From positions 39,040 through 103,039 of the IMG/VR virus record IMGVR_UViG_3300036670_000209: a stretch of 64,000 bases of DNA; one strand, written 5' to 3'. Shown one piece after another: positions 1 through 64,000 of the stretch. The translations under genes were made by a program, and so were the position numbers. The notes under the pieces were generated by a model, which was not told the origin of the DNA, made no database searches, and saw only the letters and a program-made list of their open reading frames with translations. Numbering within the stretch: the first letter of the stretch is position 1; the number at the start of each line of letters is the position of its first letter. The stretch is from a virus.

Positions 1-277
1 CCCTGGCCTGATCCAGGGTCATATCAAAATATTTGATAATATCAGGGCTGGAAAACAGGGCCATGATAGCATCCTGTGCTGCTGGAATCAGGGTACATCG
101 CTCGGAGTTCCAGGATGCTAGCTCCTCACTATGACGTATGGGATCCTGTGCTGCCATGGTCTCAAAAAATTCTGTTTTCCACTGATGTTTTGGCAGATCC
201 ACTGTGATCTGCAGATGTTTATACAGTTTGATGGCGGTCTGTATTTCTTTGATTCTGGTGGTATATGTGTGAGTCAT
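1..277 (-). CDS. family A-like protein, 3' end outside window
   Basis: Open frame from the ATG at 277 reading off the left edge, so the C-terminus is missing. The first about 60 residues are unlike the standard family A start, but near the edge the protein reads D-A-I-M-A-L-F, then Y-F-D-M-T-L-D-Q-A, which lines up with the conserved family A segment (A-I-L-A-L-V-A-Y-D-H, then Y-L-T-M-T-A-D-Q-L). It is therefore a divergent relative without the Ala/Trp repeats. A sigma70-type promoter lies directly upstream. Function unknown. Confidence 0.6.
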   Translation of the reverse strand, partial: MTHTYTTRIKEIQTAIKLYKHLQITVDLPKHQWKTEFFETMAAQDPIRHSEELASWNSERCTLIPAAQDAIMALFSSPDIIKYFDMTLDQAR

Positions 278-300
278 GTGGATTATTGTATAATACAAAC

Positions 301-329
301 ACTATAACATCTGACCACCAGCACGTCAA
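301..329 (-). promoter_or_regulatory. sigma70-type promoter
   Basis: Minus strand: -35 TTGACG (329-324), 17 bp, -10 TATAGT (306-301). It drives the partial gene starting at 277. Confidence 0.7.
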
Positions 330-367
330 CTACACCGGTTCCCATGACCGATCGCCACAGATAGTCA

Positions 368-730
368 CTATTCTGGTATCTGGTTCACTGCCAGGTATTG
401 TAACCAAGCCCACAGCAATAATCCCCCAGGATCCTGTTTAAGTGCAATTAACACCAGTGCCTCCCCACTGGGCATGGTCATGTAACTGGCACATGACTCA
501 TGATATACCAGTGCCCACATGGCTGCAATATTAGCTGCGTGACCGTTGGACCGCCTGGAACACTCACTGAATATCAGCAACTGGTCGTTTGATATTGGAT
601 GGGCCACATGGTCCCATGTCTCCATGAGTGTGACAAATACCCCGTCGCAGTTATGCGAGCTAGTTTCCACTGGAAATTGTAGGACTCGATCAATGTGTGC
701 CGAATTGGGCAGGTGACTCCATGCTGTCAT
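368..730 (-). CDS. family A protein, repeat-poor copy
   Basis: 120 residues of unknown function. The start at 730 is chosen because the standard family A N-terminus (M-T-A-W-S-H-L-P-N) begins there, with an AAGGA ribosome site just upstream; a longer frame with MNNQGNI exists. The centre lacks the Ala/Trp repeats and the C-terminal block is degenerate (M-T-M-P-S-G-E-A-L, then G-L-L-L-W-A-W-L), making it one of the most diverged full-length copies. The last gene of the 4.8-0.4 kb run. Confidence 0.7.
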   Translation of the reverse strand: MTAWSHLPNSAHIDRVLQFPVETSSHNCDGVFVTLMETWDHVAHPISNDQLLIFSECSRRSNGHAANIAAMWALVYHESCASYMTMPSGEALVLIALKQDPGGLLLWAWLQYLAVNQIPE

Positions 731-803
731 GATGTTTCCTTGGTTGTTCATGTGACAATTATAACACCAGATCTGTGGTTATCGTCTGAATTTCTTCTAA
801 AAA
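726..803 (-). repeat. 78-bp direct repeat, copy 1
   Basis: Identical to 1674-1751. It spans the start and ribosome site of one family A gene, a TATAAT-containing intergenic stretch and the C-terminal codons of the next family A gene (tail reading E-E-I-Q-T-I-T-T-D-L-V-L). Identity through the non-coding part points to recent duplication or gene conversion. Confidence 0.85.
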
Positions 804-1244
804 AGTCACATATGGCACCAGTAGAATCGCGGCAGGATCGTCACTCAAAGCACTCCAAATTTGCAGTTGATCTGCGGTCATGGTCAGGTAGCGGGCACAG
901 TGATCATAGGCAATCAGAGCCAATACTGCATTCCATGCTGCATCCCGTGCTGCGGACCATACTGCATGCTGTGCCGCCGTGAGGGTGTTACTTATCACAG
1001 GCCATGCGACATCCCATACCTGAGTCTTGGTCACGATCCAAGCAGCTATCCGTGGTGCATCAGGTATCAGGTAGTTAACTGTTCTCAGAGTCATATCCAT
1101 GCGCAACGCCATGCTTTCGCTGGTCTTGTCAAGTGTTTCCCTTGCGTGTTGATAGTTGACACCGGATGCAGAGAAGGATGATGACATATTGGCTATCACT
1201 GCATCAATATGCAGTGCATTGGGCAAGAGAATACATTCAGTCAT
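759..1244 (-). CDS. family A protein
   Basis: 161 residues. Start at 1244 (M-T-E-C-I-L-L-P-N-A), preceded by AAGGAAACATC. The central region is longer than usual and only partly repetitive (D-A-A-W-N-A-V near residue 125). The C-terminal block is typical, but the D-Q-L-Q-I-W-S-A-L segment is followed by an unusual E-E-I-Q-T-I-T-T-D-L-V-L tail, shared exactly with the copy ending at 1707. The upstream family A gene stops at 1241, so the two overlap by ATGA and are probably translationally coupled. Confidence 0.75.
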   Translation of the reverse strand: MTECILLPNALHIDAVIANMSSSFSASGVNYQHARETLDKTSESMALRMDMTLRTVNYLIPDAPRIAAWIVTKTQVWDVAWPVISNTLTAAQHAVWSAARDAAWNAVLALIAYDHCARYLTMTADQLQIWSALSDDPAAILLVPYVTFLEEIQTITTDLVL

Positions 1245-1678
1245 GATGTTTCCTTTGTTTTGATGTGCCCCAAGAAAGTCACATAGGGTAGTAATAGCAC
1301 ACTGGCAGGATCTGTGCTCAGTGCACCCCATATTTTCAGTTGATCTGAGGTCATGGTCAGATATCGGTCACAGTGATCATGGGCAACTAATGCCAATATT
1401 GCATCCCATACCATGTTACTTACTCCGTCACGTGCCACATATCGTGCCACATCCTTGGCTGTATCCTTCGCTGTACCCAATGCCGCATTCCATGCCGCAC
1501 TCAAAGCCACATCCCTTGCCGCATCAAATACCGCACTCAATGCCACATTTCTTGCCGCGGCCCATACCACATCCCTTGTCGCATCGCGTGCTGGCATTGG
1601 TCTAATAGGAAACAATTCCACGTAGGTCAACACCTGATCAATATGTGCCGCATTGGGCAAGTGACTCCATTCAGTCAT
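1241..1678 (-). CDS. family A protein, long Ala-repeat copy
   Basis: 145 residues. Start at 1678 (M-T-E-W-S-H-L-P-N-A-A-H-I-D-Q-V-L). The centre is a clear four-residue repeat in which Ala-Ala or Val-Ala alternates with Arg-Asp, Trp-Asn or Lys-Asp (about residues 38-90). C-terminal conserved block ends L-L-L-P-Y-V-T-F-L. Tail K-T-K-E-T-S encodes the AAGGAAAC ribosome site of the next gene, whose ATG overlaps this TGA. Confidence 0.8.
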   Translation of the reverse strand: MTEWSHLPNAAHIDQVLTYVELFPIRPMPARDATRDVVWAAARNVALSAVFDAARDVALSAAWNAALGTAKDTAKDVARYVARDGVSNMVWDAILALVAHDHCDRYLTMTSDQLKIWGALSTDPASVLLLPYVTFLGHIKTKETS

Positions 1679-1751
1679 GATGTTTCCTTGGTTGTTCATG
1701 TGACAATTATAACACCAGATCTGTGGTTATCGTCTGAATTTCTTCTAAAAA
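1674..1751 (-). repeat. 78-bp direct repeat, copy 2
   Basis: Identical to 726-803 (see there). The first difference on the right is A/G at position 804/1752. Confidence 0.85.
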
Positions 1752-2117
1752 GGTCACATAGGGGACCAGTAGAATTGCTGCAGGATCATCGCTCAATGTG
1801 CCCCATACCCGCAGTTGATCAGCGGTCATGGTCAGGTAGCGGGCACATTGGTCATAGGCCACTAATGTCAGTATGGCCTGTCTTGCTGCATTCCATTGTG
1901 ACCCCCAGACCACATCTCCTGCTGAATTGCGTAGTGCTTCTTTTTTCACTGCATTCCATATATCATCCCTGGATCGCTCATAAATATTATCCCATACTGC
2001 ATCTATTGCTGGATTTACTTTCTCTGGCAGTACACCAATTCTGTCGGGATATGCCAGTAAAGTAGCCAGCACCTGATTGATGTGCACAGCATTGGGCAAG
2101 TGACTCCATGCAGTCAT
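1707..2117 (-). CDS. family A protein
   Basis: 136 residues starting at 2117 (M-T-A-W-S-H-L-P-N-A-V-H-I-N). The centre has only traces of the repeat (W-N-A-V, W-G-S-Q-W-N-A-A). It shares its last about 27 codons and downstream DNA with the gene ending at 759. The ATG overlaps the TGA of the upstream gene (2114-2117). Confidence 0.75.
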   Translation of the reverse strand: MTAWSHLPNAVHINQVLATLLAYPDRIGVLPEKVNPAIDAVWDNIYERSRDDIWNAVKKEALRNSAGDVVWGSQWNAARQAILTLVAYDQCARYLTMTADQLRVWGTLSDDPAAILLVPYVTFLEEIQTITTDLVL

Positions 2118-2551
2118 ACCTGTTCCTTTATTGCAGCATGTTCAAATAGGGTCACATAGGGCAGTAACAGCACGGCTGCAGGATCTGCACCCAACGCACA
2201 CCATACACGCAGTTGATCTGCGGTCATGGTCAGATATCGGTCACTGTGGTCATAGGCAATCAGGGCCAATATTGCATCCTGCCCACTATCCCATCGTTCC
2301 ATGTCAACAGGCATATCACTTACGGTATCCCATGCTGCATCCCGCGCTGCGTTCCATGCCGTATTCTTTGCTGCATCATGGACCACATCCTGCGCCACCT
2401 CCCATGCCGCAAAGCGCGGACTCCATTCCGGCTCACCCTCTGTGCTTCTGGTACGTTGATAGGATGACCCAAATGCATATGAACATACTGCCAAGTCAGA
2501 CAACACCTGATCAATATGTGCCGCATTGGGCAAATAGTTCCAATCGGTCAT
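2114..2551 (-). CDS. family A protein
   Basis: 145 residues starting at 2551 (M-T-D-W-N-Y-L-P-N-A-A). Repeat section about residues 48-85 with A-W-E-V-A-Q-D-V-V-H-D-A-A-K-N-T-A-W. C-terminal block typical (D-Q-L-R-V-W-C-A-L, V-L-L-L-P-Y-V-T-L-F). Tail I-K-E-Q-V carries the AAGGAACAGG ribosome site for the next gene. ATGA overlaps at both ends. Confidence 0.78.
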   Translation of the reverse strand: MTDWNYLPNAAHIDQVLSDLAVCSYAFGSSYQRTRSTEGEPEWSPRFAAWEVAQDVVHDAAKNTAWNAARDAAWDTVSDMPVDMERWDSGQDAILALIAYDHSDRYLTMTADQLRVWCALGADPAAVLLLPYVTLFEHAAIKEQV

Positions 2552-2991
2552 GATATATTCCTTGTTTGGTCACAACATCCACTGATCGTCATTGCTTCAA
2601 TACTTTCCAATATGGTCACATAGGAAAGTACCAAGGCGCTGGAAGGATAACCGCTTAACTCACTCCACACTTGCAGTTCATCTGCAGTCATGGACAAATA
2701 ATGACCACTATGATCGTATGCAACCAGTGCCAACGTCACATCCCACATGATCCATCTAGCTGACCATGTCCATGTGATCAACTTTGACGGCATCGCTGAT
2801 TCCACTGCCACCAACACTGCATCCCATTCCTTTTCTCTTGATGCTGCTTTGACCGCACGCCACGCAGCGTGCTGTATGTCTGTGCCGCATCCTGTGTGAT
2901 GCACTGCATCAAGATGAGTGGAGAATGCCCCCACTTTAGACATTACCTGATCTATGTGCCGTGCATTGGGCAAGTGACTCCATGCAGTCAT
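2548..2991 (-). CDS. family A protein, extended tail
   Basis: 147 residues starting at 2991 (M-T-A-W-S-H-L-P-N-A-R-H-I-D). The centre is weakly repetitive; the C-terminal block is diverged (M-T-A-D-E-L-Q-V-W-S-E-L, A-L-V-L-S-Y-V-T-I-L-E) and is followed by an extra roughly 18-residue tail not seen in neighbours. Coupled by ATGA on both sides. Confidence 0.75.
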   Translation of the reverse strand: MTAWSHLPNARHIDQVMSKVGAFSTHLDAVHHTGCGTDIQHAAWRAVKAASREKEWDAVLVAVESAMPSKLITWTWSARWIMWDVTLALVAYDHSGHYLSMTADELQVWSELSGYPSSALVLSYVTILESIEAMTISGCCDQTRNIS

Positions 2992-3428
2992 GCTGTTTCC
3001 TTGTTGATGTTTTCCAAGAAAGTCACATATGGAACCAACAAGATCGCTGCTGGATCTGTGCCCAGGGCGCTCCAGGCGCGTAGCTGATCTGCGGTCATGG
3101 TCAGATATCGGTCACTGTAATCATAGGCAACCAATGCCAATATCGCATCCCGCATCACTATGTCGACGATCACCTGCCGTGGCGCATCCCATGCTGCATC
3201 CCTTGCCGCACGCCATGCCGTACGCCGTGCCGCATCCCTTGCCGCATCCCTTGCCGCATCCCACGCCACATTCTTCGCCGCACGCCATGCCGCGCCCGAT
3301 GGCAGCAAAGCTTGTGCCACCTCTTGTGACACACATGCGGCTGGAATTGGTGTAATATGTAACAACCGTATATTGGCTATCACTGCATCAATATGCAGTG
3401 CATTGGGCAGGTGACTCCATGCAGTCAT
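2988..3428 (-). CDS. family A protein, long Ala-repeat copy
   Basis: 146 residues starting at 3428. The centre is rich in A-R-D-A-A-R-D-A-A and W-R-A-A units before a P-R-Q-V-I-V-D-I segment shared with the copies at 20229-20693 and 20690-21121, a sign of segment shuffling between copies. C-terminal block typical; tail N-K-E-T-A encodes the ribosome site of the next gene. Confidence 0.8.
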   Translation of the reverse strand: MTAWSHLPNALHIDAVIANIRLLHITPIPAACVSQEVAQALLPSGAAWRAAKNVAWDAARDAARDAARRTAWRAARDAAWDAPRQVIVDIVMRDAILALVAYDYSDRYLTMTADQLRAWSALGTDPAAILLVPYVTFLENINKETA

Positions 3429-3838
3429 GCCAGTTCCTTTGAGGTATTATGCTCCATGAAAGTCACATAGGGCAGTAACAGTACGGCTGCTGGATCTGTG
3501 CCCAGGGCGCTCCAGGCGCGTAGCTGATCTGCGGTCATGGTCAGATATCGGTCACTGTAATCATAGACAACCAGTGCTAGTATCACAGACTGTGATACAT
3601 CCCATGCTGCACCCCATGACGAATTCCACGCCGCATTCCACGCTGCATCTAATATTGTATCTCTTGATGCTGCTTGGGCCGCAAGCCATGCCACATCTTG
3701 CGCCACATCCTGTACCGCACGCCATGCCGTATGGCCCGCCACACTACATGCTGGCGTCGGTCTAACATGTAATAACTGTATGTTAATCAACGCCTGATCT
3801 ATGTGCCGTGCATTGGGCAAGTGACTCCATGCAGTCAT
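3425..3838 (-). CDS. family A protein
   Basis: 137 residues starting at 3838 (M-T-A-W-S-H-L-P-N-A-R-H-I-D-Q-A-L). Repeat section about residues 33-80 with Trp at every fourth position (A-A-W-N-A-A-W-N-S-S-W-G-A-A-W). The C-terminal 40 codons are near identical to the two adjacent genes. Tail T-S-K-E-L-A provides AAGGAAC for the next start. Confidence 0.8.
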   Translation of the reverse strand: MTAWSHLPNARHIDQALINIQLLHVRPTPACSVAGHTAWRAVQDVAQDVAWLAAQAASRDTILDAAWNAAWNSSWGAAWDVSQSVILALVVYDYSDRYLTMTADQLRAWSALGTDPAAVLLLPYVTFMEHNTSKELA

Positions 3839-4230
3839 GCCAGTTCCTTTGAGGTATTATGCTCCATGAAAGTCACATAGGACAGTAACAAGATCGCTGC
3901 AGGATCTGCGCTCAGCGCACCCCATACCTGTAGTTGGTCTGAGGTCATGGTCAAATATCGGTCACAATAATCATAGGCAACTAATGCCAATATCGCATAC
4001 TGCGCCGCATCTCTCGCCGTATTCCTTGCCGCACTCCACGATGTAGTCCATGCCGCATCTAGTATTCTATCTCTCGATGCTGCGTTGGCCGCATCTCTTG
4101 CCGCATACCATGCCGCAACCACCGCCGCATCCCGCGCCACACTGTGTACTGGTGTAATGAGCAACGACCGTATATTGGCTATCACTGCATTAATATGCCG
4201 TGCATTGGGCAAGTGACTCCACGCGTTCAT
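3835..4230 (-). CDS. family A protein, short copy
   Basis: 131 residues starting at 4230 (M-N-A-W-S-H-L-P-N-A-R-H-I-N). Repeat section with A-A-W-Y-A-A-R-D-A-A-N-A-A. Its last about 30 codons nearly repeat those of the gene ending at 3425, including T-S-K-E-L-A. ATGA overlap with both neighbours. Confidence 0.8.
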   Translation of the reverse strand: MNAWSHLPNARHINAVIANIRSLLITPVHSVARDAAVVAAWYAARDAANAASRDRILDAAWTTSWSAARNTARDAAQYAILALVAYDYCDRYLTMTSDQLQVWGALSADPAAILLLSYVTFMEHNTSKELA

Positions 4231-4706
4231 ATGTTTTCCTGAGTAGTAGTTGTTATACCAGTTGTGTTGATCGCGTCACGTAGTTGTAACCAAGTGAGTA
4301 TTGTTCTCCAGCCCATGGGTTGCGCCAGTGCCAGTATGACTCCTGCGTGCTCCAATCCCATGAGAGAATAATCAATCAATGAATCATTGGTAACCAGCAG
4401 CATGATCATATCCAGCAACCAGCGGGCTCGCTCCAGGTCAATGTCGTGGTCCCGATCACTATCACTTAGATAATAACCACTATCACCTAGATAATAACCC
4501 AGTGGGCCGTTCATCTGATGGTCCACTGCTTCACAGATCTGAACTTGCTGTATGGTTTTGGCATCTCTGCACTGTAGCCAATCATCATCGCACAAACACT
4601 GCACATCAATCTGAGGTAGGCTATCCCAGATGTTTGATTTGGACTGCATGAGCTGAATCAGCTCATCAATCAGCTGGGCGTTGGCCAGATGTGACCAGAA
4701 TACCAT
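4227..4706 (-). CDS. family A protein, diverged and acidic
   Basis: 159 residues starting at 4706 (M-V-F-W-S-H-L-A-N-A-Q-L-I-D-E-L). The N-terminal motif is kept, but the Ala/Trp repeats are replaced by an acidic, Tyr-rich section with a near-duplicated G-Y-Y-L-G-D-S / G-Y-Y-L-S-D-S pair. The C-terminal block is recognisable (M-L-L-V-T-N-D-S, Y-S-L-M-G-L-E, T-I-L-T-W-L). Its ATG overlaps the TAA of the miniature gene upstream (TAATG). Confidence 0.7.
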   Translation of the reverse strand: MVFWSHLANAQLIDELIQLMQSKSNIWDSLPQIDVQCLCDDDWLQCRDAKTIQQVQICEAVDHQMNGPLGYYLGDSGYYLSDSDRDHDIDLERARWLLDMIMLLVTNDSLIDYSLMGLEHAGVILALAQPMGWRTILTWLQLRDAINTTGITTTTQENI

Positions 4707-4804
4707 TATTGTGCTTCCAGGTGTATGGCATGACGTACATGCAAATAGGGCATCAGCAGCTGGTCCAGGTAAACTGCATTGGGCAGCTGACACCAGGCAT
4801 TCAT
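4706..4804 (-). CDS. miniature family A gene (32 residues)
   Basis: A 32-codon frame linked by ATGA to the UvdE stop (4801-4804) and by TAATG to the next family A gene (4706). It starts M-N-A-W-C-Q-L-P-N-A-V-Y-L-D-Q-L-L, the family A N-terminus, and passes directly into M-P-Y-L-H-V, resembling the family A C-terminal L-P-Y-V-T-F. The whole middle (about 90-100 residues) is missing, so it looks like an internally deleted copy kept in frame and in the overlap chain. Too short for standard gene callers. Confidence 0.55.
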   Translation of the reverse strand: MNAWCQLPNAVYLDQLLMPYLHVRHAIHLEAQ

Positions 4805-5811
4805 GATATACACTGGGAAAATGCCAGGCTGGCAATATTCTTACCCTTGGCCTCGCACTGTATGTCAAAGTCTTGTGAAAATCCTGCTGCCCAGCGATTC
4901 ACCGCGTGATTCCAATAATAGTCAGAATGCGCTCGTAATTTCTGACGATTATGCCCAGTGCCCAGCAGACTGGCCAGATCTGGCCTGACCTCAGGATCAT
5001 GTGCCACCAGATAGTCCTCACGAGATACCGAATAATGACACGCAGGTCTGACACCTCTCCAGCTGTCAATAACTCGCCGGACCTGATCGTCCTGGGGATC
5101 AATATATTCCCCTTCACGAATCCAATTGTGATGGATATCCATCACAATGGGCACAATGTCTGCAATTTGCAAGCAGTCACTGAGCCCCCAACTATTTTCT
5201 TCGTTTTCTATGGTAATACAATTCCTGGCCTCAGGGCTCAGCTGCTGGTATGCACGTCGGATACCATCAGGGCCCTGTTTACCGCTGATGTGCACATTGA
5301 TCTTAAAGTCTTGAAAAGTTTTGCCGTAGCCCATCCAGCGTGCCATGTCAGCATGATACTCAAACTCAGCCAGACTACGCTCCACGATACCAGGATTTTC
5401 ACTGGCCAGTACCACAAACTGTCCTGGATGCATGCTCAGTCTCACATCCAGTGCTCGGGCAGCCTGCCCCACCCTGGCAAACTCCCTGGCGCAGTATTCA
5501 CGAACATCGTCACGTTGCCAGAAATAACTCCAATCTCGCTGTGTATACACGGGCAGCTGATTGCTGCCCAGCCGCACCATGCGCAGATTGTCCGGCAGGC
5601 TGCCCACATACTGCACCAGGTTCAGTGCACTGCCGGTATTATGCACCATGATGTCCCACAGTCTTTGCTCGGCATCTGCACGTGTCTGTCTGTTTAACCA
5701 GGCCACCGTGGTACATTTTTCAGTACGAGCTCGCTGAATTTCTTCCAGTAATTTCACTGGCTGTGTTTGGTCTGGATGTAAATACTTACAGCAAAATCCC
5801 ACTCTACCCAT
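4801..5811 (-). CDS. uvsE: UV damage endonuclease UvdE/UvsE
   Basis: 336 residues, the usual size. TIM-barrel UV-damage endonuclease that nicks DNA 5' of pyrimidine dimers and other lesions, starting an alternative excision repair. Motifs seen: M-G-R-V-G-F-C at the start, L-S-M-H-P-G-Q-F-V-V-L near residue 140, I-E-N-E-E near 215, P-I-V-M-D-I-H-H-N near 235 and H-S-D-Y near 295, carrying the metal-binding His/Glu/Asp residues of the family. The ATG at 5811 is chosen (GGAG ribosome site 5-6 nt upstream); a TTG two codons earlier is less likely. The gene heads the family A run, coupled to it by ATGA. With the DenV homologue at 58.9 kb the phage has two independent dimer-repair enzymes. Confidence 0.92.
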   Translation of the reverse strand: MGRVGFCCKYLHPDQTQPVKLLEEIQRARTEKCTTVAWLNRQTRADAEQRLWDIMVHNTGSALNLVQYVGSLPDNLRMVRLGSNQLPVYTQRDWSYFWQRDDVREYCAREFARVGQAARALDVRLSMHPGQFVVLASENPGIVERSLAEFEYHADMARWMGYGKTFQDFKINVHISGKQGPDGIRRAYQQLSPEARNCITIENEENSWGLSDCLQIADIVPIVMDIHHNWIREGEYIDPQDDQVRRVIDSWRGVRPACHYSVSREDYLVAHDPEVRPDLASLLGTGHNRQKLRAHSDYYWNHAVNRWAAGFSQDFDIQCEAKGKNIASLAFSQCIS

Positions 5812-5872
5812 GATCAACTCCAGTAATATAATTAATAATTCGCAATGTGTACATTATACACTATAATGCTGG

Positions 5873-6889
5873 TTAGAAACCAACCAGGTCCTGAATAATT
5901 TCATAGTGATCTTCAAAGCACTCGGCACTGTTTATTTCTGCAAAAGGTACCCAACGTGCTCGTGTGGCATCATCTGAACCTTTTACACGTGGTAAATCAC
6001 CATCAGGCAACCGAATCAGTTGCACATGGGTGATGATTCTACCACGCGCACTGCGATCTATTGCATCATATACCCGGCTGCGTACAATGCTACCACGTAA
6101 CACTGGTTCAGGTACCCTGATCAGGGTTTCTTCTCTGAGTTCTCGGATAGCTGCATCCACTACGGTGTTGTCAGTCTGTGCATTAATGTATCCGCCAGGC
6201 AGCGCCCATAACCCACGGCCCGGCTCAGCGCGTCGTTTGATCATGAGCACATGTCCGCTGCACACCACCACTGCATCAGCAGTGCTGAATATAGGAGGAT
6301 ACCTGAGCCCAGCATATTGCCGATTATGATCCACGATAAATTCACGCTCCCTGATCACCTGAGAGTAGTCATCAGTGCGGGCAAAATTCTCCAACCAGTC
6401 ATGCACTGGCAAGGGTACCACTCCTTTGATGAAATTATAGTTCACCTGGCGTTTGAAATACAGGTCCCTGATGTCCACTGCGCTCAGTGGCTGTATACTT
6501 TCCACATTCTCGTATGCCCACTGTGGAAACATATCCAGATAAAAGGAACTTTCATCTTTTTTATGCCCAATCATGCCCACACGGGCACCGGAATGCGCAT
6601 GTGCGGCCACCAGCTGTTGTACCCTGGTGGCCCAGGCCTGGTTATTGTACAGGCTGTCAGTGGTGGATTCCACGGAAATATTCAAGCTCAATCCGCCAGT
6701 GGCCAGGCGTATCATGTGCGCACGTTCTACAAAAGTAAATGGATTCTTGAATGTTCGGGGAAGATTTGCACTACCCACCACAATCACCAGTTTGTCACAC
6801 ATGGCGGTTGCTCGCTTGATGATCTCCAGGTGAGCATTGTGCAGTGGTTGGAATCTGCCAATAAAAACCAAAACGTCATATTTGTTCAT
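5873..6889 (-). CDS. nadM: bifunctional NMN adenylyltransferase / Nudix hydrolase
   Basis: 338 residues with two domains. N-terminal nucleotidyltransferase (about 1-170): G-R-F-Q-P-L-H-N-A-H (residues 11-20, the HxGH-type site) and S-A-V-D-I-R (136-141), as in NadM-type enzymes joining NMN and ATP into NAD+. C-terminal Nudix domain (about 200-330): G-G-Y-I-N at 232-236 and R-E-L-R-E-E-T at 249-255, a Nudix box with about two extra residues in its loop and the first Glu not obvious. The same fusion is known from large vibriophages (KVP40-type). In phages such genes feed NAD+ salvage and can counter NAD-depleting defences; the partner NadV (Nampt) is not in this window. Stop overlaps nothing; start overlaps the upstream stop by ATGA. 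Confidence 0.9.
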   Translation of the reverse strand: MNKYDVLVFIGRFQPLHNAHLEIIKRATAMCDKLVIVVGSANLPRTFKNPFTFVERAHMIRLATGGLSLNISVESTTDSLYNNQAWATRVQQLVAAHAHSGARVGMIGHKKDESSFYLDMFPQWAYENVESIQPLSAVDIRDLYFKRQVNYNFIKGVVPLPVHDWLENFARTDDYSQVIREREFIVDHNRQYAGLRYPPIFSTADAVVVCSGHVLMIKRRAEPGRGLWALPGGYINAQTDNTVVDAAIRELREETLIRVPEPVLRGSIVRSRVYDAIDRSARGRIITHVQLIRLPDGDLPRVKGSDDATRARWVPFAEINSAECFEDHYEIIQDLVGF

Positions 6890-7218
6890 TTTAGTGACTC
6901 CTTTGCCAGTTTAAACACCTTCAATGCGGTGTCAGCTGCTATACCTTCAGCCTGGCAGGCGTGAGTAAATTTCAGAGCTTTTTGCAAATACTCTCCATGA
7001 GTATGAGCAAGCCAGTCATCCTGTTTGTTTTTCATCTCATAGAACCATCCGCAACCATCCGTGTGATTATGAGTACAAAATATACTGTGCAGTGTTTTGG
7101 CCAGTTGGTAACGGGGTTCAAGTTTAGCTAATGTGAGCTGTTGCTCAAGATCGGCCAATTCTCGGGTACGTTTTTTGATTTCTTCTTCAATTTCGAAGAG
7201 TGTTAGGGCTGTTGACAT
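6886..7218 (-). CDS. conserved phage protein, coiled-coil start
   Basis: 110 residues of unknown function. Residues about 8-35 are a charged heptad-like coiled coil (I-E-E-E-I-K-K-R-T-R-E-L). The rest has L-A-K-T-L-H, C-T-H-N-H-T-D, C-G-W-F-Y-E and G-E-Y-L-Q-K-A, a pattern common in phages; the protein at 24687-25160 has the same core. Possible Cys/His metal site. First gene behind the promoter at 7284-7312; couples to nadM. Confidence 0.7.
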   Translation of the reverse strand: MSTALTLFEIEEEIKKRTRELADLEQQLTLAKLEPRYQLAKTLHSIFCTHNHTDGCGWFYEMKNKQDDWLAHTHGEYLQKALKFTHACQAEGIAADTALKVFKLAKESLK

Positions 7219-7283
7219 TGAAAAATCCTTTCAATTAATATCATGTTGCGTTGCGTCTATCGCATTGCTTGCTGTTCCATATC

Positions 7284-7312
7284 AGTATAACACCAAATTA
7301 TATATCTGTCAA
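7284..7312 (-). promoter_or_regulatory. sigma70-type promoter
   Basis: TTGACA (7312-7307), 17 bp, TATACT (7289-7284), upstream of the gene at 7218 and the nadM-uvsE-family A run. Confidence 0.75.
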
Positions 7313-7339
7313 GTGCTGGCACCCAGTGTGACACTGTGA

Positions 7340-7564
7340 TTATTGGTTAACTCCAAAATGTTTCCTAATCCGTTTTGAACACTCGCTGACTATCGAGCCC
7401 CTTGAATCTGACTCGGATACTATCCAACATTGTGTTACACATTCTTCTACAATCAACTCAGCAAACTTTTTTAACTCTTGTTCGCAATCATCACCTGATT
7501 CACTGAACCAAGAATCCATGAATCCGGCCACATCAGCCAGTTGTTTTATTCGTTCATTTATCAT
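7340..7564 (-). CDS. family B small protein (MNERI/FAELI)
   Basis: 74 residues. Family B is defined here by an N-terminal N-E-R-I-x-x-L-A, a central F-A-E-L-I-V-x-E-C helix and a C-terminal K-H-F-G-V; such proteins are frequent small phage genes of unknown function, probably all-helical. This copy has an acidic insertion (S-E-S-G-D-D-C-E). Its ATG overlaps the TGA of the gene at 7561. Confidence 0.75.
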   Translation of the reverse strand: MINERIKQLADVAGFMDSWFSESGDDCEQELKKFAELIVEECVTQCWIVSESDSRGSIVSECSKRIRKHFGVNQ

Positions 7565-7761
7565 GTGGGTTTTCTCAAACTATCAGCAAACCATTCATTC
7601 AGATTAGCATTCAGTGCGGGCAAAGTATCCTCATTGAATTCATGCTCGCACTCCGCTCTAATCATTCGAAATAATTCAGTGATTCGTTCTGAATGACTAA
7701 AACCCTGCGTGACTTCGCGTCGAATAATTCTACGCATGAACCATTGTTCAAAAATATTCAT
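7561..7761 (-). CDS. small protein with L-N-x-N-L-x-E-W-F end
   Basis: 66 residues, basic N-terminus (M-R-R-I-I-R-R-E-V) and C-terminal L-N-A-N-L-N-E-W-F-A-D-S-L-R-K-P-T. The same C-terminal sentence occurs in the shorter gene at 19087-19221, so the two are paralogues. Function unknown. Confidence 0.65.
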   Translation of the reverse strand: MNIFEQWFMRRIIRREVTQGFSHSERITELFRMIRAECEHEFNEDTLPALNANLNEWFADSLRKPT

Positions 7762-7807
7762 TCCTTACTCCTAAAATGTTGTTTGATTTTTGTTGATCCA
7801 CTGGTGC

Positions 7808-8065
7808 TCATACTAGATCTTTATCTACACTGTCCATCATTTTTACAATATGGTCATCCAATGTAATTTTTCCATCTGTATATTCATATAGATACGCAGT
7901 TGGATCATTAATCGTAACGGCCAAATCCTGGTGTACAAAATCGTATTCTTTGAATGTCCAAGCTGGCAAACTTTTATCATAAACTCGAAAAACATACTTG
8001 TCATGCGACCACATGATAACTCCATTGATACCATCTGCACTAGTGTTTGAAATAAGCTTGCTCAT
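7808..8065 (-). CDS. hypothetical protein
   Basis: 85 residues, start at 8065, overlapped by the TGA of the upstream gene (8062). Predicted mixed beta structure (V-I-M-W-S-H-D-K-Y-V-F-R-V-Y), acidic helical end. No family recognised. Confidence 0.6.
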   Translation of the reverse strand: MSKLISNTSADGINGVIMWSHDKYVFRVYDKSLPAWTFKEYDFVHQDLAVTINDPTAYLYEYTDGKITLDDHIVKMMDSVDKDLV

Positions 8066-8259
8066 TTTACAAACCTTGGCATTCTATTATGTATGCCATC
8101 ATAAATGTAGCAGCCCAAACACGGCAACATACCTTCGAGATCATCACTGGAATGACGATCAATGAGAGAATGGTCACCATCAACTAGCATATAATATAAA
8201 CTGGTTGTACCTTCGTCAATCTGCGGTTTAAAAATATGTTCTAGGTCAGTTAGTGTCAT
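8062..8259 (-). CDS. hypothetical protein
   Basis: 65 residues, acidic (E-E-G-T-T-like centre, S-S-D-D-L-E-G), two close Cys in P-C-L-G-C-Y. Lies in the tight run between two family B genes and a membrane protein; no recognisable domain. Confidence 0.55.
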   Translation of the reverse strand: MTLTDLEHIFKPQIDEGTTSLYYMLVDGDHSLIDRHSSDDLEGMLPCLGCYIYDGIHNRMPRFVK

Positions 8260-8261
8260 TA

Positions 8262-8456
8262 TTAATCTCCAAAATGTTGTTTGATTTTCTTATTCACAAA
8301 GGCATAACGCTCAGTATCAATTAATCCCTCTGCCCATTGTGCCCCAACATCAGCACATTCCATCACAATTAACTCGGCGAACTTTGCCAAGTCAATATTG
8401 TGCTGAGAATAACTGTGATGGCATTGTGCAGCAAGCTGTAAAATTCGTTCGTTCAT
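8262..8456 (-). CDS. family B small protein
   Basis: 64 residues: M-N-E-R-I-L-Q-L-A-A-Q, then K-F-A-E-L-I-V-M-E-C-A, then K-I-K-Q-H-F-G-D. A compact, typical family B member. ATG overlaps the TGA of the membrane protein gene at 8453. Confidence 0.75.
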   Translation of the reverse strand: MNERILQLAAQCHHSYSQHNIDLAKFAELIVMECADVGAQWAEGLIDTERYAFVNKKIKQHFGD

Positions 8457-8635
8457 TTATGTAACCATGTGTTATATGCAATATTCGTACCAATGAGTAG
8501 CCAAATGATAGCAAGTCCAGCCTGGCTGTGAAACAAGAAATTTAAACCAGCTGCTGTGTTTAGTGCACTGACTGTATATCCGATGGGCCTATGATTATGT
8601 GATAACCAGTCTGCAACAAAGATAATTTTATTCAT
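8453..8635 (-). CDS. small membrane protein
   Basis: 60 residues, with a hydrophobic stretch about residues 38-56 (L-A-I-I-W-L-L-I-G-T-N-I-A) and a weaker one at 20-35. Likely inner-membrane. Overlaps the preceding gene by 8 nt and the next by ATGA. Confidence 0.6.
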   Translation of the reverse strand: MNKIIFVADWLSHNHRPIGYTVSALNTAAGLNFLFHSQAGLAIIWLLIGTNIAYNTWLHK

Positions 8636-9179
8636 TTTTAATTCCCAAATGTGTTGCCAGCTGCTGCTCTGGTTTGCTGATATGGTTTAATATCAGCTGT
8701 ATATAATTTGCCAACAGTATTGCCGCAGGGTCATTTTTAAGCAGCCCCCAGGGCAGTAGTTGGTTGGCGTTCGCTTCCAGATAGTCAGATGCATGGTCCC
8801 ATATCAGTATGGCTTGCATGGCATCCACTATGATCACACTGCTGAAGTTCACTATACTATCATGATATGCCTGGAACTCGTTACTGAACATACGTTCCAC
8901 ACGTATTTGACGCAGTTGCCACCAAACTTTGTGCTGGGCGCTAGTTTCCGGCTGCTGGCGTACCAGTGCCACCATCAACTCCCGGGCACCAGCCAACTGA
9001 TGCAGATCCACTGCACCAGGATCAATGGAGGGCACCACCGGTGCATTCTGCATATGTTCCCACATGTTTTCAAGTATTGCACTGTTGGGTTGTTGTGTAA
9101 ATATTGGCTTCATATGGTGTGTTTGATGGACTGATACCAGTATACAGTAAAGCGACATACCTGTCAAACTCCAGATCAT
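8628..9179 (-). CDS. divergent family A protein
   Basis: 183 residues from 9179. The family A signature starts only at an internal Met (9113: Q-Q-P-N-S-A-I-L-E-N-M-W), with the C-terminal block A-I-L-I-W-D-H-A-S-D-Y-L and P-A-A-I-L-L-A-N-Y-I-Q-L. The upstream Met at 9179 overlaps the preceding stop by ATGA and would add a hydrophobic 22-residue leader; neither start has a good ribosome site, so 9113 is possible. The Ala/Trp repeats are absent. Confidence 0.6.
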   Translation of the reverse strand: MIWSLTGMSLYCILVSVHQTHHMKPIFTQQPNSAILENMWEHMQNAPVVPSIDPGAVDLHQLAGARELMVALVRQQPETSAQHKVWWQLRQIRVERMFSNEFQAYHDSIVNFSSVIIVDAMQAILIWDHASDYLEANANQLLPWGLLKNDPAAILLANYIQLILNHISKPEQQLATHLGIKNE

Positions 9180-9355
9180 AGCATGTTAAACAGTGCTGGC
9201 ATGTAGTAAAAATAGGTAAATAACATCCAAATAGCCATCCATCTCTGTTGCCGGCCCTGGCAATATTCACGATAGGTCAATAGCACCAAGGAAATATAAA
9301 TCACATGAGGAATTAATAATTTGATTATCATCTGGGTACTCATAGCAGTGGGCAT
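9176..9355 (-). CDS. small two-helix membrane protein
   Basis: 59 residues from the ATG at 9355, below the usual calling cut-off. Two hydrophobic segments (about 9-27, I-I-K-L-L-I-P-H-V-I-Y-I; and 40-58, M-A-I-W-M-L-F-T-Y-F-Y-Y-M) separated by a basic turn (R-E-Y-C-Q-G-R-Q-Q-R). The TGA overlaps the next ATG. Function unknown. Confidence 0.5.
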   Translation of the reverse strand: MPTAMSTQMIIKLLIPHVIYISLVLLTYREYCQGRQQRWMAIWMLFTYFYYMPALFNML

Positions 9356-9422
9356 GGTTATTTAATTGGCAGGCCATGTGCAGGCTGAGCGAACATGGCA
9401 TCTGGTTTCGTAAGTGGAATTT

Positions 9423-9761
9423 TTAAAAGGCAATGCCATCTGTCCACTCGGGAGGTGGTATAAATTGGGGTGTGAGCGGGCCTTGCCAATTGGGGTCGCT
9501 CCAATTGTCAAAAACCTGATTGTATGCCGAGTTTGTGCTGTGTGACGGGCAGCGCAGTCGATCCTGATCTTCACTGAGCTTGCGCATGGTATCAATCATA
9601 CTGTAAGGGTGCCAGGCATCCCAAATGGTAACATGGCCATCACAGTAGGTACCATCCCATGCACCATTGATCACCCAAAAATCAAAATCATCGGGTGATC
9701 GTGATCGGTTCACTATGACCAACAGCAGGGGACGATGTGGCAGTCCCAACATCAGTCTCAT
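9423..9761 (-). CDS. hypothetical protein
   Basis: 112 residues. Begins with a hydrophobic stretch (L-P-H-R-P-L-L-L-V-I-V-N) and is rich in Trp, Asp and Pro afterwards. The frame at 9362-9595 covers the same DNA but lacks the coupling seen here: this ATG (9761) overlaps the TGA of the small gene upstream. No family recognised. Confidence 0.55.
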   Translation of the reverse strand: MRLMLGLPHRPLLLVIVNRSRSPDDFDFWVINGAWDGTYCDGHVTIWDAWHPYSMIDTMRKLSEDQDRLRCPSHSTNSAYNQVFDNWSDPNWQGPLTPQFIPPPEWTDGIAF

Positions 9762-9859
9762 GGTTCAATTCCCATGTGTTGGCTGATGCTGTCAATCAAC
9801 CCGCTGTGATCCACATCAGTTTTCAAGTGATCAGCCAGCTGTTGTATTAGATTGCTCAC
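9758..9859 (-). CDS. very small coupled ORF (33 residues, GTG start)
   Basis: A 33-codon frame with GTG start at 9859 overlapping the preceding TGA (GTGA) and a TGA overlapping the next ATG (ATGA). Reads M-S-N-L-I-Q-Q-L-A-D-H-L-K-T-D-V, helical and acidic. The double overlap is the main argument that it is translated. Confidence 0.4.
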   Translation of the reverse strand: MSNLIQQLADHLKTDVDHSGLIDSISQHMGIEP

Positions 9860-9939
9860 TGGTCAAGTGCCAAGTGGTCGATGTTATCTGGTACCTGATT
9901 CAGGTATGCAGCGTTGGTCAAGTGGTTATGATCTGTCAT
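9856..9939 (-). CDS. miniature family A gene (27 residues)
   Basis: 27 codons from the ATG at 9939, which overlaps the stop of the full family A gene at 9936. Reads M-T-D-H-N-H-L-T-N-A-A-Y-L-N-Q-V, clearly the family A N-terminus, then ends after about ten more residues. A truncated copy lacking the repeats and C-terminal block, still in the overlap chain (GTGA to the next frame). Confidence 0.5.
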   Translation of the reverse strand: MTDHNHLTNAAYLNQVPDNIDHLALDQ

Positions 9940-10394
9940 GTTGCCTTTGTTTGTATTGATTGTGCTTGCGTCAAGTGTGCTGGTACCCCCAGGGCGTTTG
10001 CAGTTCCCATGAAAGTTACGTAGGGCAGCAATAGCACACTGGCAGGATCTGCGTTTAACTTACTCCAAACAGCCAGGTGATCTGAGGTCATGGTCAGATA
10101 TCGGTCACAGTGATCATAGGCGATCAGGGCCATTATTGCATCTCTTGCTGCATCCCTTGCTACACTCACAGCAGCCACCTCCCAGGTTACATCACGTAGC
10201 GCATTACGCGCCGCGCGCTTTGCTGAAATCCATGCGGCATCCCGTTCCGCATTCCACAACTCACCCCAGGCCGCATTCCAAGCCGTATTCCTTGCCGCAT
10301 CACACGCCGGTATTGGTCTAATAGAGAACGACTGTATGTGGGCCAATACCTGATCAATATGCGCCGCATTGGGTAAATGACTCCATGCAGTCAT
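9936..10394 (-). CDS. family A protein
   Basis: 152 residues, start 10394. Repeats about 38-85 (A-A-W-G-E-L-W-N-A-E-R-D-A-A-W). Carries a tail of about 20 residues after L-L-L-P-Y-V-T-F-M, longer than in its neighbours. Coupled by ATGA on both sides. Confidence 0.8.
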   Translation of the reverse strand: MTAWSHLPNAAHIDQVLAHIQSFSIRPIPACDAARNTAWNAAWGELWNAERDAAWISAKRAARNALRDVTWEVAAVSVARDAARDAIMALIAYDHCDRYLTMTSDHLAVWSKLNADPASVLLLPYVTFMGTANALGVPAHLTQAQSIQTKAT

Positions 10395-10831
10395 GCTGTT
10401 TCCTTTGAGGTAGCAGGTTCCATGAGGGTCACGTAGGGCAACAACAAGATTGCCGCCGGTTCTGTGCTCAACTTACTCCAAACAGCCAGTTCGTCAGCAG
10501 TCATGGTCAGATATTGGGCACTGTGGTCATAGGCAATCAGGGCTATTATCACATCCTGTGCCGCATCCCATGCCACATCCAATGCCGCATTCCATGCCAC
10601 ATCCCCCGTTACGGTCAGCACCAGTGCACTGTATACCGCACGCCGCGCCGCGCACCATGCTGCATCTTGTGACACCTCTTGTACCCCATCCTGTGCCGCA
10701 CGCCAGGCCGCATTTTGTGCCACCTTTTGTACCACATGTTCGGTTGGCATTGATCTAATAGAGAACGACCCCAAGTTGGCTATCACTGCATCAATATGCA
10801 GTGCATTGGGCAAGTGACTCCATGCAGTCAT
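10391..10831 (-). CDS. family A protein
   Basis: 146 residues, start 10831. The repeat block is interrupted by a V-Y-S-A-L-V-L-T-V-T-G-D segment, a variant of which is also in the copy at 20690-21121, again suggesting exchange of internal segments. C-terminal block uses D-E-L-A-V-W-S-K-L. Tail T-S-K-E-T-A carries AAAGGAAAC for the next start. Confidence 0.8.
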   Translation of the reverse strand: MTAWSHLPNALHIDAVIANLGSFSIRSMPTEHVVQKVAQNAAWRAAQDGVQEVSQDAAWCAARRAVYSALVLTVTGDVAWNAALDVAWDAAQDVIIALIAYDHSAQYLTMTADELAVWSKLSTEPAAILLLPYVTLMEPATSKETA

Positions 10832-11241
10832 ACTGGTTGCTCGGTTGTGGAGTGTTCCAATAGGGTCACATAGGGCAGTAGTAGGATTGCCGCTGGATCT
10901 GTGCCCAGGGCGCTCCAGGCGCGTAGTTGATCTGCGGTCATGTTCATGTATCGGTCACTGTGGTCATAGGCAACTAATGCCATTATTGCATCTTGTACCG
11001 ACCGCCATGCCCCATGCCACGCCACATCCCATGCCACATTCCATGCCGCATCCCATGCCGCATCCCATACCACATCTCTTGATGCCGCCTGCGCCGCACC
11101 CCATGCCGCATCACGTGCCACATCCCATGATGCACGCCATGCCGCATCATGTGCCGGCATTGGTCTAATAGAGAACAACTTCATGTTGATCAATGCCTGA
11201 TCTATGTGCCGTGCATTGGGCAAGTGACTCCATTCCGTCAT
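10828..11241 (-). CDS. family A protein, Trp-rich repeat
   Basis: 137 residues, start 11241 (M-T-E-W-S-H-L-P-N-A-R). The repeat is very regular, Trp at every fourth position for many turns (A-A-W-D-A-A-W-N-V-A-W-D-V-A-W). Tail T-E-Q-P-V. ATGA overlap on both sides. Confidence 0.82.
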   Translation of the reverse strand: MTEWSHLPNARHIDQALINMKLFSIRPMPAHDAAWRASWDVARDAAWGAAQAASRDVVWDAAWDAAWNVAWDVAWHGAWRSVQDAIMALVAYDHSDRYMNMTADQLRAWSALGTDPAAILLLPYVTLLEHSTTEQPV

Positions 11242-11675
11242 GCTGTTTCCTTGGTTGTGATGTGTTCCAATAGGGTCACATAGGGCAGTAACAGCACACA
11301 TGCAGGATCCGCACCCAACGCACTCCATACCTGTAGTTGATCTGCTGTCATGTGCATGTATCGGTCACAGTGGTCATAGGCGATCAGGGCCATTATTGCA
11401 TCTTGTGCCGACCGCCATGCCACATCTTGCACCACATCTATTGCCGCGTTCCACGCCGCATCCCATGCCCCATTCCATGCCACATCTCTTGATGCCACCA
11501 GCGCCGCGTTCCACGCCGCGTTCCACGCCGCGTTCCACGCCGCGTCTCGTGCTGTACGCCATGCCGCACGCCATGCTGCATCATGTGCCGGCATTGGTCT
11601 AATAGAGAACGACTCCAAGTTGGCCAATACCTGATCTATGTGCCGTGCATTGGGCAAATGACTCCATTCCGTCAT
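11238..11675 (-). CDS. family A protein, perfect 12-bp repeats
   Basis: 145 residues, start 11675. Contains 3.5 perfect copies of a 12-bp unit (11503-11544) encoding the A-A-W-N four-residue repeat, so the length polymorphism of the family can be explained by slippage or unequal exchange. The 54 bp around its end are identical to those of the next copy upstream. Confidence 0.82.
   Translation of the reverse strand: MTEWSHLPNARHIDQVLANLESFSIRPMPAHDAAWRAAWRTARDAAWNAAWNAAWNAALVASRDVAWNGAWDAAWNAAIDVVQDVAWRSAQDAIMALIAYDHCDRYMHMTADQLQVWSALGADPACVLLLPYVTLLEHITTKETA
11503..11544 (-). repeat. perfect 12-bp tandem repeat (3.5 copies)
   Basis: Plus-strand unit gccgcgttccac repeated without mismatch inside a family A gene; in frame it encodes Ala-Ala-Trp-Asn units. 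Looser 12-bp periodicity runs through most family A genes. Confidence 0.9.
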
Positions 11676-12085
11676 GCTGTTTCCTTGGTTGTGATGTGTT
11701 CCAATAGGGTCACATAGGGCAGTACTAGGATTGCCGCTGGATCCGTACCCAACGCGCCCCATATTTTCAGTTGATCTGCGGTCATGGTCAGATATTGGGC
11801 ACTGTGGTCATAGGCAACTAATGCCATTATTGCATCTTGTGCCGATCGCCATGCCACATCCCATTCCACATCTCTTGCCGCGTTCCACGCCGCATTCCAT
11901 GCCGCATTCCATGCCACATCTCTTGATGCCGCCTGCGCCGCATCCCATGCCGCATCTCGTGCTGTACGCCGTGCCGCACGCCGTACAGCATCATATGCCG
12001 GCATTGGTCTAATAGAGAACAACTGCGTGTTAATCAATGCCTGATCTATGTGCCGTGCATTGGGCAAATAACTCCATTCCGTCAT
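11672..12085 (-). CDS. family A protein
   Basis: 137 residues, start 12085 (M-T-E-W-S-Y-L-P-N-A-R). Repeats mix A-R-R-T-A-R-D and A-A-W-N-A-A-W units. Same T-T-K-E-T-A tail as the copy downstream. ATGA overlaps at both ends. Confidence 0.82.
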   Translation of the reverse strand: MTEWSYLPNARHIDQALINTQLFSIRPMPAYDAVRRAARRTARDAAWDAAQAASRDVAWNAAWNAAWNAARDVEWDVAWRSAQDAIMALVAYDHSAQYLTMTADQLKIWGALGTDPAAILVLPYVTLLEHITTKETA

Positions 12086-12507
12086 GCTGTTTCCTTTGAG
12101 GTAGCATGCTCCAAGAAAGTCACATATGGAATCAACAAGATCGCAGCGGGATCCTCGTTCAGAGCACCCCATACCTGTAGTTGGTCTGAGGTCATGGTCA
12201 AATATCGGTCACAATAATCATAGGCAACTAATGCCAATATCGAATACCTTGCCGCAGTCCGTGCCGCATCCAATGCCGCACTCCACGATGTAGTCCATGC
12301 CGCATCCAATTCCGCATACCATGCCGCATCTCTTGCCGCATACCATGCTGCATCTCTTGCCGCAGCTATTGCCGCATCCAATGCCGCAGCTATGATCTCA
12401 GCCTGACACGTTTGATATGCCCTGCTGGCTTCAGTGGGATACGAGTGTAAGTTGGCTATCACTGCATCAATATGCCGTGCATTGCGCAAGTGACTCCATT
12501 TGGTCAT
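12082..12507 (-). CDS. family A protein, Tyr variant of repeat
   Basis: 141 residues, start 12507 (M-T-K-W-S-H-L-R-N-A-R; the usual Pro is Arg). The repeat uses A-A-W-Y-A-A-R-D and A-A-I-A-A-A-R-D units. First gene of the 12.5-9.4 kb family A run. Confidence 0.8.
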   Translation of the reverse strand: MTKWSHLRNARHIDAVIANLHSYPTEASRAYQTCQAEIIAAALDAAIAAARDAAWYAARDAAWYAELDAAWTTSWSAALDAARTAARYSILALVAYDYCDRYLTMTSDQLQVWGALNEDPAAILLIPYVTFLEHATSKETA

Positions 12508-12533
12508 ATTGTTTCCTTTGAGGCAACGAGTGG

Positions 12534-12899
12534 TTACAGGCCCAGTAGCTGGCGTTCTTCATCAGTGAGTTTGGCCAGCGCACCAGCTTTGAGTTTGAGT
12601 AAACGACTGGCCTCTGCTGCTTTTTGCTCCTTGTACTCCACTGCACGATCCAAGTCAAACAGATCCAGGTCTGACTTCACGCTCCATTTGGAACTGATTA
12701 GAAAAGCATCACCGCACTGATCGTCAAGATCCTCAAGGTAGAAATCCGAGCCTCTGACACTGAGCTCAATGTACACTGCACCTGCACGATCCAACACTCC
12801 CATCATGCGCATGATATAAGTGTCTCGGTCCAGCTGTTCAACCTGAGTGTGCACTGAGTCATTGCGCTGTGCTCTTTGTGCTTGGGTCTCTTTTGTCAT
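12534..12899 (-). CDS. family D protein
   Basis: 121 residues, start 12899 (M-T-K-E-T-Q), with the promoter at 12933-12961 upstream. Paralogous to 23241-23609: both share Y-I/V-x-R-M-M-x-V near residue 30, a beta-rich centre, Y-K-E-x-x-A-E, L-K-A-x-A-L-x-K-L-T and a C-terminal L-L-G-L or S-L-N-L. A 20-residue fragment of the same family lies at 14649-14711. Function unknown. Confidence 0.75.
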   Translation of the reverse strand: MTKETQAQRAQRNDSVHTQVEQLDRDTYIMRMMGVLDRAGAVYIELSVRGSDFYLEDLDDQCGDAFLISSKWSVKSDLDLFDLDRAVEYKEQKAAEASRLLKLKAGALAKLTDEERQLLGL

Positions 12900-12932
12900 C
12901 TTGTGCTTTCTATTGCGGCTGTTTATGTGTTG

Positions 12933-12961
12933 ATTATAGCACAGTTGAATAACCCTGTCAA
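12933..12961 (-). promoter_or_regulatory. consensus sigma70 promoter with conserved leader
   Basis: TTGACA (12961-12956), 17 bp, TATAAT (12938-12933): a perfect consensus. Followed by a leader (ACACATAAACAG..., then AGAAAG as weak ribosome site) shared with the promoters at 13.4, 14.0, 17.5, 18.0 and 18.5 kb. Confidence 0.85.
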
Positions 12962-12972
12962 CCGGCGGGTCT

Positions 12973-13362
12973 TTAATTTTTATAAAGTGTAACTGATTGT
13001 GGATAGGGCACACTCTCATTGGCCTGTATTATTACCATTTTGCCTTCAACTTCAAAAACCACATACATATAATGTTTATCAGAACGGATTTTTCCACTCT
13101 GTTCACTATACCCCTCTGGCTGAAAACTTACAAACTTACCGACGACACGTTCATTTTTAAAAACTTGTGTTTCTTGATTAGTCAAGTGGTAGCTGACACC
13201 GTAAACAATTAAGCAACAAATGGTTGAAATGAAAAAGTATCCAAAGAACTCAGAAGGTTCATTTGAAAATACAATCACCAAGAAAATAATGCAGAATGCA
13301 AAGACAAACCAAAAGCCTGTATGGTCTGGTGTAATAGTTTGCAGTGGGTTGATGGTATACAC
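12973..13362 (-). CDS. two-helix membrane protein with C-terminal domain
   Basis: 129 residues, GTG start at 13362, supported by the aligned N-terminus of the gene at 13754 (M-x-T-I-N-P). Two hydrophobic helices (about 17-34 and 40-57) followed by a soluble beta-rich domain (V-V-F-E-V-E-G-K-M-V-I-I). Probably an inner-membrane protein with a cytoplasmic or periplasmic tail; function unknown. Confidence 0.6.
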   Translation of the reverse strand: MYTINPLQTITPDHTGFWFVFAFCIIFLVIVFSNEPSEFFGYFFISTICCLIVYGVSYHLTNQETQVFKNERVVGKFVSFQPEGYSEQSGKIRSDKHYMYVVFEVEGKMVIIQANESVPYPQSVTLYKN

Positions 13363-13397
13363 AGTGTACTTTCTAGTCTGTTGCTGTTTATGTGTTG

Positions 13398-13426
13398 ATT
13401 ATAGCATATTTGGATAATCCTGTCAA
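13398..13426 (-). promoter_or_regulatory. consensus sigma70 promoter with conserved leader
   Basis: TTGACA (13426-13421), 17 bp, TATAAT (13403-13398), same leader cassette; overlaps the stop of the gene at 13423. Confidence 0.85.
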
Positions 13427-13680
13427 ACGATCAGCAATGCTTCAATGTCTGCTTCGCCGCCCTGATCAAACCGCACATACTCTTTTCCATTGTAGCCAGC
13501 AGTGACCTTGAGTCCAGGCGCACTGATCACTGTGGTATATCCTTCATCCATTAACTGGATTGTAACCTGTTCACGGCACCAGGTATCCACTGTCCAGCCA
13601 GCGCCTATGGTTTGATAATCACGTGGCTCGTGGAATTCAGGAGTTTTGACCATGTTGATCAACATTTGGATGTTAGTCAT
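13423..13680 (-). CDS. hypothetical protein
   Basis: 85 residues. N-terminal helix (M-T-N-I-Q-M-L-I-N-M-V), then A-G-W-T-V-D-T-W and a beta-rich end with F-D-Q-G-G-E-A-D-I. No family recognised; single-gene unit behind its own promoter. Confidence 0.6.
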   Translation of the reverse strand: MTNIQMLINMVKTPEFHEPRDYQTIGAGWTVDTWCREQVTIQLMDEGYTTVISAPGLKVTAGYNGKEYVRFDQGGEADIEALLIV

Positions 13681-13706
13681 ATCATTTGCTTTATTGCTAT
13701 GTGTTA

Positions 13707-13735
13707 ATTATAACACTTTCAGATAACCCAGTCAA
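13707..13735 (-). promoter_or_regulatory. sigma70-type promoter
   Basis: TTGACT (13735-13730), 17 bp, TATAAT (13712-13707). The leader keeps AACACATA but lacks the full cassette. Confidence 0.8.
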
Positions 13736-13753
13736 TCGTAGGGTCTTTAGTTC

Positions 13754-13972
13754 TTATACTGTATAAGTGGCACCGTAAGCAATGCCAGCTATGATAGTGG
13801 CAACCAAGAAACGTAGTACAAAACTGTCAGCAGGTTTATGGTCTACAATTTCAGCCAACTGTTTGGCTGTAGACGTAAGACCTCGCACAGCTAAATACAC
13901 CACATACACAATACAAATTAATAGTCTCAGATCATCTACTGGAATATGTTCCATTGGATTAATAGTGATCAT
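13754..13972 (-). CDS. small two-helix membrane protein
   Basis: 72 residues. N-terminus M-I-T-I-N-P resembles the gene at 12973-13362; hydrophobic helices about 17-32 and 53-70 around a soluble loop. Likely a shortened paralogue lacking the C-terminal domain. Confidence 0.6.
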   Translation of the reverse strand: MITINPMEHIPVDDLRLLICIVYVVYLAVRGLTSTAKQLAEIVDHKPADSFVLRFLVATIIAGIAYGATYTV

Positions 13973-14007
13973 GTGTTGCTTTCTACTGTGTTGCTGTTTA
14001 TGTGTTA

Positions 14008-14036
14008 ATTATAACACGTTTTCGGGACCTGGTCAA
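14008..14036 (-). promoter_or_regulatory. sigma70 promoter with inverted repeat
   Basis: TTGACC (14036-14031), 17 bp, TATAAT (14013-14008). The -10 box sits in the hyphenated palindrome GTGTTA-TAAT-TAACAC, a possible operator; full conserved leader follows. Confidence 0.85.
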
Positions 14037-14200
14037 TCCAAGGGTTGTTCCTCGACTGCTTCAAACCATTCTGTTTTAAATGGATTGTCATTATTAGCCG
14101 ATTCAGCAAATTGGTCTGCTTCAACTTCTGTGGCAAACTGAGCTACTTCATTTCTGAGTACCTCATCATAATCTCTAACGCAATGTTTTACGATCCACAT
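14033..14200 (-). CDS. small acidic protein
   Basis: 55 residues from the ATG at 14200, below the usual cut-off. Reads M-W-I-V-K-H-C-V-R-D-Y, then F-A-T-E-V-E-A-D-Q-F-A and N-P-F-K-T-E-W-F-E-A, a pattern seen in many small phage proteins. Function unknown. Confidence 0.6.
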   Translation of the reverse strand: MWIVKHCVRDYDEVLRNEVAQFATEVEADQFAESANNDNPFKTEWFEAVEEQPLD

Positions 14201-14215
14201 ATAATTTCCCAATTC

Positions 14216-14449
14216 TCAAAATTTACATTCTATATTTTGGCCACACCAAATTCTTTCAACTGCACCTTTAATTCCCGTTTGTTTTACTGTATCTACGTTA
14301 TTATATACAGTTGACCCAATAAAAATATAAAAGCAAACAATTCCAACAAAAATTACTGAGGCAATAATCGCTAGTACCCGAAACAATATATTAAACAAAC
14401 TGAAACCTTGATCAAGTTTATTGCGATTAAATTTTTTTGTGTTAAACAT
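14216..14449 (-). CDS. single-pass membrane protein
   Basis: 77 residues with the start at 14449 (GGGAA just upstream); a longer frame to 14521 would overlap the upstream gene. Basic N-terminus (K-K-F-N-R-N-K), hydrophobic helix about 21-45, soluble C-terminus with two Cys. Confidence 0.6.
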   Translation of the reverse strand: MFNTKKFNRNKLDQGFSLFNILFRVLAIIASVIFVGIVCFYIFIGSTVYNNVDTVKQTGIKGAVERIWCGQNIECKF

Positions 14450-14639
14450 TTCCCAGTGCTTTCCAGCCGTAACGACTCGCAAAAATCTCTGCATCACTGC
14501 GCAGTTGATATTCCCGAACACACTTGGTCATATAACATTCAATCTGGCGAATAGTGTCAAACTTGAGTTCACGCACTGTGACCACATATTTTGGATATTC
14601 TTTTGTACCTGGATATATATTTGCTATAAACTTTTTCAT
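14442..14639 (-). CDS. small conserved phage protein
   Basis: 65 residues: beta start (M-K-K-F-I-A-N-I-Y), then a helix and W-K-A-L-G-N-V at the end. Overlaps the next gene by 8 nt. Confidence 0.55.
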   Translation of the reverse strand: MKKFIANIYPGTKEYPKYVVTVRELKFDTIRQIECYMTKCVREYQLRSDAEIFASRYGWKALGNV

Positions 14640-14648
14640 GATATAAAC

Positions 14649-14711
14649 TTAATAATTATTGAGACCCAGCAGCTGGCGTTCTTCAGGTGTAAGTTTGGTT
14701 TCTTTTGCCAT
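14649..14711 (-). CDS. miniature family D gene (20 residues)
   Basis: A 20-codon frame: M-A-K-E-T, the family D start, joined directly to K-L-T-P-E-E-R-Q-L-L-G-L, the family D end. About 100 internal residues present in the gene at 12534-12899 are missing. Either a translated micropeptide or the scar of an in-frame deletion. Confidence 0.4.
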   Translation of the reverse strand: MAKETKLTPEERQLLGLNNY

Positions 14712-14722
14712 ATTGCACTTGA

Positions 14723-14905
14723 TTAGTCAATTTTTAATTTTGCAGTCATTCTTCGCAAATTTTCTTGAGCCGTCTTGGTTATCGACTCGGACAATGATTG
14801 ATTATGAAAATGTGAATGATTCTTGCGCAACAAATCATAACAACTATTGAGCCTAATTTTTGACTCAATAGATTCAATCTCTTTGTTTAAATTATCTGGT
14901 TTCAT
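14723..14905 (-). CDS. small helical protein
   Basis: 60 residues, strongly charged and helical (K-E-I-E-S-I-E-S-K-I-R-L), probably coiled-coil. A weak promoter (TTTACT, 16 bp, TATAAT) lies at 14928-14955. No family recognised. Confidence 0.5.
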   Translation of the reverse strand: MKPDNLNKEIESIESKIRLNSCYDLLRKNHSHFHNQSLSESITKTAQENLRRMTAKLKID

Positions 14906-14961
14906 AATAAGCCTTTGTTGATAGTTTATTATAACATAGTGATAACAAAAGTAAACTTATT

Positions 14962-15291
14962 TCATAATTTCTTAACAGTGAATTCGTGTCCAAGAACATA
15001 ATACTGGTCATTATCCGAGTCACACCCATAAAGAAATGTTGATGTACCAATATACAGATCTTCACCTATGCTGAATTTTCTCCAATATTCATCATCACCA
15101 CAGCATGCGCGTACTGAGCAATCTTCCAGAGCAAGATTAAATAACTCATTTTCTATGCTTTTGCTTAATTCTTCTAATGCTTCACCAGAGTTGATTACGG
15201 GTTTCTTACTTAATTCATCTAACTTGCGATTCAAAACCCCAAGTTTACACGTTAGTTCAAAAATATTATATTCGAGTTCTTGTTTATTCAC
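14962..15291 (-). CDS. family C protein
   Basis: 109 residues with a GTG start at 15291 that overlaps the preceding TGA (GTGA) and makes the N-terminus align with its paralogues at 18073 and 18547. Shared features: two or three Cys in the middle (C-S-V-R-A-C-C-G), Y-W-R-K-F-S-I-G-E-D-L-Y, and Y-Y-V-L-G-H-E-F-T-V near the end. Ends earlier than the paralogues. Function unknown. Confidence 0.65.
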   Translation of the reverse strand: MNKQELEYNIFELTCKLGVLNRKLDELSKKPVINSGEALEELSKSIENELFNLALEDCSVRACCGDDEYWRKFSIGEDLYIGTSTFLYGCDSDNDQYYVLGHEFTVKKL

Positions 15292-15596
15292 TGTGCATCT
15301 GCAATCATAGGACATTGTCCGGTCATGCTGGCTGAGACACTGTTTGGACAAATCCAACCAGATTGTTTTTTAATATCAAAATGTTTTACTATATCACTAT
15401 TCAACCAAGAGGCAGTTTCTTGTGTGTTGCGTCCAAGGTCAATGGATTCACCCATAGTCGCATTTACAACATCTAAACAGTCTTTTATAATTAGCTCTGC
15501 AAAATGTTCTATTGCGGCTCTCTGAACTGGACCGGTTTTAAAGAAGTCTGCAATACGTTCATTGCATTGTGCTATTTCTTGTATTCGTTCGTTCAT
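15288..15596 (-). CDS. family B small protein with tail
   Basis: 102 residues from 15596 (M-N-E-R-I-Q-E-I-A), F-A-E-L-I-I-K-D-C in the middle, K-H-F-D-I near residue 78, then a 24-residue extra tail (S-V-S-A-S-M-T-G). The tail covers the end overlapping the family C gene. Confidence 0.7.
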   Translation of the reverse strand: MNERIQEIAQCNERIADFFKTGPVQRAAIEHFAELIIKDCLDVVNATMGESIDLGRNTQETASWLNSDIVKHFDIKKQSGWICPNSVSASMTGQCPMIADAQ

Positions 15597-15657
15597 GACA
15601 ATATTCCAATTAATATTATGGTTAAACCGATTACTATTAACCATTTACACCAGTTGA

Positions 15658-15864
15658 TTATTCAACTCCAAAATGTTTCTTGATGTGCCAGCATGGGTGA
15701 ATACCATCTTTGGATTCCGGCACAGTATCTGGTAACACATCAGAAACTACATCTAGACATTCCTGAATGATCAATTGGGCGAACCTTTCATACACCGTGT
15801 CGTTAGGCAGTGCGACATAATGCACACCAGCCTGTTCCAATAGGTCTCGAATTTGTTTGTTCAT
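15658..15864 (-). CDS. family B small protein
   Basis: 68 residues, start 15864 with GAGGAG upstream. M-N-K-Q-I-R-D-L-L-E-Q-A-G, F-A-Q-L-I-I-Q-E-C-L, I-K-K-H-F-G-V-E. A close relative is 17216-17434, which shares K-D/E-G-x-H-P-x-W. Its A of ATG is shared with the preceding TGA. Confidence 0.78.
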   Translation of the reverse strand: MNKQIRDLLEQAGVHYVALPNDTVYERFAQLIIQECLDVVSDVLPDTVPESKDGIHPCWHIKKHFGVE

Positions 15865-16025
15865 CAGTAGCACTCCTCAAGAATGACATTGTGACCTAGA
15901 TGCTCTAACAGGTTCTTGATACCTTGTGTGCCCAGGTCTTCATCATTGTGATCCCAACTGAAAGTCTTACCATCTACCTTCACTGTCCATCCGTCACAGT
16001 GTTGCTCAATTTCAATATTTTTCAT
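15864..16025 (-). CDS. small conserved phage protein (W-D-H-N-D-E-D-L-G)
   Basis: 53 residues from 16025, below the usual cut-off. Beta start (W-T-V-K-V-D-G-K-T-F), then S-W-D-H-N-D-E-D-L-G, a helix and a C-terminal L-E-E-C-Y. This pattern recurs in small phage genes. Linked to both neighbours by overlapping start/stop codons. Confidence 0.7.
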   Translation of the reverse strand: MKNIEIEQHCDGWTVKVDGKTFSWDHNDEDLGTQGIKNLLEHLGHNVILEECY

Positions 16026-16255
16026 TCTTCAACTCCAAAATGTTTCCTGACCACAGCCACACCTTCATCGACATCATTATAGTGCAGTACAATGTTGGTG
16101 CATTCTTTAACAATCAACTCAGCGAATTTTTCCAATCCGACACCTTTAGTATAAACAATCTTTTCAATACCTGTTGCTACTGGAATATACCAATCAGAAT
16201 CATCCAGAAATTTACATCCAGCCTGTTCAGCAAGTTTTTGAATTCGCTCATTCAT
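16022..16255 (-). CDS. family B small protein
   Basis: 77 residues: M-N-E-R-I-Q-K-L-A-E-Q-A-G, K-F-A-E-L-I-V-K-E-C, V-R-K-H-F-G-V-E-E; a textbook family B member. Behind the promoter at 16291-16319. Confidence 0.8.
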   Translation of the reverse strand: MNERIQKLAEQAGCKFLDDSDWYIPVATGIEKIVYTKGVGLEKFAELIVKECTNIVLHYNDVDEGVAVVRKHFGVEE

Positions 16256-16290
16256 AATTTAACTCCTATTATATTTCAGTTTATATATTA

Positions 16291-16319
16291 ATTATAACAC
16301 AATTAAACAACTGTATCAA
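16291..16319 (-). promoter_or_regulatory. sigma70-type promoter
   Basis: TTGATA (16319-16314), 17 bp, TATAAT (16296-16291); GTGTTATAATTAA matches the leader-cassette promoters but the palindrome is broken. Confidence 0.75.
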
Positions 16320-16330
16320 GCCTAAAGTTT

Positions 16331-16678
16331 TTACCAGGTAACCTGAATGTAAGGCAGCATCTTAAGCGTAACTTCTTCATCCATGCTTTTGAATCCTCCG
16401 CCAATCCGTGTCTCTCGATATGAGATTTTAAACTCATACCCCAGCTGTTTCATTTCTTGTTCAATTGATCTTTGCAAGGGAGTAAACTCTGCTGAATAAA
16501 ATGACTCAGTCACAACCCTAAATTCCACATGATATGGAAGGGCTATATCTAACCAAATTTCGGATTTACCTAGACTAGCAGCAATGCTAATTTTTTCTCC
16601 AATCTGCTGTATCCGTTTGGTCATGATGACATGACTGGTTTCAACTGCTGCACGTGCTTGCTGTGCTGTGATCATCAT
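16331..16678 (-). CDS. hypothetical protein
   Basis: 115 residues from 16678 (AAGGA four to seven nt upstream of the two adjacent Met codons). N-terminal helix (I-T-A-Q-Q-A-R-A-A-V), a basic patch and a beta-rich centre ending Y-I-Q-V-T-W. No family recognised. Confidence 0.6.
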   Translation of the reverse strand: MMITAQQARAAVETSHVIMTKRIQQIGEKISIAASLGKSEIWLDIALPYHVEFRVVTESFYSAEFTPLQRSIEQEMKQLGYEFKISYRETRIGGGFKSMDEEVTLKMLPYIQVTW

Positions 16679-16713
16679 GTGTTCCTTTGTTGTGATTGGC
16701 ATTGGCAGGACAG

Positions 16714-16953
16714 TCAGGGGTAGTAATCAACATCCACTGCATCTACTTCATAATACATATTACGTCCTGCAATAACCATGGCCTCAATCTCTGTGTAACC
16801 CAGTGGTGAACTCATCAGTTGGCGAACATGTTTAGCCTGGCTGGCGCTGCGTAACTGCTCGCACTCAGCGAATGCCCTGGCTTTTGATGTGTAGCCTTTG
16901 ACCACCTCATAGCCCAGGTCAATTATTTCACACACCAACCACACGGTGGTCAT
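16714..16953 (-). CDS. hypothetical phage protein
   Basis: 79 residues. Starts T-T-V-W-L-V-C-E with alternating strand, a helix with A-R-A-F-A-E-C-E and an acidic Tyr-rich end (V-D-A-V-D-V-D-Y-Y-P). Common type of small phage protein, function unknown. Confidence 0.6.
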   Translation of the reverse strand: MTTVWLVCEIIDLGYEVVKGYTSKARAFAECEQLRSASQAKHVRQLMSSPLGYTEIEAMVIAGRNMYYEVDAVDVDYYP

Positions 16954-16955
16954 GA

Positions 16956-17219
16956 TTAAACTCCAAAGTGTTCGTTAATATCCATCTCAGCAGTGGCCAT
17001 TGCTTCATCTACATTACATTCATCATCAATGGCTTGATTCTTTCTTTTAGAGACAATACTAACACATTCAGCCACAATCAATTGGGCGAACCGTTCAATA
17101 GATGCCATCCGAATGTCAATAGGAACTCTATACCCATCTGGTGCATTAACTGTATATAAATGTACCATATAACCATGCAAATGACTATCTATACACATTT
17201 TTCTAATTTGTTCGTTCAT
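16956..17219 (-). CDS. family B small protein
   Basis: 87 residues: M-N-E-Q-I-R-K-M, F-A-Q-L-I-V-A-E-C-V, then an acidic helix and N-E-H-F-G-V. The longest regular family B member here. ATG overlaps the TGA of the next upstream gene. Confidence 0.75.
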   Translation of the reverse strand: MNEQIRKMCIDSHLHGYMVHLYTVNAPDGYRVPIDIRMASIERFAQLIVAECVSIVSKRKNQAIDDECNVDEAMATAEMDINEHFGV

Positions 17220-17434
17220 ACTTCAACTCCAAAGTGTTTCACAATTTTCCAATAGGGATGAGCACCTTCTTTGGATTCTGCCGCATCATCATCATCGGAC
17301 ACATCCTCAGACACAACATCCATACATTCTTGAATGATCAACTGGGCGAATTTTTCTAGTTTAGTGGGAATACCCTCTGGATTGTATGTTGGCAACCCAG
17401 CCTCATGAGCAAGGTCTCGAATTCGTTGGTTCAT
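17216..17434 (-). CDS. family B small protein
   Basis: 72 residues: M-N-Q-R-I-R-D-L-A-H-E-A-G, K-F-A-Q-L-I-I-Q-E-C, an acidic D-V-S-D-D-D-D insert, I-V-K-H-F-G-V. Close to 15658-15864. Follows a leader cassette whose promoter spacer is shortened. Confidence 0.78.
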   Translation of the reverse strand: MNQRIRDLAHEAGLPTYNPEGIPTKLEKFAQLIIQECMDVVSEDVSDDDDAAESKEGAHPYWKIVKHFGVEV

Positions 17435-17469
17435 GTGTTGCTTTCCGGTGTGTTGCTGTTTATGTGTTA

Positions 17470-17491
17470 ATTATAACAAAGACCCTGTCAA
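17470..17491 (-). promoter_or_regulatory. promoter cassette with 10-bp spacer (probably impaired)
   Basis: TTGACA (17491-17486) and TATAAT (17475-17470) are both perfect but only 10 bp apart, against 17 bp in all sister cassettes; the conserved leader and AGCAACAC follow. A 7-bp deletion of the spacer is the simplest reading. Confidence 0.55.
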
Positions 17492-17499
17492 CTGATGGG

Positions 17500-17709
17500 T
17501 TATTCCGACTCCCATGAATCTGTTACTAGATCGTATTTGTTTTCGCTGTGATAGCTAGCATACGCGTAATCAGCAGCCTTACCGGGTGTGTCGCCATACC
17601 CGCAAATTTGGTAGACAGTCATGGTTTTACTGTCTTTGAACGTCAGGAACGCTCGATAATCCTCATCCTGAATTTTTTCTTGAACTTCAATACTAATAAA
17701 ATGTATCAT
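17500..17709 (-). CDS. hypothetical phage protein
   Basis: 69 residues, GGAG ribosome site upstream. Pattern I-S-I-E-V, then Y-R-A-F-L-T-F-K, C-G-Y-G-D-T-P-G-K-A-A-D-Y-A resembles a small beta-beta-alpha protein seen in phages. Overlaps nothing; the preceding gene stops 1 nt upstream. Confidence 0.6.
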   Translation of the reverse strand: MIHFISIEVQEKIQDEDYRAFLTFKDSKTMTVYQICGYGDTPGKAADYAYASYHSENKYDLVTDSWESE

Positions 17710-17710
17710 T

Positions 17711-17929
17711 TCATTCTCCGTGGATCATTACAAGAACCTTACCAGCCATTTCTGGATATTTACGCTGATGAAGTGGATCACGGTAGTCCAGGGTATAACA
17801 GCATTCAATGTCCACTGACTGCATGGTCATATGGGTTTCATAACCACGTGATACTTGAACACCGCATTCTACTTCAGCATCTTGTGGGAGTGTTTTCATC
17901 CATTCAATCATTTGTGCTACTGTTGTCAT
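17711..17929 (-). CDS. hypothetical phage protein
   Basis: 72 residues: T-T-V-A-Q-M-I-E-W-M-K-T-L-P-Q-D-A-E-V start, a common small phage protein type (helix, then beta strands, possible Cys pair). Behind the full promoter cassette at 17965-17993. Confidence 0.65.
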   Translation of the reverse strand: MTTVAQMIEWMKTLPQDAEVECGVQVSRGYETHMTMQSVDIECCYTLDYRDPLHQRKYPEMAGKVLVMIHGE

Positions 17930-17964
17930 GCGTTGCTTTCTGGTGTGTTGCTGTTTATGTGTTA

Positions 17965-17993
17965 ATTATAGCATAAAACAAAAACCCAGTCAA
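17965..17993 (-). promoter_or_regulatory. sigma70 promoter with conserved leader
   Basis: TTGACT (17993-17988), 17 bp, TATAAT (17970-17965), followed by the leader to the start at 17929 with AGAAAG as ribosome site. Confidence 0.85.
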
Positions 17994-18046
17994 GTTTCGG
18001 GTTATTGCGCACCAAGGTATTTCTTGATTTTGGTTACTATGAACAT

Positions 18047-18068
18047 GTCCTGGCCCAGCGGCCAGGAC
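18047..18068 (-). repeat. 9-bp perfect stem-loop downstream of family C gene
   Basis: GTCCTGGCC, loop CAGC, GGCCAGGAC. It lies within a block of roughly 85-90 bp that separates the family C gene at 18073 from a short downstream frame matching the end of its paralogue. No U-tract follows, so it is not a standard terminator. Confidence 0.8.
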
Positions 18069-18072
18069 GCTG

Positions 18073-18474
18073 TTACCTGCCAGGGCCAATGGCTCTGGTG
18101 CATGGAGTGGGCAATTCGTTGGCATCCAGAAACACCAAACTCACGTTAAATTCGTGATCGTCAATGAAGTAGTAGGTTTTATCGTGTCTGTTGTATTCAA
18201 AGCTAGCAACACCTTCATACAAGGTTTCACCCACATAAAATTGTTTTGAATATTGGGCTAGACCACAATTGTATGAGCCTTCACAGGCTTGTTCAGCAAG
18301 TGCATACAGCTCACCGTGTATCTTAAGTGTAGCATCTTCCAAGCTTTGGAACACATTGTTCTTGGGATCCTGATTGAAATTGTTCATCTGAAAATTCCAG
18401 ATCGTCAGCTCAGCTGACACGCGATCAATGTTGTCTTGGATTTCTTGCCTGGATAGTGTGACTTTATTCATCAT
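18073..18474 (-). CDS. family C protein with replaced C-terminus
   Basis: 133 residues. Aligns with 18547-18912 through Y-S-K-Q-F-Y-V-G-E-T-L-Y-E-G, the Y-Y-F-I-D-D-H-E-F-N-V segment and S-L-V. After that the paralogue continues with K-I-K-K-Y, while here 18 unrelated residues and a stop follow. The expected ending (I-V-T-K-I-K-K-Y-L-G-A-Q, then a stop) is found about 87 bp downstream in another frame, after a strong hairpin. It therefore looks interrupted by a small insertion. Confidence 0.65.
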   Translation of the reverse strand: MMNKVTLSRQEIQDNIDRVSAELTIWNFQMNNFNQDPKNNVFQSLEDATLKIHGELYALAEQACEGSYNCGLAQYSKQFYVGETLYEGVASFEYNRHDKTYYFIDDHEFNVSLVFLDANELPTPCTRAIGPGR

Positions 18475-18509
18475 GCGTTGCTTTCTGGTGTGTTGCTGTT
18501 TATGTGTTA

Positions 18510-18538
18510 ATTATAGCATAAAACAAAAACCCAGTCAA
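18510..18538 (-). promoter_or_regulatory. sigma70 promoter with conserved leader
   Basis: TTGACT (18538-18533), 17 bp, TATAAT (18515-18510); nearly the same sequence as the cassette at 17965, so the whole gene-plus-promoter unit was probably duplicated. Confidence 0.85.
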
Positions 18539-18546
18539 ATTTCGGG

Positions 18547-18912
18547 TTATCCAACGCCAGAGTATTTTTTGATTTTGCCCACAGTAGTCACGGGCACCAA
18601 ATTCACCGTGAATTCATGTGCAACAATATAATAATAGGTCGTCTGGTTGTATTTAAATTTTGATATGCCCTCGTACAGAGTACTGCCCACATAAAATTGC
18701 TTGGAATATTCATCCTGACCGCACCCATGAGCCCCACTGCATGCTGCTCCGGCAATTGAATACAACTGGTCTCCGATCAGTGCGCTGGCTATTTCCAGGG
18801 TGTCATAGACATTATTCTTGGGATTTTTTTCAAAATCCACATCATAAGTGGTACAATCCGCCAGCGCACTGCTGTCTGTACAAATGTTATTTTGAATTTT
18901 TTGTTTGCTCAT
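18547..18912 (-). CDS. family C protein
   Basis: 121 residues (M-S-K-Q-K-I-Q-N-N-I-C). Cys-rich centre (A-C-S-G-A-H-G-C-G-Q), Y-S-K-Q-F-Y-V-G-S-T-L-Y-E-G and Y-Y-Y-I-V-A-H-E-F-T-V, ending K-I-K-K-Y-S-G-V-G. The most complete member of this three-gene family; no known function. Confidence 0.68.
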   Translation of the reverse strand: MSKQKIQNNICTDSSALADCTTYDVDFEKNPKNNVYDTLEIASALIGDQLYSIAGAACSGAHGCGQDEYSKQFYVGSTLYEGISKFKYNQTTYYYIVAHEFTVNLVPVTTVGKIKKYSGVG

Positions 18913-19090
18913 TTTTTAAAATTATTTTAATCATTTGATATAAGATTGCAGCGTTCCAGGGATTATCCACACAAATCTTTTGCATATTTATTATATCAGC
19001 TTCTGCGATTGTGGGCTCATGTTCTATTAACAGTTCACGGACAATTTCTTCGTTTAGTATTGCGTTCACATCTGGCGTGGTTGGTTTCAT
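18887..19090 (-). CDS. small helical protein
   Basis: 67 residues, acidic helical start (A-I-L-N-E-E-I-V-R-E-L-L-I), then helical, Lys-rich end. Overlaps the family C gene by 26 nt and the upstream small gene by ATGA. Confidence 0.55.
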   Translation of the reverse strand: MKPTTPDVNAILNEEIVRELLIEHEPTIAEADIINMQKICVDNPWNAAILYQMIKIILKNEQTKNSK

Positions 19091-19221
19091 ACTGTGGGCT
19101 TTCTCAGACTTGCATTAAACCATTCAGTTAGATTTGAATTCAATGTGGCAATGGTGATCTGATCCACTGGTGGTCTGATAGTTCTATGGTCTCGTGTGAT
19201 TCGAGTGTGGTCAATTTTCAT
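19087..19221 (-). CDS. short paralogue of the 7561 protein (44 residues)
   Basis: 44 codons from 19221. The second half, T-I-A-T-L-N-S-N-L-T-E-W-F-N-A-S-L-R-K-P-T, matches the C-terminus of the 66-residue protein at 7561-7761; the N-terminal helical part is shortened. ATGA overlap with the next gene supports translation. Confidence 0.5.
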   Translation of the reverse strand: MKIDHTRITRDHRTIRPPVDQITIATLNSNLTEWFNASLRKPTV

Positions 19222-19249
19222 TTTTACTTCCAAATAATCGATAAGTGAA

Positions 19250-19426
19250 CTACCAGTTCCTGAGTAGCAATATCAGCGGCGCACAACATATCAATACCAA
19301 ATATAATATCCAAATCATACGCCGTGCTGCGATTATTTTTTTCTGTGTTTCAAACATCAGCAGCATGTAGGTCACAGCATTTAGTATTAATACCAAAATT
19401 ATTAGTAGTAGTTGTCCGTGGTCCAT
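19250..19426 (-). CDS. small two-helix membrane protein
   Basis: 58 residues from 19426 with a perfect AGGAGG ribosome site 5 nt upstream, the best in the window. Hydrophobic helices about 5-24 (L-L-L-I-I-L-V-L-I-L) and 38-55 (I-L-Y-L-V-L-I-C-C-A), with a basic K-K-I-I-A-A-R-R loop between. Below the usual calling cut-off; function unknown. Confidence 0.6.
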   Translation of the reverse strand: MDHGQLLLIILVLILNAVTYMLLMFETQKKIIAARRMIWILYLVLICCAPLILLLRNW

Positions 19427-19505
19427 GAGATCCTCCTGTTAACTGATACGCTGCGGCCGTGGTTGCCCTGTCAGCTGCAACTGAAAAATATTATAAGCCC
19501 AGGTG

Positions 19506-19727
19506 CTACAGGCGATATTTGGCTAGCACACTGACGGCCAAATCCACTGAATCAATCTGATCAGTTATCTCCAGTTGCATCAGCTGGATCAGCAGCTGGC
19601 ATTGCTGCTGATGCTCCGGGAGCAGGCTGGCTATAAATATGTCCACCCGCGTTTTATTTTCCATTTGCCAGATTATCTGGCAAAAAAGTTGCTGCAAGCG
19701 TGTGAGTCCATTCAGTGTGATATCCAT
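19506..19727 (-). CDS. hypothetical helical protein
   Basis: 73 residues, Leu/Gln-rich (L-T-R-L-Q-Q-L-F-C-Q-I-I-W-Q and H-Q-Q-Q-C-Q-L-L-I-Q-L), amphipathic helices; no family recognised. Confidence 0.55.
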   Translation of the reverse strand: MDITLNGLTRLQQLFCQIIWQMENKTRVDIFIASLLPEHQQQCQLLIQLMQLEITDQIDSVDLAVSVLAKYRL

Positions 19728-19783
19728 GATTTCTCCAGTATATGTTGATTGTAATGCAGTGCAGTTTATAAGTCAAACCAGGT

Positions 19784-20212
19784 TCAGTGTTTTTTGTTCA
19801 GTGCAAGCTGTACACACACCATTGGGTATAGCAGGCTGCCAGCTGGGGTGGGGTTTAGTATATTCCATACCACCAGCTGATCAGGCGTCAGGTTCAGGTA
19901 CTGCCCACAATTATCATATATAATCAGTGCCAATAGTATGCCCTGTATCGCAGCCCAGGTATAATTATTAACCCGTATCCCATGTTTTTCCAGCATGTTC
20001 ACGTGATTTTGAATTTTGACCATCATGGTGATCCAAACGTGATTACGCCGTCCATCCCAGAGTACACTGTGTGCAGCCGACCACGACACGTCCCATTCAC
20101 TTCCCAGGTGGCTAAAACTCCAAACTGAGTCCCATGCCGGTGTCTCTGGGTCCAAACTGTTCAGCAGCTGGTTAATATGGGCTGCGTTGGGCAGGTGACT
20201 CCATGCTGTCAT
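19784..20212 (-). CDS. family A protein, diverged
   Basis: 142 residues, start 20212 (M-T-A-W-S-H-L-P-N-A-A-H-I-N-Q-L-L). The centre has many Trp but irregular spacing. C-terminal block diverged (Y-L-N-L-T-P-D-Q-L-V-V-W-N-I-L, G-S-L-L-Y-P-M). Behind its own promoter. Confidence 0.72.
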   Translation of the reverse strand: MTAWSHLPNAAHINQLLNSLDPETPAWDSVWSFSHLGSEWDVSWSAAHSVLWDGRRNHVWITMMVKIQNHVNMLEKHGIRVNNYTWAAIQGILLALIIYDNCGQYLNLTPDQLVVWNILNPTPAGSLLYPMVCVQLALNKKH

Positions 20213-20228
20213 GCTGTTTCCTTGGTTG

Positions 20229-20693
20229 CTATGCGTCAATTATAGCAGAATTCATTAACCCAGTCAACTGTGGGGGCTTTACCGTTTCCAATAGAGTCAC
20301 ATATGGAATCAATAAGATCGCAGCGGGATCGTCGCTCAAAGCACCCCATACAGCCAGATGATCTGCGGTCATGGTCAGATATCGGTCACTGTGATCATAG
20401 GCAACCAATGCCAATATCGCATTTAATGTCGCATCCCACAGCACGATGTCAACGGTCACCTGCTGTGACGCATCCCATGCCGGCCCCGATACCACATCTC
20501 TCACCACACCCCATGCCGCACCCAATGCCTCAGCTCTCGCTGCGACACATGCCACATCCCTGGCCACATCCCAGTAGGCCGTCGCCAGCCCAACCAAAGA
20601 CTTTTTGGCATCTGATCTATCTGGAAACGATCGCAAGTGGGCCAGCACCTGATCAATGTGCCGTGCATTGGCCAAGTGACTCCATTCAGTCAT
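20229..20693 (-). CDS. family A protein
   Basis: 154 residues, start 20693. Repeats with A-A-R-A-E-A-L-G-A-A-W, then the S-Q-Q-V-T-V-D-I-V segment shared with the copies ending at 2988 and 20690. Extended tail after L-L-I-P-Y-V-T-L-L-E. The promoter of the next gene overlaps its end. Confidence 0.78.
   Translation of the reverse strand: MTEWSHLANARHIDQVLAHLRSFPDRSDAKKSLVGLATAYWDVARDVACVAARAEALGAAWGVVRDVVSGPAWDASQQVTVDIVLWDATLNAILALVAYDHSDRYLTMTADHLAVWGALSDDPAAILLIPYVTLLETVKPPQLTGLMNSAIIDA
20239..20267 (-). promoter_or_regulatory. sigma70-type promoter inside a coding end
   Basis: TTGACT (20267-20262), 17 bp, TATAAT (20244-20239), inside the last codons of the family A gene at 20229; drives the gene starting at 20212. 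Confidence 0.75.
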
Positions 20694-21121
20694 GATGTTT
20701 CCTTTGAGGTGGCATTTTCCAAGAAAGTCACATAGGGCAGTAATAGGATCGCTGCGGGATCATAGTTCAATGCACACCATACGCGCAGTTGATCTGCGGT
20801 CATGGTCAAATATTGGGCACAATGGTCATACACAACCAATGCCAATATCGCATTCAATATCGCATCCCGCATCACTATGTTGACGGTCACCTGCTGCGGC
20901 GCATCCCATGTCACATCCCATGCCGCATCCAACGCCACATCCCTGGTCTCGGTCAGCACCAGTGCGCCGTACACCTCACACCGCGCCGCGCGCGATGCTG
21001 CATCTTGTGCCACCTCTTGTGACACACATGCGGCTGGTATTGGTCTAATAGAGAACGATCTTATGTTGGTCAATACCCAATCTATATGTGCTGCATTGGG
21101 CAGGTGACTCCATGCAGTCAT
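20690..21121 (-). CDS. family A protein
   Basis: 143 residues, start 21121 (M-T-A-W-S-H-L-P-N-A-A-H-I-D-W-V-L). Contains the V-Y-G-A-L-V-L-T-E-T segment also found at 10391-10831, and the P-Q-Q-V-T-V-N-I-V segment. Tail T-S-K-E-T-S. ATGA overlaps at both ends. Confidence 0.8.
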   Translation of the reverse strand: MTAWSHLPNAAHIDWVLTNIRSFSIRPIPAACVSQEVAQDAASRAARCEVYGALVLTETRDVALDAAWDVTWDAPQQVTVNIVMRDAILNAILALVVYDHCAQYLTMTADQLRVWCALNYDPAAILLLPYVTFLENATSKETS

Positions 21122-21519
21122 ACTGGTTCCTTGTTTGTGGAGTGTTCCAAGAAAGTCACGTAGGGCAGCAATAGAATTGCCGCTGGGTCGTTGCTCAATG
21201 CACCCCATACCCGCAGTTGATCAGCGGTCATTGAAAGACAAGGGGCACAGTGATCGTAAACAATCAGGGCCAGCAGTGCATCCCGCCACGTGCTATTAGC
21301 GGTACATGATGATGTGTATAATGTGGCGTCCCATATCAGGTGTCTTTTTGTATCCAATATTGCCCTCCTTGCTGAAACTCTGGCTGCGTCCGTTGCCTCT
21401 TGTCTTTCTGCACTCCAGCGCGTATTGCTGGACTCATGGTGAGTACTGGGATATGCTGTTAGGTTGGATCGCACCAAGTCAATATGTGCTGCATTGGGCA
21501 AGTGATTCCATCTATTCAT
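21118..21519 (-). CDS. family A protein
   Basis: 133 residues, start 21519 (M-N-R-W-N-H-L-P-N-A-A-H-I-D-L-V); alternative upstream Met codons lack support. The centre is mostly non-repetitive; C-terminal block typical with S-M-T-A-D-Q-L-R-V-W-G-A-L. Tail N-K-E-P-V. Confidence 0.75.
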   Translation of the reverse strand: MNRWNHLPNAAHIDLVRSNLTAYPSTHHESSNTRWSAERQEATDAARVSARRAILDTKRHLIWDATLYTSSCTANSTWRDALLALIVYDHCAPCLSMTADQLRVWGALSNDPAAILLLPYVTFLEHSTNKEPV

Positions 21520-22009
21520 ATGTGTCTCTTGGTTGTTCATGTGTTGATTGCAACATCGGATCAATTGGCTGTGTCTTGATGTTTTCTAATAAAGACACAT
21601 AGGGCAGTAACAGCACACATGCTGGATCATCACTCAAGGCACTCCACACTCGTAGTTGATCTGCGGTCATGGTCAAATATCGGACACTGTGGTCATAGGC
21701 AATCAGTGCCAATATTGCATCCTGTACACTGTCCCATACACTATCCCAAATCGCCCTGCGTGCATCATAACGAGTCATTGTGGCACGAGAGACCAATTGG
21801 CACTGGGCGATTACCGCTGCTCTTGCACCATGCCGCAATGCGTCCCGTACTGCTTGCTGAGCCACTGACCATGCTGACTCCCGTGCCAACCAATTCCACT
21901 CCTGTTGCTTTGAAAAGAGTGGCGGGATAGATGCAATAGTAAACGATCGCAAGTAGGATATCACCTGATCTATATGTGCCGCATTGGGCAAGTGATCCCA
22001 TGCCGTCAT
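21512..22009 (-). CDS. family A protein, longest regular copy
   Basis: 165 residues, start 22009 (M-T-A-W-D-H-L-P-N-A-A-H-I-D-Q-V-I). Repeats imperfect (A-R-R-A-I-W-D-S-V-W-D-S-V-Q). Carries a 25-residue tail whose end overlaps the next start by 8 nt. Confidence 0.77.
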   Translation of the reverse strand: MTAWDHLPNAAHIDQVISYLRSFTIASIPPLFSKQQEWNWLARESAWSVAQQAVRDALRHGARAAVIAQCQLVSRATMTRYDARRAIWDSVWDSVQDAILALIAYDHSVRYLTMTADQLRVWSALSDDPACVLLLPYVSLLENIKTQPIDPMLQSTHEQPRDTYE

Positions 22010-22461
22010 GCCAGTCGCCCGGGGGTAGCATGTTCCAAGAAAGTCACATAGGGCAGTAACAGCACACCGGCTGAATCATCACTTAGGGCAGCCCACACTT
22101 GAAGTTCATCTGCGGTTACGGTCATGTATCGGTCACTGTGGTCATAGGCAATCAGGGCCATTATTGCACCCACGGCTGCTCTCCAAGCTTCTCTTGGCGT
22201 ATCTCTTGCCACATCCCGTGCCACATCCAATGCCGCATCCAATGCTATAATCCTTCCCATGGACCATATCGTATTAAATGCTGTATTAAATGCTGTATTC
22301 AATGCTGTATTCAATTCCGCAAGCTCTAAAAGTACAGCTGGCGCAACCACCTGTTTTTTGCCATGCACGGGTGACATAATGAATTCAGAGCAACACAACG
22401 GTATACCGGTCAGCACCTGGTCAATGTGTGTAGCGTTGGGCAAGTGACTCCATTCCGTCAT
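22006..22461 (-). CDS. family A protein with Asn-Thr-Ala repeats
   Basis: 151 residues, start 22461. The centre has four copies of a 12-bp unit at DNA level (22273-22320), giving L-N-T-A / F-N-T-A units instead of the usual A-A-W-D. The periodicity is kept while the side chains differ. Confidence 0.78.
   Translation of the reverse strand: MTEWSHLPNATHIDQVLTGIPLCCSEFIMSPVHGKKQVVAPAVLLELAELNTALNTAFNTAFNTIWSMGRIIALDAALDVARDVARDTPREAWRAAVGAIMALIAYDHSDRYMTVTADELQVWAALSDDSAGVLLLPYVTFLEHATPGRLA
22273..22320 (-). repeat. 12-bp tandem repeat (4 copies)
   Basis: Plus-strand units attaaatgctgt (two identical), attcaatgctgt and attcaattccgc, inside a family A gene. Same 12-bp period as 11503-11544 with a different sequence. 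Confidence 0.85.
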
Positions 22462-22808
22462 ATTGATGTTGCCCCTATCATTGGCCCGTACGATTTTAGC
22501 CAGGGCAGCAGCAGGCGCCCGGCTGCGCAGTCGCTTAGCTCAATTATGATGGTTGCGCGGTCAATGGTCATGGAGTGGTATTTCTGACAGGTCGGGTCCA
22601 TGATCAGTGCAACCAGTGCACACTGAATGATCACATTCTTTTCAATGTTGGGCACTGTGTCCCACATGCTGTTGAATCGTTTTTGCTGCGGCCAATCAAG
22701 TTCATCACGAGCATCCAGATACACGTGGTATGTGTCTGAGCAATACCATCGTGAATTGCATGTGTTGCTTGACATTATCACTTGTTCTATGAGTTCTTGA
22801 TTGTTCAC
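22458..22808 (-). CDS. divergent family A protein
   Basis: 116 residues, GTG start at 22808. Only the C-terminal half resembles family A (A-L-V-A-L-I-M-D-P, Y-H-S-M-T-I-D-R-A, G-R-L-L-L-P-W-L). First gene of the 22.8-19.8 kb run; ATGA to the next copy. Confidence 0.62.
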   Translation of the reverse strand: MNNQELIEQVIMSSNTCNSRWYCSDTYHVYLDARDELDWPQQKRFNSMWDTVPNIEKNVIIQCALVALIMDPTCQKYHSMTIDRATIIIELSDCAAGRLLLPWLKSYGPMIGATSI

Positions 22809-22846
22809 AATAAGCCTACTGTTGATTTACTTGTTTGACTTGTATT

Positions 22847-22981
22847 TTAGCACAGGGTGTGAGCTAGGGCAGCAGAGATTTTCCCACTGAGTATGATCAA
22901 ACAGCATCTGGCCTGCGCCACAATTGATCCATGGTATTCAATCAAATTGGAATACATTACCAGCAGTACCACCGTGGTCAT
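22847..22981 (-). CDS. possible small hydrophobic protein (44 residues)
   Basis: 44 codons from 22981, ATG overlapping the family B stop. Hydrophobic start (T-T-V-V-L-L-V-M-Y), two Cys, hydrophobic end. A competing frame through the same DNA ends L-C-C-P-S-S-H-P-V, so a frameshifted remnant is possible. Confidence 0.3.
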   Translation of the reverse strand: MTTVVLLVMYSNLIEYHGSIVAQARCCLIILSGKISAALAHTLC

Positions 22982-23202
22982 GCTAAATTCTTCTTCATTC
23001 TGCGTAATTCTTCAGCTAGTACCGTAAAATTAGAGCTCATGTAAGAATATGCCTCTGCCCGTTTTGCACATTCTTCTACAATCAATGCAGCGAACTCTTC
23101 CAATTCAAATTCAGTAAATAATATTGCATTGCGGCGCCCCAGGCCCATTACGCCACTTGCTGCACCCACTTGTTGCGTCAGTTGCTCAACCAGTTTATTC
23201 AT
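22978..23202 (-). CDS. family B small protein
   Basis: 74 residues: M-N-K-L-V-E-Q-L-T-Q-Q-V-G, then L-E-E-F-A-A-L-I-V-E-E-C-A; the usual H-F-G-V end is replaced by L-R-R-M-K-K-N-L-A. A diverged member. Confidence 0.65.
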   Translation of the reverse strand: MNKLVEQLTQQVGAASGVMGLGRRNAILFTEFELEEFAALIVEECAKRAEAYSYMSSNFTVLAEELRRMKKNLA

Positions 23203-23240
23203 TATTTTAATCCAAAATGTTGATTATTTTAATATGGTGG

Positions 23241-23609
23241 TTACAAGTTTAAACTCTTGCATTCTTCAGATGTAAGTTTGGACAGTGCAGTGGCTTTTAG
23301 TCTTATTTTATCCAGATAACATTTTTCTGCATATTCTTCTTCCTTGTATGTTACATGTGTTTCCAACTTGGCCAAATCCAAATCTGCCGGTTGGCTCCAC
23401 TCCGCATACAGTGTAAAAACTCTGTTACGATCTTTATTATCATGGAGACGAAACACACCATTTTTAACAGTCAAAACAAAATTAAAATTATCAGCCCTTT
23501 CAAATACCGCCATCATGCGCTTGACATATGTATGTTGGGCAACTGACAATTTATCCAGTCTATCTGTTTCTTCATGCACTGCGCTGTGCACCTTGGATTC
23601 TTTAACCAT
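23241..23609 (-). CDS. family D protein
   Basis: 122 residues, paralogue of 12534-12899: Y-V-K-R-M-M-A-V-F-E-R-A near residue 30, Y-K-E-E-E-Y-A-E near 88, L-K-A-T-A-L-S-K-L-T-S-E-E at the end. Behind the consensus promoter at 23644-23672, as the other copy. Confidence 0.72.
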   Translation of the reverse strand: MVKESKVHSAVHEETDRLDKLSVAQHTYVKRMMAVFERADNFNFVLTVKNGVFRLHDNKDRNRVFTLYAEWSQPADLDLAKLETHVTYKEEEYAEKCYLDKIRLKATALSKLTSEECKSLNL

Positions 23610-23643
23610 GACGTGCTCCTGATATAATGCTGCTTATGTGTTA

Positions 23644-23672
23644 ATTATAGCATTATCTGAATAAACTGTCAA
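23644..23672 (-). promoter_or_regulatory. consensus sigma70 promoter
   Basis: TTGACA (23672-23667), 17 bp, TATAAT (23649-23644), with AACACATAA leader start. Confidence 0.85.
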
Positions 23673-23703
23673 TTTCCAAAGTTAAAGTGGCTGCACTGAT
23701 CAA

Positions 23704-24120
23704 TCATTTACCAATGGATGTCCGCAGATCCACATAGGGTAGAATCGCTTCTGGCTTAAAGGTTACCCGATAGTTATACACCCCCACTTGAAGTGCATCC
23801 TGTTGTTCCACAAAATAGGTCACATTATCTGATAGACCCAGGAAATGTTTTTTGTAGCTATCTGCTGACGTTTTGCAAGTAATAGTGATCTGCCGTGGCT
23901 TGTCCTGGTTTCCCAGACTACACAGTCCTTCAATGGTAAGCATATAACCACCAGTGATACCATTGTAGAATACCACACGGCGGTTGACTTCAAAGTTGTC
24001 AGCGGCCTTGCTGAGATTAGCACTGGCCATGTCGGCATCAGTGCATGCTGGTAACAGCAACAGGCTGGATGTAGCCAGTAAAAGAGCAACTGATGTTTTG
24101 AGCATGTTGGATGTTTTCAT
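23704..24120 (-). CDS. beta-sandwich lipoprotein
   Basis: 138 residues. Signal peptide with lipobox L-L-P-A-C (Cys26), so probably lipidated and anchored in the cell envelope. The mature part (N-L-S-K-A-A-D-N-F-E-V-N-R-R-V, F-Y-N-G-I-T-G-G, H-F-L-G-L-S-D-N-V-T) matches a phage/prophage lipoprotein type I recognise as a beta-sandwich lipoprotein. Possible role at the cell surface after infection, such as superinfection exclusion; that is inference. Confidence 0.72.
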   Translation of the reverse strand: MKTSNMLKTSVALLLATSSLLLLPACTDADMASANLSKAADNFEVNRRVVFYNGITGGYMLTIEGLCSLGNQDKPRQITITCKTSADSYKKHFLGLSDNVTYFVEQQDALQVGVYNYRVTFKPEAILPYVDLRTSIGK

Positions 24121-24140
24121 AGTTTTTTCTTGGAAGTAAT

Positions 24141-24623
24141 TTAGGTATTATCGCGGGTATACGGGAATGACAGGGTGGCAGCCCAGTGCATGGCATGACG
24201 TACTGCCAGACTGGCCAGTTGCTCAAAGGTCAAATTTTGTGTGTTGTGTTCCATGCCATGCATAAGAAAGTTGCTGGCAATTTCCTTTTCCTGGTCAGTT
24301 AGGTAGCTAACCACTGGCGGCGCAGGTACAGGGGGCGGTACACTGGCGCCACACTGAGCAGCAATTTCATCCATGGTACTTAACTTGAGCCGGGTGGGTC
24401 GTATACCCTCCAGGGAAGTGGTTGCATTGCAGCCATCACTGAATTCTATCTGCACCCAATCACCAGCCTCAGTGACACCCTGTGCGATCACTGAGCCAAT
24501 CAGTCCCACGTATTCTTCAAAATAGGTGGCGTCGTCAGCCCAATCCGAGCCGTCCTCCAGTGATAGGCTTTCCAGGACTCGCAGGTCCACATGCAGTAGT
24601 TCGGCTTTATATTTTTTGGTCAT
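24141..24623 (-). CDS. hypothetical protein
   Basis: 160 residues, start 24623 (M-T-K-K-Y-K-A). Two parts: an acidic beta-rich half (about 1-85, with W-V-Q-I-E-F-S-D) and a helical end after a Pro-rich linker (P-P-P-V-P-A-P-P). A promoter (TTGACC, 18 bp, TACAAT; 24676-24647) lies upstream. No family recognised. Confidence 0.6.
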   Translation of the reverse strand: MTKKYKAELLHVDLRVLESLSLEDGSDWADDATYFEEYVGLIGSVIAQGVTEAGDWVQIEFSDGCNATTSLEGIRPTRLKLSTMDEIAAQCGASVPPPVPAPPVVSYLTDQEKEIASNFLMHGMEHNTQNLTFEQLASLAVRHAMHWAATLSFPYTRDNT

Positions 24624-24646
24624 GTGTTTCCTTGTTGGTTGTGATG

Positions 24647-24676
24647 ATTGTACACTGATACACCCTGGTGGGTCAA
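24647..24676 (-). promoter_or_regulatory. sigma70-type promoter (18-bp spacer)
   Basis: TTGACC (24676-24671), 18 bp, TACAAT (24652-24647), upstream of the gene starting at 24623. Confidence 0.6.
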
Positions 24677-24686
24677 TCACTAACTA

Positions 24687-25160
24687 TCAACGGTTAAGAA
24701 ACATAACCAGCAGGCAGCCCAGTGCCACCACAGTGACAAAGGTGATCACCACCAGTGCGCTGCTCATGCGCTGTCGAATTTTTTCTGGTCCATGGTTCAT
24801 ATTATGTGTGCCCTGTTGAATTAGTTTGAATATGGAAAGTGCGTCCCCTACTGCTACCTGGTGTTCGGTGCAGTGGGCGTGCAGTTTTTGTGCACTTATC
24901 AGGTATTGTCCCTGAATGGCCGGTGACCAGTCACTGTGATTTTTGCTACATACCAGTGCATACAATTGTTTGGCCAACTGTTGATTTGGTACGCCAACTT
25001 TTGTCTGACCAGGACCACCAGTGGTGTTTTTCATTTGTTGGGATGCTTCCAACTGTCGTTGTGTTTCGTATAGGCTGATGCGGTGTGTATGTATCATGAT
25101 GTTTTCAATTGGTTTCTGATGCATGACAGTTAACCATTGCACCAGTTGCCAATTAACCAT
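24687..25160 (-). CDS. membrane-anchored relative of the 6886 protein
   Basis: 157 residues. The core (Q-L-A-K-Q-L-Y, C-S-K-N-H-S-D, G-Q-Y-L-I-S-A-Q-K, A-L-S-I-F-K-L) is paralogous to the protein at 6886-7218, but here followed by a C-terminal transmembrane helix (about 133-153). The -10 box ends 12 nt before this ATG, so the leader is very short; later Met codons are possible. Confidence 0.6.
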   Translation of the reverse strand: MVNWQLVQWLTVMHQKPIENIMIHTHRISLYETQRQLEASQQMKNTTGGPGQTKVGVPNQQLAKQLYALVCSKNHSDWSPAIQGQYLISAQKLHAHCTEHQVAVGDALSIFKLIQQGTHNMNHGPEKIRQRMSSALVVITFVTVVALGCLLVMFLNR

Positions 25161-25171
25161 CCCAAGCCACT

Positions 25172-25200
25172 AGTATACATTAAACCTATTATACGGTCAA
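25172..25200 (-). promoter_or_regulatory. sigma70-type promoter, conserved spacer class
   Basis: TTGACC (25200-25195), 17 bp ending GGTTTAATG, TATACT (25177-25172). Member of the TTTAAT-spacer class found from 25 to 63 kb. Confidence 0.75.
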
Positions 25201-25562
25201 CTCACTGGATGCACACGGCGGCGCGGTTTGACTGTATCACCATCGCAGGGCCAGTGTGAACGCAACACCTGTAATATCAGTGTGGATGCTGGCGCAGCCA
25301 GCTGCTGATCAGTGAGTGCAGCTATCCCATACCCTGCTACCTTGATCACCTGAATACCACTGGTACCGCTGGCGGTACAATGGTTGGTGCCCATACCTGC
25401 ATCATGCACCCCGATTATATATCCCATGCCCACCAGCTGATTGTTGGGTACTTCTAGATTCAGCTCTGCTAGTAGCGACGTGCCGGATTTAAATTCTGCA
25501 TGCACTGGTGCCATGCAGGTCAGTGCCAGCATGGCACCAATGATTTTGATGTTAAATTTCAT
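25197..25562 (-). CDS. secreted Rap1a/Tai-like protein
   Basis: 121 residues with signal peptide (about 1-22, cleavage after V-H-A). The mature part has G-Y-I-I-G-V-H-D-A, H-C, V-I-K-V-A and a final H-W-P-C, the pattern of the Rap1a/Tai fold, whose bacterial members are periplasmic immunity proteins against T6SS amidases. In a phage it could bind or inhibit a cell-wall amidase; role not shown. Ends in a basic tail (K-P-R-R-R-V). Confidence 0.55.
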   Translation of the reverse strand: MKFNIKIIGAMLALTCMAPVHAEFKSGTSLLAELNLEVPNNQLVGMGYIIGVHDAGMGTNHCTASGTSGIQVIKVAGYGIAALTDQQLAAPASTLILQVLRSHWPCDGDTVKPRRRVHPVS

Positions 25563-25626
25563 AATTAATCCCTAATACTGTGGTTTAATAAGTTTCACAT
25601 GCACACAGAGCACATTGATGCCTGCC

Positions 25627-25661
25627 AGCCCATTGGTGGTACTGATGTCACTTTACTTCCA
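25627..25661. repeat. 35-bp direct repeat, copy 1
   Basis: Identical to 26402-26436. Both copies cover the stop codon and last codons of a small gene (ends C-M-E-V-K here and C-V-E-V-K there) plus downstream DNA. Confidence 0.85.
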
Positions 25662-25737
25662 TACAATCTGCTCCAACATTATCCCATAACCACTCCACAC
25701 ACTTGGCAGGCACTCCTTGAGTGAAATCTATTTGCAT
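25648..25737 (-). CDS. possible very small gene (29 residues)
   Basis: 29 codons from 25737, one base after the upstream stop. Reads M-Q-I-D-F-T-Q-G-V-P-A-K-C-V-E-W-L-W, ending C-M-E-V-K, and shares its 3' end with the secreted-protein gene at 26423. Perhaps a truncated relative. Confidence 0.35.
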   Translation of the reverse strand: MQIDFTQGVPAKCVEWLWDNVGADCMEVK

Positions 25738-25738
25738 T

Positions 25739-25975
25739 TTATGACCACTTCAAGGAAAACAAGGTAGCGTCTGAAGCCTGCTTGAAATAGAAATCAGTTC
25801 TGTTATGCTGATAGACCATATTCCATTGATCTTTAAATATTCCCAATCTTTCACCTACCCATTTTTCAACAGTGTACATCGAAACATCAGTTTCAATTTG
25901 ATGTAACGTAACACGGTGAGGCCACAGATCTCGTTTAAGTTCTCTCATAAGCCACTCCATTGTAGTGTAAACCAT
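25739..25975 (-). CDS. family E small protein
   Basis: 78 residues. Family E (defined here) ends with an aromatic-rich strand then D-A-x-x-F-x-L-R/K-W; this copy ends F-Y-F-K-Q-A-S-D-A-T-L-F-S-L-K-W-S. N-terminal helical part (E-W-L-M-R-E-L-K-R-D-L-W). Function unknown; the main family E cluster lies at 48.9-51.2 kb. Confidence 0.62.
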   Translation of the reverse strand: MVYTTMEWLMRELKRDLWPHRVTLHQIETDVSMYTVEKWVGERLGIFKDQWNMVYQHNRTDFYFKQASDATLFSLKWS

Positions 25976-25988
25976 AAGTAATCTAATC

Positions 25989-26372
25989 TCATGACCATTG
26001 TATTGCTGCTATTGTAGCATAATTGGCATACTTTTTTCTAATCTTTATTGTTAAACGGTTGTCAGTAGCATCACGATCAGCCATGCCCCAGTTCCAATCC
26101 CACCCCTGTCGACCAACATGTTGTTCCATCCAAGGGCGATAGTGATCGTTCGGGTCTGCTGATTCATAAGTTATGTAAGCAGCACCGCCCCAATCATGCC
26201 ATCTAGGATCTTCTGGGCCAGGACCTGCCACAATCATACCGCTAGGCCAGCGAACATTGATCACTACACCGGGCATGAATCGCCACCAGAGTTTTTGTTT
26301 GATGTTTAATCCGGTGGGCAAATACAAGTTCGGTCCTATCTTAAATAAACTGTTGATTTCAATTTTACTCAT
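25989..26372 (-). CDS. hypothetical phage protein, Trp-rich
   Basis: 127 residues, with many Trp/Pro/Asp (W-P-S-G-M-I, G-P-G-P-E-D-P-R-W-H-D-W) and an end A-T-I-A-A-I-Q-W-S that faintly matches family E. Possibly a family E protein with a long N-terminal domain. Confidence 0.55.
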   Translation of the reverse strand: MSKIEINSLFKIGPNLYLPTGLNIKQKLWWRFMPGVVINVRWPSGMIVAGPGPEDPRWHDWGGAAYITYESADPNDHYRPWMEQHVGRQGWDWNWGMADRDATDNRLTIKIRKKYANYATIAAIQWS

Positions 26373-26401
26373 TGCTCACTCCATCGTAGCTGGTGTATGC
26401 T

Positions 26402-26436
26402 AGCCCATTGGTGGTACTGATGTCACTTTACTTCCA
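26402..26436. repeat. 35-bp direct repeat, copy 2
   Basis: Identical to 25627-25661; see there. Confidence 0.85.
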
Positions 26437-26602
26437 CACATGCTGTCAGTATATTTTTAGTAGTACCTTGATCCAGTCGTTTAATAGGAAGAGCTGCTGC
26501 CACACATGCAGCTTCAGTTTTAAACCCTGTGATATTGGTCAGAGCCACACTATCACCAGTTCCCATGGCGCCCACATATGCAAATATCAGTAAAGTCCAC
26601 AT
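26423..26602 (-). CDS. small secreted protein, tandem paralogue 1
   Basis: 59 residues from 26602. Hydrophobic signal-like start (M-W-T-L-L-I-F-A-Y-V-G-A), then S-V-A-L-T-N-I-T-G-F and two Cys (residues about 32 and 55). Paralogous to the adjacent gene: both start M-W-x-L-L-I-F, carry a Cys after the F-x-x-x-x-x-C motif and end in T-K-x-I/L-L-T-x-C-x-E-x-K. Probably periplasmic with one disulfide. Confidence 0.6.
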   Translation of the reverse strand: MWTLLIFAYVGAMGTGDSVALTNITGFKTEAACVAAALPIKRLDQGTTKNILTACVEVK

Positions 26603-26781
26603 TATTTTTTCTCCAAGCAGGTTAATATCAAGTCTTTGGTATAGCCATTATCATTGATAATATATTTGTTAGCAAATTTTTCACATTCAATTTTACTATC
26701 AAATGCACGAGCGTTACCAATTACCATACTGTTATTGGGACTCACAGCACTGGTATATACAAAAATTAAAAGTATCCACAT
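26602..26781 (-). CDS. small secreted protein, tandem paralogue 2
   Basis: 59 residues from 26781, same length and layout as its neighbour (M-W-I-L-L-I-F-V-Y-T-S-A, I-G-N-A-R-A-F, Cys about 33 and 55). Its TAA shares bases with the next ATG (TAATG). Both fall below usual calling limits. Confidence 0.6.
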   Translation of the reverse strand: MWILLIFVYTSAVSPNNSMVIGNARAFDSKIECEKFANKYIINDNGYTKDLILTCLEKK

Positions 26782-26783
26782 TA

Positions 26784-27047
26784 TTAAAAACTTATTTGTT
26801 CGGTGAACTTCACGACTTTATCTGAATTGGCATGACAAAGTGTGCATTGCGTCCATGAAGTTGTTGTGGCTGGATAATCATATCCTGACTCTGAATACTT
26901 AGTTTTTTCAACAAGATTACTATGTATGCATTTACTTTTTAATAGGTCAAGTTCAACCCACAATTTATCAATTATCTTATAGTGTTTGATTTTAAGCAGT
27001 TCGATCTTTTTTTCAACTGCTTTAAACTCGATTTCAAAATTTGTCAT
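26784..27047 (-). CDS. coiled-coil protein with Cys pairs
   Basis: 87 residues. Long charged helix (about 1-42), C-I-H-S-N-L, then W-T-Q-C-T-L-C-H: a Cys/His set that could bind zinc. Function unknown. Confidence 0.6.
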   Translation of the reverse strand: MTNFEIEFKAVEKKIELLKIKHYKIIDKLWVELDLLKSKCIHSNLVEKTKYSESGYDYPATTTSWTQCTLCHANSDKVVKFTEQISF

Positions 27048-27071
27048 GATTTACCACTTAAAAATTATATT

Positions 27072-28007
27072 TCACATCAGCGCACACACTGGTACCGGAT
27101 TTTCCAAGTGCAAAAACTTTCTCACATAACACAGCCTTTCCTGTTCTGATAGAGTGGTATAGTGTGTAATATTGGCCCTGAGATGATCCAGTAGATCATA
27201 ATACTCCTCATCAATCTGCTGGCGAAATTCCTTAGTCATGAGTTTATCAGTACGCGGATTTCGTGCCACCCATTTGCTGGTTAGATAGTAGGGGGTTTTA
27301 ATTTTAAATGCCTGATGGTCCATGGTGTATGCAACAAATCCCTCATGCTGAGCCTCCCGGCTCAACTGGATCAGTTGAGCCAGTGTCAGCTGCTGGTGTT
27401 CCGCGACATGACACCCTAGTACATCTCGTGCAAACTGGTCCCACATGAAAAAGCTGGAACCTAGCACCACACTATCCCAGCTGTTCTCACGGCATCCCAG
27501 GAAGTACATGCCAGGTGTTTCAGTGACTATGTGTGGATCATTTGGGTGCACACATTCAAACATAAAGGTGTAGCTGCTGTGAAACTCAGTGGCATCCTGC
27601 CACTGAGTCAGTGGGTTATGTGTGGCCATCATTTCCCTGGCCATGCGTGTGTAATCGTTGTCAGTGCTACCGGCAGTGGAAACCAGCATTTTACCCTGAT
27701 AGGTGGTTACTGCCACCATGAAACCATTAACCTTGCGGTATACACTCAGAGGAGTATCCAGTGCAAGTACTGGGGCCTGTTTCTCCACTCCATAATTATA
27801 TATTTTGGTGAATGGCCTGGCCACCACATTGAAATTTGCATCCACTATGGTGCCACGGCACTGTTCCAAAAAGTTATTCCACAGTGAGTCATAGAATACT
27901 CTTTTGGTATACTTGAGAACAAACAGCCCAGGATGGGAAGCAGATTCCCTCATTGTGACTAGACGTGGATTTTCTGTGACAAATTTCTTTATTTCTTCTT
28001 GTATCAT
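27072..28007 (-). CDS. Rnl1-type RNA ligase
   Basis: 311 residues (T4 Rnl1 is longer, 374). Nucleotidyltransferase RNA ligase joining RNA 3'-OH and 5'-phosphate ends through an enzyme-AMP intermediate. Seen: Q-C-R-G-T-I-V and R-P-F-T-K-I-Y-N-Y before the active-site motif K-V-N-G (Lys92), F-M-F-E-C-V near 150, E-G-F-V-A-Y near 222 and F-K-I-K near 232 (motifs IV and V). The C-terminal domain of T4 Rnl1 is shortened. Next to a kinase (28.2 kb) and phosphoesterase (28.8 kb), suggesting tRNA/RNA repair, as T4 uses against anticodon nucleases. Confidence 0.85.
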   Translation of the reverse strand: MIQEEIKKFVTENPRLVTMRESASHPGLFVLKYTKRVFYDSLWNNFLEQCRGTIVDANFNVVARPFTKIYNYGVEKQAPVLALDTPLSVYRKVNGFMVAVTTYQGKMLVSTAGSTDNDYTRMAREMMATHNPLTQWQDATEFHSSYTFMFECVHPNDPHIVTETPGMYFLGCRENSWDSVVLGSSFFMWDQFARDVLGCHVAEHQQLTLAQLIQLSREAQHEGFVAYTMDHQAFKIKTPYYLTSKWVARNPRTDKLMTKEFRQQIDEEYYDLLDHLRANITHYTTLSEQERLCYVRKFLHLENPVPVCALM

Positions 28008-28008
28008 G

Positions 28009-28215
28009 TTAAACCTTTACCAGCTGATTTGATGTTTGTAGTAACTGGTATACATATGTGTTCTCATGGTATTGCACCCGAACTTTTTGTGTAGTAAATG
28101 CCAGTATGATACCCTTTTTCAGACACCGATATCTGGGAAGTATAAAAAGTACTTGGTCGCCCACTTGCAATGGTGTCTGATTAAAATCCAAAAAGTCAGT
28201 GACTGCTGTATCCAT
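28009..28215 (-). CDS. small beta-barrel-like protein
   Basis: 68 residues with G-D-Q-V-L-F-I-L, K-K-G-I-I-L-A-F, K-V-R-V-Q-Y strands, an SH3/KOW-like pattern. Between ligase and kinase; may bind RNA, which is only inference. Confidence 0.55.
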   Translation of the reverse strand: MDTAVTDFLDFNQTPLQVGDQVLFILPRYRCLKKGIILAFTTQKVRVQYHENTYVYQLLQTSNQLVKV

Positions 28216-28221
28216 GATATT

Positions 28222-28653
28222 CTATTCCTGCAGTGGGGTCGCGTCTGCCGTTGGGTATAAAAACTCAGTGATATTCCAGTGAAATCTGCGGCGCATGCGT
28301 TCCAGTGAGGTGTCAGGTACTGCATGTATATTTTGAAACTGGCTCTGCATGAGAATCAACACTGGCTCCACTCCCAGTGCACGACTTAGTTCCACATATG
28401 GCCGCAGTTCTCTCCAGGTGGAGAAAGTATTGGAAACCACCACATCTTCACCAGTTTGCAAGAGCTCACGTGTGGTATTCAGGCACCAGGCATGTGCATG
28501 TTGTAGCCTATCTGCATCAAATTCATAGGTACCAGATTTCATAAAATACTGATCTGCTTCCAGATGATTACCTGATCGTTGAGTAATTTTTTTGGCCAGT
28601 GAACTTTTACCAGATCCCGGTAATCCGCGAATCAGCGTAAGATTGCCCATCAT
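28222..28653 (-). CDS. P-loop nucleic acid kinase-like protein
   Basis: 143 residues. Walker A G-L-P-G-S-G-K-S (10-17), D at the end of strand (L-E-A-D), V-V-V-S-N-T-F and a lid with R-M-R-R-R-F. Resembles the kinase half of T4 polynucleotide kinase and N4BP2-like kinases; the phosphatase half is missing. Probably phosphorylates RNA 5' ends before ligation by the neighbouring ligase. Start at 28653 with GGAG 6 nt upstream. Confidence 0.8.
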   Translation of the reverse strand: MMGNLTLIRGLPGSGKSSLAKKITQRSGNHLEADQYFMKSGTYEFDADRLQHAHAWCLNTTRELLQTGEDVVVSNTFSTWRELRPYVELSRALGVEPVLILMQSQFQNIHAVPDTSLERMRRRFHWNITEFLYPTADATPLQE

Positions 28654-28720
28654 ACCGAACTCCAGGTTTTTCCATGCATTGATAACCTCATTTGTTAATT
28701 TCCGTGTGTTTAGTTAATGT

Positions 28721-28749
28721 ATTCTATATTAAATCAATTTATCTGTCAA
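28721..28749 (-). promoter_or_regulatory. sigma70-type promoter, conserved spacer class
   Basis: TTGACA (28749-28744), 17 bp ending GATTTAATA, TAGAAT (28726-28721); drives the RNA-repair genes. Confidence 0.75.
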
Positions 28750-28775
28750 TTCACCAACTCATACATGCCAAAATT

Positions 28776-29315
28776 TCAGTGATGCTCTTTGATCTTACCT
28801 TGCAATACTTGCTCAATAGCCTGATCCAATGGTACCACAATCTTGCCCGTTGCATCCATGCCCACATCCATTACCCTGTACTGCTCCAGCCCACTGACTG
28901 CACCATGCAGATGACCATGAAAGTGTATGGCGCCCCTGTGCTGCTGGTCAAATTCCGCTATGGGGTAGTGAAACATGACCATGAACACCCCATGATCCCG
29001 AAAACTCAAATAGTCATGTATCTCAGTAAAACAACTGCGAAATACATCATGCTGAAGATTTTTGCGATCATGATTGCCGGCAATAAGTATTTTTTTACCC
29101 TTGAGCCTTCGCATGATAGCGGCAGCATCCACTGCACTACAAAATGCCACGTCTCCAAGTATATACACCAGATCGTCATGTGACACCTGACTATTCCAAT
29201 CCAGGATCATCTGATCATCCATGGCAGATACTGACTCATATGGGCGCGTGCCCGCACAAAATTTCATAATATTGCTGTGCCCAAAGTGTAAGTCACTGGT
29301 GATAAATTTTTTCAT
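28776..29315 (-). CDS. calcineurin-like metallophosphoesterase
   Basis: 179 residues. Motifs in order: S-D-L-H-F-G-H (D8, H10), L-G-D-V-A-F near 52, A-G-N-H-D-R near 78, F-H-Y-P near 116, H-F-H-G-H-L-H-G near 130. Dinuclear-metal phosphoesterase; could remove 2',3'-cyclic or 3' phosphates in RNA repair. The -10 box ends 5 nt before the ATG, so the mRNA is probably leaderless. Confidence 0.85.
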   Translation of the reverse strand: MKKFITSDLHFGHSNIMKFCAGTRPYESVSAMDDQMILDWNSQVSHDDLVYILGDVAFCSAVDAAAIMRRLKGKKILIAGNHDRKNLQHDVFRSCFTEIHDYLSFRDHGVFMVMFHYPIAEFDQQHRGAIHFHGHLHGAVSGLEQYRVMDVGMDATGKIVVPLDQAIEQVLQGKIKEHH

Positions 29316-29320
29316 ATACC

Positions 29321-29349
29321 AGTGTACATTAAACTGATTAAGCAGTCAA
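29321..29349 (-). promoter_or_regulatory. sigma70-type promoter at a leaderless start
   Basis: TTGACT (29349-29344), 17 bp ending AGTTTAATG, TACACT (29326-29321). ATG at 29315-29313 is where transcription should begin. Confidence 0.7.
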
Positions 29350-30447
29350 CTCTGGTGATGTATCACATAGATAGTATTTCTTAGTAAGAATGCCTGGTAA
29401 AAACTCATCGCGCAGAAACAATTCCCTGCTAATAGCCTGATTGGTATTTAAAAAGTCCTGAAAATTAACCCAGGAGGAAAGATTCTGATTCTTACTTTCC
29501 TGCACATGAGTATAACTTTTGTTAAAATCGCTAGGCTTGCTAGTGAGTGAAAATATGTTTTGATAGTAATTACTAGTTCTACCCAGTAGAGTACACCACA
29601 AATGATAATTTTTAGTATTGTTTTGTATTTGTTGTACAAATCTTCCCAGGTCATGTTGGTGATGAATCATACCATATTTTAACACTGCCCACATCTGTGC
29701 AGCCACTAGGTCAGTGGTATGGTCGTTCAGATAAAACCACTCCATATGTGATGTTTGATTATCAACACCAGTCATGATGGTTTTATCCACCATGGTAAAA
29801 TATACTTTTCCCTGTTCCACTATCATGCGTGGTTTTTCTAATCCACACACAGTAGCATAACTGATACCCTGTGGAACAGGGAATCGTGACACAACCTTGG
29901 TCAATTGATTATAGTTAAATGTTCCCTGCCCCAAATAGCCAGCGCCGGTTAAGTAATATTTTTTTGAAAAATGCGACTGTGCGTCAGATAATTCAGGTTT
30001 AAAAAACGATACTAATGGTAGATCAACATTGAATTTTTTAAAAACTTTATTGAGTATTTCTAATTTTTCTGATACCCATACTTCATTTGCCTCATTACTC
30101 ACTGATACAGTGGGATTCACCCACATGATTATCTCATCAATCTTTTGTCCGGCCCGTAGAAAGGATTCAACAATACTAAAACTATCAGATCCCCCAGAAT
30201 ATGATACTCTTACATAATCATATTTCTCCCTAATGTACCTGGCATGCTGCTCTTCATAATACTGTACTGAGTGGGCTGGGGCTATGTCCCATGCCTGCTG
30301 ATCGTACGCAGTTTCATTTAACCAGAGCCTGTATCCGCGCAGCGTTTTATTCTTGGTTGAATGCAGTATCTCAGTCCAGGCTGTCATTGAGTTATCAGTG
30401 ATATATGGACTGGAAATACTACTATCAATCTGATAGTAGGCTTGCAT
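29338..30447 (-). CDS. PP-loop ATPase (PAPS reductase/DndC-like)
   Basis: 369 residues. N-type ATP pyrophosphatase signature S-G-G-S-D-S (84-89) in V-R-V-S-Y-S-G-G-S-D-S-F. Such enzymes adenylate substrates in PAPS/APS reduction, tRNA thiolation or DNA phosphorothioation; the rest of the sequence (W-V-N-P-T-V-S, aromatic-rich C-terminal half) does not let me choose. An APS-kinase-like gene lies at 61.1 kb and a sulfotransferase-like gene at 32.7 kb. No strong ribosome site at 30447; the ATG at 30387 is an alternative. Confidence 0.7.
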   Translation of the reverse strand: MQAYYQIDSSISSPYITDNSMTAWTEILHSTKNKTLRGYRLWLNETAYDQQAWDIAPAHSVQYYEEQHARYIREKYDYVRVSYSGGSDSFSIVESFLRAGQKIDEIIMWVNPTVSVSNEANEVWVSEKLEILNKVFKKFNVDLPLVSFFKPELSDAQSHFSKKYYLTGAGYLGQGTFNYNQLTKVVSRFPVPQGISYATVCGLEKPRMIVEQGKVYFTMVDKTIMTGVDNQTSHMEWFYLNDHTTDLVAAQMWAVLKYGMIHHQHDLGRFVQQIQNNTKNYHLWCTLLGRTSNYYQNIFSLTSKPSDFNKSYTHVQESKNQNLSSWVNFQDFLNTNQAISRELFLRDEFLPGILTKKYYLCDTSPELTA

Positions 30448-30451
30448 ATAC

Positions 30452-31363
30452 TTATTTGAGAATAGAGGTCACAGCTGCCACGGCATGTTCCATCTCAGCC
30501 AGCTGGGCTGCATCTGACTGGCCAGAAAATACACCCTTGAGTATAGTATGATCAGTAACCTTGGCCATGAGTGACTGCGGGTCTTTGAGTGCACGGGCTA
30601 GTATTCCCTGCACTTCAGCCCGATTAATATTACTGCCCAGCACACCCACATACACACCATAGTCCTTGAATGAGATATCTTGTTTGATTGTTTGTGTACT
30701 AATTCTCGGAGTAGTGGATACCATCTTTTTCACAGTATCCGGCGAGCCAGTGGTCAGGAAGCATTGTGCCTTGACCTGTGTAGCTGATGACTCGTTCACA
30801 ATGGCCAGGTAGTCAGTATCACCGGCAACAAATGCACGGAAAAGATCCTTGCCAGTGGCAAATCTCACAATTTTTACATTGGTCATGCCCAGGTCAGTGA
30901 GCTGCTGCTGCATGGGAACCACGTACAGCGGCTGACCGTTCATGGCCACAGTGGTAGGCACGCCTGATGACAGGTGACGCAGATTGAATCTATCCATATC
31001 ACGTGAGCATACCATCAGATAGGATTTGGTGACTAGCGTTACCAGGGTCTCCTTGTTAATTTTAATGTCACATCCAGCTGGATGTGACGGCTGTGCCATA
31101 CTAGTCATAAAGGGCACCAGGGTGGTGGTCAGGATATACGGGACAGTGGGGTTGTTTGCTACCCATGACACAACTTCGCGGCAGTTATTAAATGCCAGAG
31201 AATTTACACGATACCCACTCTTCTCCAGAGCCTCGGTTGTAGCTTCGGACCATGCAGAATCGTTCCCACCTGCTGGTGATGGACGAATCACAGTGATTTC
31301 CTTGGCAGCCCAGCTAGCTGTACATACCATGATGGCGGCGGAGATAATAATTTTCTTGAACAT
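30452..31363 (-). CDS. periplasmic binding protein of TctC type
   Basis: 303 residues, start 31363 with AAGGG upstream and a signal peptide (M-F-K-K-I-I-I-S-A-A-I-M, cleavage near A-S-W-A). Mature start K-E-I-T-V-I-R-P-S-P-A-G-G-N-D resembles the P-x-P-P-G-G-x-x-D start of TctC/Bug proteins, though the rest is diverged. TctC proteins bind tricarboxylates or other small acids and hand them to TctA. Lies 8 nt after tctA. Confidence 0.65.
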   Translation of the reverse strand: MFKKIIISAAIMVCTASWAAKEITVIRPSPAGGNDSAWSEATTEALEKSGYRVNSLAFNNCREVVSWVANNPTVPYILTTTLVPFMTSMAQPSHPAGCDIKINKETLVTLVTKSYLMVCSRDMDRFNLRHLSSGVPTTVAMNGQPLYVVPMQQQLTDLGMTNVKIVRFATGKDLFRAFVAGDTDYLAIVNESSATQVKAQCFLTTGSPDTVKKMVSTTPRISTQTIKQDISFKDYGVYVGVLGSNINRAEVQGILARALKDPQSLMAKVTDHTILKGVFSGQSDAAQLAEMEHAVAAVTSILK

Positions 31364-31371
31364 AATGACCC

Positions 31372-32691
31372 TTAAAAGTAAAGTTGAAATACAGTATAAC
31401 ATGTGGATTTGAACATGTCAAATACCAATACGCTGAATATAAAAGGCAGTGGATCCAACCGGAACCTGGCAAACACCAGTGCAGCCAGACCAAAGCTGGC
31501 AAAATTCAATATATTATTATTCAAAATCCAATTGTAATCCACAATGGAGGCCAGAATCAGTAGTAGTAAACTGGTTATGTACACCTGCTTGGGAACCCGT
31601 AATATGTACATTAAATATTTGCTGAACTTCAATGCCACAATCAGCGATATGAGGTTGGCCACCAGTATAATGGACAGCAACAACCATAGGTTATCACTGA
31701 AAATTGTGAGTATGGGAGTGGCTGCACCTTTGCCAAAAGTAAGTATGTTCAGGAATACTGCCTCGCTCATGGTTATGGGAATTCCCAGGGCCAACAGCGG
31801 CAACAGCATGCCCATGATACCCGAACAATGGCCGGCATCACTGCTCATCAGACTGTTCAAAGTTCTGTCACGCTCGGTATCGCAGGCCACTCGTTGCTCG
31901 GCCTGATAGGATACGCTGGCACTTAGTATATAACTCAAACCTGGCACCATGCCCACAAAATATCCTATGAATGTGCCACGTAGCATGGGTGCATGTTTGT
32001 CCCTGAGCTCAGGTATACTTTTTCTTAAACTCAGTGGGCGGGCTACCTGGAATTCAGTGAACTTGGACCCAATCAGTGCTGGAATGGAGGTGCCCACGGT
32101 GGCACCCAGTATCAGTGGTATCCAGGGGATACCGTTATCCAAAATATGCATACCAAAGGTCATATGATACTGGTAGGTCAGGCCATCATATCCCACATTC
32201 ATCAGTACACTGCCAATGAGTATGCCCAGAATAGCATGAATCTTATTGCTGGACATGAGTATCAGTGCCAGTACTGTGACAATAATCACCACAAATTGCA
32301 CACCGTTTCCAAAAAACTTGTATGCATAGCTAACCAGTGGAATACTGATCATCAGCATGCACAGTCCCAGTATGCTGCCCACAAATGCTGACACAGCATT
32401 TTGTAGGATGGCCACCTGGGTCAGGTTATTGCTGATCAAATACCCACTTTTTATTGCACTGGGAAAGGCACTTTCGGCACCAGGTACCCCAGTGTATATG
32501 GCTGATATGCTACTCATGTACTGACTACTCACCATCATCACAATGAAAAATGCCAGCAAGGAAACTGCATCCATGTTAATGAGTACACTGAATAACAATA
32601 TCATGGAGGTGGCTGGCCCAATACCTGGAAGTAGTCCCTCCAGCAGCCCCACGATCAATCCCATCATAGATGCGCTAATAACATCAGTCAT
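31372..32691 (-). CDS. tripartite tricarboxylate transporter permease, TctA-like
   Basis: 439 residues, mostly hydrophobic (about 10-12 helices). TctA signatures: G-L-L-E-G-L-L-P-G-I-G-P (15-26), Y-T-G-V-P-G-A-E-S-A near 65-74, a second G-T-F-I-G-Y-F-V-G-M-V-P-G near 240, and L-L-P-L-L-A-L-G-I-P near 300. Slightly shorter than cellular TctA (about 500). The middle subunit TctB is not found. A secondary, ion-driven uptake system for carboxylates carried by a phage is an auxiliary metabolic function; the binding protein gene follows. Confidence 0.82.
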   Translation of the reverse strand: MTDVISASMMGLIVGLLEGLLPGIGPATSMILLFSVLINMDAVSLLAFFIVMMVSSQYMSSISAIYTGVPGAESAFPSAIKSGYLISNNLTQVAILQNAVSAFVGSILGLCMLMISIPLVSYAYKFFGNGVQFVVIIVTVLALILMSSNKIHAILGILIGSVLMNVGYDGLTYQYHMTFGMHILDNGIPWIPLILGATVGTSIPALIGSKFTEFQVARPLSLRKSIPELRDKHAPMLRGTFIGYFVGMVPGLSYILSASVSYQAEQRVACDTERDRTLNSLMSSDAGHCSGIMGMLLPLLALGIPITMSEAVFLNILTFGKGAATPILTIFSDNLWLLLSIILVANLISLIVALKFSKYLMYILRVPKQVYITSLLLLILASIVDYNWILNNNILNFASFGLAALVFARFRLDPLPFIFSVLVFDMFKSTCYTVFQLYF

Positions 32692-32745
32692 AATCTCTTT
32701 CTAAAAAATAAAATATTTTACCACCAGTGCCCGGCTCAGTGGCCG

Positions 32746-33438
32746 TCAAATACCAACCCAGGTTATTGGTGCACAATGAATGCCCGAGTCATGTGACTCG
32801 ACCTCGGAAGTCAATCTGCGCCGACGATATTCTGCATGAATAAACGGCTCAGTGATTTGTTTGAATTTTTTCATTTGATTGCTCACCCGTGCCCTGTGCC
32901 AGCTGTGTATCAATGCAGTGGCCTGTGCCATGTAAACCACCAGTCCCATTAATTCAGATAATCTGCGATACTCATGCTCCCAGGTACTGAGATCTAAAAA
33001 GTTATCAATGGATATAATTTCATGAGCATATTTGGTACGCATGCTGTGCTCCTTGAGTAGTTCACCTGCACGCTGTCTGGGAAAGTTATTCCAATTTATT
33101 TTTGTATCCACCAACCAATAATTAGAAAAATCATCATATGACAGATCACAAAAATAATGCTCACCATTGGTATGGCTGTATTCATGTGGATGTATACATT
33201 TTACCAGTATAGCATAATTTGAATTATCATCCTGTGATGCTCTGGTAATATTGTCATGGAATTCTTGCCAGGAGGTGTAATCAGTGGCGTGATCAAAAGA
33301 ATAGGCCGCTGATCGGTTGGCCAGGGTATCCTCAATGAGGTCCACTGCTGGTACAGTTCCGGGCCCAAATGAAAATAACCGTTGTAAAAAATTACCCCCA
33401 TACCCTGGCTGGTATGCAATTATTATGGTTCGCATCAT
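32746..33438 (-). CDS. sulfotransferase-like P-loop protein
   Basis: 230 residues. Starts with a strand and Y-Q-P-G-Y-G-G-N-F-L-Q-R-L, a P-loop-like site where sulfotransferases hold PAPS, but the rest is not clearly typical. Related proteins occur in T4-like phages. A TAAATA box lies directly before the ATG, too close for a normal leader. Confidence 0.5.
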   Translation of the reverse strand: MMRTIIIAYQPGYGGNFLQRLFSFGPGTVPAVDLIEDTLANRSAAYSFDHATDYTSWQEFHDNITRASQDDNSNYAILVKCIHPHEYSHTNGEHYFCDLSYDDFSNYWLVDTKINWNNFPRQRAGELLKEHSMRTKYAHEIISIDNFLDLSTWEHEYRRLSELMGLVVYMAQATALIHSWHRARVSNQMKKFKQITEPFIHAEYRRRRLTSEVESHDSGIHCAPITWVGI

Positions 33439-33443
33439 GCTAG

Positions 33444-33449
33444 TATTTA
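33444..33449 (-). promoter_or_regulatory. TAAATA late-type box close to start
   Basis: CTAAATACT, 5 nt before the ATG at 33438. If used, the transcript is leaderless; it may be chance. Confidence 0.3.
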
Positions 33450-33558
33450 GTTAAGCGGTGCCAGGCAAATAAATGGAAATCTTGCATCATAGTTGGCAAC
33501 AGTATATCCCAAGCTGTAAAATCATCAGGATCACTCCTGACTCATGGTAATTGATATC

Positions 33559-33577
33559 ATGCCATAATTTATGGCAT
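33559..33577. promoter_or_regulatory. 19-bp near-perfect palindrome
   Basis: ATGCCATAA-T-TTATGGCAT in a 159-bp gap between genes. No U-tract, so rather a protein-binding site than a terminator. Confidence 0.4.
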
Positions 33578-33597
33578 CATAGCATCAGTTGTAAAAA

Positions 33598-33837
33598 TCA
33601 CTGCTTCTTTGGCTGCACTGGTTTGGATATTTTACTGGATACCAGGGCATATTTGATTACCCCGGAAATATTCCAGTGTTCCATGAGTTTATTTGCCATG
33701 ACTGATTCCAATCCATCACTGGTCAGGGTGGTGGGACCAGTGCCCAGCAGCTCATCAGCCTGGTGTGCCTGAAACTGATGGAATGGTATCAGCTGAACTT
33801 TGTCACCGTAGCTGGCTGTATACTGTTTATATTTCAT
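33598..33837 (-). CDS. hypothetical protein
   Basis: 79 residues, basic at both ends (M-K-Y-K-Q-Y; K-P-V-Q-P-K-K-Q). Behind a sigma70 promoter at 33910-33938 with a leader of about 65 nt. No family recognised. Confidence 0.55.
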   Translation of the reverse strand: MKYKQYTASYGDKVQLIPFHQFQAHQADELLGTGPTTLTSDGLESVMANKLMEHWNISGVIKYALVSSKISKPVQPKKQ

Positions 33838-33909
33838 TTAATTTTCCCTGAGGATAAATGGTTGATATCTCAACCGTTGTGCCATGTTTATTTAATTGAT
33901 CAGGGTACC

Positions 33910-33938
33910 AGTATATATTAAAATAATTTTTCAGTCAA
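33910..33938 (-). promoter_or_regulatory. sigma70-type promoter, conserved spacer class
   Basis: TTGACT (33938-33933), 17 bp ending ATTTTAATA, TATACT (33915-33910). Confidence 0.75.
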
Positions 33939-33939
33939 A

Positions 33940-34215
33940 CTAGTATTGCCTGGGAGATTTATCAGATTTTTTAACCATGGTGGCCGAAATCTGTCCAATT
34001 ATTTGTGTCTGATAGCGTATTTTGGACTCCGCGGTTTCCAGTCGTTGTTGCAACTGTACAACCAGTCTGGCAAGATCATCAAACTTGCTGCGATCCTGCC
34101 GCATCTGTTTATCATGCCCCAATAGTGTGGGCCTGGGTGGGGCCAGTGGATCCACTGCTCGAGTTTTTTTAGCTCGCATTAGTTTGAGCATGGCTGGATG
34201 CATAGCAGGGGGCAT
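33940..34215 (-). CDS. coiled-coil protein
   Basis: 91 residues. Basic N-terminus (L-M-R-A-K-K-T-R), Pro-rich linker, then a heptad helix (L-A-R-L-V-V-Q-L-Q-Q-R-L-E). Behind a TAAATA box at 34241-34246, so perhaps a late structural or assembly protein. Confidence 0.6.
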   Translation of the reverse strand: MPPAMHPAMLKLMRAKKTRAVDPLAPPRPTLLGHDKQMRQDRSKFDDLARLVVQLQQRLETAESKIRYQTQIIGQISATMVKKSDKSPRQY

Positions 34216-34240
34216 GATATATTCTTTCTGGTAACTAGAG

Positions 34241-34246
34241 TATTTA
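34241..34246 (-). promoter_or_regulatory. T4-type late promoter box
   Basis: AATAAATACT, 26 nt before the ATG at 34215. Confidence 0.55.
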
Positions 34247-34648
34247 TTAATTCGCAGGTTGATCTGCAGGTTCCAGTGTCAATTGTGACTGTGCTTTATC
34301 AGCTAGCATCTCAGCCTCCAACTCCCCCAGTACTTCCAGCAGAAACTCTGGGTCCAGACGCTGCATGATCTGCAGAATATACTGATTATAACCAGCAAAG
34401 AAATATTTGAACATTTCTTTAAAATCCTGTTGATTACCAAAGCCATCTCGTACTACCATTTTTTTGCTCAGGTTCAGTACAATTCTAGGAGGTATGCTAC
34501 GTGTTTTATCACCACGCTGAATTTCCACTTGTTCGTCGTATTGAATGTTAGCTGTGTCATTCATCCATCCAGCCACGCTGGTGTTTACTCCTGCACGTGG
34601 AGTGGTACTGTAGTAGGCGTTAAGGAAAATATCTCGTTGTTTTTTCAT
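34247..34648 (-). CDS. hypothetical protein next to clamp loader
   Basis: 133 residues. Basic start (M-K-K-Q-R-D-I-F-L-N-A-Y), acidic Leu-rich end (E-L-E-A-E-M-L). In T4 the gene after gp44 is the clamp-loader subunit gp62, but I see no sequence match to gp62, so the role is left open. Confidence 0.6.
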   Translation of the reverse strand: MKKQRDIFLNAYYSTTPRAGVNTSVAGWMNDTANIQYDEQVEIQRGDKTRSIPPRIVLNLSKKMVVRDGFGNQQDFKEMFKYFFAGYNQYILQIMQRLDPEFLLEVLGELEAEMLADKAQSQLTLEPADQPAN

Positions 34649-34654
34649 ATGTGT

Positions 34655-35590
34655 TTACTCAGTGGGGCGAATTTGTATTAACTCAGTGATAGTGGCTGAG
34701 AGATTGATTTCAGAGTCACTGCATACTGCATGATTTACCAGGCCCTTGCGTATGGCTAAAATTGCATCATCCTGTTGTTCCGGAGTATCACCCCAAAGAT
34801 TTAAATTGTCATACATCCACCTAAAAACTCCATCAATATCATCACTGCTGGCACCGTTGCACACTGCATTGCGCCCCTCGCGTATCTTGCCCTGTTTGAA
34901 CAGGTCCACTGCTGCCAGGCGCCAGTCCTGCACTGAGGCATCTCCCTCACCAGGTGCAGCCAATTCACCACTGGTGCTGTTGGCCTGCAGACTGTTCAGG
35001 CATTTGCGCAGATCTGGGTAGGTGGCTGATACATAAGTGGCCAGAGTGCCCTCATCATACTTGATCTTCTCCTTGTCCAGCACTGTGGCAGCGCGGCTGA
35101 AGAATTCCACCATATCAGTTTTATCTATATGAATGCCCGAACATCTGGAGTGTATGGCATCCATGATCTTATGCGGCTTGTTGCATGTGAATATAAACCT
35201 GGCCTGACTAGCATATGTTTCCATGAGCCCACGCATGATGGCCTGTGCATTATGAGTCAGATAATCTGCCTCATCCATGAGCACAATCTTGAAGCTACCA
35301 AAGGGCATGGTAGAAACAAATCCCTCAACTTTACCCTTGAGAAACTCCACACCGTTGTCCCTGGAGGCATTCACATGCAAAAAGTCGTAACCCTCAATAC
35401 CCAATTCATTTACTAATATTTTGGCCAGTGTGGTCTTGCCAGTTCCTGGGCTGCCGCTGAGTAGTATATGTGGTATACTCTTGCTGGCGATCCAACTTTG
35501 GATTTGTTTGCGTTGCTGGTCATCAGTGAAAACATAGCCCTCAGTGGTGGTTGGGCGATATTCCTCTACCCATAATTGTTTTGCTGCCAT
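34655..35590 (-). CDS. 44: sliding-clamp loader AAA+ subunit (gp44-like)
   Basis: 311 residues, start 35590 (M-A-A-K-Q-L-W-V-E-E-Y-R-P), the usual clamp-loader N-terminus; the longer frame is rejected. Walker A G-S-P-G-T-G-K-T (46-53), Walker B V-L-M-D-E-A-D (103-109), sensor 1 F-I-F-T-C-N (132-137), arginine finger S-R-C (148-150). Loads the sliding clamp onto primed DNA. The clamp and polymerase are not in this window. Confidence 0.93.
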   Translation of the reverse strand: MAAKQLWVEEYRPTTTEGYVFTDDQQRKQIQSWIASKSIPHILLSGSPGTGKTTLAKILVNELGIEGYDFLHVNASRDNGVEFLKGKVEGFVSTMPFGSFKIVLMDEADYLTHNAQAIMRGLMETYASQARFIFTCNKPHKIMDAIHSRCSGIHIDKTDMVEFFSRAATVLDKEKIKYDEGTLATYVSATYPDLRKCLNSLQANSTSGELAAPGEGDASVQDWRLAAVDLFKQGKIREGRNAVCNGASSDDIDGVFRWMYDNLNLWGDTPEQQDDAILAIRKGLVNHAVCSDSEINLSATITELIQIRPTE

Positions 35591-35591
35591 G

Positions 35592-36056
35592 TTATTCCTT
35601 GTTTTCAGTACTGGTTGAAGAGTTGAGTGTGTGGGCAGTTTGCTGCGCCCTGGCGGTCTGTACATCGCTCAATGCTGATTCTAGCACAGATATATAGTTC
35701 ATGGTTTGTTGTTTACTCATAACCAGACTGGCTTCATAGTTAATAGTACCCGACCACCAAATGTCCTTGGTTAGCTTCACACGAGTAATTATCCCATCCA
35801 ACCAGTTTTCCGCAGTCCATAATATGGATTGTAGCCACTCGGTGGTAATATTGGGGAATCTGCTGTGACCAGTGTAGCGTCGAGTGTACATGGTCAGATA
35901 TGTAGTCACATCCACAGTCATATCATCAGCGGAACATGCAATCCATACCTGATGATCATGTGTTGCATCAGTACAAGTACAGTTCACACGATAGCTTTTG
36001 AGCGTGCCATAATCAGTGCCAGCACTGATGCCCTGTGCAGGAGTTTGTGGAGTCAT
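35592..36056 (-). CDS. conserved phage protein of unknown function
   Basis: 154 residues. Beta-rich centre with V-N-C-T-C-T-D, I-W-W-S-G-T-I-N-Y, helical C-terminus (V-L-E-S-A-L-S-D-V-Q). Its ATG overlaps the TAA of the membrane protein gene upstream; stops 1 nt before the clamp loader start. Confidence 0.6.
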   Translation of the reverse strand: MTPQTPAQGISAGTDYGTLKSYRVNCTCTDATHDHQVWIACSADDMTVDVTTYLTMYTRRYTGHSRFPNITTEWLQSILWTAENWLDGIITRVKLTKDIWWSGTINYEASLVMSKQQTMNYISVLESALSDVQTARAQQTAHTLNSSTSTENKE

Positions 36057-36223
36057 TATACCAGTTCTTCCACAATGCCCAGGAATTCTGCTGCAATCAA
36101 CAGACAGCCTGCTACCAGAAAATTGCCATACATCAGTGATAGACCAGCCAGGATGCGTACCGTACTTTTAACCAGGCTCACGTAAAAATGATTGCGGCCC
36201 GGATCTTTTGTTTGAATGCTCAT
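36056..36223 (-). CDS. small membrane protein
   Basis: 55 residues from 36223, below the usual cut-off. K-D-P-G-R-N-H-F-Y-V-S-L start, then a hydrophobic helix (about 31-47, N-F-L-V-A-G-C-L-L-I-A-A) and acidic end; the same plan is common in small T4-like phage genes. Behind the promoter at 36260-36288. Confidence 0.65.
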   Translation of the reverse strand: MSIQTKDPGRNHFYVSLVKSTVRILAGLSLMYGNFLVAGCLLIAAEFLGIVEELV

Positions 36224-36259
36224 GATATTTTTCCTTGAAGTATTAATAACCTATAAGCT

Positions 36260-36288
36260 ATTATACATGGAAAACTGGCGGAACGCAA
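36260..36288 (-). promoter_or_regulatory. promoter embedded in terminator
   Basis: -35 TTGCGT (36288-36283) lies in the 3' part of the hairpin at 36276-36303, 17 bp, -10 TATAAT (36265-36260). Confidence 0.6.
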
Positions 36289-36303
36289 TCAATCGTTCCG
36301 CCA
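36271..36303 (-). terminator. intrinsic terminator
   Basis: Minus-strand hairpin TGGCGGAACG / CGTTCCGCCA (10 bp, 8-nt loop) followed by GTTTT. Ends the run containing the nucleotidyltransferase gene. Confidence 0.8.
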
Positions 36304-36308
36304 TTTGG

Positions 36309-37043
36309 TTACTGTCGTGTGATATCATCCTCGTCACATCTGGCGCCAAACTGAATTTCCACAATCTTCAGTGGATGGTCAGTGTTATTGCATAACTGGT
36401 GCCAATCACCCACTGGTATATCCAGTGCCTGATGCTTAACCAGTGTCCTGGCCCCACCAGTGCCCAGCACAGTGGCCACTCCCTCAGTTACAAACCAGTA
36501 TTCTGATCTGAAATCGTGGCGTTGCATACTCAACAACTTGCCAGGGTCCACCACCAGTTCTTTGACCTTGCAGTTGGGCACATCATGTAGAACTCGATAG
36601 TAACCCCAGGTACGTTTGGTCTGTGGACTTTTCCACTCTTCCAAAATCCAGCTGCTGCTGTTGGCTTTGTCGCTCCCACCAACCCCAAATACAAATTCCA
36701 CATCTGGTACCTGCATCTCAGGAATATTTTCCTGAGTACGGTCGCCACCATTGGCAAATATAACCTGTGCATCAGGATAGCACTGTTTTACTTTGTTCAA
36801 TAAATCACAGGCTGTGCCGTCAGAGTCATCAAATGCCAGGACACGATCAACTGCTTTGATATTAGATATTATGGACCAGCGCTCGTACCAGGGCATAAAT
36901 GCGCGACCTTTTTTTCGAATCAGCCAGCTGTCACTGTTTAGTCCCACTATCAACATATCACCCAGCGCCCTGGCGGCGTTGCACATGAAAATGTGACCTG
37001 AATGACACGGATCCATGCCACCTGAAACAACAACTACTTTCAT
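36309..37043 (-). CDS. cytidylyltransferase-like / cupin fusion
   Basis: 244 residues. N-terminal nucleotidyltransferase (about 1-130): V-V-S-G-G-M-D-P-C-H-S-G-H (H-x-G-H site) and N-G-G-D-R (95-99), like HldE/glycerol-3-phosphate cytidylyltransferases. C-terminal cupin (about 150-235): H-D-F-R-S-E-Y-W, V-T-E-G-V-A and D-I-P-V-G-D-W-H-Q, as in the type II mannose-6-phosphate isomerase family. Probably makes or modifies an activated sugar; target unknown. Confidence 0.78.
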   Translation of the reverse strand: MKVVVVSGGMDPCHSGHIFMCNAARALGDMLIVGLNSDSWLIRKKGRAFMPWYERWSIISNIKAVDRVLAFDDSDGTACDLLNKVKQCYPDAQVIFANGGDRTQENIPEMQVPDVEFVFGVGGSDKANSSSWILEEWKSPQTKRTWGYYRVLHDVPNCKVKELVVDPGKLLSMQRHDFRSEYWFVTEGVATVLGTGGARTLVKHQALDIPVGDWHQLCNNTDHPLKIVEIQFGARCDEDDITRQ

Positions 37044-37046
37044 AAA

Positions 37047-37463
37047 TTATCGCTCCTTCTTGACCACTGATACTGCTGTGCTGATAGTTTCATCCAGGTC
37101 CGGCGCCTCATCCTGCACCCCAATGATACTGGCTGGGTCCACACGGCGTAGTGTCATTTCTTCGCCAGTATCAGTGAACTCCACTTTGAGACCACGAGTC
37201 CAGCGCCCGTGTTCCACATATACCCACTGGCCGGGCTTAACATCAGTTTGTTGGGGGCCTACCCGTAGCACACGGGCCCAGCGAGGCCGGATACCCTCAC
37301 TTTTACCGTCATCGCCCAGCAGCACAATGCCACTGGCCAGCTGACGTGCAGCAAATGTCATGTCACTGACAATCACATGGTCCAGTATAGCACTGATATC
37401 TCGTACCTGGCTAGTGGACTGAAGCTTGCCTGTTCGCTCAAATAGTTTTTCTGGTTGTGGCAT
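37047..37463 (-). CDS. GroES-like co-chaperonin (gp31 analogue)
   Basis: 138 residues. D-H-V-I-V-S-D, A-S-G-I-V-L-L-G-D-D, R-A-R-V-L-R-V-G-P-Q and V-K-P-G-Q-W-V-Y-V-E-H follow the GroES order (mobile loop region, V-x-x-V-G-P, V-K-x-G-D). T4 gp31 replaces GroES for capsid folding; similar role inferred. An acidic C-terminal tail of about 25 residues is extra. Confidence 0.62.
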   Translation of the reverse strand: MPQPEKLFERTGKLQSTSQVRDISAILDHVIVSDMTFAARQLASGIVLLGDDGKSEGIRPRWARVLRVGPQQTDVKPGQWVYVEHGRWTRGLKVEFTDTGEEMTLRRVDPASIIGVQDEAPDLDETISTAVSVVKKER

Positions 37464-37465
37464 GA

Positions 37466-37870
37466 TTAAAACCTTTGTGGACCGCGGTCTTTGACTTGTT
37501 GTTTGGCTGTACGCATGAGTTTCTGCTCTACCTTTGCCTCCGGCGCAGCAGCACCGCTCATGCTACCACGAGGATCAGCATTCACTGGAGTAGTAACTAT
37601 ACGTCTACTATACTCCATGTCTGCTGCCGGAGCATCATCTCTGGGTGTCAGTGCTGGCTGTGTTTCCGCTCCCACGGTGGGAGTATGCAGGTTATAGTAT
37701 TCATTTACCATTTCCTGTCTGGTGGCTTCCACCACGCCGCCAGGGCCCAGTGAGTCACCGCGAGCATTGATTTTCATGTTACCCACTGCAATTACATCCT
37801 CATTTTCCAGCCGGATGCTTTCAATGGAAACTTCCTTGCCCTGTGCTGTTGTATACATTCGTTTTGACAT
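37466..37870 (-). CDS. conserved T4-like phage protein
   Basis: 134 residues: M-S-K-R-M-Y-T-T-A-Q-G-K-E-V, then V-G-N-M-K-I-N-A-R-G-D and a low-complexity Pro/Ala centre. I associate this start with a conserved protein of marine T4-like phages; unknown function. Two TAAATA-like boxes upstream. Confidence 0.65.
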   Translation of the reverse strand: MSKRMYTTAQGKEVSIESIRLENEDVIAVGNMKINARGDSLGPGGVVEATRQEMVNEYYNLHTPTVGAETQPALTPRDDAPAADMEYSRRIVTTPVNADPRGSMSGAAAPEAKVEQKLMRTAKQQVKDRGPQRF

Positions 37871-37893
37871 CTATCTCTCCTTGATTTATATAA

Positions 37894-37899
37894 TATTTA
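37894..37899 (-). promoter_or_regulatory. T4-type late promoter box
   Basis: GGTAAATATT, 24 nt before the ATG at 37870; a second TATAAATC follows. Confidence 0.5.
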
Positions 37900-37944
37900 C
37901 CCTGTGATTCACACCGCAGAGGGATTTCCCTGCCAGCGTTTTAA

Positions 37945-38463
37945 TTACCTTAGGAACTCGGCTATGTCCAGATCATAGTACATGCTATCTATACGATGAA
38001 CCCCTAATAGGTATAACACATATGAACTCACGCTACTACCACGACCCACTCCCCAGACAATATCCTGTTTGATAAAGGTATCCACCATGTATTTCATGTA
38101 ACGCAGCAGGTTGAACAGATCACGTTCCTGAAATAATAGCAGTTCCTCCCCCACTCTCTGTAATTGTGCATCTGTGGTACATAACTGTAATATATGCCTG
38201 GCAATATCCAGTTCCAGATATTCATCAGGCATATGCCAGCGGCTTTGCATCACTGAATCAAAGGATGCTATGTCGTACCCTGCTGGCAGTGGACGATACT
38301 GTTTGACCTGGGGGAATGGTGCATAGTTACTGGTCACGTGATGGTTGTATGCATCCGCGTCAGTAACTGCAAACAGGGAAATATCCAGACTGGGATTTTG
38401 GTACAGCATGTCCACTAGGTCGTGTGTGGTAGTATGTGGCTGACCGTAATCATCGTAATTCAT
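37945..38463 (-). CDS. PolIII alpha-like fragment
   Basis: 172 residues. The C-terminal 40 residues (V-G-R-G-S-S-V-S-S-Y-V-L-Y-L-L-G-V, Y-Y-D-L-D-I-A-E-F-L) match the G-R-G-S-A-x-G-S segment of bacterial DNA polymerase III alpha subunits (C-family), directly before the catalytic palm. The catalytic aspartates are not present, so it is not a polymerase; perhaps a DNA-binding or decoy fragment. A promoter with 18-bp spacer lies at 38484-38513. Confidence 0.55.
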   Translation of the reverse strand: MNYDDYGQPHTTTHDLVDMLYQNPSLDISLFAVTDADAYNHHVTSNYAPFPQVKQYRPLPAGYDIASFDSVMQSRWHMPDEYLELDIARHILQLCTTDAQLQRVGEELLLFQERDLFNLLRYMKYMVDTFIKQDIVWGVGRGSSVSSYVLYLLGVHRIDSMYYDLDIAEFLR

Positions 38464-38483
38464 TGTGGCTCCGTTGGAATATC

Positions 38484-38513
38484 AGTATACACTGAATAAT
38501 TATGAAATGTCAA
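38484..38513 (-). promoter_or_regulatory. sigma70-type promoter (18-bp spacer)
   Basis: TTGACA (38513-38508), 18 bp, TATACT (38489-38484). Confidence 0.65.
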
Positions 38514-38745
38514 TGATTCCCTGATAGCCTTTACCGCTGTCCATTTTTTCTTCCATTTCAGCCATGAGTTTATCGTTACGCCGGCCCAGTTCAGCATGAT
38601 ATACCTGCATCATCAGCTGTATCTGAGGTATAATACTCTGTGGCCCCATGCGCTGTGACTGATTCAATCTCTTACTCAGTTGCGTATATTTTGCAGTTAG
38701 CTCGTCAGTGGAGAGCGCGCTCACATCAGGTGCTAGTGGGTGCAT
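38500..38745 (-). CDS. small helical protein
   Basis: 81 residues, start 38745 with AAGGA upstream (the longer frame overlaps MazG and is rejected). Helical: S-T-D-E-L-T-A-K-Y, R-N-D-K-L-M-A-E-M-E-E-K-M. Conserved-looking T4-like small gene; function unknown. Confidence 0.62.
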   Translation of the reverse strand: MHPLAPDVSALSTDELTAKYTQLSKRLNQSQRMGPQSIIPQIQLMMQVYHAELGRRNDKLMAEMEEKMDSGKGYQGIIDIS

Positions 38746-38776
38746 GTTAGTTCCTTGTTGAAGTTCATACAGTGAC

Positions 38777-39184
38777 CTAGAGATCGCCCTGCTGACGATT
38801 TTCTGAATAATGTGCGTCAAAAGAACCACCAGGATATCGCGCCTGTAGTTTGGCCACATTTTCAGCAATAACCTCGTTTGGGTCCAGGCCCAGGCTGCGA
38901 CAAGCATTGGTCCAATACCAGATTACATCGCCTAGTTCCCGCTTCATATGAAAAATATTCTCATCGTTGAGCGGCTTGCCCTGAAACATTATTTTTTTAA
39001 TAATTTCATTGAACTCGCCACCCTCACTGCTGAGACCTATACCTGAATTTAGTAACATGGGTATGTTCACCTGCGGATTCTGAGCTTGCATATCAGTGGC
39101 ATGCTGCATGAACTTGGAAAAAACCTTGGTCTGCTCACTGGTTACACTCTCCACAAACTCAGAATATTTGTTTAAATCAATCAT
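38777..39184 (-). CDS. mazG: MazG-like nucleotide pyrophosphohydrolase
   Basis: 135 residues, single MazG domain. Metal-binding pattern E-G-G-E (54-57) and E-L-G-D (83-86) with helices between; V-I-W-Y-W-T-N-A-C after. Hydrolyses NTPs or related nucleotides; in phages it is thought to modulate (p)ppGpp or dNTP pools. An HD (p)ppGpp-hydrolase-like gene is at 58.4 kb. Confidence 0.82.
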   Translation of the reverse strand: MIDLNKYSEFVESVTSEQTKVFSKFMQHATDMQAQNPQVNIPMLLNSGIGLSSEGGEFNEIIKKIMFQGKPLNDENIFHMKRELGDVIWYWTNACRSLGLDPNEVIAENVAKLQARYPGGSFDAHYSENRQQGDL

Positions 39185-39204
39185 TTTAACTCCTGTAATC
39201 GTTC

Positions 39205-39233
39205 AGTATAACATACATCAGATACAGGATCAA
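39205..39233 (-). promoter_or_regulatory. sigma70-type promoter
   Basis: TTGATC (39233-39228), 17 bp, TATACT (39210-39205), upstream of mazG. Confidence 0.65.
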
Positions 39234-39242
39234 AGTAATTGA

Positions 39243-40562
39243 TTAAACTACCACATTTCCAGTGGTGACATCAATCCATCTGGTATCCACTCCCGCTGCA
39301 TCAGAAAAACACAGACTACCAGTACCGCCGCCCAGGCGTACTGCATTACTCACATAGATTACGTCACCAGCAGTAATACTCACTGGCAATGCTGCCTTGA
39401 GGTAAGGGCCCACACTGGTAATACCTGTGACCCGGACTCCGGTCAAATTGCCCACACTGGTGATTACTGGTTGGGCCGCGCTGGTTACTGTTGCAGCAGT
39501 GGATGCACGTCCAGTGATGTTTCCCGAAATATTACCAGTAACAGTGAGTGTACTCAGTGTGCCCACACTGGTGATTACTGGTTGGGCTGCACTGGTTACG
39601 GTTGCAGAACTACCAGCAATATTCCCAGCGATAGTAGCAGTAACCGTGAGTGCACTCAGTGTGCCCACACTAGTGATGGTGGGCTGTGCTGCGGTGGTTA
39701 CTCTACCAGCAGTAGTGGCAGTGGTGGCCGTGTTTGCGCTACCAGTGACTGATCCCTGAATGGGAGCTGTCACAGTGAGTGCACTCAGTGTGCCCACACT
39801 AGTGATGGTGGGTTGTGCAGATTTGGTCACAGTGTTGGCAGTGGCCACATTATTAATTAGTGCATTTATCCACTGACCATCGGCAGTGCTGTATACCAGG
39901 CTATCACCGTCAGTGGGCCCCACTATGGTTACATCGCTGGCACCATCCAGAGTAAAGCCTTCACTGATCTTGTGGTTACGTGATAGATCCTCTACCCAGA
40001 TAGTTGATCCAGCATTCACAGTGGAAATTTCAAACAAATAATCGCCAGTGCTGGCAAAAGTAGTAACGTAGTTGGTGCCATTGTAGACAGTACCTTCAAA
40101 GGCACTCAGATTACCCACTGAGTTAGCCACTGTGGGCCAGGTAACCGAGTAACTGACATCAGTGATTTTAATCCATAATCTTAGTACACCAGCCACCCCA
40201 GCAGCGGGCCATCCACCAAACACCACATTAATCGGTGCAGCCAGTGTCATACGCTGATAGTTTCCAGAACTGAACAACACCGTGGGTGCCACCCCTGGAG
40301 TAAGAATGTCCACAAATGAAATCTGATATGCTTTAAGCTGTGGGCGCTCCAGTACCACTCCATTCATATCATTTGATACTGAGGAGTTGGCCAAACTGGA
40401 TTTCAATACTACTTTTAATTGTAGGTCCTCAACTTCGCTTTTGATAAAAGCGAAGTTATTACGGGTATTGGTAAAGTTATCACGGAAACCCTGGCTGTTG
40501 TTGTCCTGCCCAGCCACTGGAAATGTACCGTCGATTGAATAGGGATTGACTTGAGATGTCAT
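39243..40562 (-). CDS. tail fibre-like protein with repeats
   Basis: 439 residues. N-terminal half non-repetitive, starting S-I-D-G-T-F-P-V-A-G and D-N-F-T-N-T-R-N-N-F; the C-terminal half has four copies of a roughly 25-35-residue unit with A-Q-P-x-I-T-S-V-G-T-L-S, ending in a non-repetitive tip. The repeat unit is shared with the larger protein at 43851-46892, so the two are modular relatives. Likely a trimeric fibre. A late-type TAAATA box precedes it. Confidence 0.78.
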   Translation of the reverse strand: MTSQVNPYSIDGTFPVAGQDNNSQGFRDNFTNTRNNFAFIKSEVEDLQLKVVLKSSLANSSVSNDMNGVVLERPQLKAYQISFVDILTPGVAPTVLFSSGNYQRMTLAAPINVVFGGWPAAGVAGVLRLWIKITDVSYSVTWPTVANSVGNLSAFEGTVYNGTNYVTTFASTGDYLFEISTVNAGSTIWVEDLSRNHKISEGFTLDGASDVTIVGPTDGDSLVYSTADGQWINALINNVATANTVTKSAQPTITSVGTLSALTVTAPIQGSVTGSANTATTATTAGRVTTAAQPTITSVGTLSALTVTATIAGNIAGSSATVTSAAQPVITSVGTLSTLTVTGNISGNITGRASTAATVTSAAQPVITSVGNLTGVRVTGITSVGPYLKAALPVSITAGDVIYVSNAVRLGGGTGSLCFSDAAGVDTRWIDVTTGNVVV

Positions 40563-40590
40563 GAATTGTCCTTTGTTATGTGTATAGTGT

Positions 40591-40596
40591 TATTTA
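40591..40596 (-). promoter_or_regulatory. T4-type late promoter box
   Basis: GCTAAATAAC, 29 nt before the ATG at 40562. Confidence 0.55.
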
Positions 40597-40623
40597 GCGT
40601 GATCCTGTGCTAGTGAAAAACTG

Positions 40624-43600
40624 TCAGACATACACATTGGTCTTACCCCATTTAATATATCGATCACCAGCCTCAGGAACAGCATATATATCCTTGTTGC
40701 TAAAATATCTTGTTCCATTATTGTCAAATGTGGTATGTAGTTTGCTGGTATTCTGTACCACTACCTGAGGAGTATATTTGTAGGTATTAGCGCCCTCGTA
40801 TAGTACTGGATCATATAATAGAAAGGATCCTGGAAAACTGGTTCCGCCAATAACTCGCACTGTTTGTCCCAGCATCACTTCTTGCACAAACACCAGTTTT
40901 ATAATACCGGATAGATCCACTGTGATTCGCCAGATGCCGGCACGCTGATTTATTTCACCAGGATTATTTTCCTTTTCCGTGTACCCGGGTACCTGCGTGT
41001 AGTAGGGTGCAGCGATGGTCAGTGGATTATTATCATTGGGGCCAGTGATAGCCAACAGCCCACTGATCTCCACCCATTCCACCTGGTTCCATCCATCATT
41101 ACTGGTACCGGCCCGCGATTCCTGTATGGTGAATAATATAGTATCACCCACTGAGTAGGAACTAATGCGATCAATATCCAGCACTCTGCTCATGTATTGC
41201 CCATCAATTGAATCAAACTGTGTACTGGTGGCATAAGTCACAGCAGCGGCACCATCTATTACAATAGAATCACCAGCTCTGAGGCTAACTGCTTGATTTA
41301 ATATCAGTAGATTACCCACTACTGCCCCAGTGATGGTAACTGAGTCTGATACCTGGCTACGGTTGCTTACTTTGAATTTTCTAACTCTCCAACCATAACC
41401 CACATTACGACTCAGCGTCACTGGCACTGGACTTGCAGGATCATATTTTACAGACTGTGGATCCAGAGTCACCAGGTTGGTGTCGGTATCTTCCAGTACC
41501 GTGGCATATACCAAATCTGAGATCACACGAGCAGCGCCGTCAAATATGGTCTCTCTACCCTGATCAAAGGTATTAGTGGACAGATTAAAATTGTCGCTCA
41601 TTGAATTATCCAGCTGATATCGATCAGCCACGAAATCTATGTTGTTAAAGTTAATGTTATTGTTGGCGATGCGATAGGCTATCAGCTTGCTGGCGCCAGG
41701 TACGGTGTATGCTAGCACCACTCCACGGGTTAGCCCCAGCACACGACCATTCTCCTGCTGGCTGGTCATCCATCTGGGTAACGCACCCTTGTTGGTGAAA
41801 CCCACACCACTGGCCAATCTGTATTCCATGTTACCGAAACTATTGGGGTAAAGAGTATAATATGATTCGCCGTTGTAAGTGTAAAAATTTGAAATAACTG
41901 GGTCCAAACTTAGTGCTACGCCAGACTGTGGATCTTCCACCTGAATATACACCACCTCATATATGGTATTGGAGTTGTTGTCCAGTGCCCTGGCAGTGCG
42001 AACATTACCAAAGTTGATTCTCTTGTTGTAATGGTTGTTATTTACTGCACTGGCCAGTGTTTCCAGGCTGGCACTGGTAAGCCCAGGTAGGAATAGCATG
42101 CGCATGTCCTTGCTGCGTCCAAACCAGGGATCGGTGGCACGATATATTAACTCCGGCGGGAATATCTCCTGGTTGTTTACTATACTGAGGAATAACTGTC
42201 GTTGCTCCACCAGTGGCAAGGCTTTAAGATACACATTCTCATAGGGTGCCCTGTTATAGTTGTCCACAAAAATCGTGAATTCCTTCACTGCGCTTACACT
42301 CTGATCAGTTGCCTGTACACTGGCGGTAAAAGTATATGTGCTATCAAACGTGGTTGTATCGTTGTCTATACTGGTTGATGAACTCAATGATGTCACCGTG
42401 GTGACAATATTATTTGTGGTTAACAGGTCAATAAACGTGATCTGATTTCCCTCACTCACATATATTGCTGGAGTTACCTGTATCTGATTCTGCGAAACCA
42501 CACTCAGCACCTTGCTGCCACTGGCTACTCCGGACCCCTCCACTGTCATTCCTACTTCCACACCAGTGGTGCTATCCACTGTGATATTACTACTGTTACC
42601 ATCCAGCCTAAAAAACTGGAAACTGGCTCTGCCGGATATGTTACCATCTGGCATGAGGCGGAGTCCCTGGGGTAATTTGGATGATGGTAAATTCAATTTG
42701 GTGTATACCAGCTGTTTGTTCGCATTACTAACCGCCACCACTGCCAGATCACTGACTGTTCCATTTATAATGGTACCCAATTTTGCAGCAGATGACCAGG
42801 TCACGTAATTGTTTGCGTCCTTGAGAACTGTAACCTGTACGGACAGTATCCCACTGAGATATCTGGGATCATCTCTTTTGAATGCCTGAATACCAAAGGA
42901 ATAAATCTTGGATACCTCAGTTTGTGCTGGCATGACCCCAGTCAACCAACCAGTTACTGGATTCAGTGAGAGATTACCTGGCAGCGACACCCCGGACCAA
43001 CTGATGGCATCGTTGGATGGATCAATGGCCAGAAACTTGAAACTAAAATTATTACCAGCTTGTAACACTGGTATGGTGGTTAAATCAGTGATAATAACCG
43101 GTACATATTTGTTGTCTGAATCAGTGGTCAGCAGACTGTTGTCTGCACTGTATTGCAAGCTGTCAGCAGTGTAGGAAGATCTGCTGATCACATTGATATA
43201 ACAGGTCACGATATCATATGCAACACCGTCGGATACCTGAATTTGAAATGCATATACCTTGTTGGTGCTGGTCGGAGCAAAATCATATGGAAATCGCTCA
43301 TCTGGCTCCACATCATATCCCGGAGTACCACGACTGGCATCAATTAGTCGTGCAATATTTCCACTGAGCAGCCCGTCTTTACTCAGCGTAATGGGCACAC
43401 CTGTTCTGATATCCAAGGGTAATTCACCAGATACTATACTCCAGCGTAATTGTGTACCTGGTCTCTCAGGCAGTGTGGTAAACTGACGGGAAAAGTATTT
43501 TCCATCATCGAAAATACCCAGACTGGTCACGCGTGGGAAAATACTCAGTGTGGTCTGATTTGTAATGGCCATACTAAAAGTTCGATCAGCAATAACCCCC

Positions 43601-43851
43601 TGCGGAGTAGTGGCCCTGACTGTGAAAGTAGAAGTGGCAGTACCACTGGAGTTCGCGCCCAGTATTTGAGGAATTCCCTGAAATATTCCTGTACTGGTTA
43701 CACGCATCCCTGGTGGGACGCTTCCAGATATTACCCTAAATTCCAGTGGATTTTGGTCGCTATCCTGTGCCAGTAACAGTATATCAGCAAATTCCTGCTC
43801 CTTGATGGTACCCAGTTTTCCTGCTTTGGTTTTCCATGTAATGTAACTCAT
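40624..43851 (-). CDS. large adhesin/baseplate protein with Ig-like domains
   Basis: 1075 residues. At least three to four putative Ig (He_PIG-like) modules in the first half, recognised by F-R-V-I-S-G-S-V-P-P-G-M, L-R-W-S-I-V-S-G-E-L-P and S-W-S-G-V-S-L-P-G-N-L-S-L-N-P-V-T-G followed by G-x-P-x-x-x-G units. The C-terminal half is Asn/Tyr-rich without recognised domain. Probably a virion surface or baseplate-wedge protein. Overlaps the neighbouring fibre gene by TAATG. Confidence 0.7.
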   Translation of the reverse strand: MSYITWKTKAGKLGTIKEQEFADILLLAQDSDQNPLEFRVISGSVPPGMRVTSTGIFQGIPQILGANSSGTATSTFTVRATTPQGVIADRTFSMAITNQTTLSIFPRVTSLGIFDDGKYFSRQFTTLPERPGTQLRWSIVSGELPLDIRTGVPITLSKDGLLSGNIARLIDASRGTPGYDVEPDERFPYDFAPTSTNKVYAFQIQVSDGVAYDIVTCYINVISRSSYTADSLQYSADNSLLTTDSDNKYVPVIITDLTTIPVLQAGNNFSFKFLAIDPSNDAISWSGVSLPGNLSLNPVTGWLTGVMPAQTEVSKIYSFGIQAFKRDDPRYLSGILSVQVTVLKDANNYVTWSSAAKLGTIINGTVSDLAVVAVSNANKQLVYTKLNLPSSKLPQGLRLMPDGNISGRASFQFFRLDGNSSNITVDSTTGVEVGMTVEGSGVASGSKVLSVVSQNQIQVTPAIYVSEGNQITFIDLLTTNNIVTTVTSLSSSTSIDNDTTTFDSTYTFTASVQATDQSVSAVKEFTIFVDNYNRAPYENVYLKALPLVEQRQLFLSIVNNQEIFPPELIYRATDPWFGRSKDMRMLFLPGLTSASLETLASAVNNNHYNKRINFGNVRTARALDNNSNTIYEVVYIQVEDPQSGVALSLDPVISNFYTYNGESYYTLYPNSFGNMEYRLASGVGFTNKGALPRWMTSQQENGRVLGLTRGVVLAYTVPGASKLIAYRIANNNINFNNIDFVADRYQLDNSMSDNFNLSTNTFDQGRETIFDGAARVISDLVYATVLEDTDTNLVTLDPQSVKYDPASPVPVTLSRNVGYGWRVRKFKVSNRSQVSDSVTITGAVVGNLLILNQAVSLRAGDSIVIDGAAAVTYATSTQFDSIDGQYMSRVLDIDRISSYSVGDTILFTIQESRAGTSNDGWNQVEWVEISGLLAITGPNDNNPLTIAAPYYTQVPGYTEKENNPGEINQRAGIWRITVDLSGIIKLVFVQEVMLGQTVRVIGGTSFPGSFLLYDPVLYEGANTYKYTPQVVVQNTSKLHTTFDNNGTRYFSNKDIYAVPEAGDRYIKWGKTNVYV

Positions 43852-46800
43852 TATAGTATCACCACTTCAATAATATTTGTTCCAGGACCTGAACAGTGTG
43901 TCAACGCTTTGGCAAATACTGCTGCACCATGTGATCGATCCTGCCCCACACTCTCTGCATATCCTGCTAGGGCGCTGGTCACCAATAAATCACCCTGCTG
44001 CACTGATCCCAGCACCTGGCAGGGAACTCGTCCACGCAGTGCAATGGCCACTCCATCCTGCGCACTGTTCATCAAGTATGCTGGTAATGTGGAAACTACC
44101 CCAGCTACCCTGGTGTCGCTGGCCAGACTGGTTTGTGTGACCTCTGCCGTGCCACCAAATATTAACACTGTGCCCGGGGGATATACAGCGTCAGCCACAT
44201 AATTTTCAGCCAAGTCGGCATATTTGGCACTACTGGCCACACCGTTAAAATTTGCTGCTGTCACGTTACCAGTGACTGATAAACTGGTCAGAGTGCCCAC
44301 ACTGGTAATATTGGGTTGATTGGATCCAGACACAGTGCTGGCGGTACCTGCTGATGCAGCACTACCACCTATGCTCAGACCACTGGCTGTACCTGATAAT
44401 CCTGCACCAGACCCATTAAATGTACCAGCCGATACTCCACCAGTAACTGATAAACTGGTCAGTGTGCCCACACTGGTTATTGCTGGTTGGGCTGCACTTG
44501 TAACTGAACTTGCAGTAGTGGCAGAATTTACTGTGCCAGATACTGTGCTGGCAGCCACACTACCTCCAGTGATCTGCACATTAGCACTGCTAAAATTTGT
44601 GGCCTGCAAGGTGACCCAGTTGTTATTCACGTTTACGGTGACCATGCCAGTCCCAGCTGCTGGATTCACTGTGGTGTTAGTACCTGCTATGATCTGGCTC
44701 ACACCATAATTACCCAGGCTAGCTGATGTGATAACCCTGCTACCATTATCATACACTGCCCCGCCCAGTATGTTACCAGTGACCGTGAGGTTTGCCAGAG
44801 TACCCACTGAGGTAAGTGAGCTGGACAGAACGCCAGCTGCCAGTATAGTCCCAGTGAGGGCGCTGGCCGCTGCTCCTACATTTACTGCCCCACCCAGAGC
44901 CACTGGAGTACCGTTTATAGTCAATGAACTGTTAACCAGTGCAGTATTAGGAATTCCAGTGAGTGCGCTGCCACTGCCATTGAATCCACCAGCCGTGATG
45001 CTTCCGCCCACAGTGAGTGAGCTGAGTGTCCCCAAGCTGGTGATGTTGGGCTGAGCTGAATTTGTTACTGTGGCTGCACTGCCAGCGGTGCCTGCGGATG
45101 CGGCACTGCCACCTATGCTCAGGCCACTGGCCGTGCCAGTGAGACCAGTACCAGCCCCGTTGTGTGTACCGGTAAAGCTGGCTGCCGTGATTCCTTCGGT
45201 AACTGCCAGACTGCTCAGTGTGCCCACACTGGTGATAGTGGGTTGTGCTGCGCTGGTCACAGTTCCAGCAGTACCCGCGGATGCAGCACTGCCACCTATG
45301 CTCAGGCCACTGGCCGTGCCAGTGAGACCAGTACCAGCCCCGTTGTGTATACCAGTAAATCTGGCTGCTGAAATATTACCTGTGACATTCAGTGCACTCA
45401 GTGTACCCACACTGGTTATGGCAGGCTGTGCGGCTGTGGTCACTATTCCTGCGCTACTGGCATTATTCACTGTTCCTGTTATGATTACTCCAGGTATACT
45501 ACCTCCAGTGATCTGCACATTAGCACTGCTGAAGTTAGTGGCCTGCAGAGTATCCCAGTTGTTGTTTACATTGATAGTCACACTGCCAGTACCGTCGGTG
45601 GGATTAATATTGCTGTTGGTACCTGCTATTATCTGGCTCACCCCATAATTGCCCAGGCTGGCTGCGGTAATAACTCTGCTACCACTGTCATACACTGTGC
45701 TGGCAGATACATTTCCCGCCACCACCAGGCCACTGAGTGTGCCCACGCTGGTGATTGCAGGTTGTGCCGCTGAGGTCACTACCGATGCACTTCCACCCAC
45801 ACTCAGTCCAGTGGCCAGTCCAGTGAGCCCAGTGCCTGCACCTGTAAATCTGTTGCCAGTGACCGCGCCGCCCACGTTTAACGCACCGGATACTCCCACA
45901 CCCCCAGCTACTACCAGTGCACCAGTGGAAACACTGCTGCTGATGGTTTGATTATTTGCGTATAGATTTCCACGTGTTTCCACCAAGTTGGAGAATTGTG
46001 TGTAATCTGGCACCACGCCACCGCGAAAGTTTTGTGAGGCAGTGATTACTGGATCGCCATTGATGTAAACTCTGTCTGCACCATTCAGAAACAAACTACC
46101 CTGCACGCTATCAGTGACAGTAAGTGTACCTACCCTGGCGGCACTGCCTTGTAAGTTTCCCAACAAATACCCAGTGGTGCTGATATTGCCCTGTGACACA
46201 ATACTCTGGGCATTTGTGGTGAATAAACTACCAATTTTTAGATTTCCATAGGTACCAGAAAATGTATTTGCAGCAGATTCCACCCCAGCGGCATAGAATT
46301 CAAATGCCTGAGAGTCATTGGCCCATACCAGTGCAGCAGTTCGGCTGGCTCCCTGATAATAATGAAATACTACCCCAATATCCTTGCCATCATCCACTGA
46401 TAGTGGCGTTTGGTTAGCAGTATTATGTAATCTAATTACTGAATCAGTTATGGACAGGTCGGCACTGTTGATACTCACTGAGTTTCCCAGCACAGTGAGA
46501 TTACCAACCACCACTAGGTTTTTACCAATCAATGCAGACTGGCTTACAGTGAGACCAGCACTGGAGATATTGCCCTGTGTGCTGAATGCAGGAGTGATAA
46601 TGCTACCCACAGTTAGATCACTGTTGATGCTGGCCGTCTCAAATCTGGCGGCACCGGAAAAGTTAGATACCCCAGCCACAGTGAGAACCTGAGTACTGGT
46701 TACTCCCAGGCTGATAAGATTTACATTGGCCTGTATTGTGTTGGCCGTAACTGCGCTATATACTCCAGCGTTGACTATACTAACCACATTGCTGAAATTT

Positions 46801-46892
46801 TCATTGACCAGCTGGAATGCGCTGCGTATGCCATCTCCAGTACCATCATTTGCACTGGAGCCTACGTTAATCTCTGTTGTTTTTAAACTCAT
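43851..46892 (-). CDS. long tail fibre protein with repeats
   Basis: 1013 residues. N-terminus I-N-V-G-S-S-A-N-D-G-T-G-D. The middle has about ten units containing A-Q-P-x-I-T-S-V-G-T-L and a Gly/Ser-rich G-L-S-I-G-G-S-A-A spacer; two long segments (with Y-G-V-S-Q-I-I-A-G-T-N) are duplicated. The end (K-Y-A-D-L-A-E-N-Y, P-P-G-T-V-L-I-F-G-G) resembles C-terminal tip or self-cleaving chaperone-type domains of other phage fibres. Host recognition protein. Confidence 0.8.
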   Translation of the reverse strand: MSLKTTEINVGSSANDGTGDGIRSAFQLVNENFSNVVSIVNAGVYSAVTANTIQANVNLISLGVTSTQVLTVAGVSNFSGAARFETASINSDLTVGSIITPAFSTQGNISSAGLTVSQSALIGKNLVVVGNLTVLGNSVSINSADLSITDSVIRLHNTANQTPLSVDDGKDIGVVFHYYQGASRTAALVWANDSQAFEFYAAGVESAANTFSGTYGNLKIGSLFTTNAQSIVSQGNISTTGYLLGNLQGSAARVGTLTVTDSVQGSLFLNGADRVYINGDPVITASQNFRGGVVPDYTQFSNLVETRGNLYANNQTISSSVSTGALVVAGGVGVSGALNVGGAVTGNRFTGAGTGLTGLATGLSVGGSASVVTSAAQPAITSVGTLSGLVVAGNVSASTVYDSGSRVITAASLGNYGVSQIIAGTNSNINPTDGTGSVTINVNNNWDTLQATNFSSANVQITGGSIPGVIITGTVNNASSAGIVTTAAQPAITSVGTLSALNVTGNISAARFTGIHNGAGTGLTGTASGLSIGGSAASAGTAGTVTSAAQPTITSVGTLSSLAVTEGITAASFTGTHNGAGTGLTGTASGLSIGGSAASAGTAGSAATVTNSAQPNITSLGTLSSLTVGGSITAGGFNGSGSALTGIPNTALVNSSLTINGTPVALGGAVNVGAAASALTGTILAAGVLSSSLTSVGTLANLTVTGNILGGAVYDNGSRVITSASLGNYGVSQIIAGTNTTVNPAAGTGMVTVNVNNNWVTLQATNFSSANVQITGGSVAASTVSGTVNSATTASSVTSAAQPAITSVGTLTSLSVTGGVSAGTFNGSGAGLSGTASGLSIGGSAASAGTASTVSGSNQPNITSVGTLTSLSVTGNVTAANFNGVASSAKYADLAENYVADAVYPPGTVLIFGGTAEVTQTSLASDTRVAGVVSTLPAYLMNSAQDGVAIALRGRVPCQVLGSVQQGDLLVTSALAGYAESVGQDRSHGAAVFAKALTHCSGPGTNIIEVVIL

Positions 46893-46916
46893 TTTGGGTA
46901 TCCATACTATTAGTAG

Positions 46917-46922
46917 TATTTA
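46917..46922 (-). promoter_or_regulatory. T4-type late promoter box
   Basis: GGTAAATACT, 25 nt before the fibre start at 46892. Confidence 0.6.
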
Positions 46923-46940
46923 CCCAAACCAAATGATTAA

Positions 46941-47267
46941 CTAGTTGGGCGCGAAACTACTACCACAACCGCAGGATGAACTAGCATTGGGATTGTCAAT
47001 GGCAAAGTGGCTGCCCATGGCTGTTTCCTTGTAATCCACTGTGGCATTTTGTAGATATTGGAAACTCATTGCGTCCACTAGTATAGTGGTGCCAGATGAC
47101 TCCTGCACAAAGTCATCCTCATTTTGTTCATCATCAAATGTAAAACCATAGCTCATTCCGCTACAGCCGCCACCCTCTACGAATATTCTTAACTTGATCT
47201 TGGGATCGTTTTCCTGTTCCAATAGTGTGTTGATCTGTGTGCTTGCTGCGTTTGTTAATGTTAACAT
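46941..47267 (-). CDS. erpA: A-type Fe-S cluster carrier (ErpA/IscA-like)
   Basis: 108 residues, usual size. The three cluster-binding cysteines are at the canonical positions: Cys35 (G-G-G-C-S-G-M), Cys99 and Cys101 (S-C-G-C-G). Delivers Fe-S clusters to apo-proteins. Adjacent to SOD (stop of SOD at 47270), forming a redox pair. A short acidic insertion (D-D-E-Q-N-E-D-D) as in ErpA. Confidence 0.9.
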   Translation of the reverse strand: MLTLTNAASTQINTLLEQENDPKIKLRIFVEGGGCSGMSYGFTFDDEQNEDDFVQESSGTTILVDAMSFQYLQNATVDYKETAMGSHFAIDNPNASSSCGCGSSFAPN

Positions 47268-47269
47268 TG

Positions 47270-47812
47270 TTATAACCTATGGTTGATTTTATCCCAGTCC
47301 ATGATACGCCAGATTGCGTCCATGTACTTGTCCTTGCTGCCATGATCATTCTGGTATGCATGCTCCCAGAGATCAATCAGCAGCGCTATGTCAGTCCTAT
47401 GTGCATGATTTTGTATGGTCCTGATCTGTCCAGATTTGCTCAGATACAACCAACCGCTGCCATGGAAATTGTTTGCTTGCTCCTTCATGGCTTTCTTAAA
47501 AGTAAGAAAGTCACTATAGTGACGGTGTATGATATCAGCTATTTTACCACGTGGCTGGATACTGCTGCCAGGTCGTTTGAATTGTGAAAAATATATACTG
47601 TGCAGCTCAGCACCAGCAGCATTAAAACTATCAGCATGGTTTTTATTATATGTTTCCACATATTTTTTGTATAACTTACCATAGTGATTGTCCATGGTGG
47701 ATCGGCTGATCACTGGGCTTAATGCGCCCATGCCATAGTCCAGTTTAACTTGTGTGATGTCGCTGCCACTGGCGGCTTCCACCAGTGTGATTATTTCTCG
47801 GATATTTTGCAT
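47270..47812 (-). CDS. Fe/Mn superoxide dismutase-like protein
   Basis: 180 residues. All four metal ligands can be placed: His43 (N-H-Y-G-K), His71 (E-L-H-S), Asp147 and His151 (D-L-W-E-H-A-Y). The gateway Tyr is kept (Tyr51) but the position of E. coli FeSOD His30 is Leu47, an unusual change near the active-site entrance. Probably detoxifies superoxide in infected cells, or serves as a structural protein as suggested for other phage SODs. Late box upstream. Confidence 0.82.
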   Translation of the reverse strand: MQNIREIITLVEAASGSDITQVKLDYGMGALSPVISRSTMDNHYGKLYKKYVETYNKNHADSFNAAGAELHSIYFSQFKRPGSSIQPRGKIADIIHRHYSDFLTFKKAMKEQANNFHGSGWLYLSKSGQIRTIQNHAHRTDIALLIDLWEHAYQNDHGSKDKYMDAIWRIMDWDKINHRL

Positions 47813-47853
47813 TTGATATGTTCCTCACTGCACTGTGCTACACAGTGGTCAGG

Positions 47854-47859
47854 TATTTA
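47854..47859 (-). promoter_or_regulatory. T4-type late promoter box
   Basis: CATAAATACC, 42 nt before the SOD start at 47812; the closest match to the TATAAATA consensus. Confidence 0.62.
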
Positions 47860-47866
47860 TGCCCTG

Positions 47867-48088
47867 CTATTTGTTACGATACACTATGCGTCCGCGGGTA
47901 AGATCATATGGGGATATTTCCACTTCCACTGTATCCCCCAATAGTATGCGTATGTTGTGTTTACGCAATTTTCCGCCCAGTGTGGCAGTGATGTGATGCG
48001 TATTTTCCAATTGTATCCTGAACATGGCAGCTGGAAGTACTTCGTGTACTTTGCCGGACATGCGAATTAGGTCGTCTGATTTGGCCAT
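47867..48088 (-). CDS. infA: translation initiation factor IF-1
   Basis: 73 residues, full length (bacterial IF-1 is about 72). S1/OB-fold with [29 protein letters not shown] and [10 protein letters not shown]. Binds the ribosomal A site with IF-2 and IF-3. The residues that differ from host-type proteins are scattered, with no loss of the basic motif. Late-type box upstream, so expressed with virion genes. IF-1 genes are known from huge phages but are rare. Confidence 0.93.
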
Positions 48089-48116
48089 TCTTGTGTGTTA
48101 TTGTTCCAGTAACTGG

Positions 48117-48122
48117 TATTTA
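48117..48122 (-). promoter_or_regulatory. T4-type late promoter box
   Basis: GATAAATACC, 28 nt before the infA start. Confidence 0.6.
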
Positions 48123-48133
48123 TCATAATAAAA

Positions 48134-48517
48134 TTATCGGCGCATGCTGCTGATATCACGAGCCTGCTCATTGCTGAACACTGGCACGGCATTGCTTTTG
48201 TGCATGGTGGCTACGCCCACAATTTTATCGCCAGTGTATACCTTATCTGGTGCTCTGGTACACGCCACCCATCCAGTGTCTCTGCTGCTCAATTGCACTG
48301 CATCCCGTCCTGGCGGTGTGGTTAATTTATACACCAGTGGTTCTGCTGCCAGACCCCGTGAGCGATGTTTTTCCTCCAGTACCACGCCATGCTGTTTCTT
48401 CAGTGCTAGCCACTGCTGTTCCAACTGCTGTGATTGCGCCTTGGCTGCTGCACTGGCAAATTTTTGTTTTCCACGTTTTTTACCTGTTGTGTTCAGTGCT
48501 GGATGTGATAGGCTCAT
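48134..48517 (-). CDS. conserved phage protein (M-H-K-S-N-A-V-P-V-F)
   Basis: 127 residues, very basic N-terminus (K-K-R-G-K-Q-K-F), helical centre, and a C-terminal T-M-H-K-S-N-A-V-P-V-F then M-R-R, a motif widespread in phage proteins of unknown role. Confidence 0.7.
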   Translation of the reverse strand: MSLSHPALNTTGKKRGKQKFASAAAKAQSQQLEQQWLALKKQHGVVLEEKHRSRGLAAEPLVYKLTTPPGRDAVQLSSRDTGWVACTRAPDKVYTGDKIVGVATMHKSNAVPVFSNEQARDISSMRR

Positions 48518-48547
48518 GTGTTATTCTATGTTGAAATTTATGGGAGG

Positions 48548-48925
48548 TCAAGTATTAGGTTTGGTGATGGGTTCCTTATCAAACACATATCCAATGGGTA
48601 TCATGGTATAGTCCGGCGCGGCCATCACATGAAATCCATCCAGCTCTATAATAAACATATGCTTGGTATGCGTTATGGATAATTTAGTGGTGATATGATC
48701 TATTGAATATCCTTGTGCAAGAAATTCTCCAGTGATCTTATCGTACCAGAATAATTGCTGATCATGCTGTTCCTCCCGTACCTGGTGCAACCAGCTACGG
48801 ATTGGCAGTTGATCTGAGGTAAGTTTCGTACCAGGTGTAACTACAGGGCGTACTATCCATCGTACTACTTGATACAGTAACACCAGTGACACCGCTAATA
48901 CCACATAATCCCAATTCAAATTCAT
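48548..48925 (-). CDS. membrane-anchored protein
   Basis: 125 residues with an N-terminal helix (about 7-24, V-V-L-A-V-S-L-V-L-L-Y) followed by a soluble basic and then beta-rich domain. No signal cleavage site; likely anchored in the inner membrane. Confidence 0.6.
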   Translation of the reverse strand: MNLNWDYVVLAVSLVLLYQVVRWIVRPVVTPGTKLTSDQLPIRSWLHQVREEQHDQQLFWYDKITGEFLAQGYSIDHITTKLSITHTKHMFIIELDGFHVMAAPDYTMIPIGYVFDKEPITKPNT

Positions 48926-48940
48926 ATTGATTTCCTAATG

Positions 48941-49132
48941 TTAATTAACCGTTGTATTGCTCCACCGGAGTAAAAAAATTGACACACTGTTGCCATCACG
49001 CAGACTCCAACAGTTAAAACTTAATCGATACCCCAGTTCCAATTGATTAACCCAGTGATCTATTTCCAGTGCCTGGGCATCACTGAGTCCAAATAAATCG
49101 TCACCATGGGCTGTGACCCGCGCAGGCATCAC
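48941..49132 (-). CDS. family E small protein
   Basis: 63 residues from a GTG (49132, overlapping the upstream stop) or the ATG at 49129. Acidic helix (L-E-I-D-H-W-V-N-Q-L) and end S-V-S-I-F-L-L-R-W-S. The most 3' of the family E run. Confidence 0.6.
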   Translation of the reverse strand: MMPARVTAHGDDLFGLSDAQALEIDHWVNQLELGYRLSFNCWSLRDGNSVSIFLLRWSNTTVN

Positions 49133-49362
49133 ATGCCTGCCCAGCGTAGGTTATACAGCATGGCATCTCTTGAGTTACGAAAACATATATTATATTCACC
49201 AGCATGCCAGCTGGCCCAGGGATTCAGACTATCACCCAGTGGAGAGATATTCAGAATACACCACTGTCGCCGTTCTGAGCGTTGCCAGGGGGTTAACCCA
49301 CTGACATCCACTTCCAGGTTAGCTGGCCAGTTTGCAGAGAATGCTAGTTTTTGTTTGCTCAT
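49129..49362 (-). CDS. family E small protein, leaderless
   Basis: 77 residues, start 49362 (M-S-K-Q-K-L-A-F). End F-R-N-S-R-D-A-M-L-Y-N-L-R-W-A. The -10 box TATAAT ends 6 nt upstream, so the mRNA probably starts at or next to the ATG; no ribosome site is possible. Confidence 0.65.
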   Translation of the reverse strand: MSKQKLAFSANWPANLEVDVSGLTPWQRSERRQWCILNISPLGDSLNPWASWHAGEYNICFRNSRDAMLYNLRWAGM

Positions 49363-49368
49363 GCATGT

Positions 49369-49397
49369 ATTATACATTAAACTGAATAAGTGATCAA
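49369..49397 (-). promoter_or_regulatory. sigma70-type promoter at a leaderless start
   Basis: TTGATC (49397-49392), 17 bp ending AGTTTAATG, TATAAT (49374-49369). Confidence 0.7.
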
Positions 49398-49645
49398 ACT
49401 GATGTCTGTCCCCACCGGAGCAAAAAGGCTGTGACCTGGGACTCATGACGCAGCCAAATACCGCCCTGATCATAGTAAAAATTCATACCATAACTACTGC
49501 GCCCCTGCTCATATGAAAAATTATTATCCAGCCACTGCGCTATTTCTGTGCTGGCCTCCTGCTGTAGTCTGTACATGAAAATCACTGGCAATTCCTCACC
49601 AGCCCATACTTCCATCCACTGATCTCTATTTTGTAGTATGTGCAT
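49394..49645 (-). CDS. family E small protein
   Basis: 83 residues. Helix (Q-Q-E-A-S-T-E-I-A-Q-W-L), then Y-Y-D-Q-G-G-I-W-L-R and end T-A-F-L-L-R-W-G-Q-T. Behind the promoter at 49670-49698. Confidence 0.65.
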   Translation of the reverse strand: MHILQNRDQWMEVWAGEELPVIFMYRLQQEASTEIAQWLDNNFSYEQGRSSYGMNFYYDQGGIWLRHESQVTAFLLRWGQTSV

Positions 49646-49669
49646 TGACTAGTTGTATTATCATGATCC

Positions 49670-49698
49670 AGTGTAACATGTCAGTGTGCCACTGTCAA
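49670..49698 (-). promoter_or_regulatory. sigma70-type promoter
   Basis: TTGACA (49698-49693), 17 bp, TACACT (49675-49670). Confidence 0.65.
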
Positions 49699-49702
49699 TA
49701 CA

Positions 49703-49915
49703 TCACATGTACTGCATGATAAAGAATGTTTCCAGTGCATCATCATAGAAATCCAAATGTATATTCTGCAAGTAGGACGTTGGTGCATACTGTGTACGTG
49801 TGGTAAACCCTAATTCTCTGCGACATTTATCACGTATCAGTAGTATACTGGGCGGATTCCGCGCTAATATTTTAACACGGACAGTCGACCATTGGGCCGG
49901 AGTTAGAATTATCAT
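49703..49915 (-). CDS. family E small protein, diverged
   Basis: 70 residues: I-I-L-T-P-A-Q-W start, R-R-E-L-G-F helix, end H-L-D-F-Y-D-D-A-L-E-T-F-F-I-M-Q-Y, a weak variant of the family ending. ATGA overlap with the upstream gene. Confidence 0.55.
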   Translation of the reverse strand: MIILTPAQWSTVRVKILARNPPSILLIRDKCRRELGFTTRTQYAPTSYLQNIHLDFYDDALETFFIMQYM

Positions 49916-50193
49916 TGGCTAAATTTTAATAAAAATATCACATACTGAGCAGGGTCAACTATATGATATTCTGGAGTATAATATCCATCATCGCGCATCA
50001 GTGGTTTGAATCCATGTGTTAGAATACAGTATTCTATCAGACCCTCATTATCAGGCTCACCAGTTCCCAGCAGCTGACACTGATGCTGCCAGGCTGTTCT
50101 AATCAGAGTCAAATTTTTCCAGTATGCATGTCTAGCCCATAGTTGTTCTGGTCCACTAAGATCCACACGCTCAGCTGTCTGACCATTACTCAT
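49912..50193 (-). CDS. family E small protein
   Basis: 93 residues, start 50193 (M-S-N-G-Q-T-A). Tyr/Asp-rich centre and end D-P-A-Q-Y-V-I-F-L-L-K-F-S. Overlaps the next gene by 8 nt. Confidence 0.6.
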   Translation of the reverse strand: MSNGQTAERVDLSGPEQLWARHAYWKNLTLIRTAWQHQCQLLGTGEPDNEGLIEYCILTHGFKPLMRDDGYYTPEYHIVDPAQYVIFLLKFSQ

Positions 50194-50419
50194 AGTATTC
50201 TCCCCAGCGTAGTCTAAAAACAAGTTCGTCTGACGGCAGGTCAAACTTAAAATAATGTTGTCTGTATCCATGTATGAATCCATTGGATAGTATGATTTGG
50301 GTATCCAAGGTGCCGTGGTCATAGGCCAATTTCAAACGATCACAAAAGTCAATCATTGGTTGCTGCTGCCCACTGACTACTATCCTAATGGGCATGACTG
50401 GTGTGCACCCTGAGTTCAT
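50186..50419 (-). CDS. family E small protein
   Basis: 77 residues: beta start (M-P-I-R-I-V-V-S-G), helix (I-D-F-C-D-R-L-K-L-A-Y), end Y-F-K-F-D-L-P-S-D-E-L-V-F-R-L-R-W-G. ATGA overlap. Confidence 0.65.
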   Translation of the reverse strand: MNSGCTPVMPIRIVVSGQQQPMIDFCDRLKLAYDHGTLDTQIILSNGFIHGYRQHYFKFDLPSDELVFRLRWGEYYE

Positions 50420-50640
50420 GATAGTTTTAATAGAAATATGGACTGATCATTTGGATTCTTAAATTCTAATTCGCAGTTGGTGGCCAGTTGATGAGTTGTT
50501 GTTCTGGTGGCACCAAACTCCAGTTCCAACCATTCCCAAAATAACACAGCAGGTACAGTGTCTTTGAGCACTGACTGCTGATAATATCTGCCCAGTAGCC
50601 TGGGCCAATATGGTGCCAGTGCAATTGTTGTGGGTTTCAT
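50416..50640 (-). CDS. family E small protein
   Basis: 74 residues: A-P-Y-W-P-R-L-L-G-R-Y, W-E-W-L-E-L-E-F-G-A helix and end F-K-N-P-N-D-Q-S-I-F-L-L-K-L-S. Confidence 0.62.
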   Translation of the reverse strand: MKPTTIALAPYWPRLLGRYYQQSVLKDTVPAVLFWEWLELEFGATRTTTHQLATNCELEFKNPNDQSIFLLKLS

Positions 50641-50654
50641 GGATAACGTACCTG

Positions 50655-50930
50655 TTAATTAGTGAATCTTAAAAAATACTCAGTGGCTAGATCAGCAGGT
50701 AGTGATATCACCAGATGCATGTGCTGCATGTATGTAGTAGTATCCAGGTGTGTGCGTTTGACCAATTTGCCGCCCTGCTCCAGCGCCCACTTTGCAGAAG
50801 TATCATCAGTGAACCATTTTTCACTCTCTTTGCACTTGTGCCACCAATCATGTTTTTGTATGGCTGAAGACATATCGTCAGCCATCATCATGTGTAACTC
50901 ACACACTACAATCAGTTTATCCGGCGGCAT
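50655..50930 (-). CDS. family E small protein
   Basis: 91 residues: K-L-I-V-V-C-E-L-H start, Trp/Lys-rich helix (H-D-W-W-H-K-C-K), end S-L-P-A-D-L-A-T-E-Y-F-L-R-F-T-N. Confidence 0.6.
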   Translation of the reverse strand: MPPDKLIVVCELHMMMADDMSSAIQKHDWWHKCKESEKWFTDDTSAKWALEQGGKLVKRTHLDTTTYMQHMHLVISLPADLATEYFLRFTN

Positions 50931-51156
50931 GTCCTGCCCATTTTAACGCAAAAAATGCAGCTTGCTCTGAATTTTTAAAACTGAACAGATACTCTGAGCT
51001 GAATATCATCTGAGTCATACGCAGTGAGTAATCCTGAGTGGGGATTTTATGATCAGTACACCAGGCCACTGCATCAGTGGCCTGATTGGCTCCCTGTACC
51101 TTTACATGATGAGAAAGAGCTGGCATCACTGACTCGCACATCTGATTATTTTGCAT
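50917..51156 (-). CDS. family E small protein
   Basis: 79 residues from 51156 (M-Q-N-N-Q-M-C-E-S), preceded by TGGAAA; the longer frame to 51207 overlaps the next gene by 62 nt and has no ribosome site. End F-S-F-K-N-S-E-Q-A-A-F-F-A-L-K-W-A, one of the clearest family E endings. Confidence 0.6.
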   Translation of the reverse strand: MQNNQMCESVMPALSHHVKVQGANQATDAVAWCTDHKIPTQDYSLRMTQMIFSSEYLFSFKNSEQAAFFALKWAGHAAG

Positions 51157-51502
51157 GCAGTAATTTCCAGGTTCGACTTTTAGCCAAGCACTTTTGTTCC
51201 ATGGCACGATACTGGTTGCCCAAATCTGCCAGTTGACTCCACTCTTCCTCCAAATCTGGGTTGGGTATGACCAGCGCCAGCCTCTCAGTGATTTGTCCTA
51301 GTAGGTCAGTCAATGATCCGTTGGTTACCCTGACGCCGCCGCCAACCACCAGGTCACCATTCACCGACATGGGTGAAGATTGAGTGGTGCTATTACCTAT
51401 ATTTACACTACCAGTAATAATTGATGATGAACTGGTTAATAAGTGACCAGTTTGTGTTCCGGTACTAATCATACCCTGAGATACTGAACTAGTTGCTATC
51501 AT
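51146..51502 (-). CDS. conserved phage protein (D-L-E-E-E-W)
   Basis: 118 residues. Ser/Thr-rich N-terminal half like a fibre stalk (G-T-Q-T-G-H-L, V-N-G-D-L-V-V-G-G), then L-T-D-L-L-G-Q-I-T-E-R-L and N-P-D-L-E-E-E-W-S-Q-L, a C-terminal pattern found in T4-like and other phages. Possibly a virion protein. Confidence 0.65.
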   Translation of the reverse strand: MIATSSVSQGMISTGTQTGHLLTSSSSIITGSVNIGNSTTQSSPMSVNGDLVVGGGVRVTNGSLTDLLGQITERLALVIPNPDLEEEWSQLADLGNQYRAMEQKCLAKSRTWKLLHAK

Positions 51503-52335
51503 GCGTTTACCTCAAATGTTATGGGTTGATAGTTATTGGCCCTGGCCTCATATTTCAAGTAACCACGTGGGCTGCACAAAACTCGAGTATCACCCAGAGT
51601 ATAATCAAAATCATCATGCACATGCCCATGACACCACACTTGAATCTCTGGATTGTCCAAAATAAATTCACTGAGGTCACTGTGATAGGCACCGTTCATT
51701 ATGATGTCATCACTGTATTTCATATCCTGGCTCAGGTGGCTTGGGGTATGATGTGTGATTACCACAAACTTTTTATTCTGACCAGTGGCACGATTTTCTT
51801 CCAGCATCAGTTTAAAATACTGCAATGTTGCATGATGCTCTGACACTGTCCATTCAGGAGTAAGTCGTTGTGTTCCTGAGGCAGCATGCATGTCAATGAA
51901 TTCATAATCCTTCATCACGCTGCGCATGTGGAACAGTGTGAGTGCGTCCTCACGATTCATATCAGTCCACATGGTGGCACCCATGAATATGACTCCGTCA
52001 ATTTCCAGTGTCTGTTTTTCCAGCAGCTGAACATTGGCTGGAAGATTATCTCGCAGCAATTGTGCAGTTTTATCCACGCTGCTGCGCCAGTGTTCGTGAT
52101 TTCCCATGACATACACTACCTGACGGTACTTGCTGCATTCTTCATGGAAAAATCTGGCATACCTGTCACTGCGCATAATATCACCAGGCGCATTCATTAA
52201 ATGGTTTACGTCATACTTGTGACGGTCCAGTCTCCCAGCCTCACATGCATCACCCGCGATGATTAATACATCACCACCAGCCAGAGTTAAATCTCCATGT
52301 TCCAGGTGTAGGTCACTGACAAGAGTACATTTCAT
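51499..52335 (-). CDS. calcineurin-like metallophosphoesterase
   Basis: 278 residues, start 52335 (M-K-C-T-L-V-S-D-L-H-L-E-H); the longer frame runs into the terminator. Motifs: S-D-L-H-L-E-H, I-A-G-D-A-C, M-G-N-H-E-H-W, T-H-H-T-P-S and W-C-H-G-H-V-H, the complete dinuclear metal set. Substrate unknown; distinct from the smaller enzyme at 28.8 kb. ATGA with the next gene. Confidence 0.85.
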   Translation of the reverse strand: MKCTLVSDLHLEHGDLTLAGGDVLIIAGDACEAGRLDRHKYDVNHLMNAPGDIMRSDRYARFFHEECSKYRQVVYVMGNHEHWRSSVDKTAQLLRDNLPANVQLLEKQTLEIDGVIFMGATMWTDMNREDALTLFHMRSVMKDYEFIDMHAASGTQRLTPEWTVSEHHATLQYFKLMLEENRATGQNKKFVVITHHTPSHLSQDMKYSDDIIMNGAYHSDLSEFILDNPEIQVWCHGHVHDDFDYTLGDTRVLCSPRGYLKYEARANNYQPITFEVNA

Positions 52336-52349
52336 AATATGATCCAAAT

Positions 52350-52372
52350 AAAAAGGCACCAGGTGCCTTTTT
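52350..52372. terminator. bidirectional-looking intrinsic terminator
   Basis: AAAAAGGCACC-A-GGTGCCTTTTT, perfect stem with A and T tracts on both sides, between the HTH gene and the phosphoesterase. Confidence 0.85.
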
Positions 52373-52391
52373 ATTTATTATAGGCGTAAAA

Positions 52392-52661
52392 TTAAATTCC
52401 GGCAGCTAGTGCCCGATAACCGGCAGCAATTAGTGCCTTGCTGGGCTTACCGTGGCGATAGGTGGTCACAGCTACTCCGTTACCGGCCACTGTGCGATCA
52501 GCGTATACTGCAAAACCAGTATGACGGATACGAGAAACTTCGGCACGGAGATTCTTCACACCCATTTTACGGGCCTGAGCTTCAGTGAGAGTATCACCCT
52601 GCATGACTAATTTGGTAAATACTTTGCCTGTTTTGGTTTCTGGATTGATATGTTTTGTCAT
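52392..52661 (-). CDS. helix-turn-helix phage protein
   Basis: 89 residues. Winged-helix-like pattern: G-D-T-L-T-E-A-Q-A-R-K-M-G, L-R-A-E-V-S-R-I-R-H-T-G-F-A-V-Y-A-D and K-A-L-I-A-A-G-Y-R-A-L. Very abundant type in aquatic T4-like phages; could regulate transcription or act in the virion. Single-gene unit between a terminator-promoter and a terminator. Confidence 0.72.
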   Translation of the reverse strand: MTKHINPETKTGKVFTKLVMQGDTLTEAQARKMGVKNLRAEVSRIRHTGFAVYADRTVAGNGVAVTTYRHGKPSKALIAAGYRALAAGI

Positions 52662-52700
52662 TTGAGTTCCTTAAAAATATATTACTAACGGCTAATCACT

Positions 52701-52729
52701 ATTATATGCTAAAAACACAGGCCACGCAA
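52701..52729 (-). promoter_or_regulatory. promoter embedded in terminator
   Basis: -35 TTGCGT (52729-52724) in the loop of the hairpin below, 17 bp, -10 TATAAT (52706-52701); drives the HTH gene. Confidence 0.65.
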
Positions 52730-52739
52730 GCCTGTGTTT
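52711..52739 (-). terminator. intrinsic terminator
   Basis: Minus-strand hairpin AAACACAGGC / GCCTGTGTTT (10 bp, 7-nt loop) followed by a U-tract; ends the gene at 52749. Confidence 0.82.
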
Positions 52740-52748
52740 CACCATAAT

Positions 52749-53276
52749 TTACTGGTCTCCTGCTACACTACTACGGGTAAGTACAAACGATCCTGGGCAA
52801 GAGTTAGCATCCCAGTGCAGAGTGTCACCCAGATTCCATCCCATGCTGAGCATCAGTGTATCAGGAAAGGGCATAACCAACTCACCAGTCACTGGATCTT
52901 CACCCAGGGTAACAGTCCAACTGGTACCACTGGTCTGCTCCACTGACCCAGCACCAGTATCTGGCTCAATCTGACTCTGTGTGAGTATAATCACTTCAGT
53001 GACTCTCATGGTTTTAAAGGATCGCCAGGCCTGCTGTGTCAGATCATAGGCACTGATGGTGCCAGGATCCACAGCTCGGATTCGATGATTTTCCTTCACA
53101 GGAGCAGCGGGTGGCAGTGTACTGGGCATGAGTGTGCAGGTCATCACCCGCTGCTCACCATCCAATTTGGTAAAAGTTACCTCGCATACATGGTTGCGTA
53201 ACATATCCTGGATTTGATCATGTTGTTGCTGCACCTGCTCAGCGCTGGGAGTTTCAGTAACAGTTTGAATTATCAT
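52749..53276 (-). CDS. SH3-like (DUF2693-type) / AbrB-like fusion
   Basis: 175 residues with two parts. First (about 25-105): V-C-E-V-T-F-T-K-L-D-G-E, M-T-C-T-L-M-P and S-A-Y-D-L-T-Q-Q-A-W-R-S-F, the pattern of a common phage domain (DUF2693/WYL-like). Second (about 120-175): E-D-P-V-T-G-E-L-V-M-P-F-P and L-S-M-G-W-N-L-G-D-T-L-H-W, an AbrB-like half common as a separate phage protein. Each half occurs alone elsewhere, so this is a domain fusion; regulatory role possible. Confidence 0.65.
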   Translation of the reverse strand: MIIQTVTETPSAEQVQQQHDQIQDMLRNHVCEVTFTKLDGEQRVMTCTLMPSTLPPAAPVKENHRIRAVDPGTISAYDLTQQAWRSFKTMRVTEVIILTQSQIEPDTGAGSVEQTSGTSWTVTLGEDPVTGELVMPFPDTLMLSMGWNLGDTLHWDANSCPGSFVLTRSSVAGDQ

Positions 53277-53302
53277 TTATTTTTCCTTGATGTTTGATTA
53301 AT

Positions 53303-54667
53303 TTATCTACCAGGCCGACTGGCCATTATCATGCCCTGCTGATTCCCACACCGCACCACTATGTCATAGAACTCATGATCGTTGATGTCCTGATCAGTTA
53401 GGCTGGGCGTACACTGCACTGCCTCGATACCGCGCCCCTGATATCTGCTGCTAACGCCGTGGCCCAGGGGTTTATCGTAACGAAATTCCATGTTACTGCC
53501 CATCAGATGCACCTGATACAAGTTTAGTGCATGTTTGTACAGATGAAAGTTAATCATCAGTTCTGATATATAATCCAGTCCCTGATACTTGACTAGATAC
53601 TGGCGGTCACGGTATCTGAACTGAGGCCAATGCGCTGTATCCAATTCAGGATAGCTGCGTTTAAGCTCCAGGGTCACTGCACTGATGTCCACTGCCGTGG
53701 GACTGATCATGCATATGTTGGGGAATTCTATAGCCAGTGATTTCCACCGGTTGTTGATCAGCAGGTCAGAAAAAATATCATTGGCAGCTGTCACTGCATT
53801 CAGTGCAATGGGTAATTTGTTTACAATACTGGATACACGTGGATTCAGCAGTGAATAGTATTCACCAGTGGCTACACTTTTCACCAGATAAATCATGCGT
53901 TCAGCATGCATACTGTATGCATGGATATTGTTTAACTTACCACCAACCAGTGCATCCTTGATGGTGCGCACGTGACTGAGTATGTGCATTTTTCCATAAA
54001 ATATAAACTCTCGCTCTAATCTGGGCAGCTGGCTATTTATAAGTTCCACTGTATCGCCACATTGTACCTGACTCAAAGGTATTTTGGTATTTTCTTTGAT
54101 GGTTTGACGGGTAGCTTCCAAAAAAGGTGTACTACTCACTGGCAACAAAATATTCCTAGCGCCATCACGGCCCCACGCACACTTACCCTGGATTAGTCCT
54201 TTGGTCAGATCAGCACAGTCCACCAAGCTGGCAAAATTTTCACTGGATATTTCCAAATCAAATCCACGAGGATCAGTAATACGCCATTTTACATTTCCGC
54301 CGCCGCTCCAACCACTGCGCCGTACTGTTTTACCAATTTCAAATCCCTCCAGTGGAACATTATCAATAATCCTTGGGTAGCAATTGCTGATAAACAGCAT
54401 GCCAGCATCCCAGTATTTGGAGTTACTACCACTGGCGTAGGTCTGTTGCTGCACTACATCCGAGGTAACCAGTGTTATATCCTGATTCTCATGTATGGTC
54501 ACCTGAGTTGCGCGACCATATGCCCAGGTATCCTGGGTGACTTTGCGTTTAGCAAACCCAGCATCCTGTGTGTATGGACCTGCGAAACCCAGCTGACTGG
54601 TTTTAGAGGTGGTCTGATCATCATACTGTATGGTGACATATAGTTGTGTGGGTATGGTGGTTGCCAT
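53303..54667 (-). CDS. large protein of unknown function
   Basis: 454 residues, no recognised domain. Trp/Gly-rich centre (R-R-S-G-W-S-G-G-G-N-V-K-W), helical second half. Size and position fit a virion or replication-accessory protein, but nothing specific is visible. Confidence 0.6.
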   Translation of the reverse strand: MATTIPTQLYVTIQYDDQTTSKTSQLGFAGPYTQDAGFAKRKVTQDTWAYGRATQVTIHENQDITLVTSDVVQQQTYASGSNSKYWDAGMLFISNCYPRIIDNVPLEGFEIGKTVRRSGWSGGGNVKWRITDPRGFDLEISSENFASLVDCADLTKGLIQGKCAWGRDGARNILLPVSSTPFLEATRQTIKENTKIPLSQVQCGDTVELINSQLPRLEREFIFYGKMHILSHVRTIKDALVGGKLNNIHAYSMHAERMIYLVKSVATGEYYSLLNPRVSSIVNKLPIALNAVTAANDIFSDLLINNRWKSLAIEFPNICMISPTAVDISAVTLELKRSYPELDTAHWPQFRYRDRQYLVKYQGLDYISELMINFHLYKHALNLYQVHLMGSNMEFRYDKPLGHGVSSRYQGRGIEAVQCTPSLTDQDINDHEFYDIVVRCGNQQGMIMASRPGR

Positions 54668-54682
54668 GCTATTATTTTCCTA

Positions 54683-55315
54683 TTATACCAATAGTGCCAG
54701 TGACACATGTGCACGTATTATTTTTTCCATGTGTGCTGACATGCTAAATGTTACTCTCTGGTAAAATGCCTGCTCACTCAAACTACTGACCACTGTCGGG
54801 GCCAGTAATCCAGCGAAAAAACAATTACCCATGACATGGATGTCCTTGGGTATCAGTAATACCAATGCGGTGTTGATCTGATCAGCGTGATCCAAACATA
54901 ATTGTTCACGTATGGCTGTCCCAAATCTATACCCAATCAGTGGTCTGTCAGAGTATTCTGATAGATTAATCATCAGTGGCACTGCCCTGGGTTGCGCTGG
55001 TATGCATGCATATAGTGTGGTCAAATGAGCATAATAATCTTGCTCTGGCCAGCAATGCAAGGTGTCCACTCCCAGTGACCGGTAGTTATCACAACTGGTC
55101 ACCAGTGCTTGCACTTCCTGTGCATTTGCATACCCTACTGCACGAAATTTGGATAGCTGCGCCCTGAGGCTGATAATCTCAGCCGCAGCCAGTTCACAGG
55201 TTATAGCAATGCGATCCTCCTGACCGTCAGCCTTGCGGCCTATGGCGCGGCGAATGCTGGCTCGGTGCAATAATTTATCCAATATCTCCTGCTGATCAAA
55301 GGGTGTATCAATCAT
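54683..55315 (-). CDS. hypothetical protein, possible STAS-like end
   Basis: 210 residues. N-terminal helical part (L-L-H-R-A-S-I-R-R-A-I) of a kind common in phages; the C-terminal half (Y-S-D-R-P-L-I-G-Y-R-F-G-T-A-I-R-E-Q-L) faintly recalls STAS-like DUF4325 proteins. Uncertain. Confidence 0.5.
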   Translation of the reverse strand: MIDTPFDQQEILDKLLHRASIRRAIGRKADGQEDRIAITCELAAAEIISLRAQLSKFRAVGYANAQEVQALVTSCDNYRSLGVDTLHCWPEQDYYAHLTTLYACIPAQPRAVPLMINLSEYSDRPLIGYRFGTAIREQLCLDHADQINTALVLLIPKDIHVMGNCFFAGLLAPTVVSSLSEQAFYQRVTFSMSAHMEKIIRAHVSLALLV

Positions 55316-55391
55316 TGTACACTCACAGTCATTGAGCTAACAGCTGGTAGTTGCATGGGGTAGTACTTGTATTCAAATATGCCAGAGGTTT

Positions 55392-56798
55392 TTATAATTT
55401 TTCTCCCAGTGCAGTACCACGGAATGTTTTAAAACGCGGAAATCGCATGCTCCAGCTGTCACCATCCTGTGACTTGGTCAGTGCGTCAGCACGTACTTCA
55501 GCCAGTAAACCCACTGGGTTTGTTTGTGGATACTCAGTGTGGGTTACCCATTTGCCAGCTGTTTTTTTCTTCCATTCCACTGGCTGACCCGTGTAGCTGG
55601 CCCACAGCTGGGCCCTCAACTGGATACTGTATCCTCCACCGCAATTCACTCGCACCAGACGATCGCCAACCATGCCTTCGCACACCAGTGCACCCAGTGT
55701 ACCCACGAATTTGGAATCTGCTTTACCCTCCTCGCATGCCACCACAGTGAGAGTTTCCTCAATGAATGGTTTCATTTTTAACCAGGCCGTGCTGCGTTTG
55801 CATTCATACAGGGCCAGCGGATCCTTGATCATGATACCCTCAGCTTGCACTGACAATGCCAGGGCATTGATTGCATATAGTCTATCTCGGCCAGCTGCGG
55901 TGTCCAGATTCACCAGCTCATTACCCAGCACTGTGACATTGGGCATGTGGTCAGCAATTAACGCATACCAGCGCTTTAACTCCAGTGTACGCTCCAGTTG
56001 ATTTTTACTGCTGACGCCATCCTGGAACTCGCTCAGTGGTAATATGTCAAACAGGTTTAATACTGCATCATTGGTTTGCACATCAGTCTTGCGACGCGCC
56101 TGTTTCATCAGATCCTGGAAGCTCTTGGACATGACTTCACCATCCAGCACCATGGGCACTGAGAAAAATACCGCATGCTTGCTCAGCTGTGTACGTATCA
56201 GCTCAAAATTAACCAGCTCCTTGCCATTGCGTGAATATTGACGTACTGTACCATCAGGGTACACAATACTCATGCATCGCATACCATCTAGTTTGGTGTC
56301 AACGAATCGCTGACCTCTGAGGAATTTTGCATCCACATCTCCAGTCTCTTCATCCACTGAATCAGTGGCCAGCTGTACTGCAAACACTGGGATCTGGTAT
56401 TCACTGTGTGATGCCGAAACAGCCTTGTTTACGGTGGTTTCACTGAAGCCAGCTTTGAGATCCTTGATCAGTATCAGACGATACCAGCCGTTCCATTCTG
56501 ACATGGTGGCACGATTTCGCAAATAGGAAATAGCAATTAGTGCAGCATTGCCAGTGAGTAGTCGCTGCGATAGCTGTTCAGCCAGAATCCAAAAAGCGTC
56601 TGGTGGTATACCTGGGCCATCCACTGTGGCCACTGGCACTTGTTGAACCCCATATGTAATCATTGGGTCCAGTGCAGCTTTGAGCCCGCGGAAGAACTGC
56701 TGATTACCCGCCACTGCCTGCTCCTGAATCAGTGACTGTTTGAGATTTTTACTATCAGTGGCTGCGATACTGGCTAAAATGTCCTGGGGCATGATCAT
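55392..56798 (-). CDS. 30: ATP-dependent DNA ligase (gp30-like)
   Basis: 468 residues, close to T4 gp30 (487). Adenylation motif K-L-D-G (within V-D-T-K-L-D-G-M-R), R-Y/S-R-N-G (Y-S-R-N-G-K-E), D-G-E-V near 215, E-G-I-M-I-K near 325 and W-L-K-M-K-P near 345, followed by the OB-fold. Seals nicks in phage DNA. Start 56798 with AAGGA 5 nt upstream; promoter at 56823-56851. Confidence 0.92.
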   Translation of the reverse strand: MIMPQDILASIAATDSKNLKQSLIQEQAVAGNQQFFRGLKAALDPMITYGVQQVPVATVDGPGIPPDAFWILAEQLSQRLLTGNAALIAISYLRNRATMSEWNGWYRLILIKDLKAGFSETTVNKAVSASHSEYQIPVFAVQLATDSVDEETGDVDAKFLRGQRFVDTKLDGMRCMSIVYPDGTVRQYSRNGKELVNFELIRTQLSKHAVFFSVPMVLDGEVMSKSFQDLMKQARRKTDVQTNDAVLNLFDILPLSEFQDGVSSKNQLERTLELKRWYALIADHMPNVTVLGNELVNLDTAAGRDRLYAINALALSVQAEGIMIKDPLALYECKRSTAWLKMKPFIEETLTVVACEEGKADSKFVGTLGALVCEGMVGDRLVRVNCGGGYSIQLRAQLWASYTGQPVEWKKKTAGKWVTHTEYPQTNPVGLLAEVRADALTKSQDGDSWSMRFPRFKTFRGTALGEKL

Positions 56799-56822
56799 AT
56801 TGTTCCTTGGTGTCTAGTCATT

Positions 56823-56851
56823 ATTATATATTAAACCCATTAAACAGTCAA
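56823..56851 (-). promoter_or_regulatory. sigma70-type promoter, conserved spacer class
   Basis: TTGACT (56851-56846), 17 bp ending GGTTTAATA, TATAAT (56828-56823). Confidence 0.78.
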
Positions 56852-56864
56852 CTCACTCAGGCAA

Positions 56865-57185
56865 TCACTGATCAGTGGAGGGTAGCCCATCTGCACTGAT
56901 GGAGTCATCGGACCCTGGCGCATATACCCTGGTGCGCTGGCTCAGTGCATCTGTTTTGGTATAGGAATAAATCTCACCATCAGGAGTGAGCCCCTGCTCC
57001 ACCCCATCAGCTCCGGCTGCACCCACCAGCTGAGCATGCTCACTGACCAGAGTTACAAAACGATGTCCTTGTTTTCTAGTGGACTCGATCATGGCCAGGG
57101 CCTGAGATAGGGTGTTGGCTATTTGGCCAGATACCTGACCTGTGGAAATATTGGTATGATAAATCATGTATTCAATTTGTTGCAT
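56865..57185 (-). CDS. hypothetical protein
   Basis: 106 residues, start 57185 (M-Q-Q-I-E-Y-M-I-Y, GGGA upstream). Helical N-terminal half, acidic C-terminal end (D-D-S-I-S-A-D). No family recognised. Confidence 0.58.
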   Translation of the reverse strand: MQQIEYMIYHTNISTGQVSGQIANTLSQALAMIESTRKQGHRFVTLVSEHAQLVGAAGADGVEQGLTPDGEIYSYTKTDALSQRTRVYAPGSDDSISADGLPSTDQ

Positions 57186-57205
57186 GTATGTTCCCTGAGT
57201 TAATT

Positions 57206-57610
57206 TTATGGTGCAACTGCGCCAAGAGTTTCCCAGGTTTTTTGCTTTTCCCAGGAAATAATCACAGCATCTGACCAATTGCTACGAATATTATGAGTGT
57301 TTTGGCACCACTGCTGCACCAGGAGCTTGCTGCCATAACTACCCATTGGGGCTGATTCCACTACCCACTTGGCCATGCCCCAGATGGATTTACGTGATGC
57401 AATATCTGCGCAATACACTGCCGAAAATAAATCATTACATAGCATGGTGTAAACGAAACTACCTGGCTCCAATCCATATAAGAAATAGTTTTGCATACTG
57501 ATTTTCACATCCTCACTCACATGTGCATGTGCATCATCAGATATCAATCCAGCAAAATTTAATATGTATTCGGCCTGTCCTGCTGCATTGTATCCAAAAT
57601 ATTTTTTCAT
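57206..57610 (-). CDS. conserved phage protein
   Basis: 134 residues. Pattern Y-F-L-Y-G-L-E-P-G-S-F-V-Y, N-D-L-F-S-A-V and A-P-M-G-S-Y-G-S is shared by many phage hypothetical proteins. Function unknown; coupled by ATGA to the next gene. Confidence 0.65.
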   Translation of the reverse strand: MKKYFGYNAAGQAEYILNFAGLISDDAHAHVSEDVKISMQNYFLYGLEPGSFVYTMLCNDLFSAVYCADIASRKSIWGMAKWVVESAPMGSYGSKLLVQQWCQNTHNIRSNWSDAVIISWEKQKTWETLGAVAP

Positions 57611-57936
57611 TGCGTTGCCTGTTCATAGGGAATTATATGCACACTGACCCCAGGCATATGACTGATTTTTTCTTGTATGTTGTGATAGATTCCGCTGGTA
57701 AATCCCGACATACCATAGTATTCTGGGCCCACTGGGCAATGATATATACTACCACTGATTTGCGGCAGGATCCAGTGATTGCTCTCCAGGGTAATACCCT
57801 GCATGCCACTGCTCAGTTTCCAGCTATCCCCACTGGAAAATCCACCATGCCAACTGGCTAAAATTTTACGGGTACGGCCGTGATCATCACTGTTGAATTC
57901 CAGCACCATCCACAGATCAGGGATATATATACTCAT
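57607..57936 (-). CDS. hypothetical protein
   Basis: 109 residues, Trp/Ser/Gly-rich, probably beta; no family recognised. ATGA overlaps at both ends. Confidence 0.55.
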   Translation of the reverse strand: MSIYIPDLWMVLEFNSDDHGRTRKILASWHGGFSSGDSWKLSSGMQGITLESNHWILPQISGSIYHCPVGPEYYGMSGFTSGIYHNIQEKISHMPGVSVHIIPYEQATQ

Positions 57937-58319
57937 TTTGGTACACTTTCTAGATGTTTACATTTTCCACGGAAACTGAATCCACTACAGGTGCAGGTCC
58001 AGGATTTTCCCTGCTCAGTGAGGGTGTATGATTTACCAGTACTACCCTGAACCATTATGGTACGAGCAGTACTGGTGGCCGCCAGGGCAGTGCTATCAGT
58101 TGTTTTTGCGATACTGGGCATCACATACCCAAAGCTGTTGTCAATCTTTTGAAATTTGCGGCCACGAGTGCTGAATTTAATTGGAGTTTTAAATGTAAAA
58201 ACCTGTGTCTTGCCCAGGGGAATATATGCTACCATTCTGCTTTTATCATCAGTGAGTAAATAGGTATGATTAGGTATCGCTGCATTATCCCACAGTGTGG
58301 TCTCAAGGAAAAAATTCAT
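57933..58319 (-). CDS. SWIM zinc-finger protein
   Basis: 128 residues. The C-terminus has C-T-C (109-111), eight residues, C-K-H (120-122): the CxCx8CxH SWIM zinc motif, for nucleic-acid or protein binding. N-terminal part beta-rich. Behind the promoter at 58350-58378 with AGAAGGTG as ribosome site. Confidence 0.75.
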   Translation of the reverse strand: MNFFLETTLWDNAAIPNHTYLLTDDKSRMVAYIPLGKTQVFTFKTPIKFSTRGRKFQKIDNSFGYVMPSIAKTTDSTALAATSTARTIMVQGSTGKSYTLTEQGKSWTCTCSGFSFRGKCKHLESVPK

Positions 58320-58349
58320 GTTACACCTTCTGTGGCAAGTTAATTCAAT

Positions 58350-58378
58350 AGTTTACATTAAACCAATTACACAGTCAA
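58350..58378 (-). promoter_or_regulatory. sigma70-type promoter, conserved spacer class
   Basis: TTGACT (58378-58373), 17 bp ending GGTTTAATG, TAAACT (58355-58350). Confidence 0.7.
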
Positions 58379-58406
58379 ACCGTTTTTGACTTGTATAATT
58401 ATGTGG

Positions 58407-58856
58407 TTACCAGGCCAACAGTTTGGCCTTTATCTCAGTGTAAAACAAATGGTACCTGGCCATGCGAGCAATATCTTTTTCAGTGACTTTCTTGAGTCTG
58501 CGTAGATCAGTGTTGTGGCGCAGGTCACAAATCTTAACCTTCATTGCATCCATGTTGGAGAACACTGCTTCTTTATATTCCTCCAATGTTTTCCCAGGAA
58601 TTTTGGTCAGTGCACGTATGCCCGTAATCACCCGATCGCTAAAACCAGCACTGTTCAGGTCTTCATAGGTTATACTGGTATCCTCAATTAAATCATGCAT
58701 CACTGCAATCATCTTTAATTCTTCATCATCATCCTCAAGAAAACTCATCACCTGCAGGGGATGCAAGATATAGGGATGGCCGCCACGATCAGTCTGCCCA
58801 GTGTGACCCTTGGTGGCCAGCATAATGGCCAGTGATATTCCCTCACCTTTTTTCAT
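58407..58856 (-). CDS. HD-domain (p)ppGpp hydrolase-like protein
   Basis: 149 residues, single HD domain of the RelA/SpoT-hydrolase (MESH1-like) type: G-G-H-P-Y-I-L-H-P-L near 26-34, A-V-M-H-D-L-I-E-D-T (51-60) with the HD pair, and V-K-I-C-D-L-R-H-N near 105-113. Could lower host alarmone levels during infection, keeping growth functions on. No synthetase domain. Confidence 0.82.
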   Translation of the reverse strand: MKKGEGISLAIMLATKGHTGQTDRGGHPYILHPLQVMSFLEDDDEELKMIAVMHDLIEDTSITYEDLNSAGFSDRVITGIRALTKIPGKTLEEYKEAVFSNMDAMKVKICDLRHNTDLRRLKKVTEKDIARMARYHLFYTEIKAKLLAW

Positions 58857-58876
58857 ATATTTCCTCTGTTAAATAC

Positions 58877-58905
58877 AGTATATATTAAGTGAATTAAATA
58901 GTCAA
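58877..58905 (-). promoter_or_regulatory. sigma70-type promoter, conserved spacer class
   Basis: TTGACT (58905-58900), 17 bp ending ACTTAATA, TATACT (58882-58877). Confidence 0.72.
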
Positions 58906-58927
58906 CTTTAGGTAAAATAATTGTATT

Positions 58928-59326
58928 TTATACGTATAAATGTGGTTTTTGCTGTCGACGCTGTGTGATTCTATGCAAAATTATGTCTCGTGCTGCTGGG
59001 GTTTCCTGCCAATCACCATAAAATATAGTGGGAAATCCATCAAAGGTTAAGACTCTGCTGGGGTCAGTTTTATACCCCCTGCTGGTCATTTCATCCATGA
59101 TCCTCACCAGTCGCTGCCGTACATAGTGCAGTTTGTTATAGAAAAATGTTACATGCCCTGCATTGAGTGTGAATAATTGCGGAACCCCTGCCAGAACTGC
59201 TGCCTGATCTCGTGCTTTGAGTGAACGACGTAAAGCTGCTGGTATCATGGTTATTTCACGATATTCAGCTATTAAATGCAGACGATGTAACTCAGATGGG
59301 CTCATGCCAGCGTTTATTCTTGTCAT
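58928..59326 (-). CDS. denV: pyrimidine dimer DNA glycosylase (T4 DenV homologue)
   Basis: 132 residues (T4 endonuclease V has 138). The first residues M-T-R-I-N are the same as in T4 DenV, where Thr2 becomes the catalytic N-terminal amine; H-L-I-A-E-Y-R-E carries the catalytic Glu (residue 24 here, 23 in T4); N-A-G-H-V-T-F-F-Y-N-K-L follows as in T4. Cleaves the glycosyl bond of cyclobutane dimers and nicks the DNA. The required Thr2 fixes the start at 59326, only 5 nt from the -10 box, so the mRNA is leaderless or nearly so. Confidence 0.88.
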   Translation of the reverse strand: MTRINAGMSPSELHRLHLIAEYREITMIPAALRRSLKARDQAAVLAGVPQLFTLNAGHVTFFYNKLHYVRQRLVRIMDEMTSRGYKTDPSRVLTFDGFPTIFYGDWQETPAARDIILHRITQRRQQKPHLYV

Positions 59327-59331
59327 GCGTA

Positions 59332-59360
59332 ATTGTACAATAACTAAATTTTATTGTCAA
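59332..59360 (-). promoter_or_regulatory. sigma70-type promoter at a leaderless start
   Basis: TTGACA (59360-59355), 17 bp, TACAAT (59337-59332), 5 nt before the denV ATG. Confidence 0.75.
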
Positions 59361-59378
59361 ACCACTTGTAAATGCGCA

Positions 59379-59407
59379 TTGACTGTGTAACAATACACTG
59401 GTAGATA
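59379..59407 (+). promoter_or_regulatory. possible plus-strand promoter
   Basis: TTGACT (59379-59384), 17 bp, TAGATA (59402-59407), back to back with the denV promoter and at the left edge of the gene-free structured region. -10 is weak. Confidence 0.4.
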
Positions 59408-59413
59408 GATTAT

Positions 59414-59890
59414 TACTTACCCACTTGTTTGATTAGCGCTGGCTAATTCCCATTGAGTCTGCGTTGAAAGTTACACGCCGTCAGAACTTGGGTGGGGTAC
59501 GTGAGTGACCAACGTCAGGTCACAAAAGATAGCAGCTCTGTGAAAAAGATACAACTGCTGACTCAGACGATTTCGCCATTCAGGGATCGTATGGGTACCG
59601 CTAGTAGACAATGCTAGAGTAGGGGGTACCGGCTAACCGCCTCCGTCGTTTGTAAACGAATCTCTTTTGGAATGGTATGTAAAAGAACTCAGATGAGGGA
59701 AAATCATATTTTTGCCTGACCCAGGCAAATTATGACTGAATCTAGATGAATAGCTATGTTCAATACATGTTTAAGTCCGTGAAGTTTATATTGATCATGT
59801 TGTATAGGATCGGATTAAAAATGCTTCGAAGCGCAGCTGAAGAAGCAGATGAGTTTATCTCATCTCAGTGTATATACTAAGCTGATATAA
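59414..59890 (+). ncRNA. candidate structured non-coding RNA
   Basis: Part of the 645-bp gap 59327-59971, which has no convincing reading frame. Perfect stems seen: GTGACC/GGTCAC (59505-59523), GGTACC plus inner CTAG pairs (59594-59630), TCGTT/AACGA (59646-59659), TTTGCCTG/CAGGCAAA extended by TCATA/TATGA (59704-59735), AGATGAG/CTCATCT (59847-59865), and a long-range TGAGTC/GACTCA (59454-59459 with 59560-59565). No U-tract follows. Could be a large phage ncRNA (GOLLD- or ROOL-like in general style) or a long leader for the holin; strand is inferred from the plus promoter and holin. Confidence 0.4.
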
Positions 59891-59899
59891 AATCGTTGT

Positions 59900-59907
59900 T
59901 ATAAATG
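59900..59907 (+). promoter_or_regulatory. late-type promoter box for holin
   Basis: TATAAATG, 65 nt before the holin ATG; one mismatch to T4 late TATAAATA. Confidence 0.45.
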
Positions 59908-59971
59908 CCATGCCACGATCGTGAGATTCAGAATTATTATTGGTTTGGTAACTGGTTAGCATAAGTAAGGT

Positions 59972-60283
59972 ATGACTAATTTTTTCATATGGATGCAACG
60001 GGATCAGGGATGGAAATCCATGCTGGCACTGGTGTATGCAATGATATGTATATTTGATTTTGTGGTGGTTCCTATTTGGATAGGCGCTAGCCACACGAGG
60101 TTGGATCTGGCACTGATTAGGGATTCGACTATACCATTACAAATACAATTGGAGCTGATACGTGTGGTTTATCAGCAGCACCAGCCCTTCACTCTTCAGG
60201 GTGGTGGGTTGTTTCATCTAGCATTTGGTGCTTTGCTCACTGGCAGCGCTCTGAGTAAATCCAAAGATAAATCCACTGATTAA
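59972..60283 (+). CDS. holin-like membrane protein
   Basis: 103 residues, ribosome site TAAGG. Short amphipathic start (W-M-Q-R-D-Q-G-W-K), hydrophobic helices about 17-38 (A-L-V-Y-A-M-I-C-I-F-D-F-V-V-V-P) and about 75-92 (G-G-G-L-F-H-L-A-F-G-A-L-L), a charged end (K-S-K-D-K). This layout is a common phage holin type (similar to 3TM/GTA holins). Forms the membrane lesion for lysis. With its neighbour the only plus-strand genes in the window. Confidence 0.72.
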   Translation: MTNFFIWMQRDQGWKSMLALVYAMICIFDFVVVPIWIGASHTRLDLALIRDSTIPLQIQLELIRVVYQQHQPFTLQGGGLFHLAFGALLTGSALSKSKDKSTD

Positions 60284-60304
60284 AACATAACCAGGAAACA
60301 AATC

Positions 60305-61072
60305 ATGAAAATTAAAATGCCCAAAATAAAAATAAAAAACCCAATCAAAGTGATCACCCACGAAGTTAATCATACCATTGATAAAGTGGAACACATTGTG
60401 AGTCCAGTGGTAGACCCTGTGATCCACGTCATTGATGATCATATCCAGGATCCAGTGTCCAAATGGGGACAAACACTGGCGCAGGACACACAACTGGCAG
60501 TGTCCCACACCAAATCAGTGTGTGAGAGTCAGACAGCTGACTATGCCAAATTGGGACTGGATGTGACCTCTGATATTTGGATTCAGGGCAGCACAGAGAC
60601 AGTCAGACTGAGCTCACAGGGTGTTGATGTGGTGGTTGACGCCACTGAACAAGCTATCAAATATTTAGAGGAAAATGCATGTTACATGGGGTTGAACATG
60701 GCACTGACCCTGGGATGCGTGGAATACTTCACCCCCAAACCAGCACCTGCCGATCCTGGTACTGTGGCAAGTGTGGCCATGTCGGGCACGTACCTAAGCT
60801 GGGCTGCTACCAAAGGATCACAAATGGTCCTGGCCACCACACTGGGTGCGCTGGTTACACAGGGACTCATGCTGATTCCAGGAGTTAGTGGTGCAGTGGA
60901 TCGTAAATTACTTCAACGAGTGCTAACCAATGTGATTGGTACTATGAATCCCACAGTGCTCGCAGTCAGTCTGGCCACGCCAGCAGGTGCCGGGCTGTTT
61001 GTGGCGTCAGTGGTATCGCCGATTGTGGCTCAGATGGTGTGCAGTCACGTGGTTCCACGAGGCTGTAACTAG
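60305..61072 (+). CDS. unknown protein in lysis operon, hydrophobic C-terminus
   Basis: 255 residues, AGGAAAC ribosome site. Strongly basic start (K-I-K-M-P-K-I-K-I-K), then long amphipathic helical part (H-E-V-N-H-T-I-D-K-V-E), Cys near 92 and 127, and a C-terminal half with several Gly/Ala/Val hydrophobic helices (about 155-185, 195-250). No family recognised. Co-transcribed with the holin and ended by a terminator; a lysis or envelope protein is the working guess. Confidence 0.65.
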   Translation: MKIKMPKIKIKNPIKVITHEVNHTIDKVEHIVSPVVDPVIHVIDDHIQDPVSKWGQTLAQDTQLAVSHTKSVCESQTADYAKLGLDVTSDIWIQGSTETVRLSSQGVDVVVDATEQAIKYLEENACYMGLNMALTLGCVEYFTPKPAPADPGTVASVAMSGTYLSWAATKGSQMVLATTLGALVTQGLMLIPGVSGAVDRKLLQRVLTNVIGTMNPTVLAVSLATPAGAGLFVASVVSPIVAQMVCSHVVPRGCN

Positions 61073-61076
61073 TCAC

Positions 61077-61102
61077 AAAATGGGGACCTGGGTCCCCATT
61101 TT
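61077..61102. terminator. bidirectional intrinsic terminator
   Basis: AAAATGGGGAC-CTGG-GTCCCCATTTT, separating the plus-strand lysis genes from the minus-strand genes that follow. Confidence 0.9.
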
Positions 61103-61111
61103 CTCAACACG

Positions 61112-61606
61112 TCAGTGAGCTGGTGGTCTCAGAGCAGCCAATATATCATTGACCATGGAATTTTCAATGATATGCTGCACCAGGATACCCAGTTTAGTAC
61201 TCATGCATGTACCAGGGAAGTCCATATCCGGTAATCCCAGGTGAAAGTCACACTCATCAGGTGCAGAGAACACCTGGTTGGTATCAGCATAGGTACTGTG
61301 TGCGATGGTATCCATCCATACTACATAATCAGCTTTCAATAACTCACGCTGTAGCAGCAGTGGTGCCACCATGTCCACCAGCACCAGGTCTGCCACAGAC
61401 TGGTCAGCCAGTGATCTCATTCTACTGGCTTGACGCAGGCGTCCCTGCACACTAAAATCCCAGTCATTAAACTGTTCACGAATTTTATCTGCGTTGAACC
61501 ATTCCACTGTCAGTGCATGGTCAGTGGTCAGCTGTGTGTACATACTCTGTGCGCAGGTGGTTTTGCCAGAGCCAGGCAGTCCCATGATTAATATCAGCTG
61601 ACTCAT
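61112..61606 (-). CDS. adenylylsulfate kinase-like P-loop kinase
   Basis: 164 residues. Walker A G-L-P-G-S-G-K-T (9-16); V-E-W-F-N-A-D-K-I-R-E near 35-45 and F-S-V-Q-G-R-L-R-Q-A follow the CysC pattern (D-x-D-x-x-R, F-S-x-x-D-R). Makes PAPS from APS if a true CysC; related phage kinases may phosphorylate other substrates. PP-loop and sulfotransferase-like genes elsewhere in the window would use or need PAPS. Confidence 0.68.
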   Translation of the reverse strand: MSQLILIMGLPGSGKTTCAQSMYTQLTTDHALTVEWFNADKIREQFNDWDFSVQGRLRQASRMRSLADQSVADLVLVDMVAPLLLQRELLKADYVVWMDTIAHSTYADTNQVFSAPDECDFHLGLPDMDFPGTCMSTKLGILVQHIIENSMVNDILAALRPPAH

Positions 61607-61612
61607 AATATA

Positions 61613-62077
61613 TTAAACTGCTTCAGACTCGGACAGTGTGGCCACGATCTTGTCCATGACAGCCTGTGCCGATCGAGCTCGAATTTCTTCCAGGTTTGCC
61701 TGAGTAACTGGGGCCAGCACTGGGCCGCGTGGCAACTTGTTACTGAGTACTGGACCAGCCAGTACCTGTTTGGAAACTTTTGCCACACGTACCTTGGCCA
61801 CACGGGCGACTTTTACCTGATCAGTAACTGGATCATACATCTCAGCGCGGCCGTCAATGGCTTCACGGTATTCAGCGCGGTTGTACAACTCAGTGGTCTT
61901 GAGAAAAGCAACCATTTCGGTCTTGGTCATCTCGTGTGGAGCTTCAATCAATTCAATTTCGGTGTTGCCTGCTTTGGTCAGACCCTTTACGTACATCAAA
62001 TCATGTGTAAAACGGACCTTGAACTGACCATTAATTTTGGAAACGCCACCGACTTTGAACAATTTAGAATTTGACAT
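61613..62077 (-). CDS. conserved phage protein
   Basis: 154 residues, start 62077 (M-S-N-S-K-L-F-K-V-G-G-V-S). Start pattern K-V-R-F-T-H-D-L-M-Y-V-K is common in T4-like phages; basic centre (K-V-A-R-V-A-K-V-R-V-A-K) likely binds nucleic acid, acidic end. Behind a perfect TTGACA-TATAAT promoter. Confidence 0.65.
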   Translation of the reverse strand: MSNSKLFKVGGVSKINGQFKVRFTHDLMYVKGLTKAGNTEIELIEAPHEMTKTEMVAFLKTTELYNRAEYREAIDGRAEMYDPVTDQVKVARVAKVRVAKVSKQVLAGPVLSNKLPRGPVLAPVTQANLEEIRARSAQAVMDKIVATLSESEAV

Positions 62078-62138
62078 ATTTGATATTTTCATTAGTAATT
62101 GAGTTAAAACACCATGCCCACACAAGGAGCATGTTCGA

Positions 62139-62167
62139 ATTATAGTTTAAATTAAATTAATTGTCAA
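62139..62167 (-). promoter_or_regulatory. consensus sigma70 promoter
   Basis: TTGACA (62167-62162), 17 bp, TATAAT (62144-62139); followed by a long (about 60 nt) leader. Confidence 0.8.
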
Positions 62168-62191
62168 CCATAATTCTGCAGGGTGCACCAG

Positions 62192-62320
62192 TTATTTGGT
62201 GGCATCCTTCATTATGGTCTGAGTCTGGCTCACGCCCCGGTCAGCCAATTTTGCCAGTCCGCTGAATCCCACTGTGGAAACAGCGATACCAATAACGATG
62301 CCGATAAAAATTTTAATCAT
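62192..62320 (-). CDS. very small membrane protein
   Basis: 42 residues from 62320. Hydrophobic N-terminal helix (M-I-K-I-F-I-G-I-V-I-G-I-A-V), then G-F-S-G-L-A-K-L-A-D-R-G-V-S. Similar tiny membrane peptides are common in T4-like phages and are usually missed. Confidence 0.6.
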   Translation of the reverse strand: MIKIFIGIVIGIAVSTVGFSGLAKLADRGVSQTQTIMKDATK

Positions 62321-62334
62321 TTGATATCCAGGGG

Positions 62335-62610
62335 TTAAACCAGTGTGAGCATGTGTGCTGGGATTCTCCAGCTGCCGTGCAGTGGAGTATTCACTGATAC
62401 AAATTTAACAGCAACCTTGGTTACATTTCCAGTGAGGGTTTGGTTGTTGCGGCTATTTGTCCAGCGCACCTGGCTGCCCACATGCAGCGTATTTTTCACA
62501 TCTCTGACCATGAGGACACGTGCAAACTTGATGCTGGTGATAATATCATTCAGCTGAGTATTGGACAGATTACCGGCAATAATGGTACGTACAATGTCTT
62601 CTGATGTCAT
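62335..62610 (-). CDS. small SH3-like protein
   Basis: 91 residues, start 62610 (GGAG upstream; a TTG two codons earlier is rejected). Helical start, then V-G-S-Q-V-R-W-T-N, L-T-G-N-V-T-K-V, K-F-V-S-V-N-T and W-R-I-P-A-H-M-L: five short strands of an SH3-like fold common in phages. Confidence 0.65.
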   Translation of the reverse strand: MTSEDIVRTIIAGNLSNTQLNDIITSIKFARVLMVRDVKNTLHVGSQVRWTNSRNNQTLTGNVTKVAVKFVSVNTPLHGSWRIPAHMLTLV

Positions 62611-62642
62611 AAACAACTCCGTTTTATTTAACTTATGATCTA

Positions 62643-62671
62643 ATTCTACATTAAACCAATTAATGGGTCAA
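62643..62671 (-). promoter_or_regulatory. sigma70-type promoter, conserved spacer class
   Basis: TTGACC (62671-62666), 17 bp ending GGTTTAATG, TAGAAT (62648-62643). Confidence 0.72.
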
Positions 62672-62702
62672 CTGATGATATGTTGTTTCAGTACAACAGG
62701 AT

Positions 62703-62945
62703 CTACTCCTGTGCCACTGGCGATGAGTTCACATTGAATGATTGCTCCCAGATTTGATCTATGTTATTTTCTAAATCGCCAATCACCACTTGCAGTGGGT
62801 TGACCAATTCTAGATAATTTTGATATAAATCAGTTGGATCAAATGCCAGTTGTATTTGCACAATGGCAGATTTCAGTTGCATGATGGCCTGTGCTGCATG
62901 ATGTACCAACATCTTATCAGGATTAGAGAGTTTATTTGTGTGCAT
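62703..62945 (-). CDS. small helical protein
   Basis: 80 residues: K-L-S-N-P-D-K-M-L-V-H-H-A-A-Q-A-I, then L-V-N-P-L-Q-V-V-I-G-D-L; all-helical, no family recognised. Own promoter at 62975. Confidence 0.55.
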   Translation of the reverse strand: MHTNKLSNPDKMLVHHAAQAIMQLKSAIVQIQLAFDPTDLYQNYLELVNPLQVVIGDLENNIDQIWEQSFNVNSSPVAQE

Positions 62946-62974
62946 TTATAATTCCCTGGGGTTTGGATGATATT

Positions 62975-63003
62975 ATTCTACATTAACACATATTACGGGT
63001 CAA
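62975..63003 (-). promoter_or_regulatory. sigma70-type promoter, conserved spacer class
   Basis: TTGACC (63003-62998), 17 bp ending TGTTAATG, TAGAAT (62980-62975). Confidence 0.7.
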
Positions 63004-63197
63004 TCGTGTGCAGCTGATATATACTCTCTAACCCATTCAATCCTGGTACTGGCGGGTATCCATTTTACACGTAGGCTGTTGGCTTTGCCTGGCTCAGCAC
63101 ATATCATAATCCACTCAGTGGCATCACTGAATCCCACCGTGTGCGCATGCCGAACAATTTCTACAATCTTATCGTCTATCTTGGCTATGGTGATCAT
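63000..63197 (-). CDS. hypothetical protein
   Basis: 65 residues: M-I-T-I-A-K-I-D-D-K-I-V-E-I, E-W-I-M-I-C-A-E and a Lys/Arg-Trp strand (R-V-K-W-I-P). Mixed fold, unknown function. Confidence 0.55.
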   Translation of the reverse strand: MITIAKIDDKIVEIVRHAHTVGFSDATEWIMICAEPGKANSLRVKWIPASTRIEWVREYISAAHD

Positions 63198-63225
63198 ATG
63201 TTGCCCGTTGTTGACATGATAATAC

Positions 63226-63254
63226 AGTATATATTAAATGAATTTATCAGTCAA
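63226..63254 (-). promoter_or_regulatory. sigma70-type promoter, conserved spacer class
   Basis: TTGACT (63254-63249), 17 bp ending ATTTAATA, TATACT (63231-63226); overlaps the end of the nuclease gene. Confidence 0.72.
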
Positions 63255-64000
63255 TCAGTGGATCGAGGGCAGGCTAATTTCTTTGCACGGGCCAGTGCAG
63301 CAAAGTCCAAAGGCCATTCTTTGCCCACTGCCAACTCATGTGCACCCAGGGGCAGGGGAACGGATACATGCGACAAAGCAATCAGCGACGTGAGTAAAAT
63401 CCTGCGTTGGGTTAGATCGTTACCCAGTGCGCCCTGGTTGGGAAATATCCATGCAGCATATTCCATGGTGCTCATGTTTATGGCCACCTTCCACAGGCTG
63501 TGCGGTACGATCACGCCCGATCCAATGTGGCGGTCAGTTTCAGAATAGATGTTGCCTGCAATGATATCAAAATCCTGCGACAACTGATAACTCCAGGCAC
63601 CAGTGCTGGTTTCCAACAGTTTCCAGGCGCCGCGATTCACTGCTGGAGTTTGTGGGCTCATGTTGGTCATGATGAAACTTTCGTGTTCTACACTGGGACT
63701 CCAACTCTGGTGATTGTTATTGGCCAGGTGTCCCTGATCATAGCCTGATCCTGCATAGTCTGCGGGGGTGCTACTGTTGGGTACACTCTGATCAGTGCTA
63801 AACGCATTACTGCGTGGCTCACAGCCCAGTATATGTTTGGGAGTCAATCGCCAGGCTACCCAAGCTGGAATTTTTGCATGGGTATCAAACATGCTGTAGT
63901 AGCCCTCACGACAAATGCCCGTGGTCATTGGATTTGCAGCCACTGGTGTACCATATGGTACGTGTACTGCACAACTGGCCACTGGCAGTGGCTGGGCTTG
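63251..64000 (-). CDS. secreted DNA/RNA non-specific endonuclease, 5' end outside window
   Basis: At least 249 residues; the frame is open to the right edge, so the GTG at 63982 is not the start. At the edge it reads Q-A-Q-P-L-P-V-A, like the end of a signal peptide. The nuclease core has Y-D-Q-G-H-L-A-N (the D-R-G-H motif with Gln for Arg) and N-M-S-P-Q-T-P-A-V-N-R-G-A-W, typical of NUC1/EndA-type enzymes with a beta-beta-alpha-metal site. If exported, it degrades DNA outside the cytoplasm. Confidence 0.85.
   Translation of the reverse strand, partial: QAQPLPVASCAVHVPYGTPVAANPMTTGICREGYYSMFDTHAKIPAWVAWRLTPKHILGCEPRSNAFSTDQSVPNSSTPADYAGSGYDQGHLANNNHQSWSPSVEHESFIMTNMSPQTPAVNRGAWKLLETSTGAWSYQLSQDFDIIAGNIYSETDRHIGSGVIVPHSLWKVAINMSTMEYAAWIFPNQGALGNDLTQRRILLTSLIALSHVSVPLPLGAHELAVGKEWPLDFAALARAKKLACPRSTD

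Follow-up and report, generated by a model that had tools for sequence, protein, structure and literature searches.

What does a phage gain from many copies of one small, undescribed protein, and how could the copies have accumulated? We addressed this question in a window of 64 kb, the right-hand part of a 103,039-base record from an uncultured, T4-like phage. Using an HMM profile built from the obvious copies and then iterated over related contigs, we found 25 intact genes of the family (hereafter family A) and one 32-residue N-terminal fragment in the record, all on the minus strand, with 10.7 kb of coding DNA in total. An initial annotation, made by reading the window, had counted about 27 copies, which was slightly high, but the large family is real. 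Its paralogy and tandem order were borne out by HMM matches and overlapping runs, and the motifs were as first described: the N end carries MT.WSHLPNA.HID, the C end carries AL.AYDH...YLTMTADQL..W..L..DPAA.LLLPYVT, and repeated D-A-A-W or D-A-A-R units lie between them. The intact genes comprised 19 strong copies, one clear outlier, and five divergent genes; the strong copies had E-values of 1e-46 to 1e-64 with a model that was seeded with these same 19 and that also matched the divergent copies and relatives in other phages.

The family-A genes lie at 1-4706, 9936-12507, and 19784-22808, with a solitary copy at 8628-9113. At the left edge, a divergent gene (1-277; matched by the HMM in two overlapping pieces in one frame) has its 3' end outside the window, at about window position -91, and this end is the only family-A content in the first 39 kb of the record. 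Next to it are a divergent gene of 120 amino acids (368-730), a run of eight genes with E-values of 1e-46 to 1e-59 and mostly 4-nt ATGA overlaps (759-4230; members at 759-1244, 1241-1678, 1707-2117, 2114-2551, 2548-2991, 2988-3428, 3425-3838, and 3835-4230), a divergent gene of 159 amino acids (4227-4706), and the 32-residue fragment (4706-4804), which overlaps the end of uvsE. The solitary copy is divergent and has no repeats. A run of six genes spans 9936-12507 (9936-10394, 10391-10831, 10828-11241, 11238-11675, 11672-12085, and 12082-12507), and in this part of the array there are gene-level DNA repeats (TRF period 410/434 over 10746-12388). The tandem runs placed in 1-12507 by the initial annotation are thus present, but they do not form a continuous array: UvsE, an NMN-adenylyltransferase/Nudix gene, and small unrelated genes interrupt them at about 4.8-8.6 kb and 9.2-9.9 kb. 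The second array, expected at about 19.8-22.8 kb, was found at 19784-22808 and consists of the outlier (19784-20212; E 1e-26), a run of five overlapping genes (20229-22461; members at 20229-20693, 20690-21121, 21118-21519, 21512-22009, and 22006-22461), and a divergent gene with a GTG start (22458-22808).

Two sets of candidate reading frames were rejected. Longer upstream starts in the ORF list overlap the preceding gene, and relatives begin with M[NST].W. Plus-strand ORFs with PHPMPH repeats were antisense readings of the family-A repeat and were discarded. Elsewhere in the window we noted a TctA-type tricarboxylate transporter subunit (Pfam TctA, E 3e-51) and a neighbouring gene (31372-32691 and 30452-31402), the neighbour having no Pfam or NCBIfam match and resembling, by eye, a periplasmic binding protein; an iron-sulphur assembly protein adjoining an Fe/Mn superoxide dismutase (46941-47812); and three similar-looking small genes that, by eye, are perhaps another paralogous family (14962-15357, 18073-18474, and 18547-18912). 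There was no reverse transcriptase, the enzyme that a diversity-generating retroelement would bring, among the annotated window genes.

The family-A copies are genuine genes. None of the 19 best copies had an internal stop; in a neutral simulation with 0.2 substitutions per site, on average 0.8 of 19 copies stayed intact. Among the 19 window copies, the ends are under purifying selection, with dN/dS of approximately 0.27 (N end) and 0.18 (C end), and the middle is looser, with a value of 0.51. We looked for positive selection on the middle by dN/dS among these copies and found none, and with a value of about 0.5 the initial description of the set as diversifying is not supported in that sense. 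The median dS between copies was about 0.9-1.1, and near-identical tandem copies of the kind left by recent amplification were not seen. With roughly one synonymous change per site separating the copies, the array is unlikely to be an artefact of assembly.

Neighbouring copies appear to be translationally coupled and to be transcribed early. They mostly overlap by 4 nt (ATGA), as they do in related phages, and an AAGGA-like ribosome site usually falls inside the last codons of the preceding gene; the recurrent C-terminal K-E-T-A, as read from the sequence, is therefore partly the ribosome site of the next gene. We scanned the window for TTGACA-17-TATAMT with at most one mismatch and found 22 sites (0.9 expected), 21 of them on the minus strand. 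These near-perfect sigma-70-like sites span 7284-63254 and are dense at 7-24 kb. Minus-strand sites precede family-A units at 7284-7312 (ahead of a unit in which the NMN-adenylyltransferase/Nudix and UvsE genes are found as well), 9139-9167, and 20239-20267; another, at 12933-12961, is ahead of a lead gene (12534-12899, minus strand) and the run at 9936-12507. That lead gene is a paralogue (38% identity, E 5e-23) of the lead gene of the second array's unit (23241-23609, minus strand), which has a promoter-like site upstream of it (23644-23672, minus strand). The runs starting at 12507 and 22808 therefore have paralogous lead genes at their heads, directly or one gene removed. Since sigma-70-like sites precede family-A units, early transcription by the host RNA polymerase is the natural reading of these predicted promoters.

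Family A is apparently confined to phages, and its copy number varies widely. Profile scans of IMG/VR located members on dozens of contigs from uncultured phages, the longest being 239 kb. Most related contigs carry 1 to 8 copies, and one 77.7-kb contig carries about 27 (32 matches, with five genes apparently split in two). The initial annotation had advised looking for array-size variation among related phages, and array size does vary, from 1 to about 27 copies in uncultured contigs; because of this variation, family A does not look like a known single-function family with stable copy number. No relative was found in cultured phages (tblastn with full proteins and C-terminal blocks) or in plasmids (tblastn with one protein), both searches being subject to a low-complexity filter that may mask repeats, nor in 84,980 GTDB genomes searched with short peptide patterns. 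We found no earlier description of the family in the literature.

The copies appear to have expanded separately in different phages and to have recombined with each other. A tree of the ends had 25 phage-label changes compared with a shuffled mean of 73, although few forks were strongly supported. Copies thus cluster by phage, indicating that expansion, or homogenisation within a phage, was separate in different lineages. Among window copies, N-end similarity was unrelated to C-end similarity (Mantel r 0.07 and 0.03), the two halves of the C end agreed weakly (r 0.22, p 0.04), and one C-terminal block of 69 nt is identical in copies 3835-4230 and 12082-12507, which are separated by 8 kb. The uncorrelated similarities and the shared block point to recombination between copies, with N and C ends that look shuffled; the sequences behind both the tree and the shuffling test are short.

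Family A behaves as an optional cassette at a site after an RNA-ligase-1-like gene. This T4-type ligase gene was directly upstream of family A in 10 of 10 related records holding both genes. In the reverse control, with 80 ligase loci from IMG/VR, family A adjoined the ligase in 15 and was absent beside it in 65; for 62 of the 65, the sequence ran on for 150 nt or more downstream, where family A could have been seen. At many of the empty sites, a small gene with RLRKRAEIRR directly follows the ligase, and in filled sites a homologous gene follows family A. The junctions at filled and empty sites are alike, mostly GGAG...GTATGA, and family A is therefore best described as an optional cassette bounded by translation-coupling junctions, where the breakpoints of recombination would be expected. 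In a few contigs the slot is filled by another small family (MNERI/MKERI). A second multi-copy small family, M..RI...FAELIV.EC...HFGV, which elsewhere can occupy the post-ligase slot, has at least eight copies in the window (7340-7564, 8262-8456, 15288-15644, 15658-15873, 16022-16255, 16956-17219, 17216-17434, and 22978-23202).

In our best reading, family A is an accessory family, early and dispensable, whose genes spread as cassettes that are coupled in translation. Each protein is predicted to fold into a compact bundle of helices. The N-terminal helix and the C-terminal set of helices would be constant, and the helices between them would consist of a 4-residue (12-nt) repeat that varies in its number of units. 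Copies would spread as cassettes through recombination at the shared SD-ATGA junctions and inside the repeats, and we infer with good reason both this spread and early transcription from host sigma-70-type promoters. In the host cell the proteins may act as accessory host-takeover or counter-defence binders, with many copies perhaps giving dose and a spread of target fits. We give the full proposal, a cassette-spread early family with a host-takeover or counter-defence role, a probability of about 0.4; the part concerning cassettes and repeat units we consider likely in its own right.

The copies could instead be proliferating selfishly. Recombination at junctions and repeats would keep copying genes of which selection mainly demands that they be harmless and in frame, allowing the coupled operon to be translated, and copy number would have little adaptive value. 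Several observations fit: copy number varies widely without obvious pattern, the junctions are similar, the middle is relaxed, and there are divergent copies and a fragment. However, constraint on the ends (dN/dS 0.18-0.27) exceeds what staying in frame needs, and carrying 10.7 kb of extra DNA in a packaged phage genome is costly. We consider selfish proliferation unlikely.

The accessory-family reading also includes the repeat, and the middle of the protein changes length in whole repeat units. Across a set of 125 non-identical copies, drawn from the window and from relatives, Ala, Trp, and Asp/Asn return in the middle at spacings of 4, 8, and 12 residues, and tandem-repeat analysis identified 12-nt units there, with period-12 DNA repeats in most window copies. 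Of the 125 copies, 76 had a middle length in a single class modulo 4, and among the 59 repetitive copies 51 did; with one copy per contig, the count was 27 of 40 (P 2e-8). Because the lengths share a class modulo 4, length changes by whole 12-nt units. The variable middle of four-residue units seen in the initial annotation is thus confirmed, with strict periodicity and length steps of 4 residues. Several divergent copies have lost the repeats and kept the ends.

The repeats are predicted to form hairpins within a bundle. AlphaFold2, with a 56-sequence alignment, gave a compact seven-helix protein (pLDDT 83, pTM 0.81) with the repeats folded into a helical hairpin; for a relative whose middle is much longer, the ends were similar and the middle comprised four helices, these being of medium to lower confidence (pLDDT 79, pTM 0.67 for the model). 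Based on these models, the repeats seem to form helical hairpins in a bundle and not the single adjustable helical rod first suggested. The best fold match was A0A6J5NXU4 in BFVD, an uncharacterised protein of similar length from an uncultured Caudovirales phage (probability 1.00, the only viral match to be confident on that measure), but with an E-value of 0.011 and only 23% identity. PHROG 8332, 18326, and 3416, which are phage proteins, have similar alanine-rich A-A-x-x repeats, but the matches cover the repeat only and not the constant ends that define family A; a full-profile match to PHROG 8332 or 18326 was absent, with only the repeat region aligned (for example, profile positions 145-229 of 248). 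There was no significant match in the PDB, nothing above the curated cut-offs of Pfam/NCBIfam for the window copies or 38 diverse members, and no shared significant match among PADLOC defence proteins (one of the 38 members had a weak PglZ match, E 0.0088).

A grander scheme is doubtful: a self-spreading modular system in which SD-ATGA couplers would let phage operons take up, tandemly multiply, and shuffle small early genes, the 12-nt repeat would serve as a length-tunable scaffold, and the products would be a repertoire of differently shaped inhibitors of host defence. Also improbable is a structural role, in which copies would co-assemble into a multimer or particle part with dimensions set by repeat number. 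Constant ends around a length-variable helical middle in strict 4-residue register would suit such a part, but many phages have a single copy, the neighbours are mostly small early and nucleic-acid genes and not virion genes, and the AlphaFold model, made for a single chain, is a compact bundle.

For the accessory family that we favour, gene neighbourhoods lean towards a counter-defence function. Counter-defence-type neighbours in the window phage are an RNA ligase and the NMN-adenylyltransferase/Nudix gene; in relatives, a NAMPT gene is directly upstream of family A, and there are an RF-1-domain gene and a SAM lyase. SAM lyases blunt restriction; the SAM lyase seen here had no PDB sequence match. 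Host NAD depletion can be countered by NAD restoration, as documented for the related NARP1 route (PMC12774641), and T4 uses Pnk and RNA ligase 1 to mend tRNA that PrrC has cut (PMC3014915). Family A probably acts early in infection and against the host, and its counter-defence or host-takeover role is proposed from gene context only.

It is very improbable that family A works directly with the RNA-ligase-1-like enzyme to repair RNA: the ligase lies directly upstream in the ten related records with both genes, but the reverse control weakens a direct partnership, and with most ligase loci lacking family A the partnership is not an obligate one; many family-A genes are found at other places, and in the window they are over 4 kb from the ligase. 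The window also has an RNA-repair-like group at 27072-29315 (a T4-type RNA ligase, an AAA_33 kinase, and, by eye, a metallophosphoesterase-like gene), and in one relative a second, different RNA ligase (PF09414) is directly upstream of the T4-type one (contig L034:5711-6388).

These arrays are of interest beyond one phage. About a tenth of the record is spent on one undescribed family, and at least two lineages carry 25 or more copies. The filled and empty sites suggest a concrete route by which small accessory genes could enter phage operons and multiply there while translation stays intact. If family-A proteins counter host defences, the arrays would be a ready source of new inhibitors.

Family A belongs among the lineage-specific expansions of small accessory genes in phages, and its closest precedents are already known. 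In T4, the anti-ToxIN gene tifA is amplified through recombination between microhomologies of 6-10 nt (PMC9391042), and so the proposed cassette route has a precedent. Anti-defence loci in T6 and T4 undergo SegB-driven amplification, and recent copies collapse without selection (PMC13096335). The T4 RNA-repair system (PMC3014915) is related by position: several relatives have an RNA-ligase-1-like gene immediately ahead of family A, and the window phage has such a gene too, but family A resembles neither RNA ligase 1 nor Pnk and is usually absent beside such ligases. Family A is a real, undescribed family in many uncultured phages, with unusually many maintained copies and a clear modular insertion pattern. 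As in the tifA and SegB amplifications, small genes of a T4-like phage have multiplied in tandem, here too probably through recombination; those copies are recent, whereas family-A copies are approximately one synonymous change per site apart and have been kept as separate genes.
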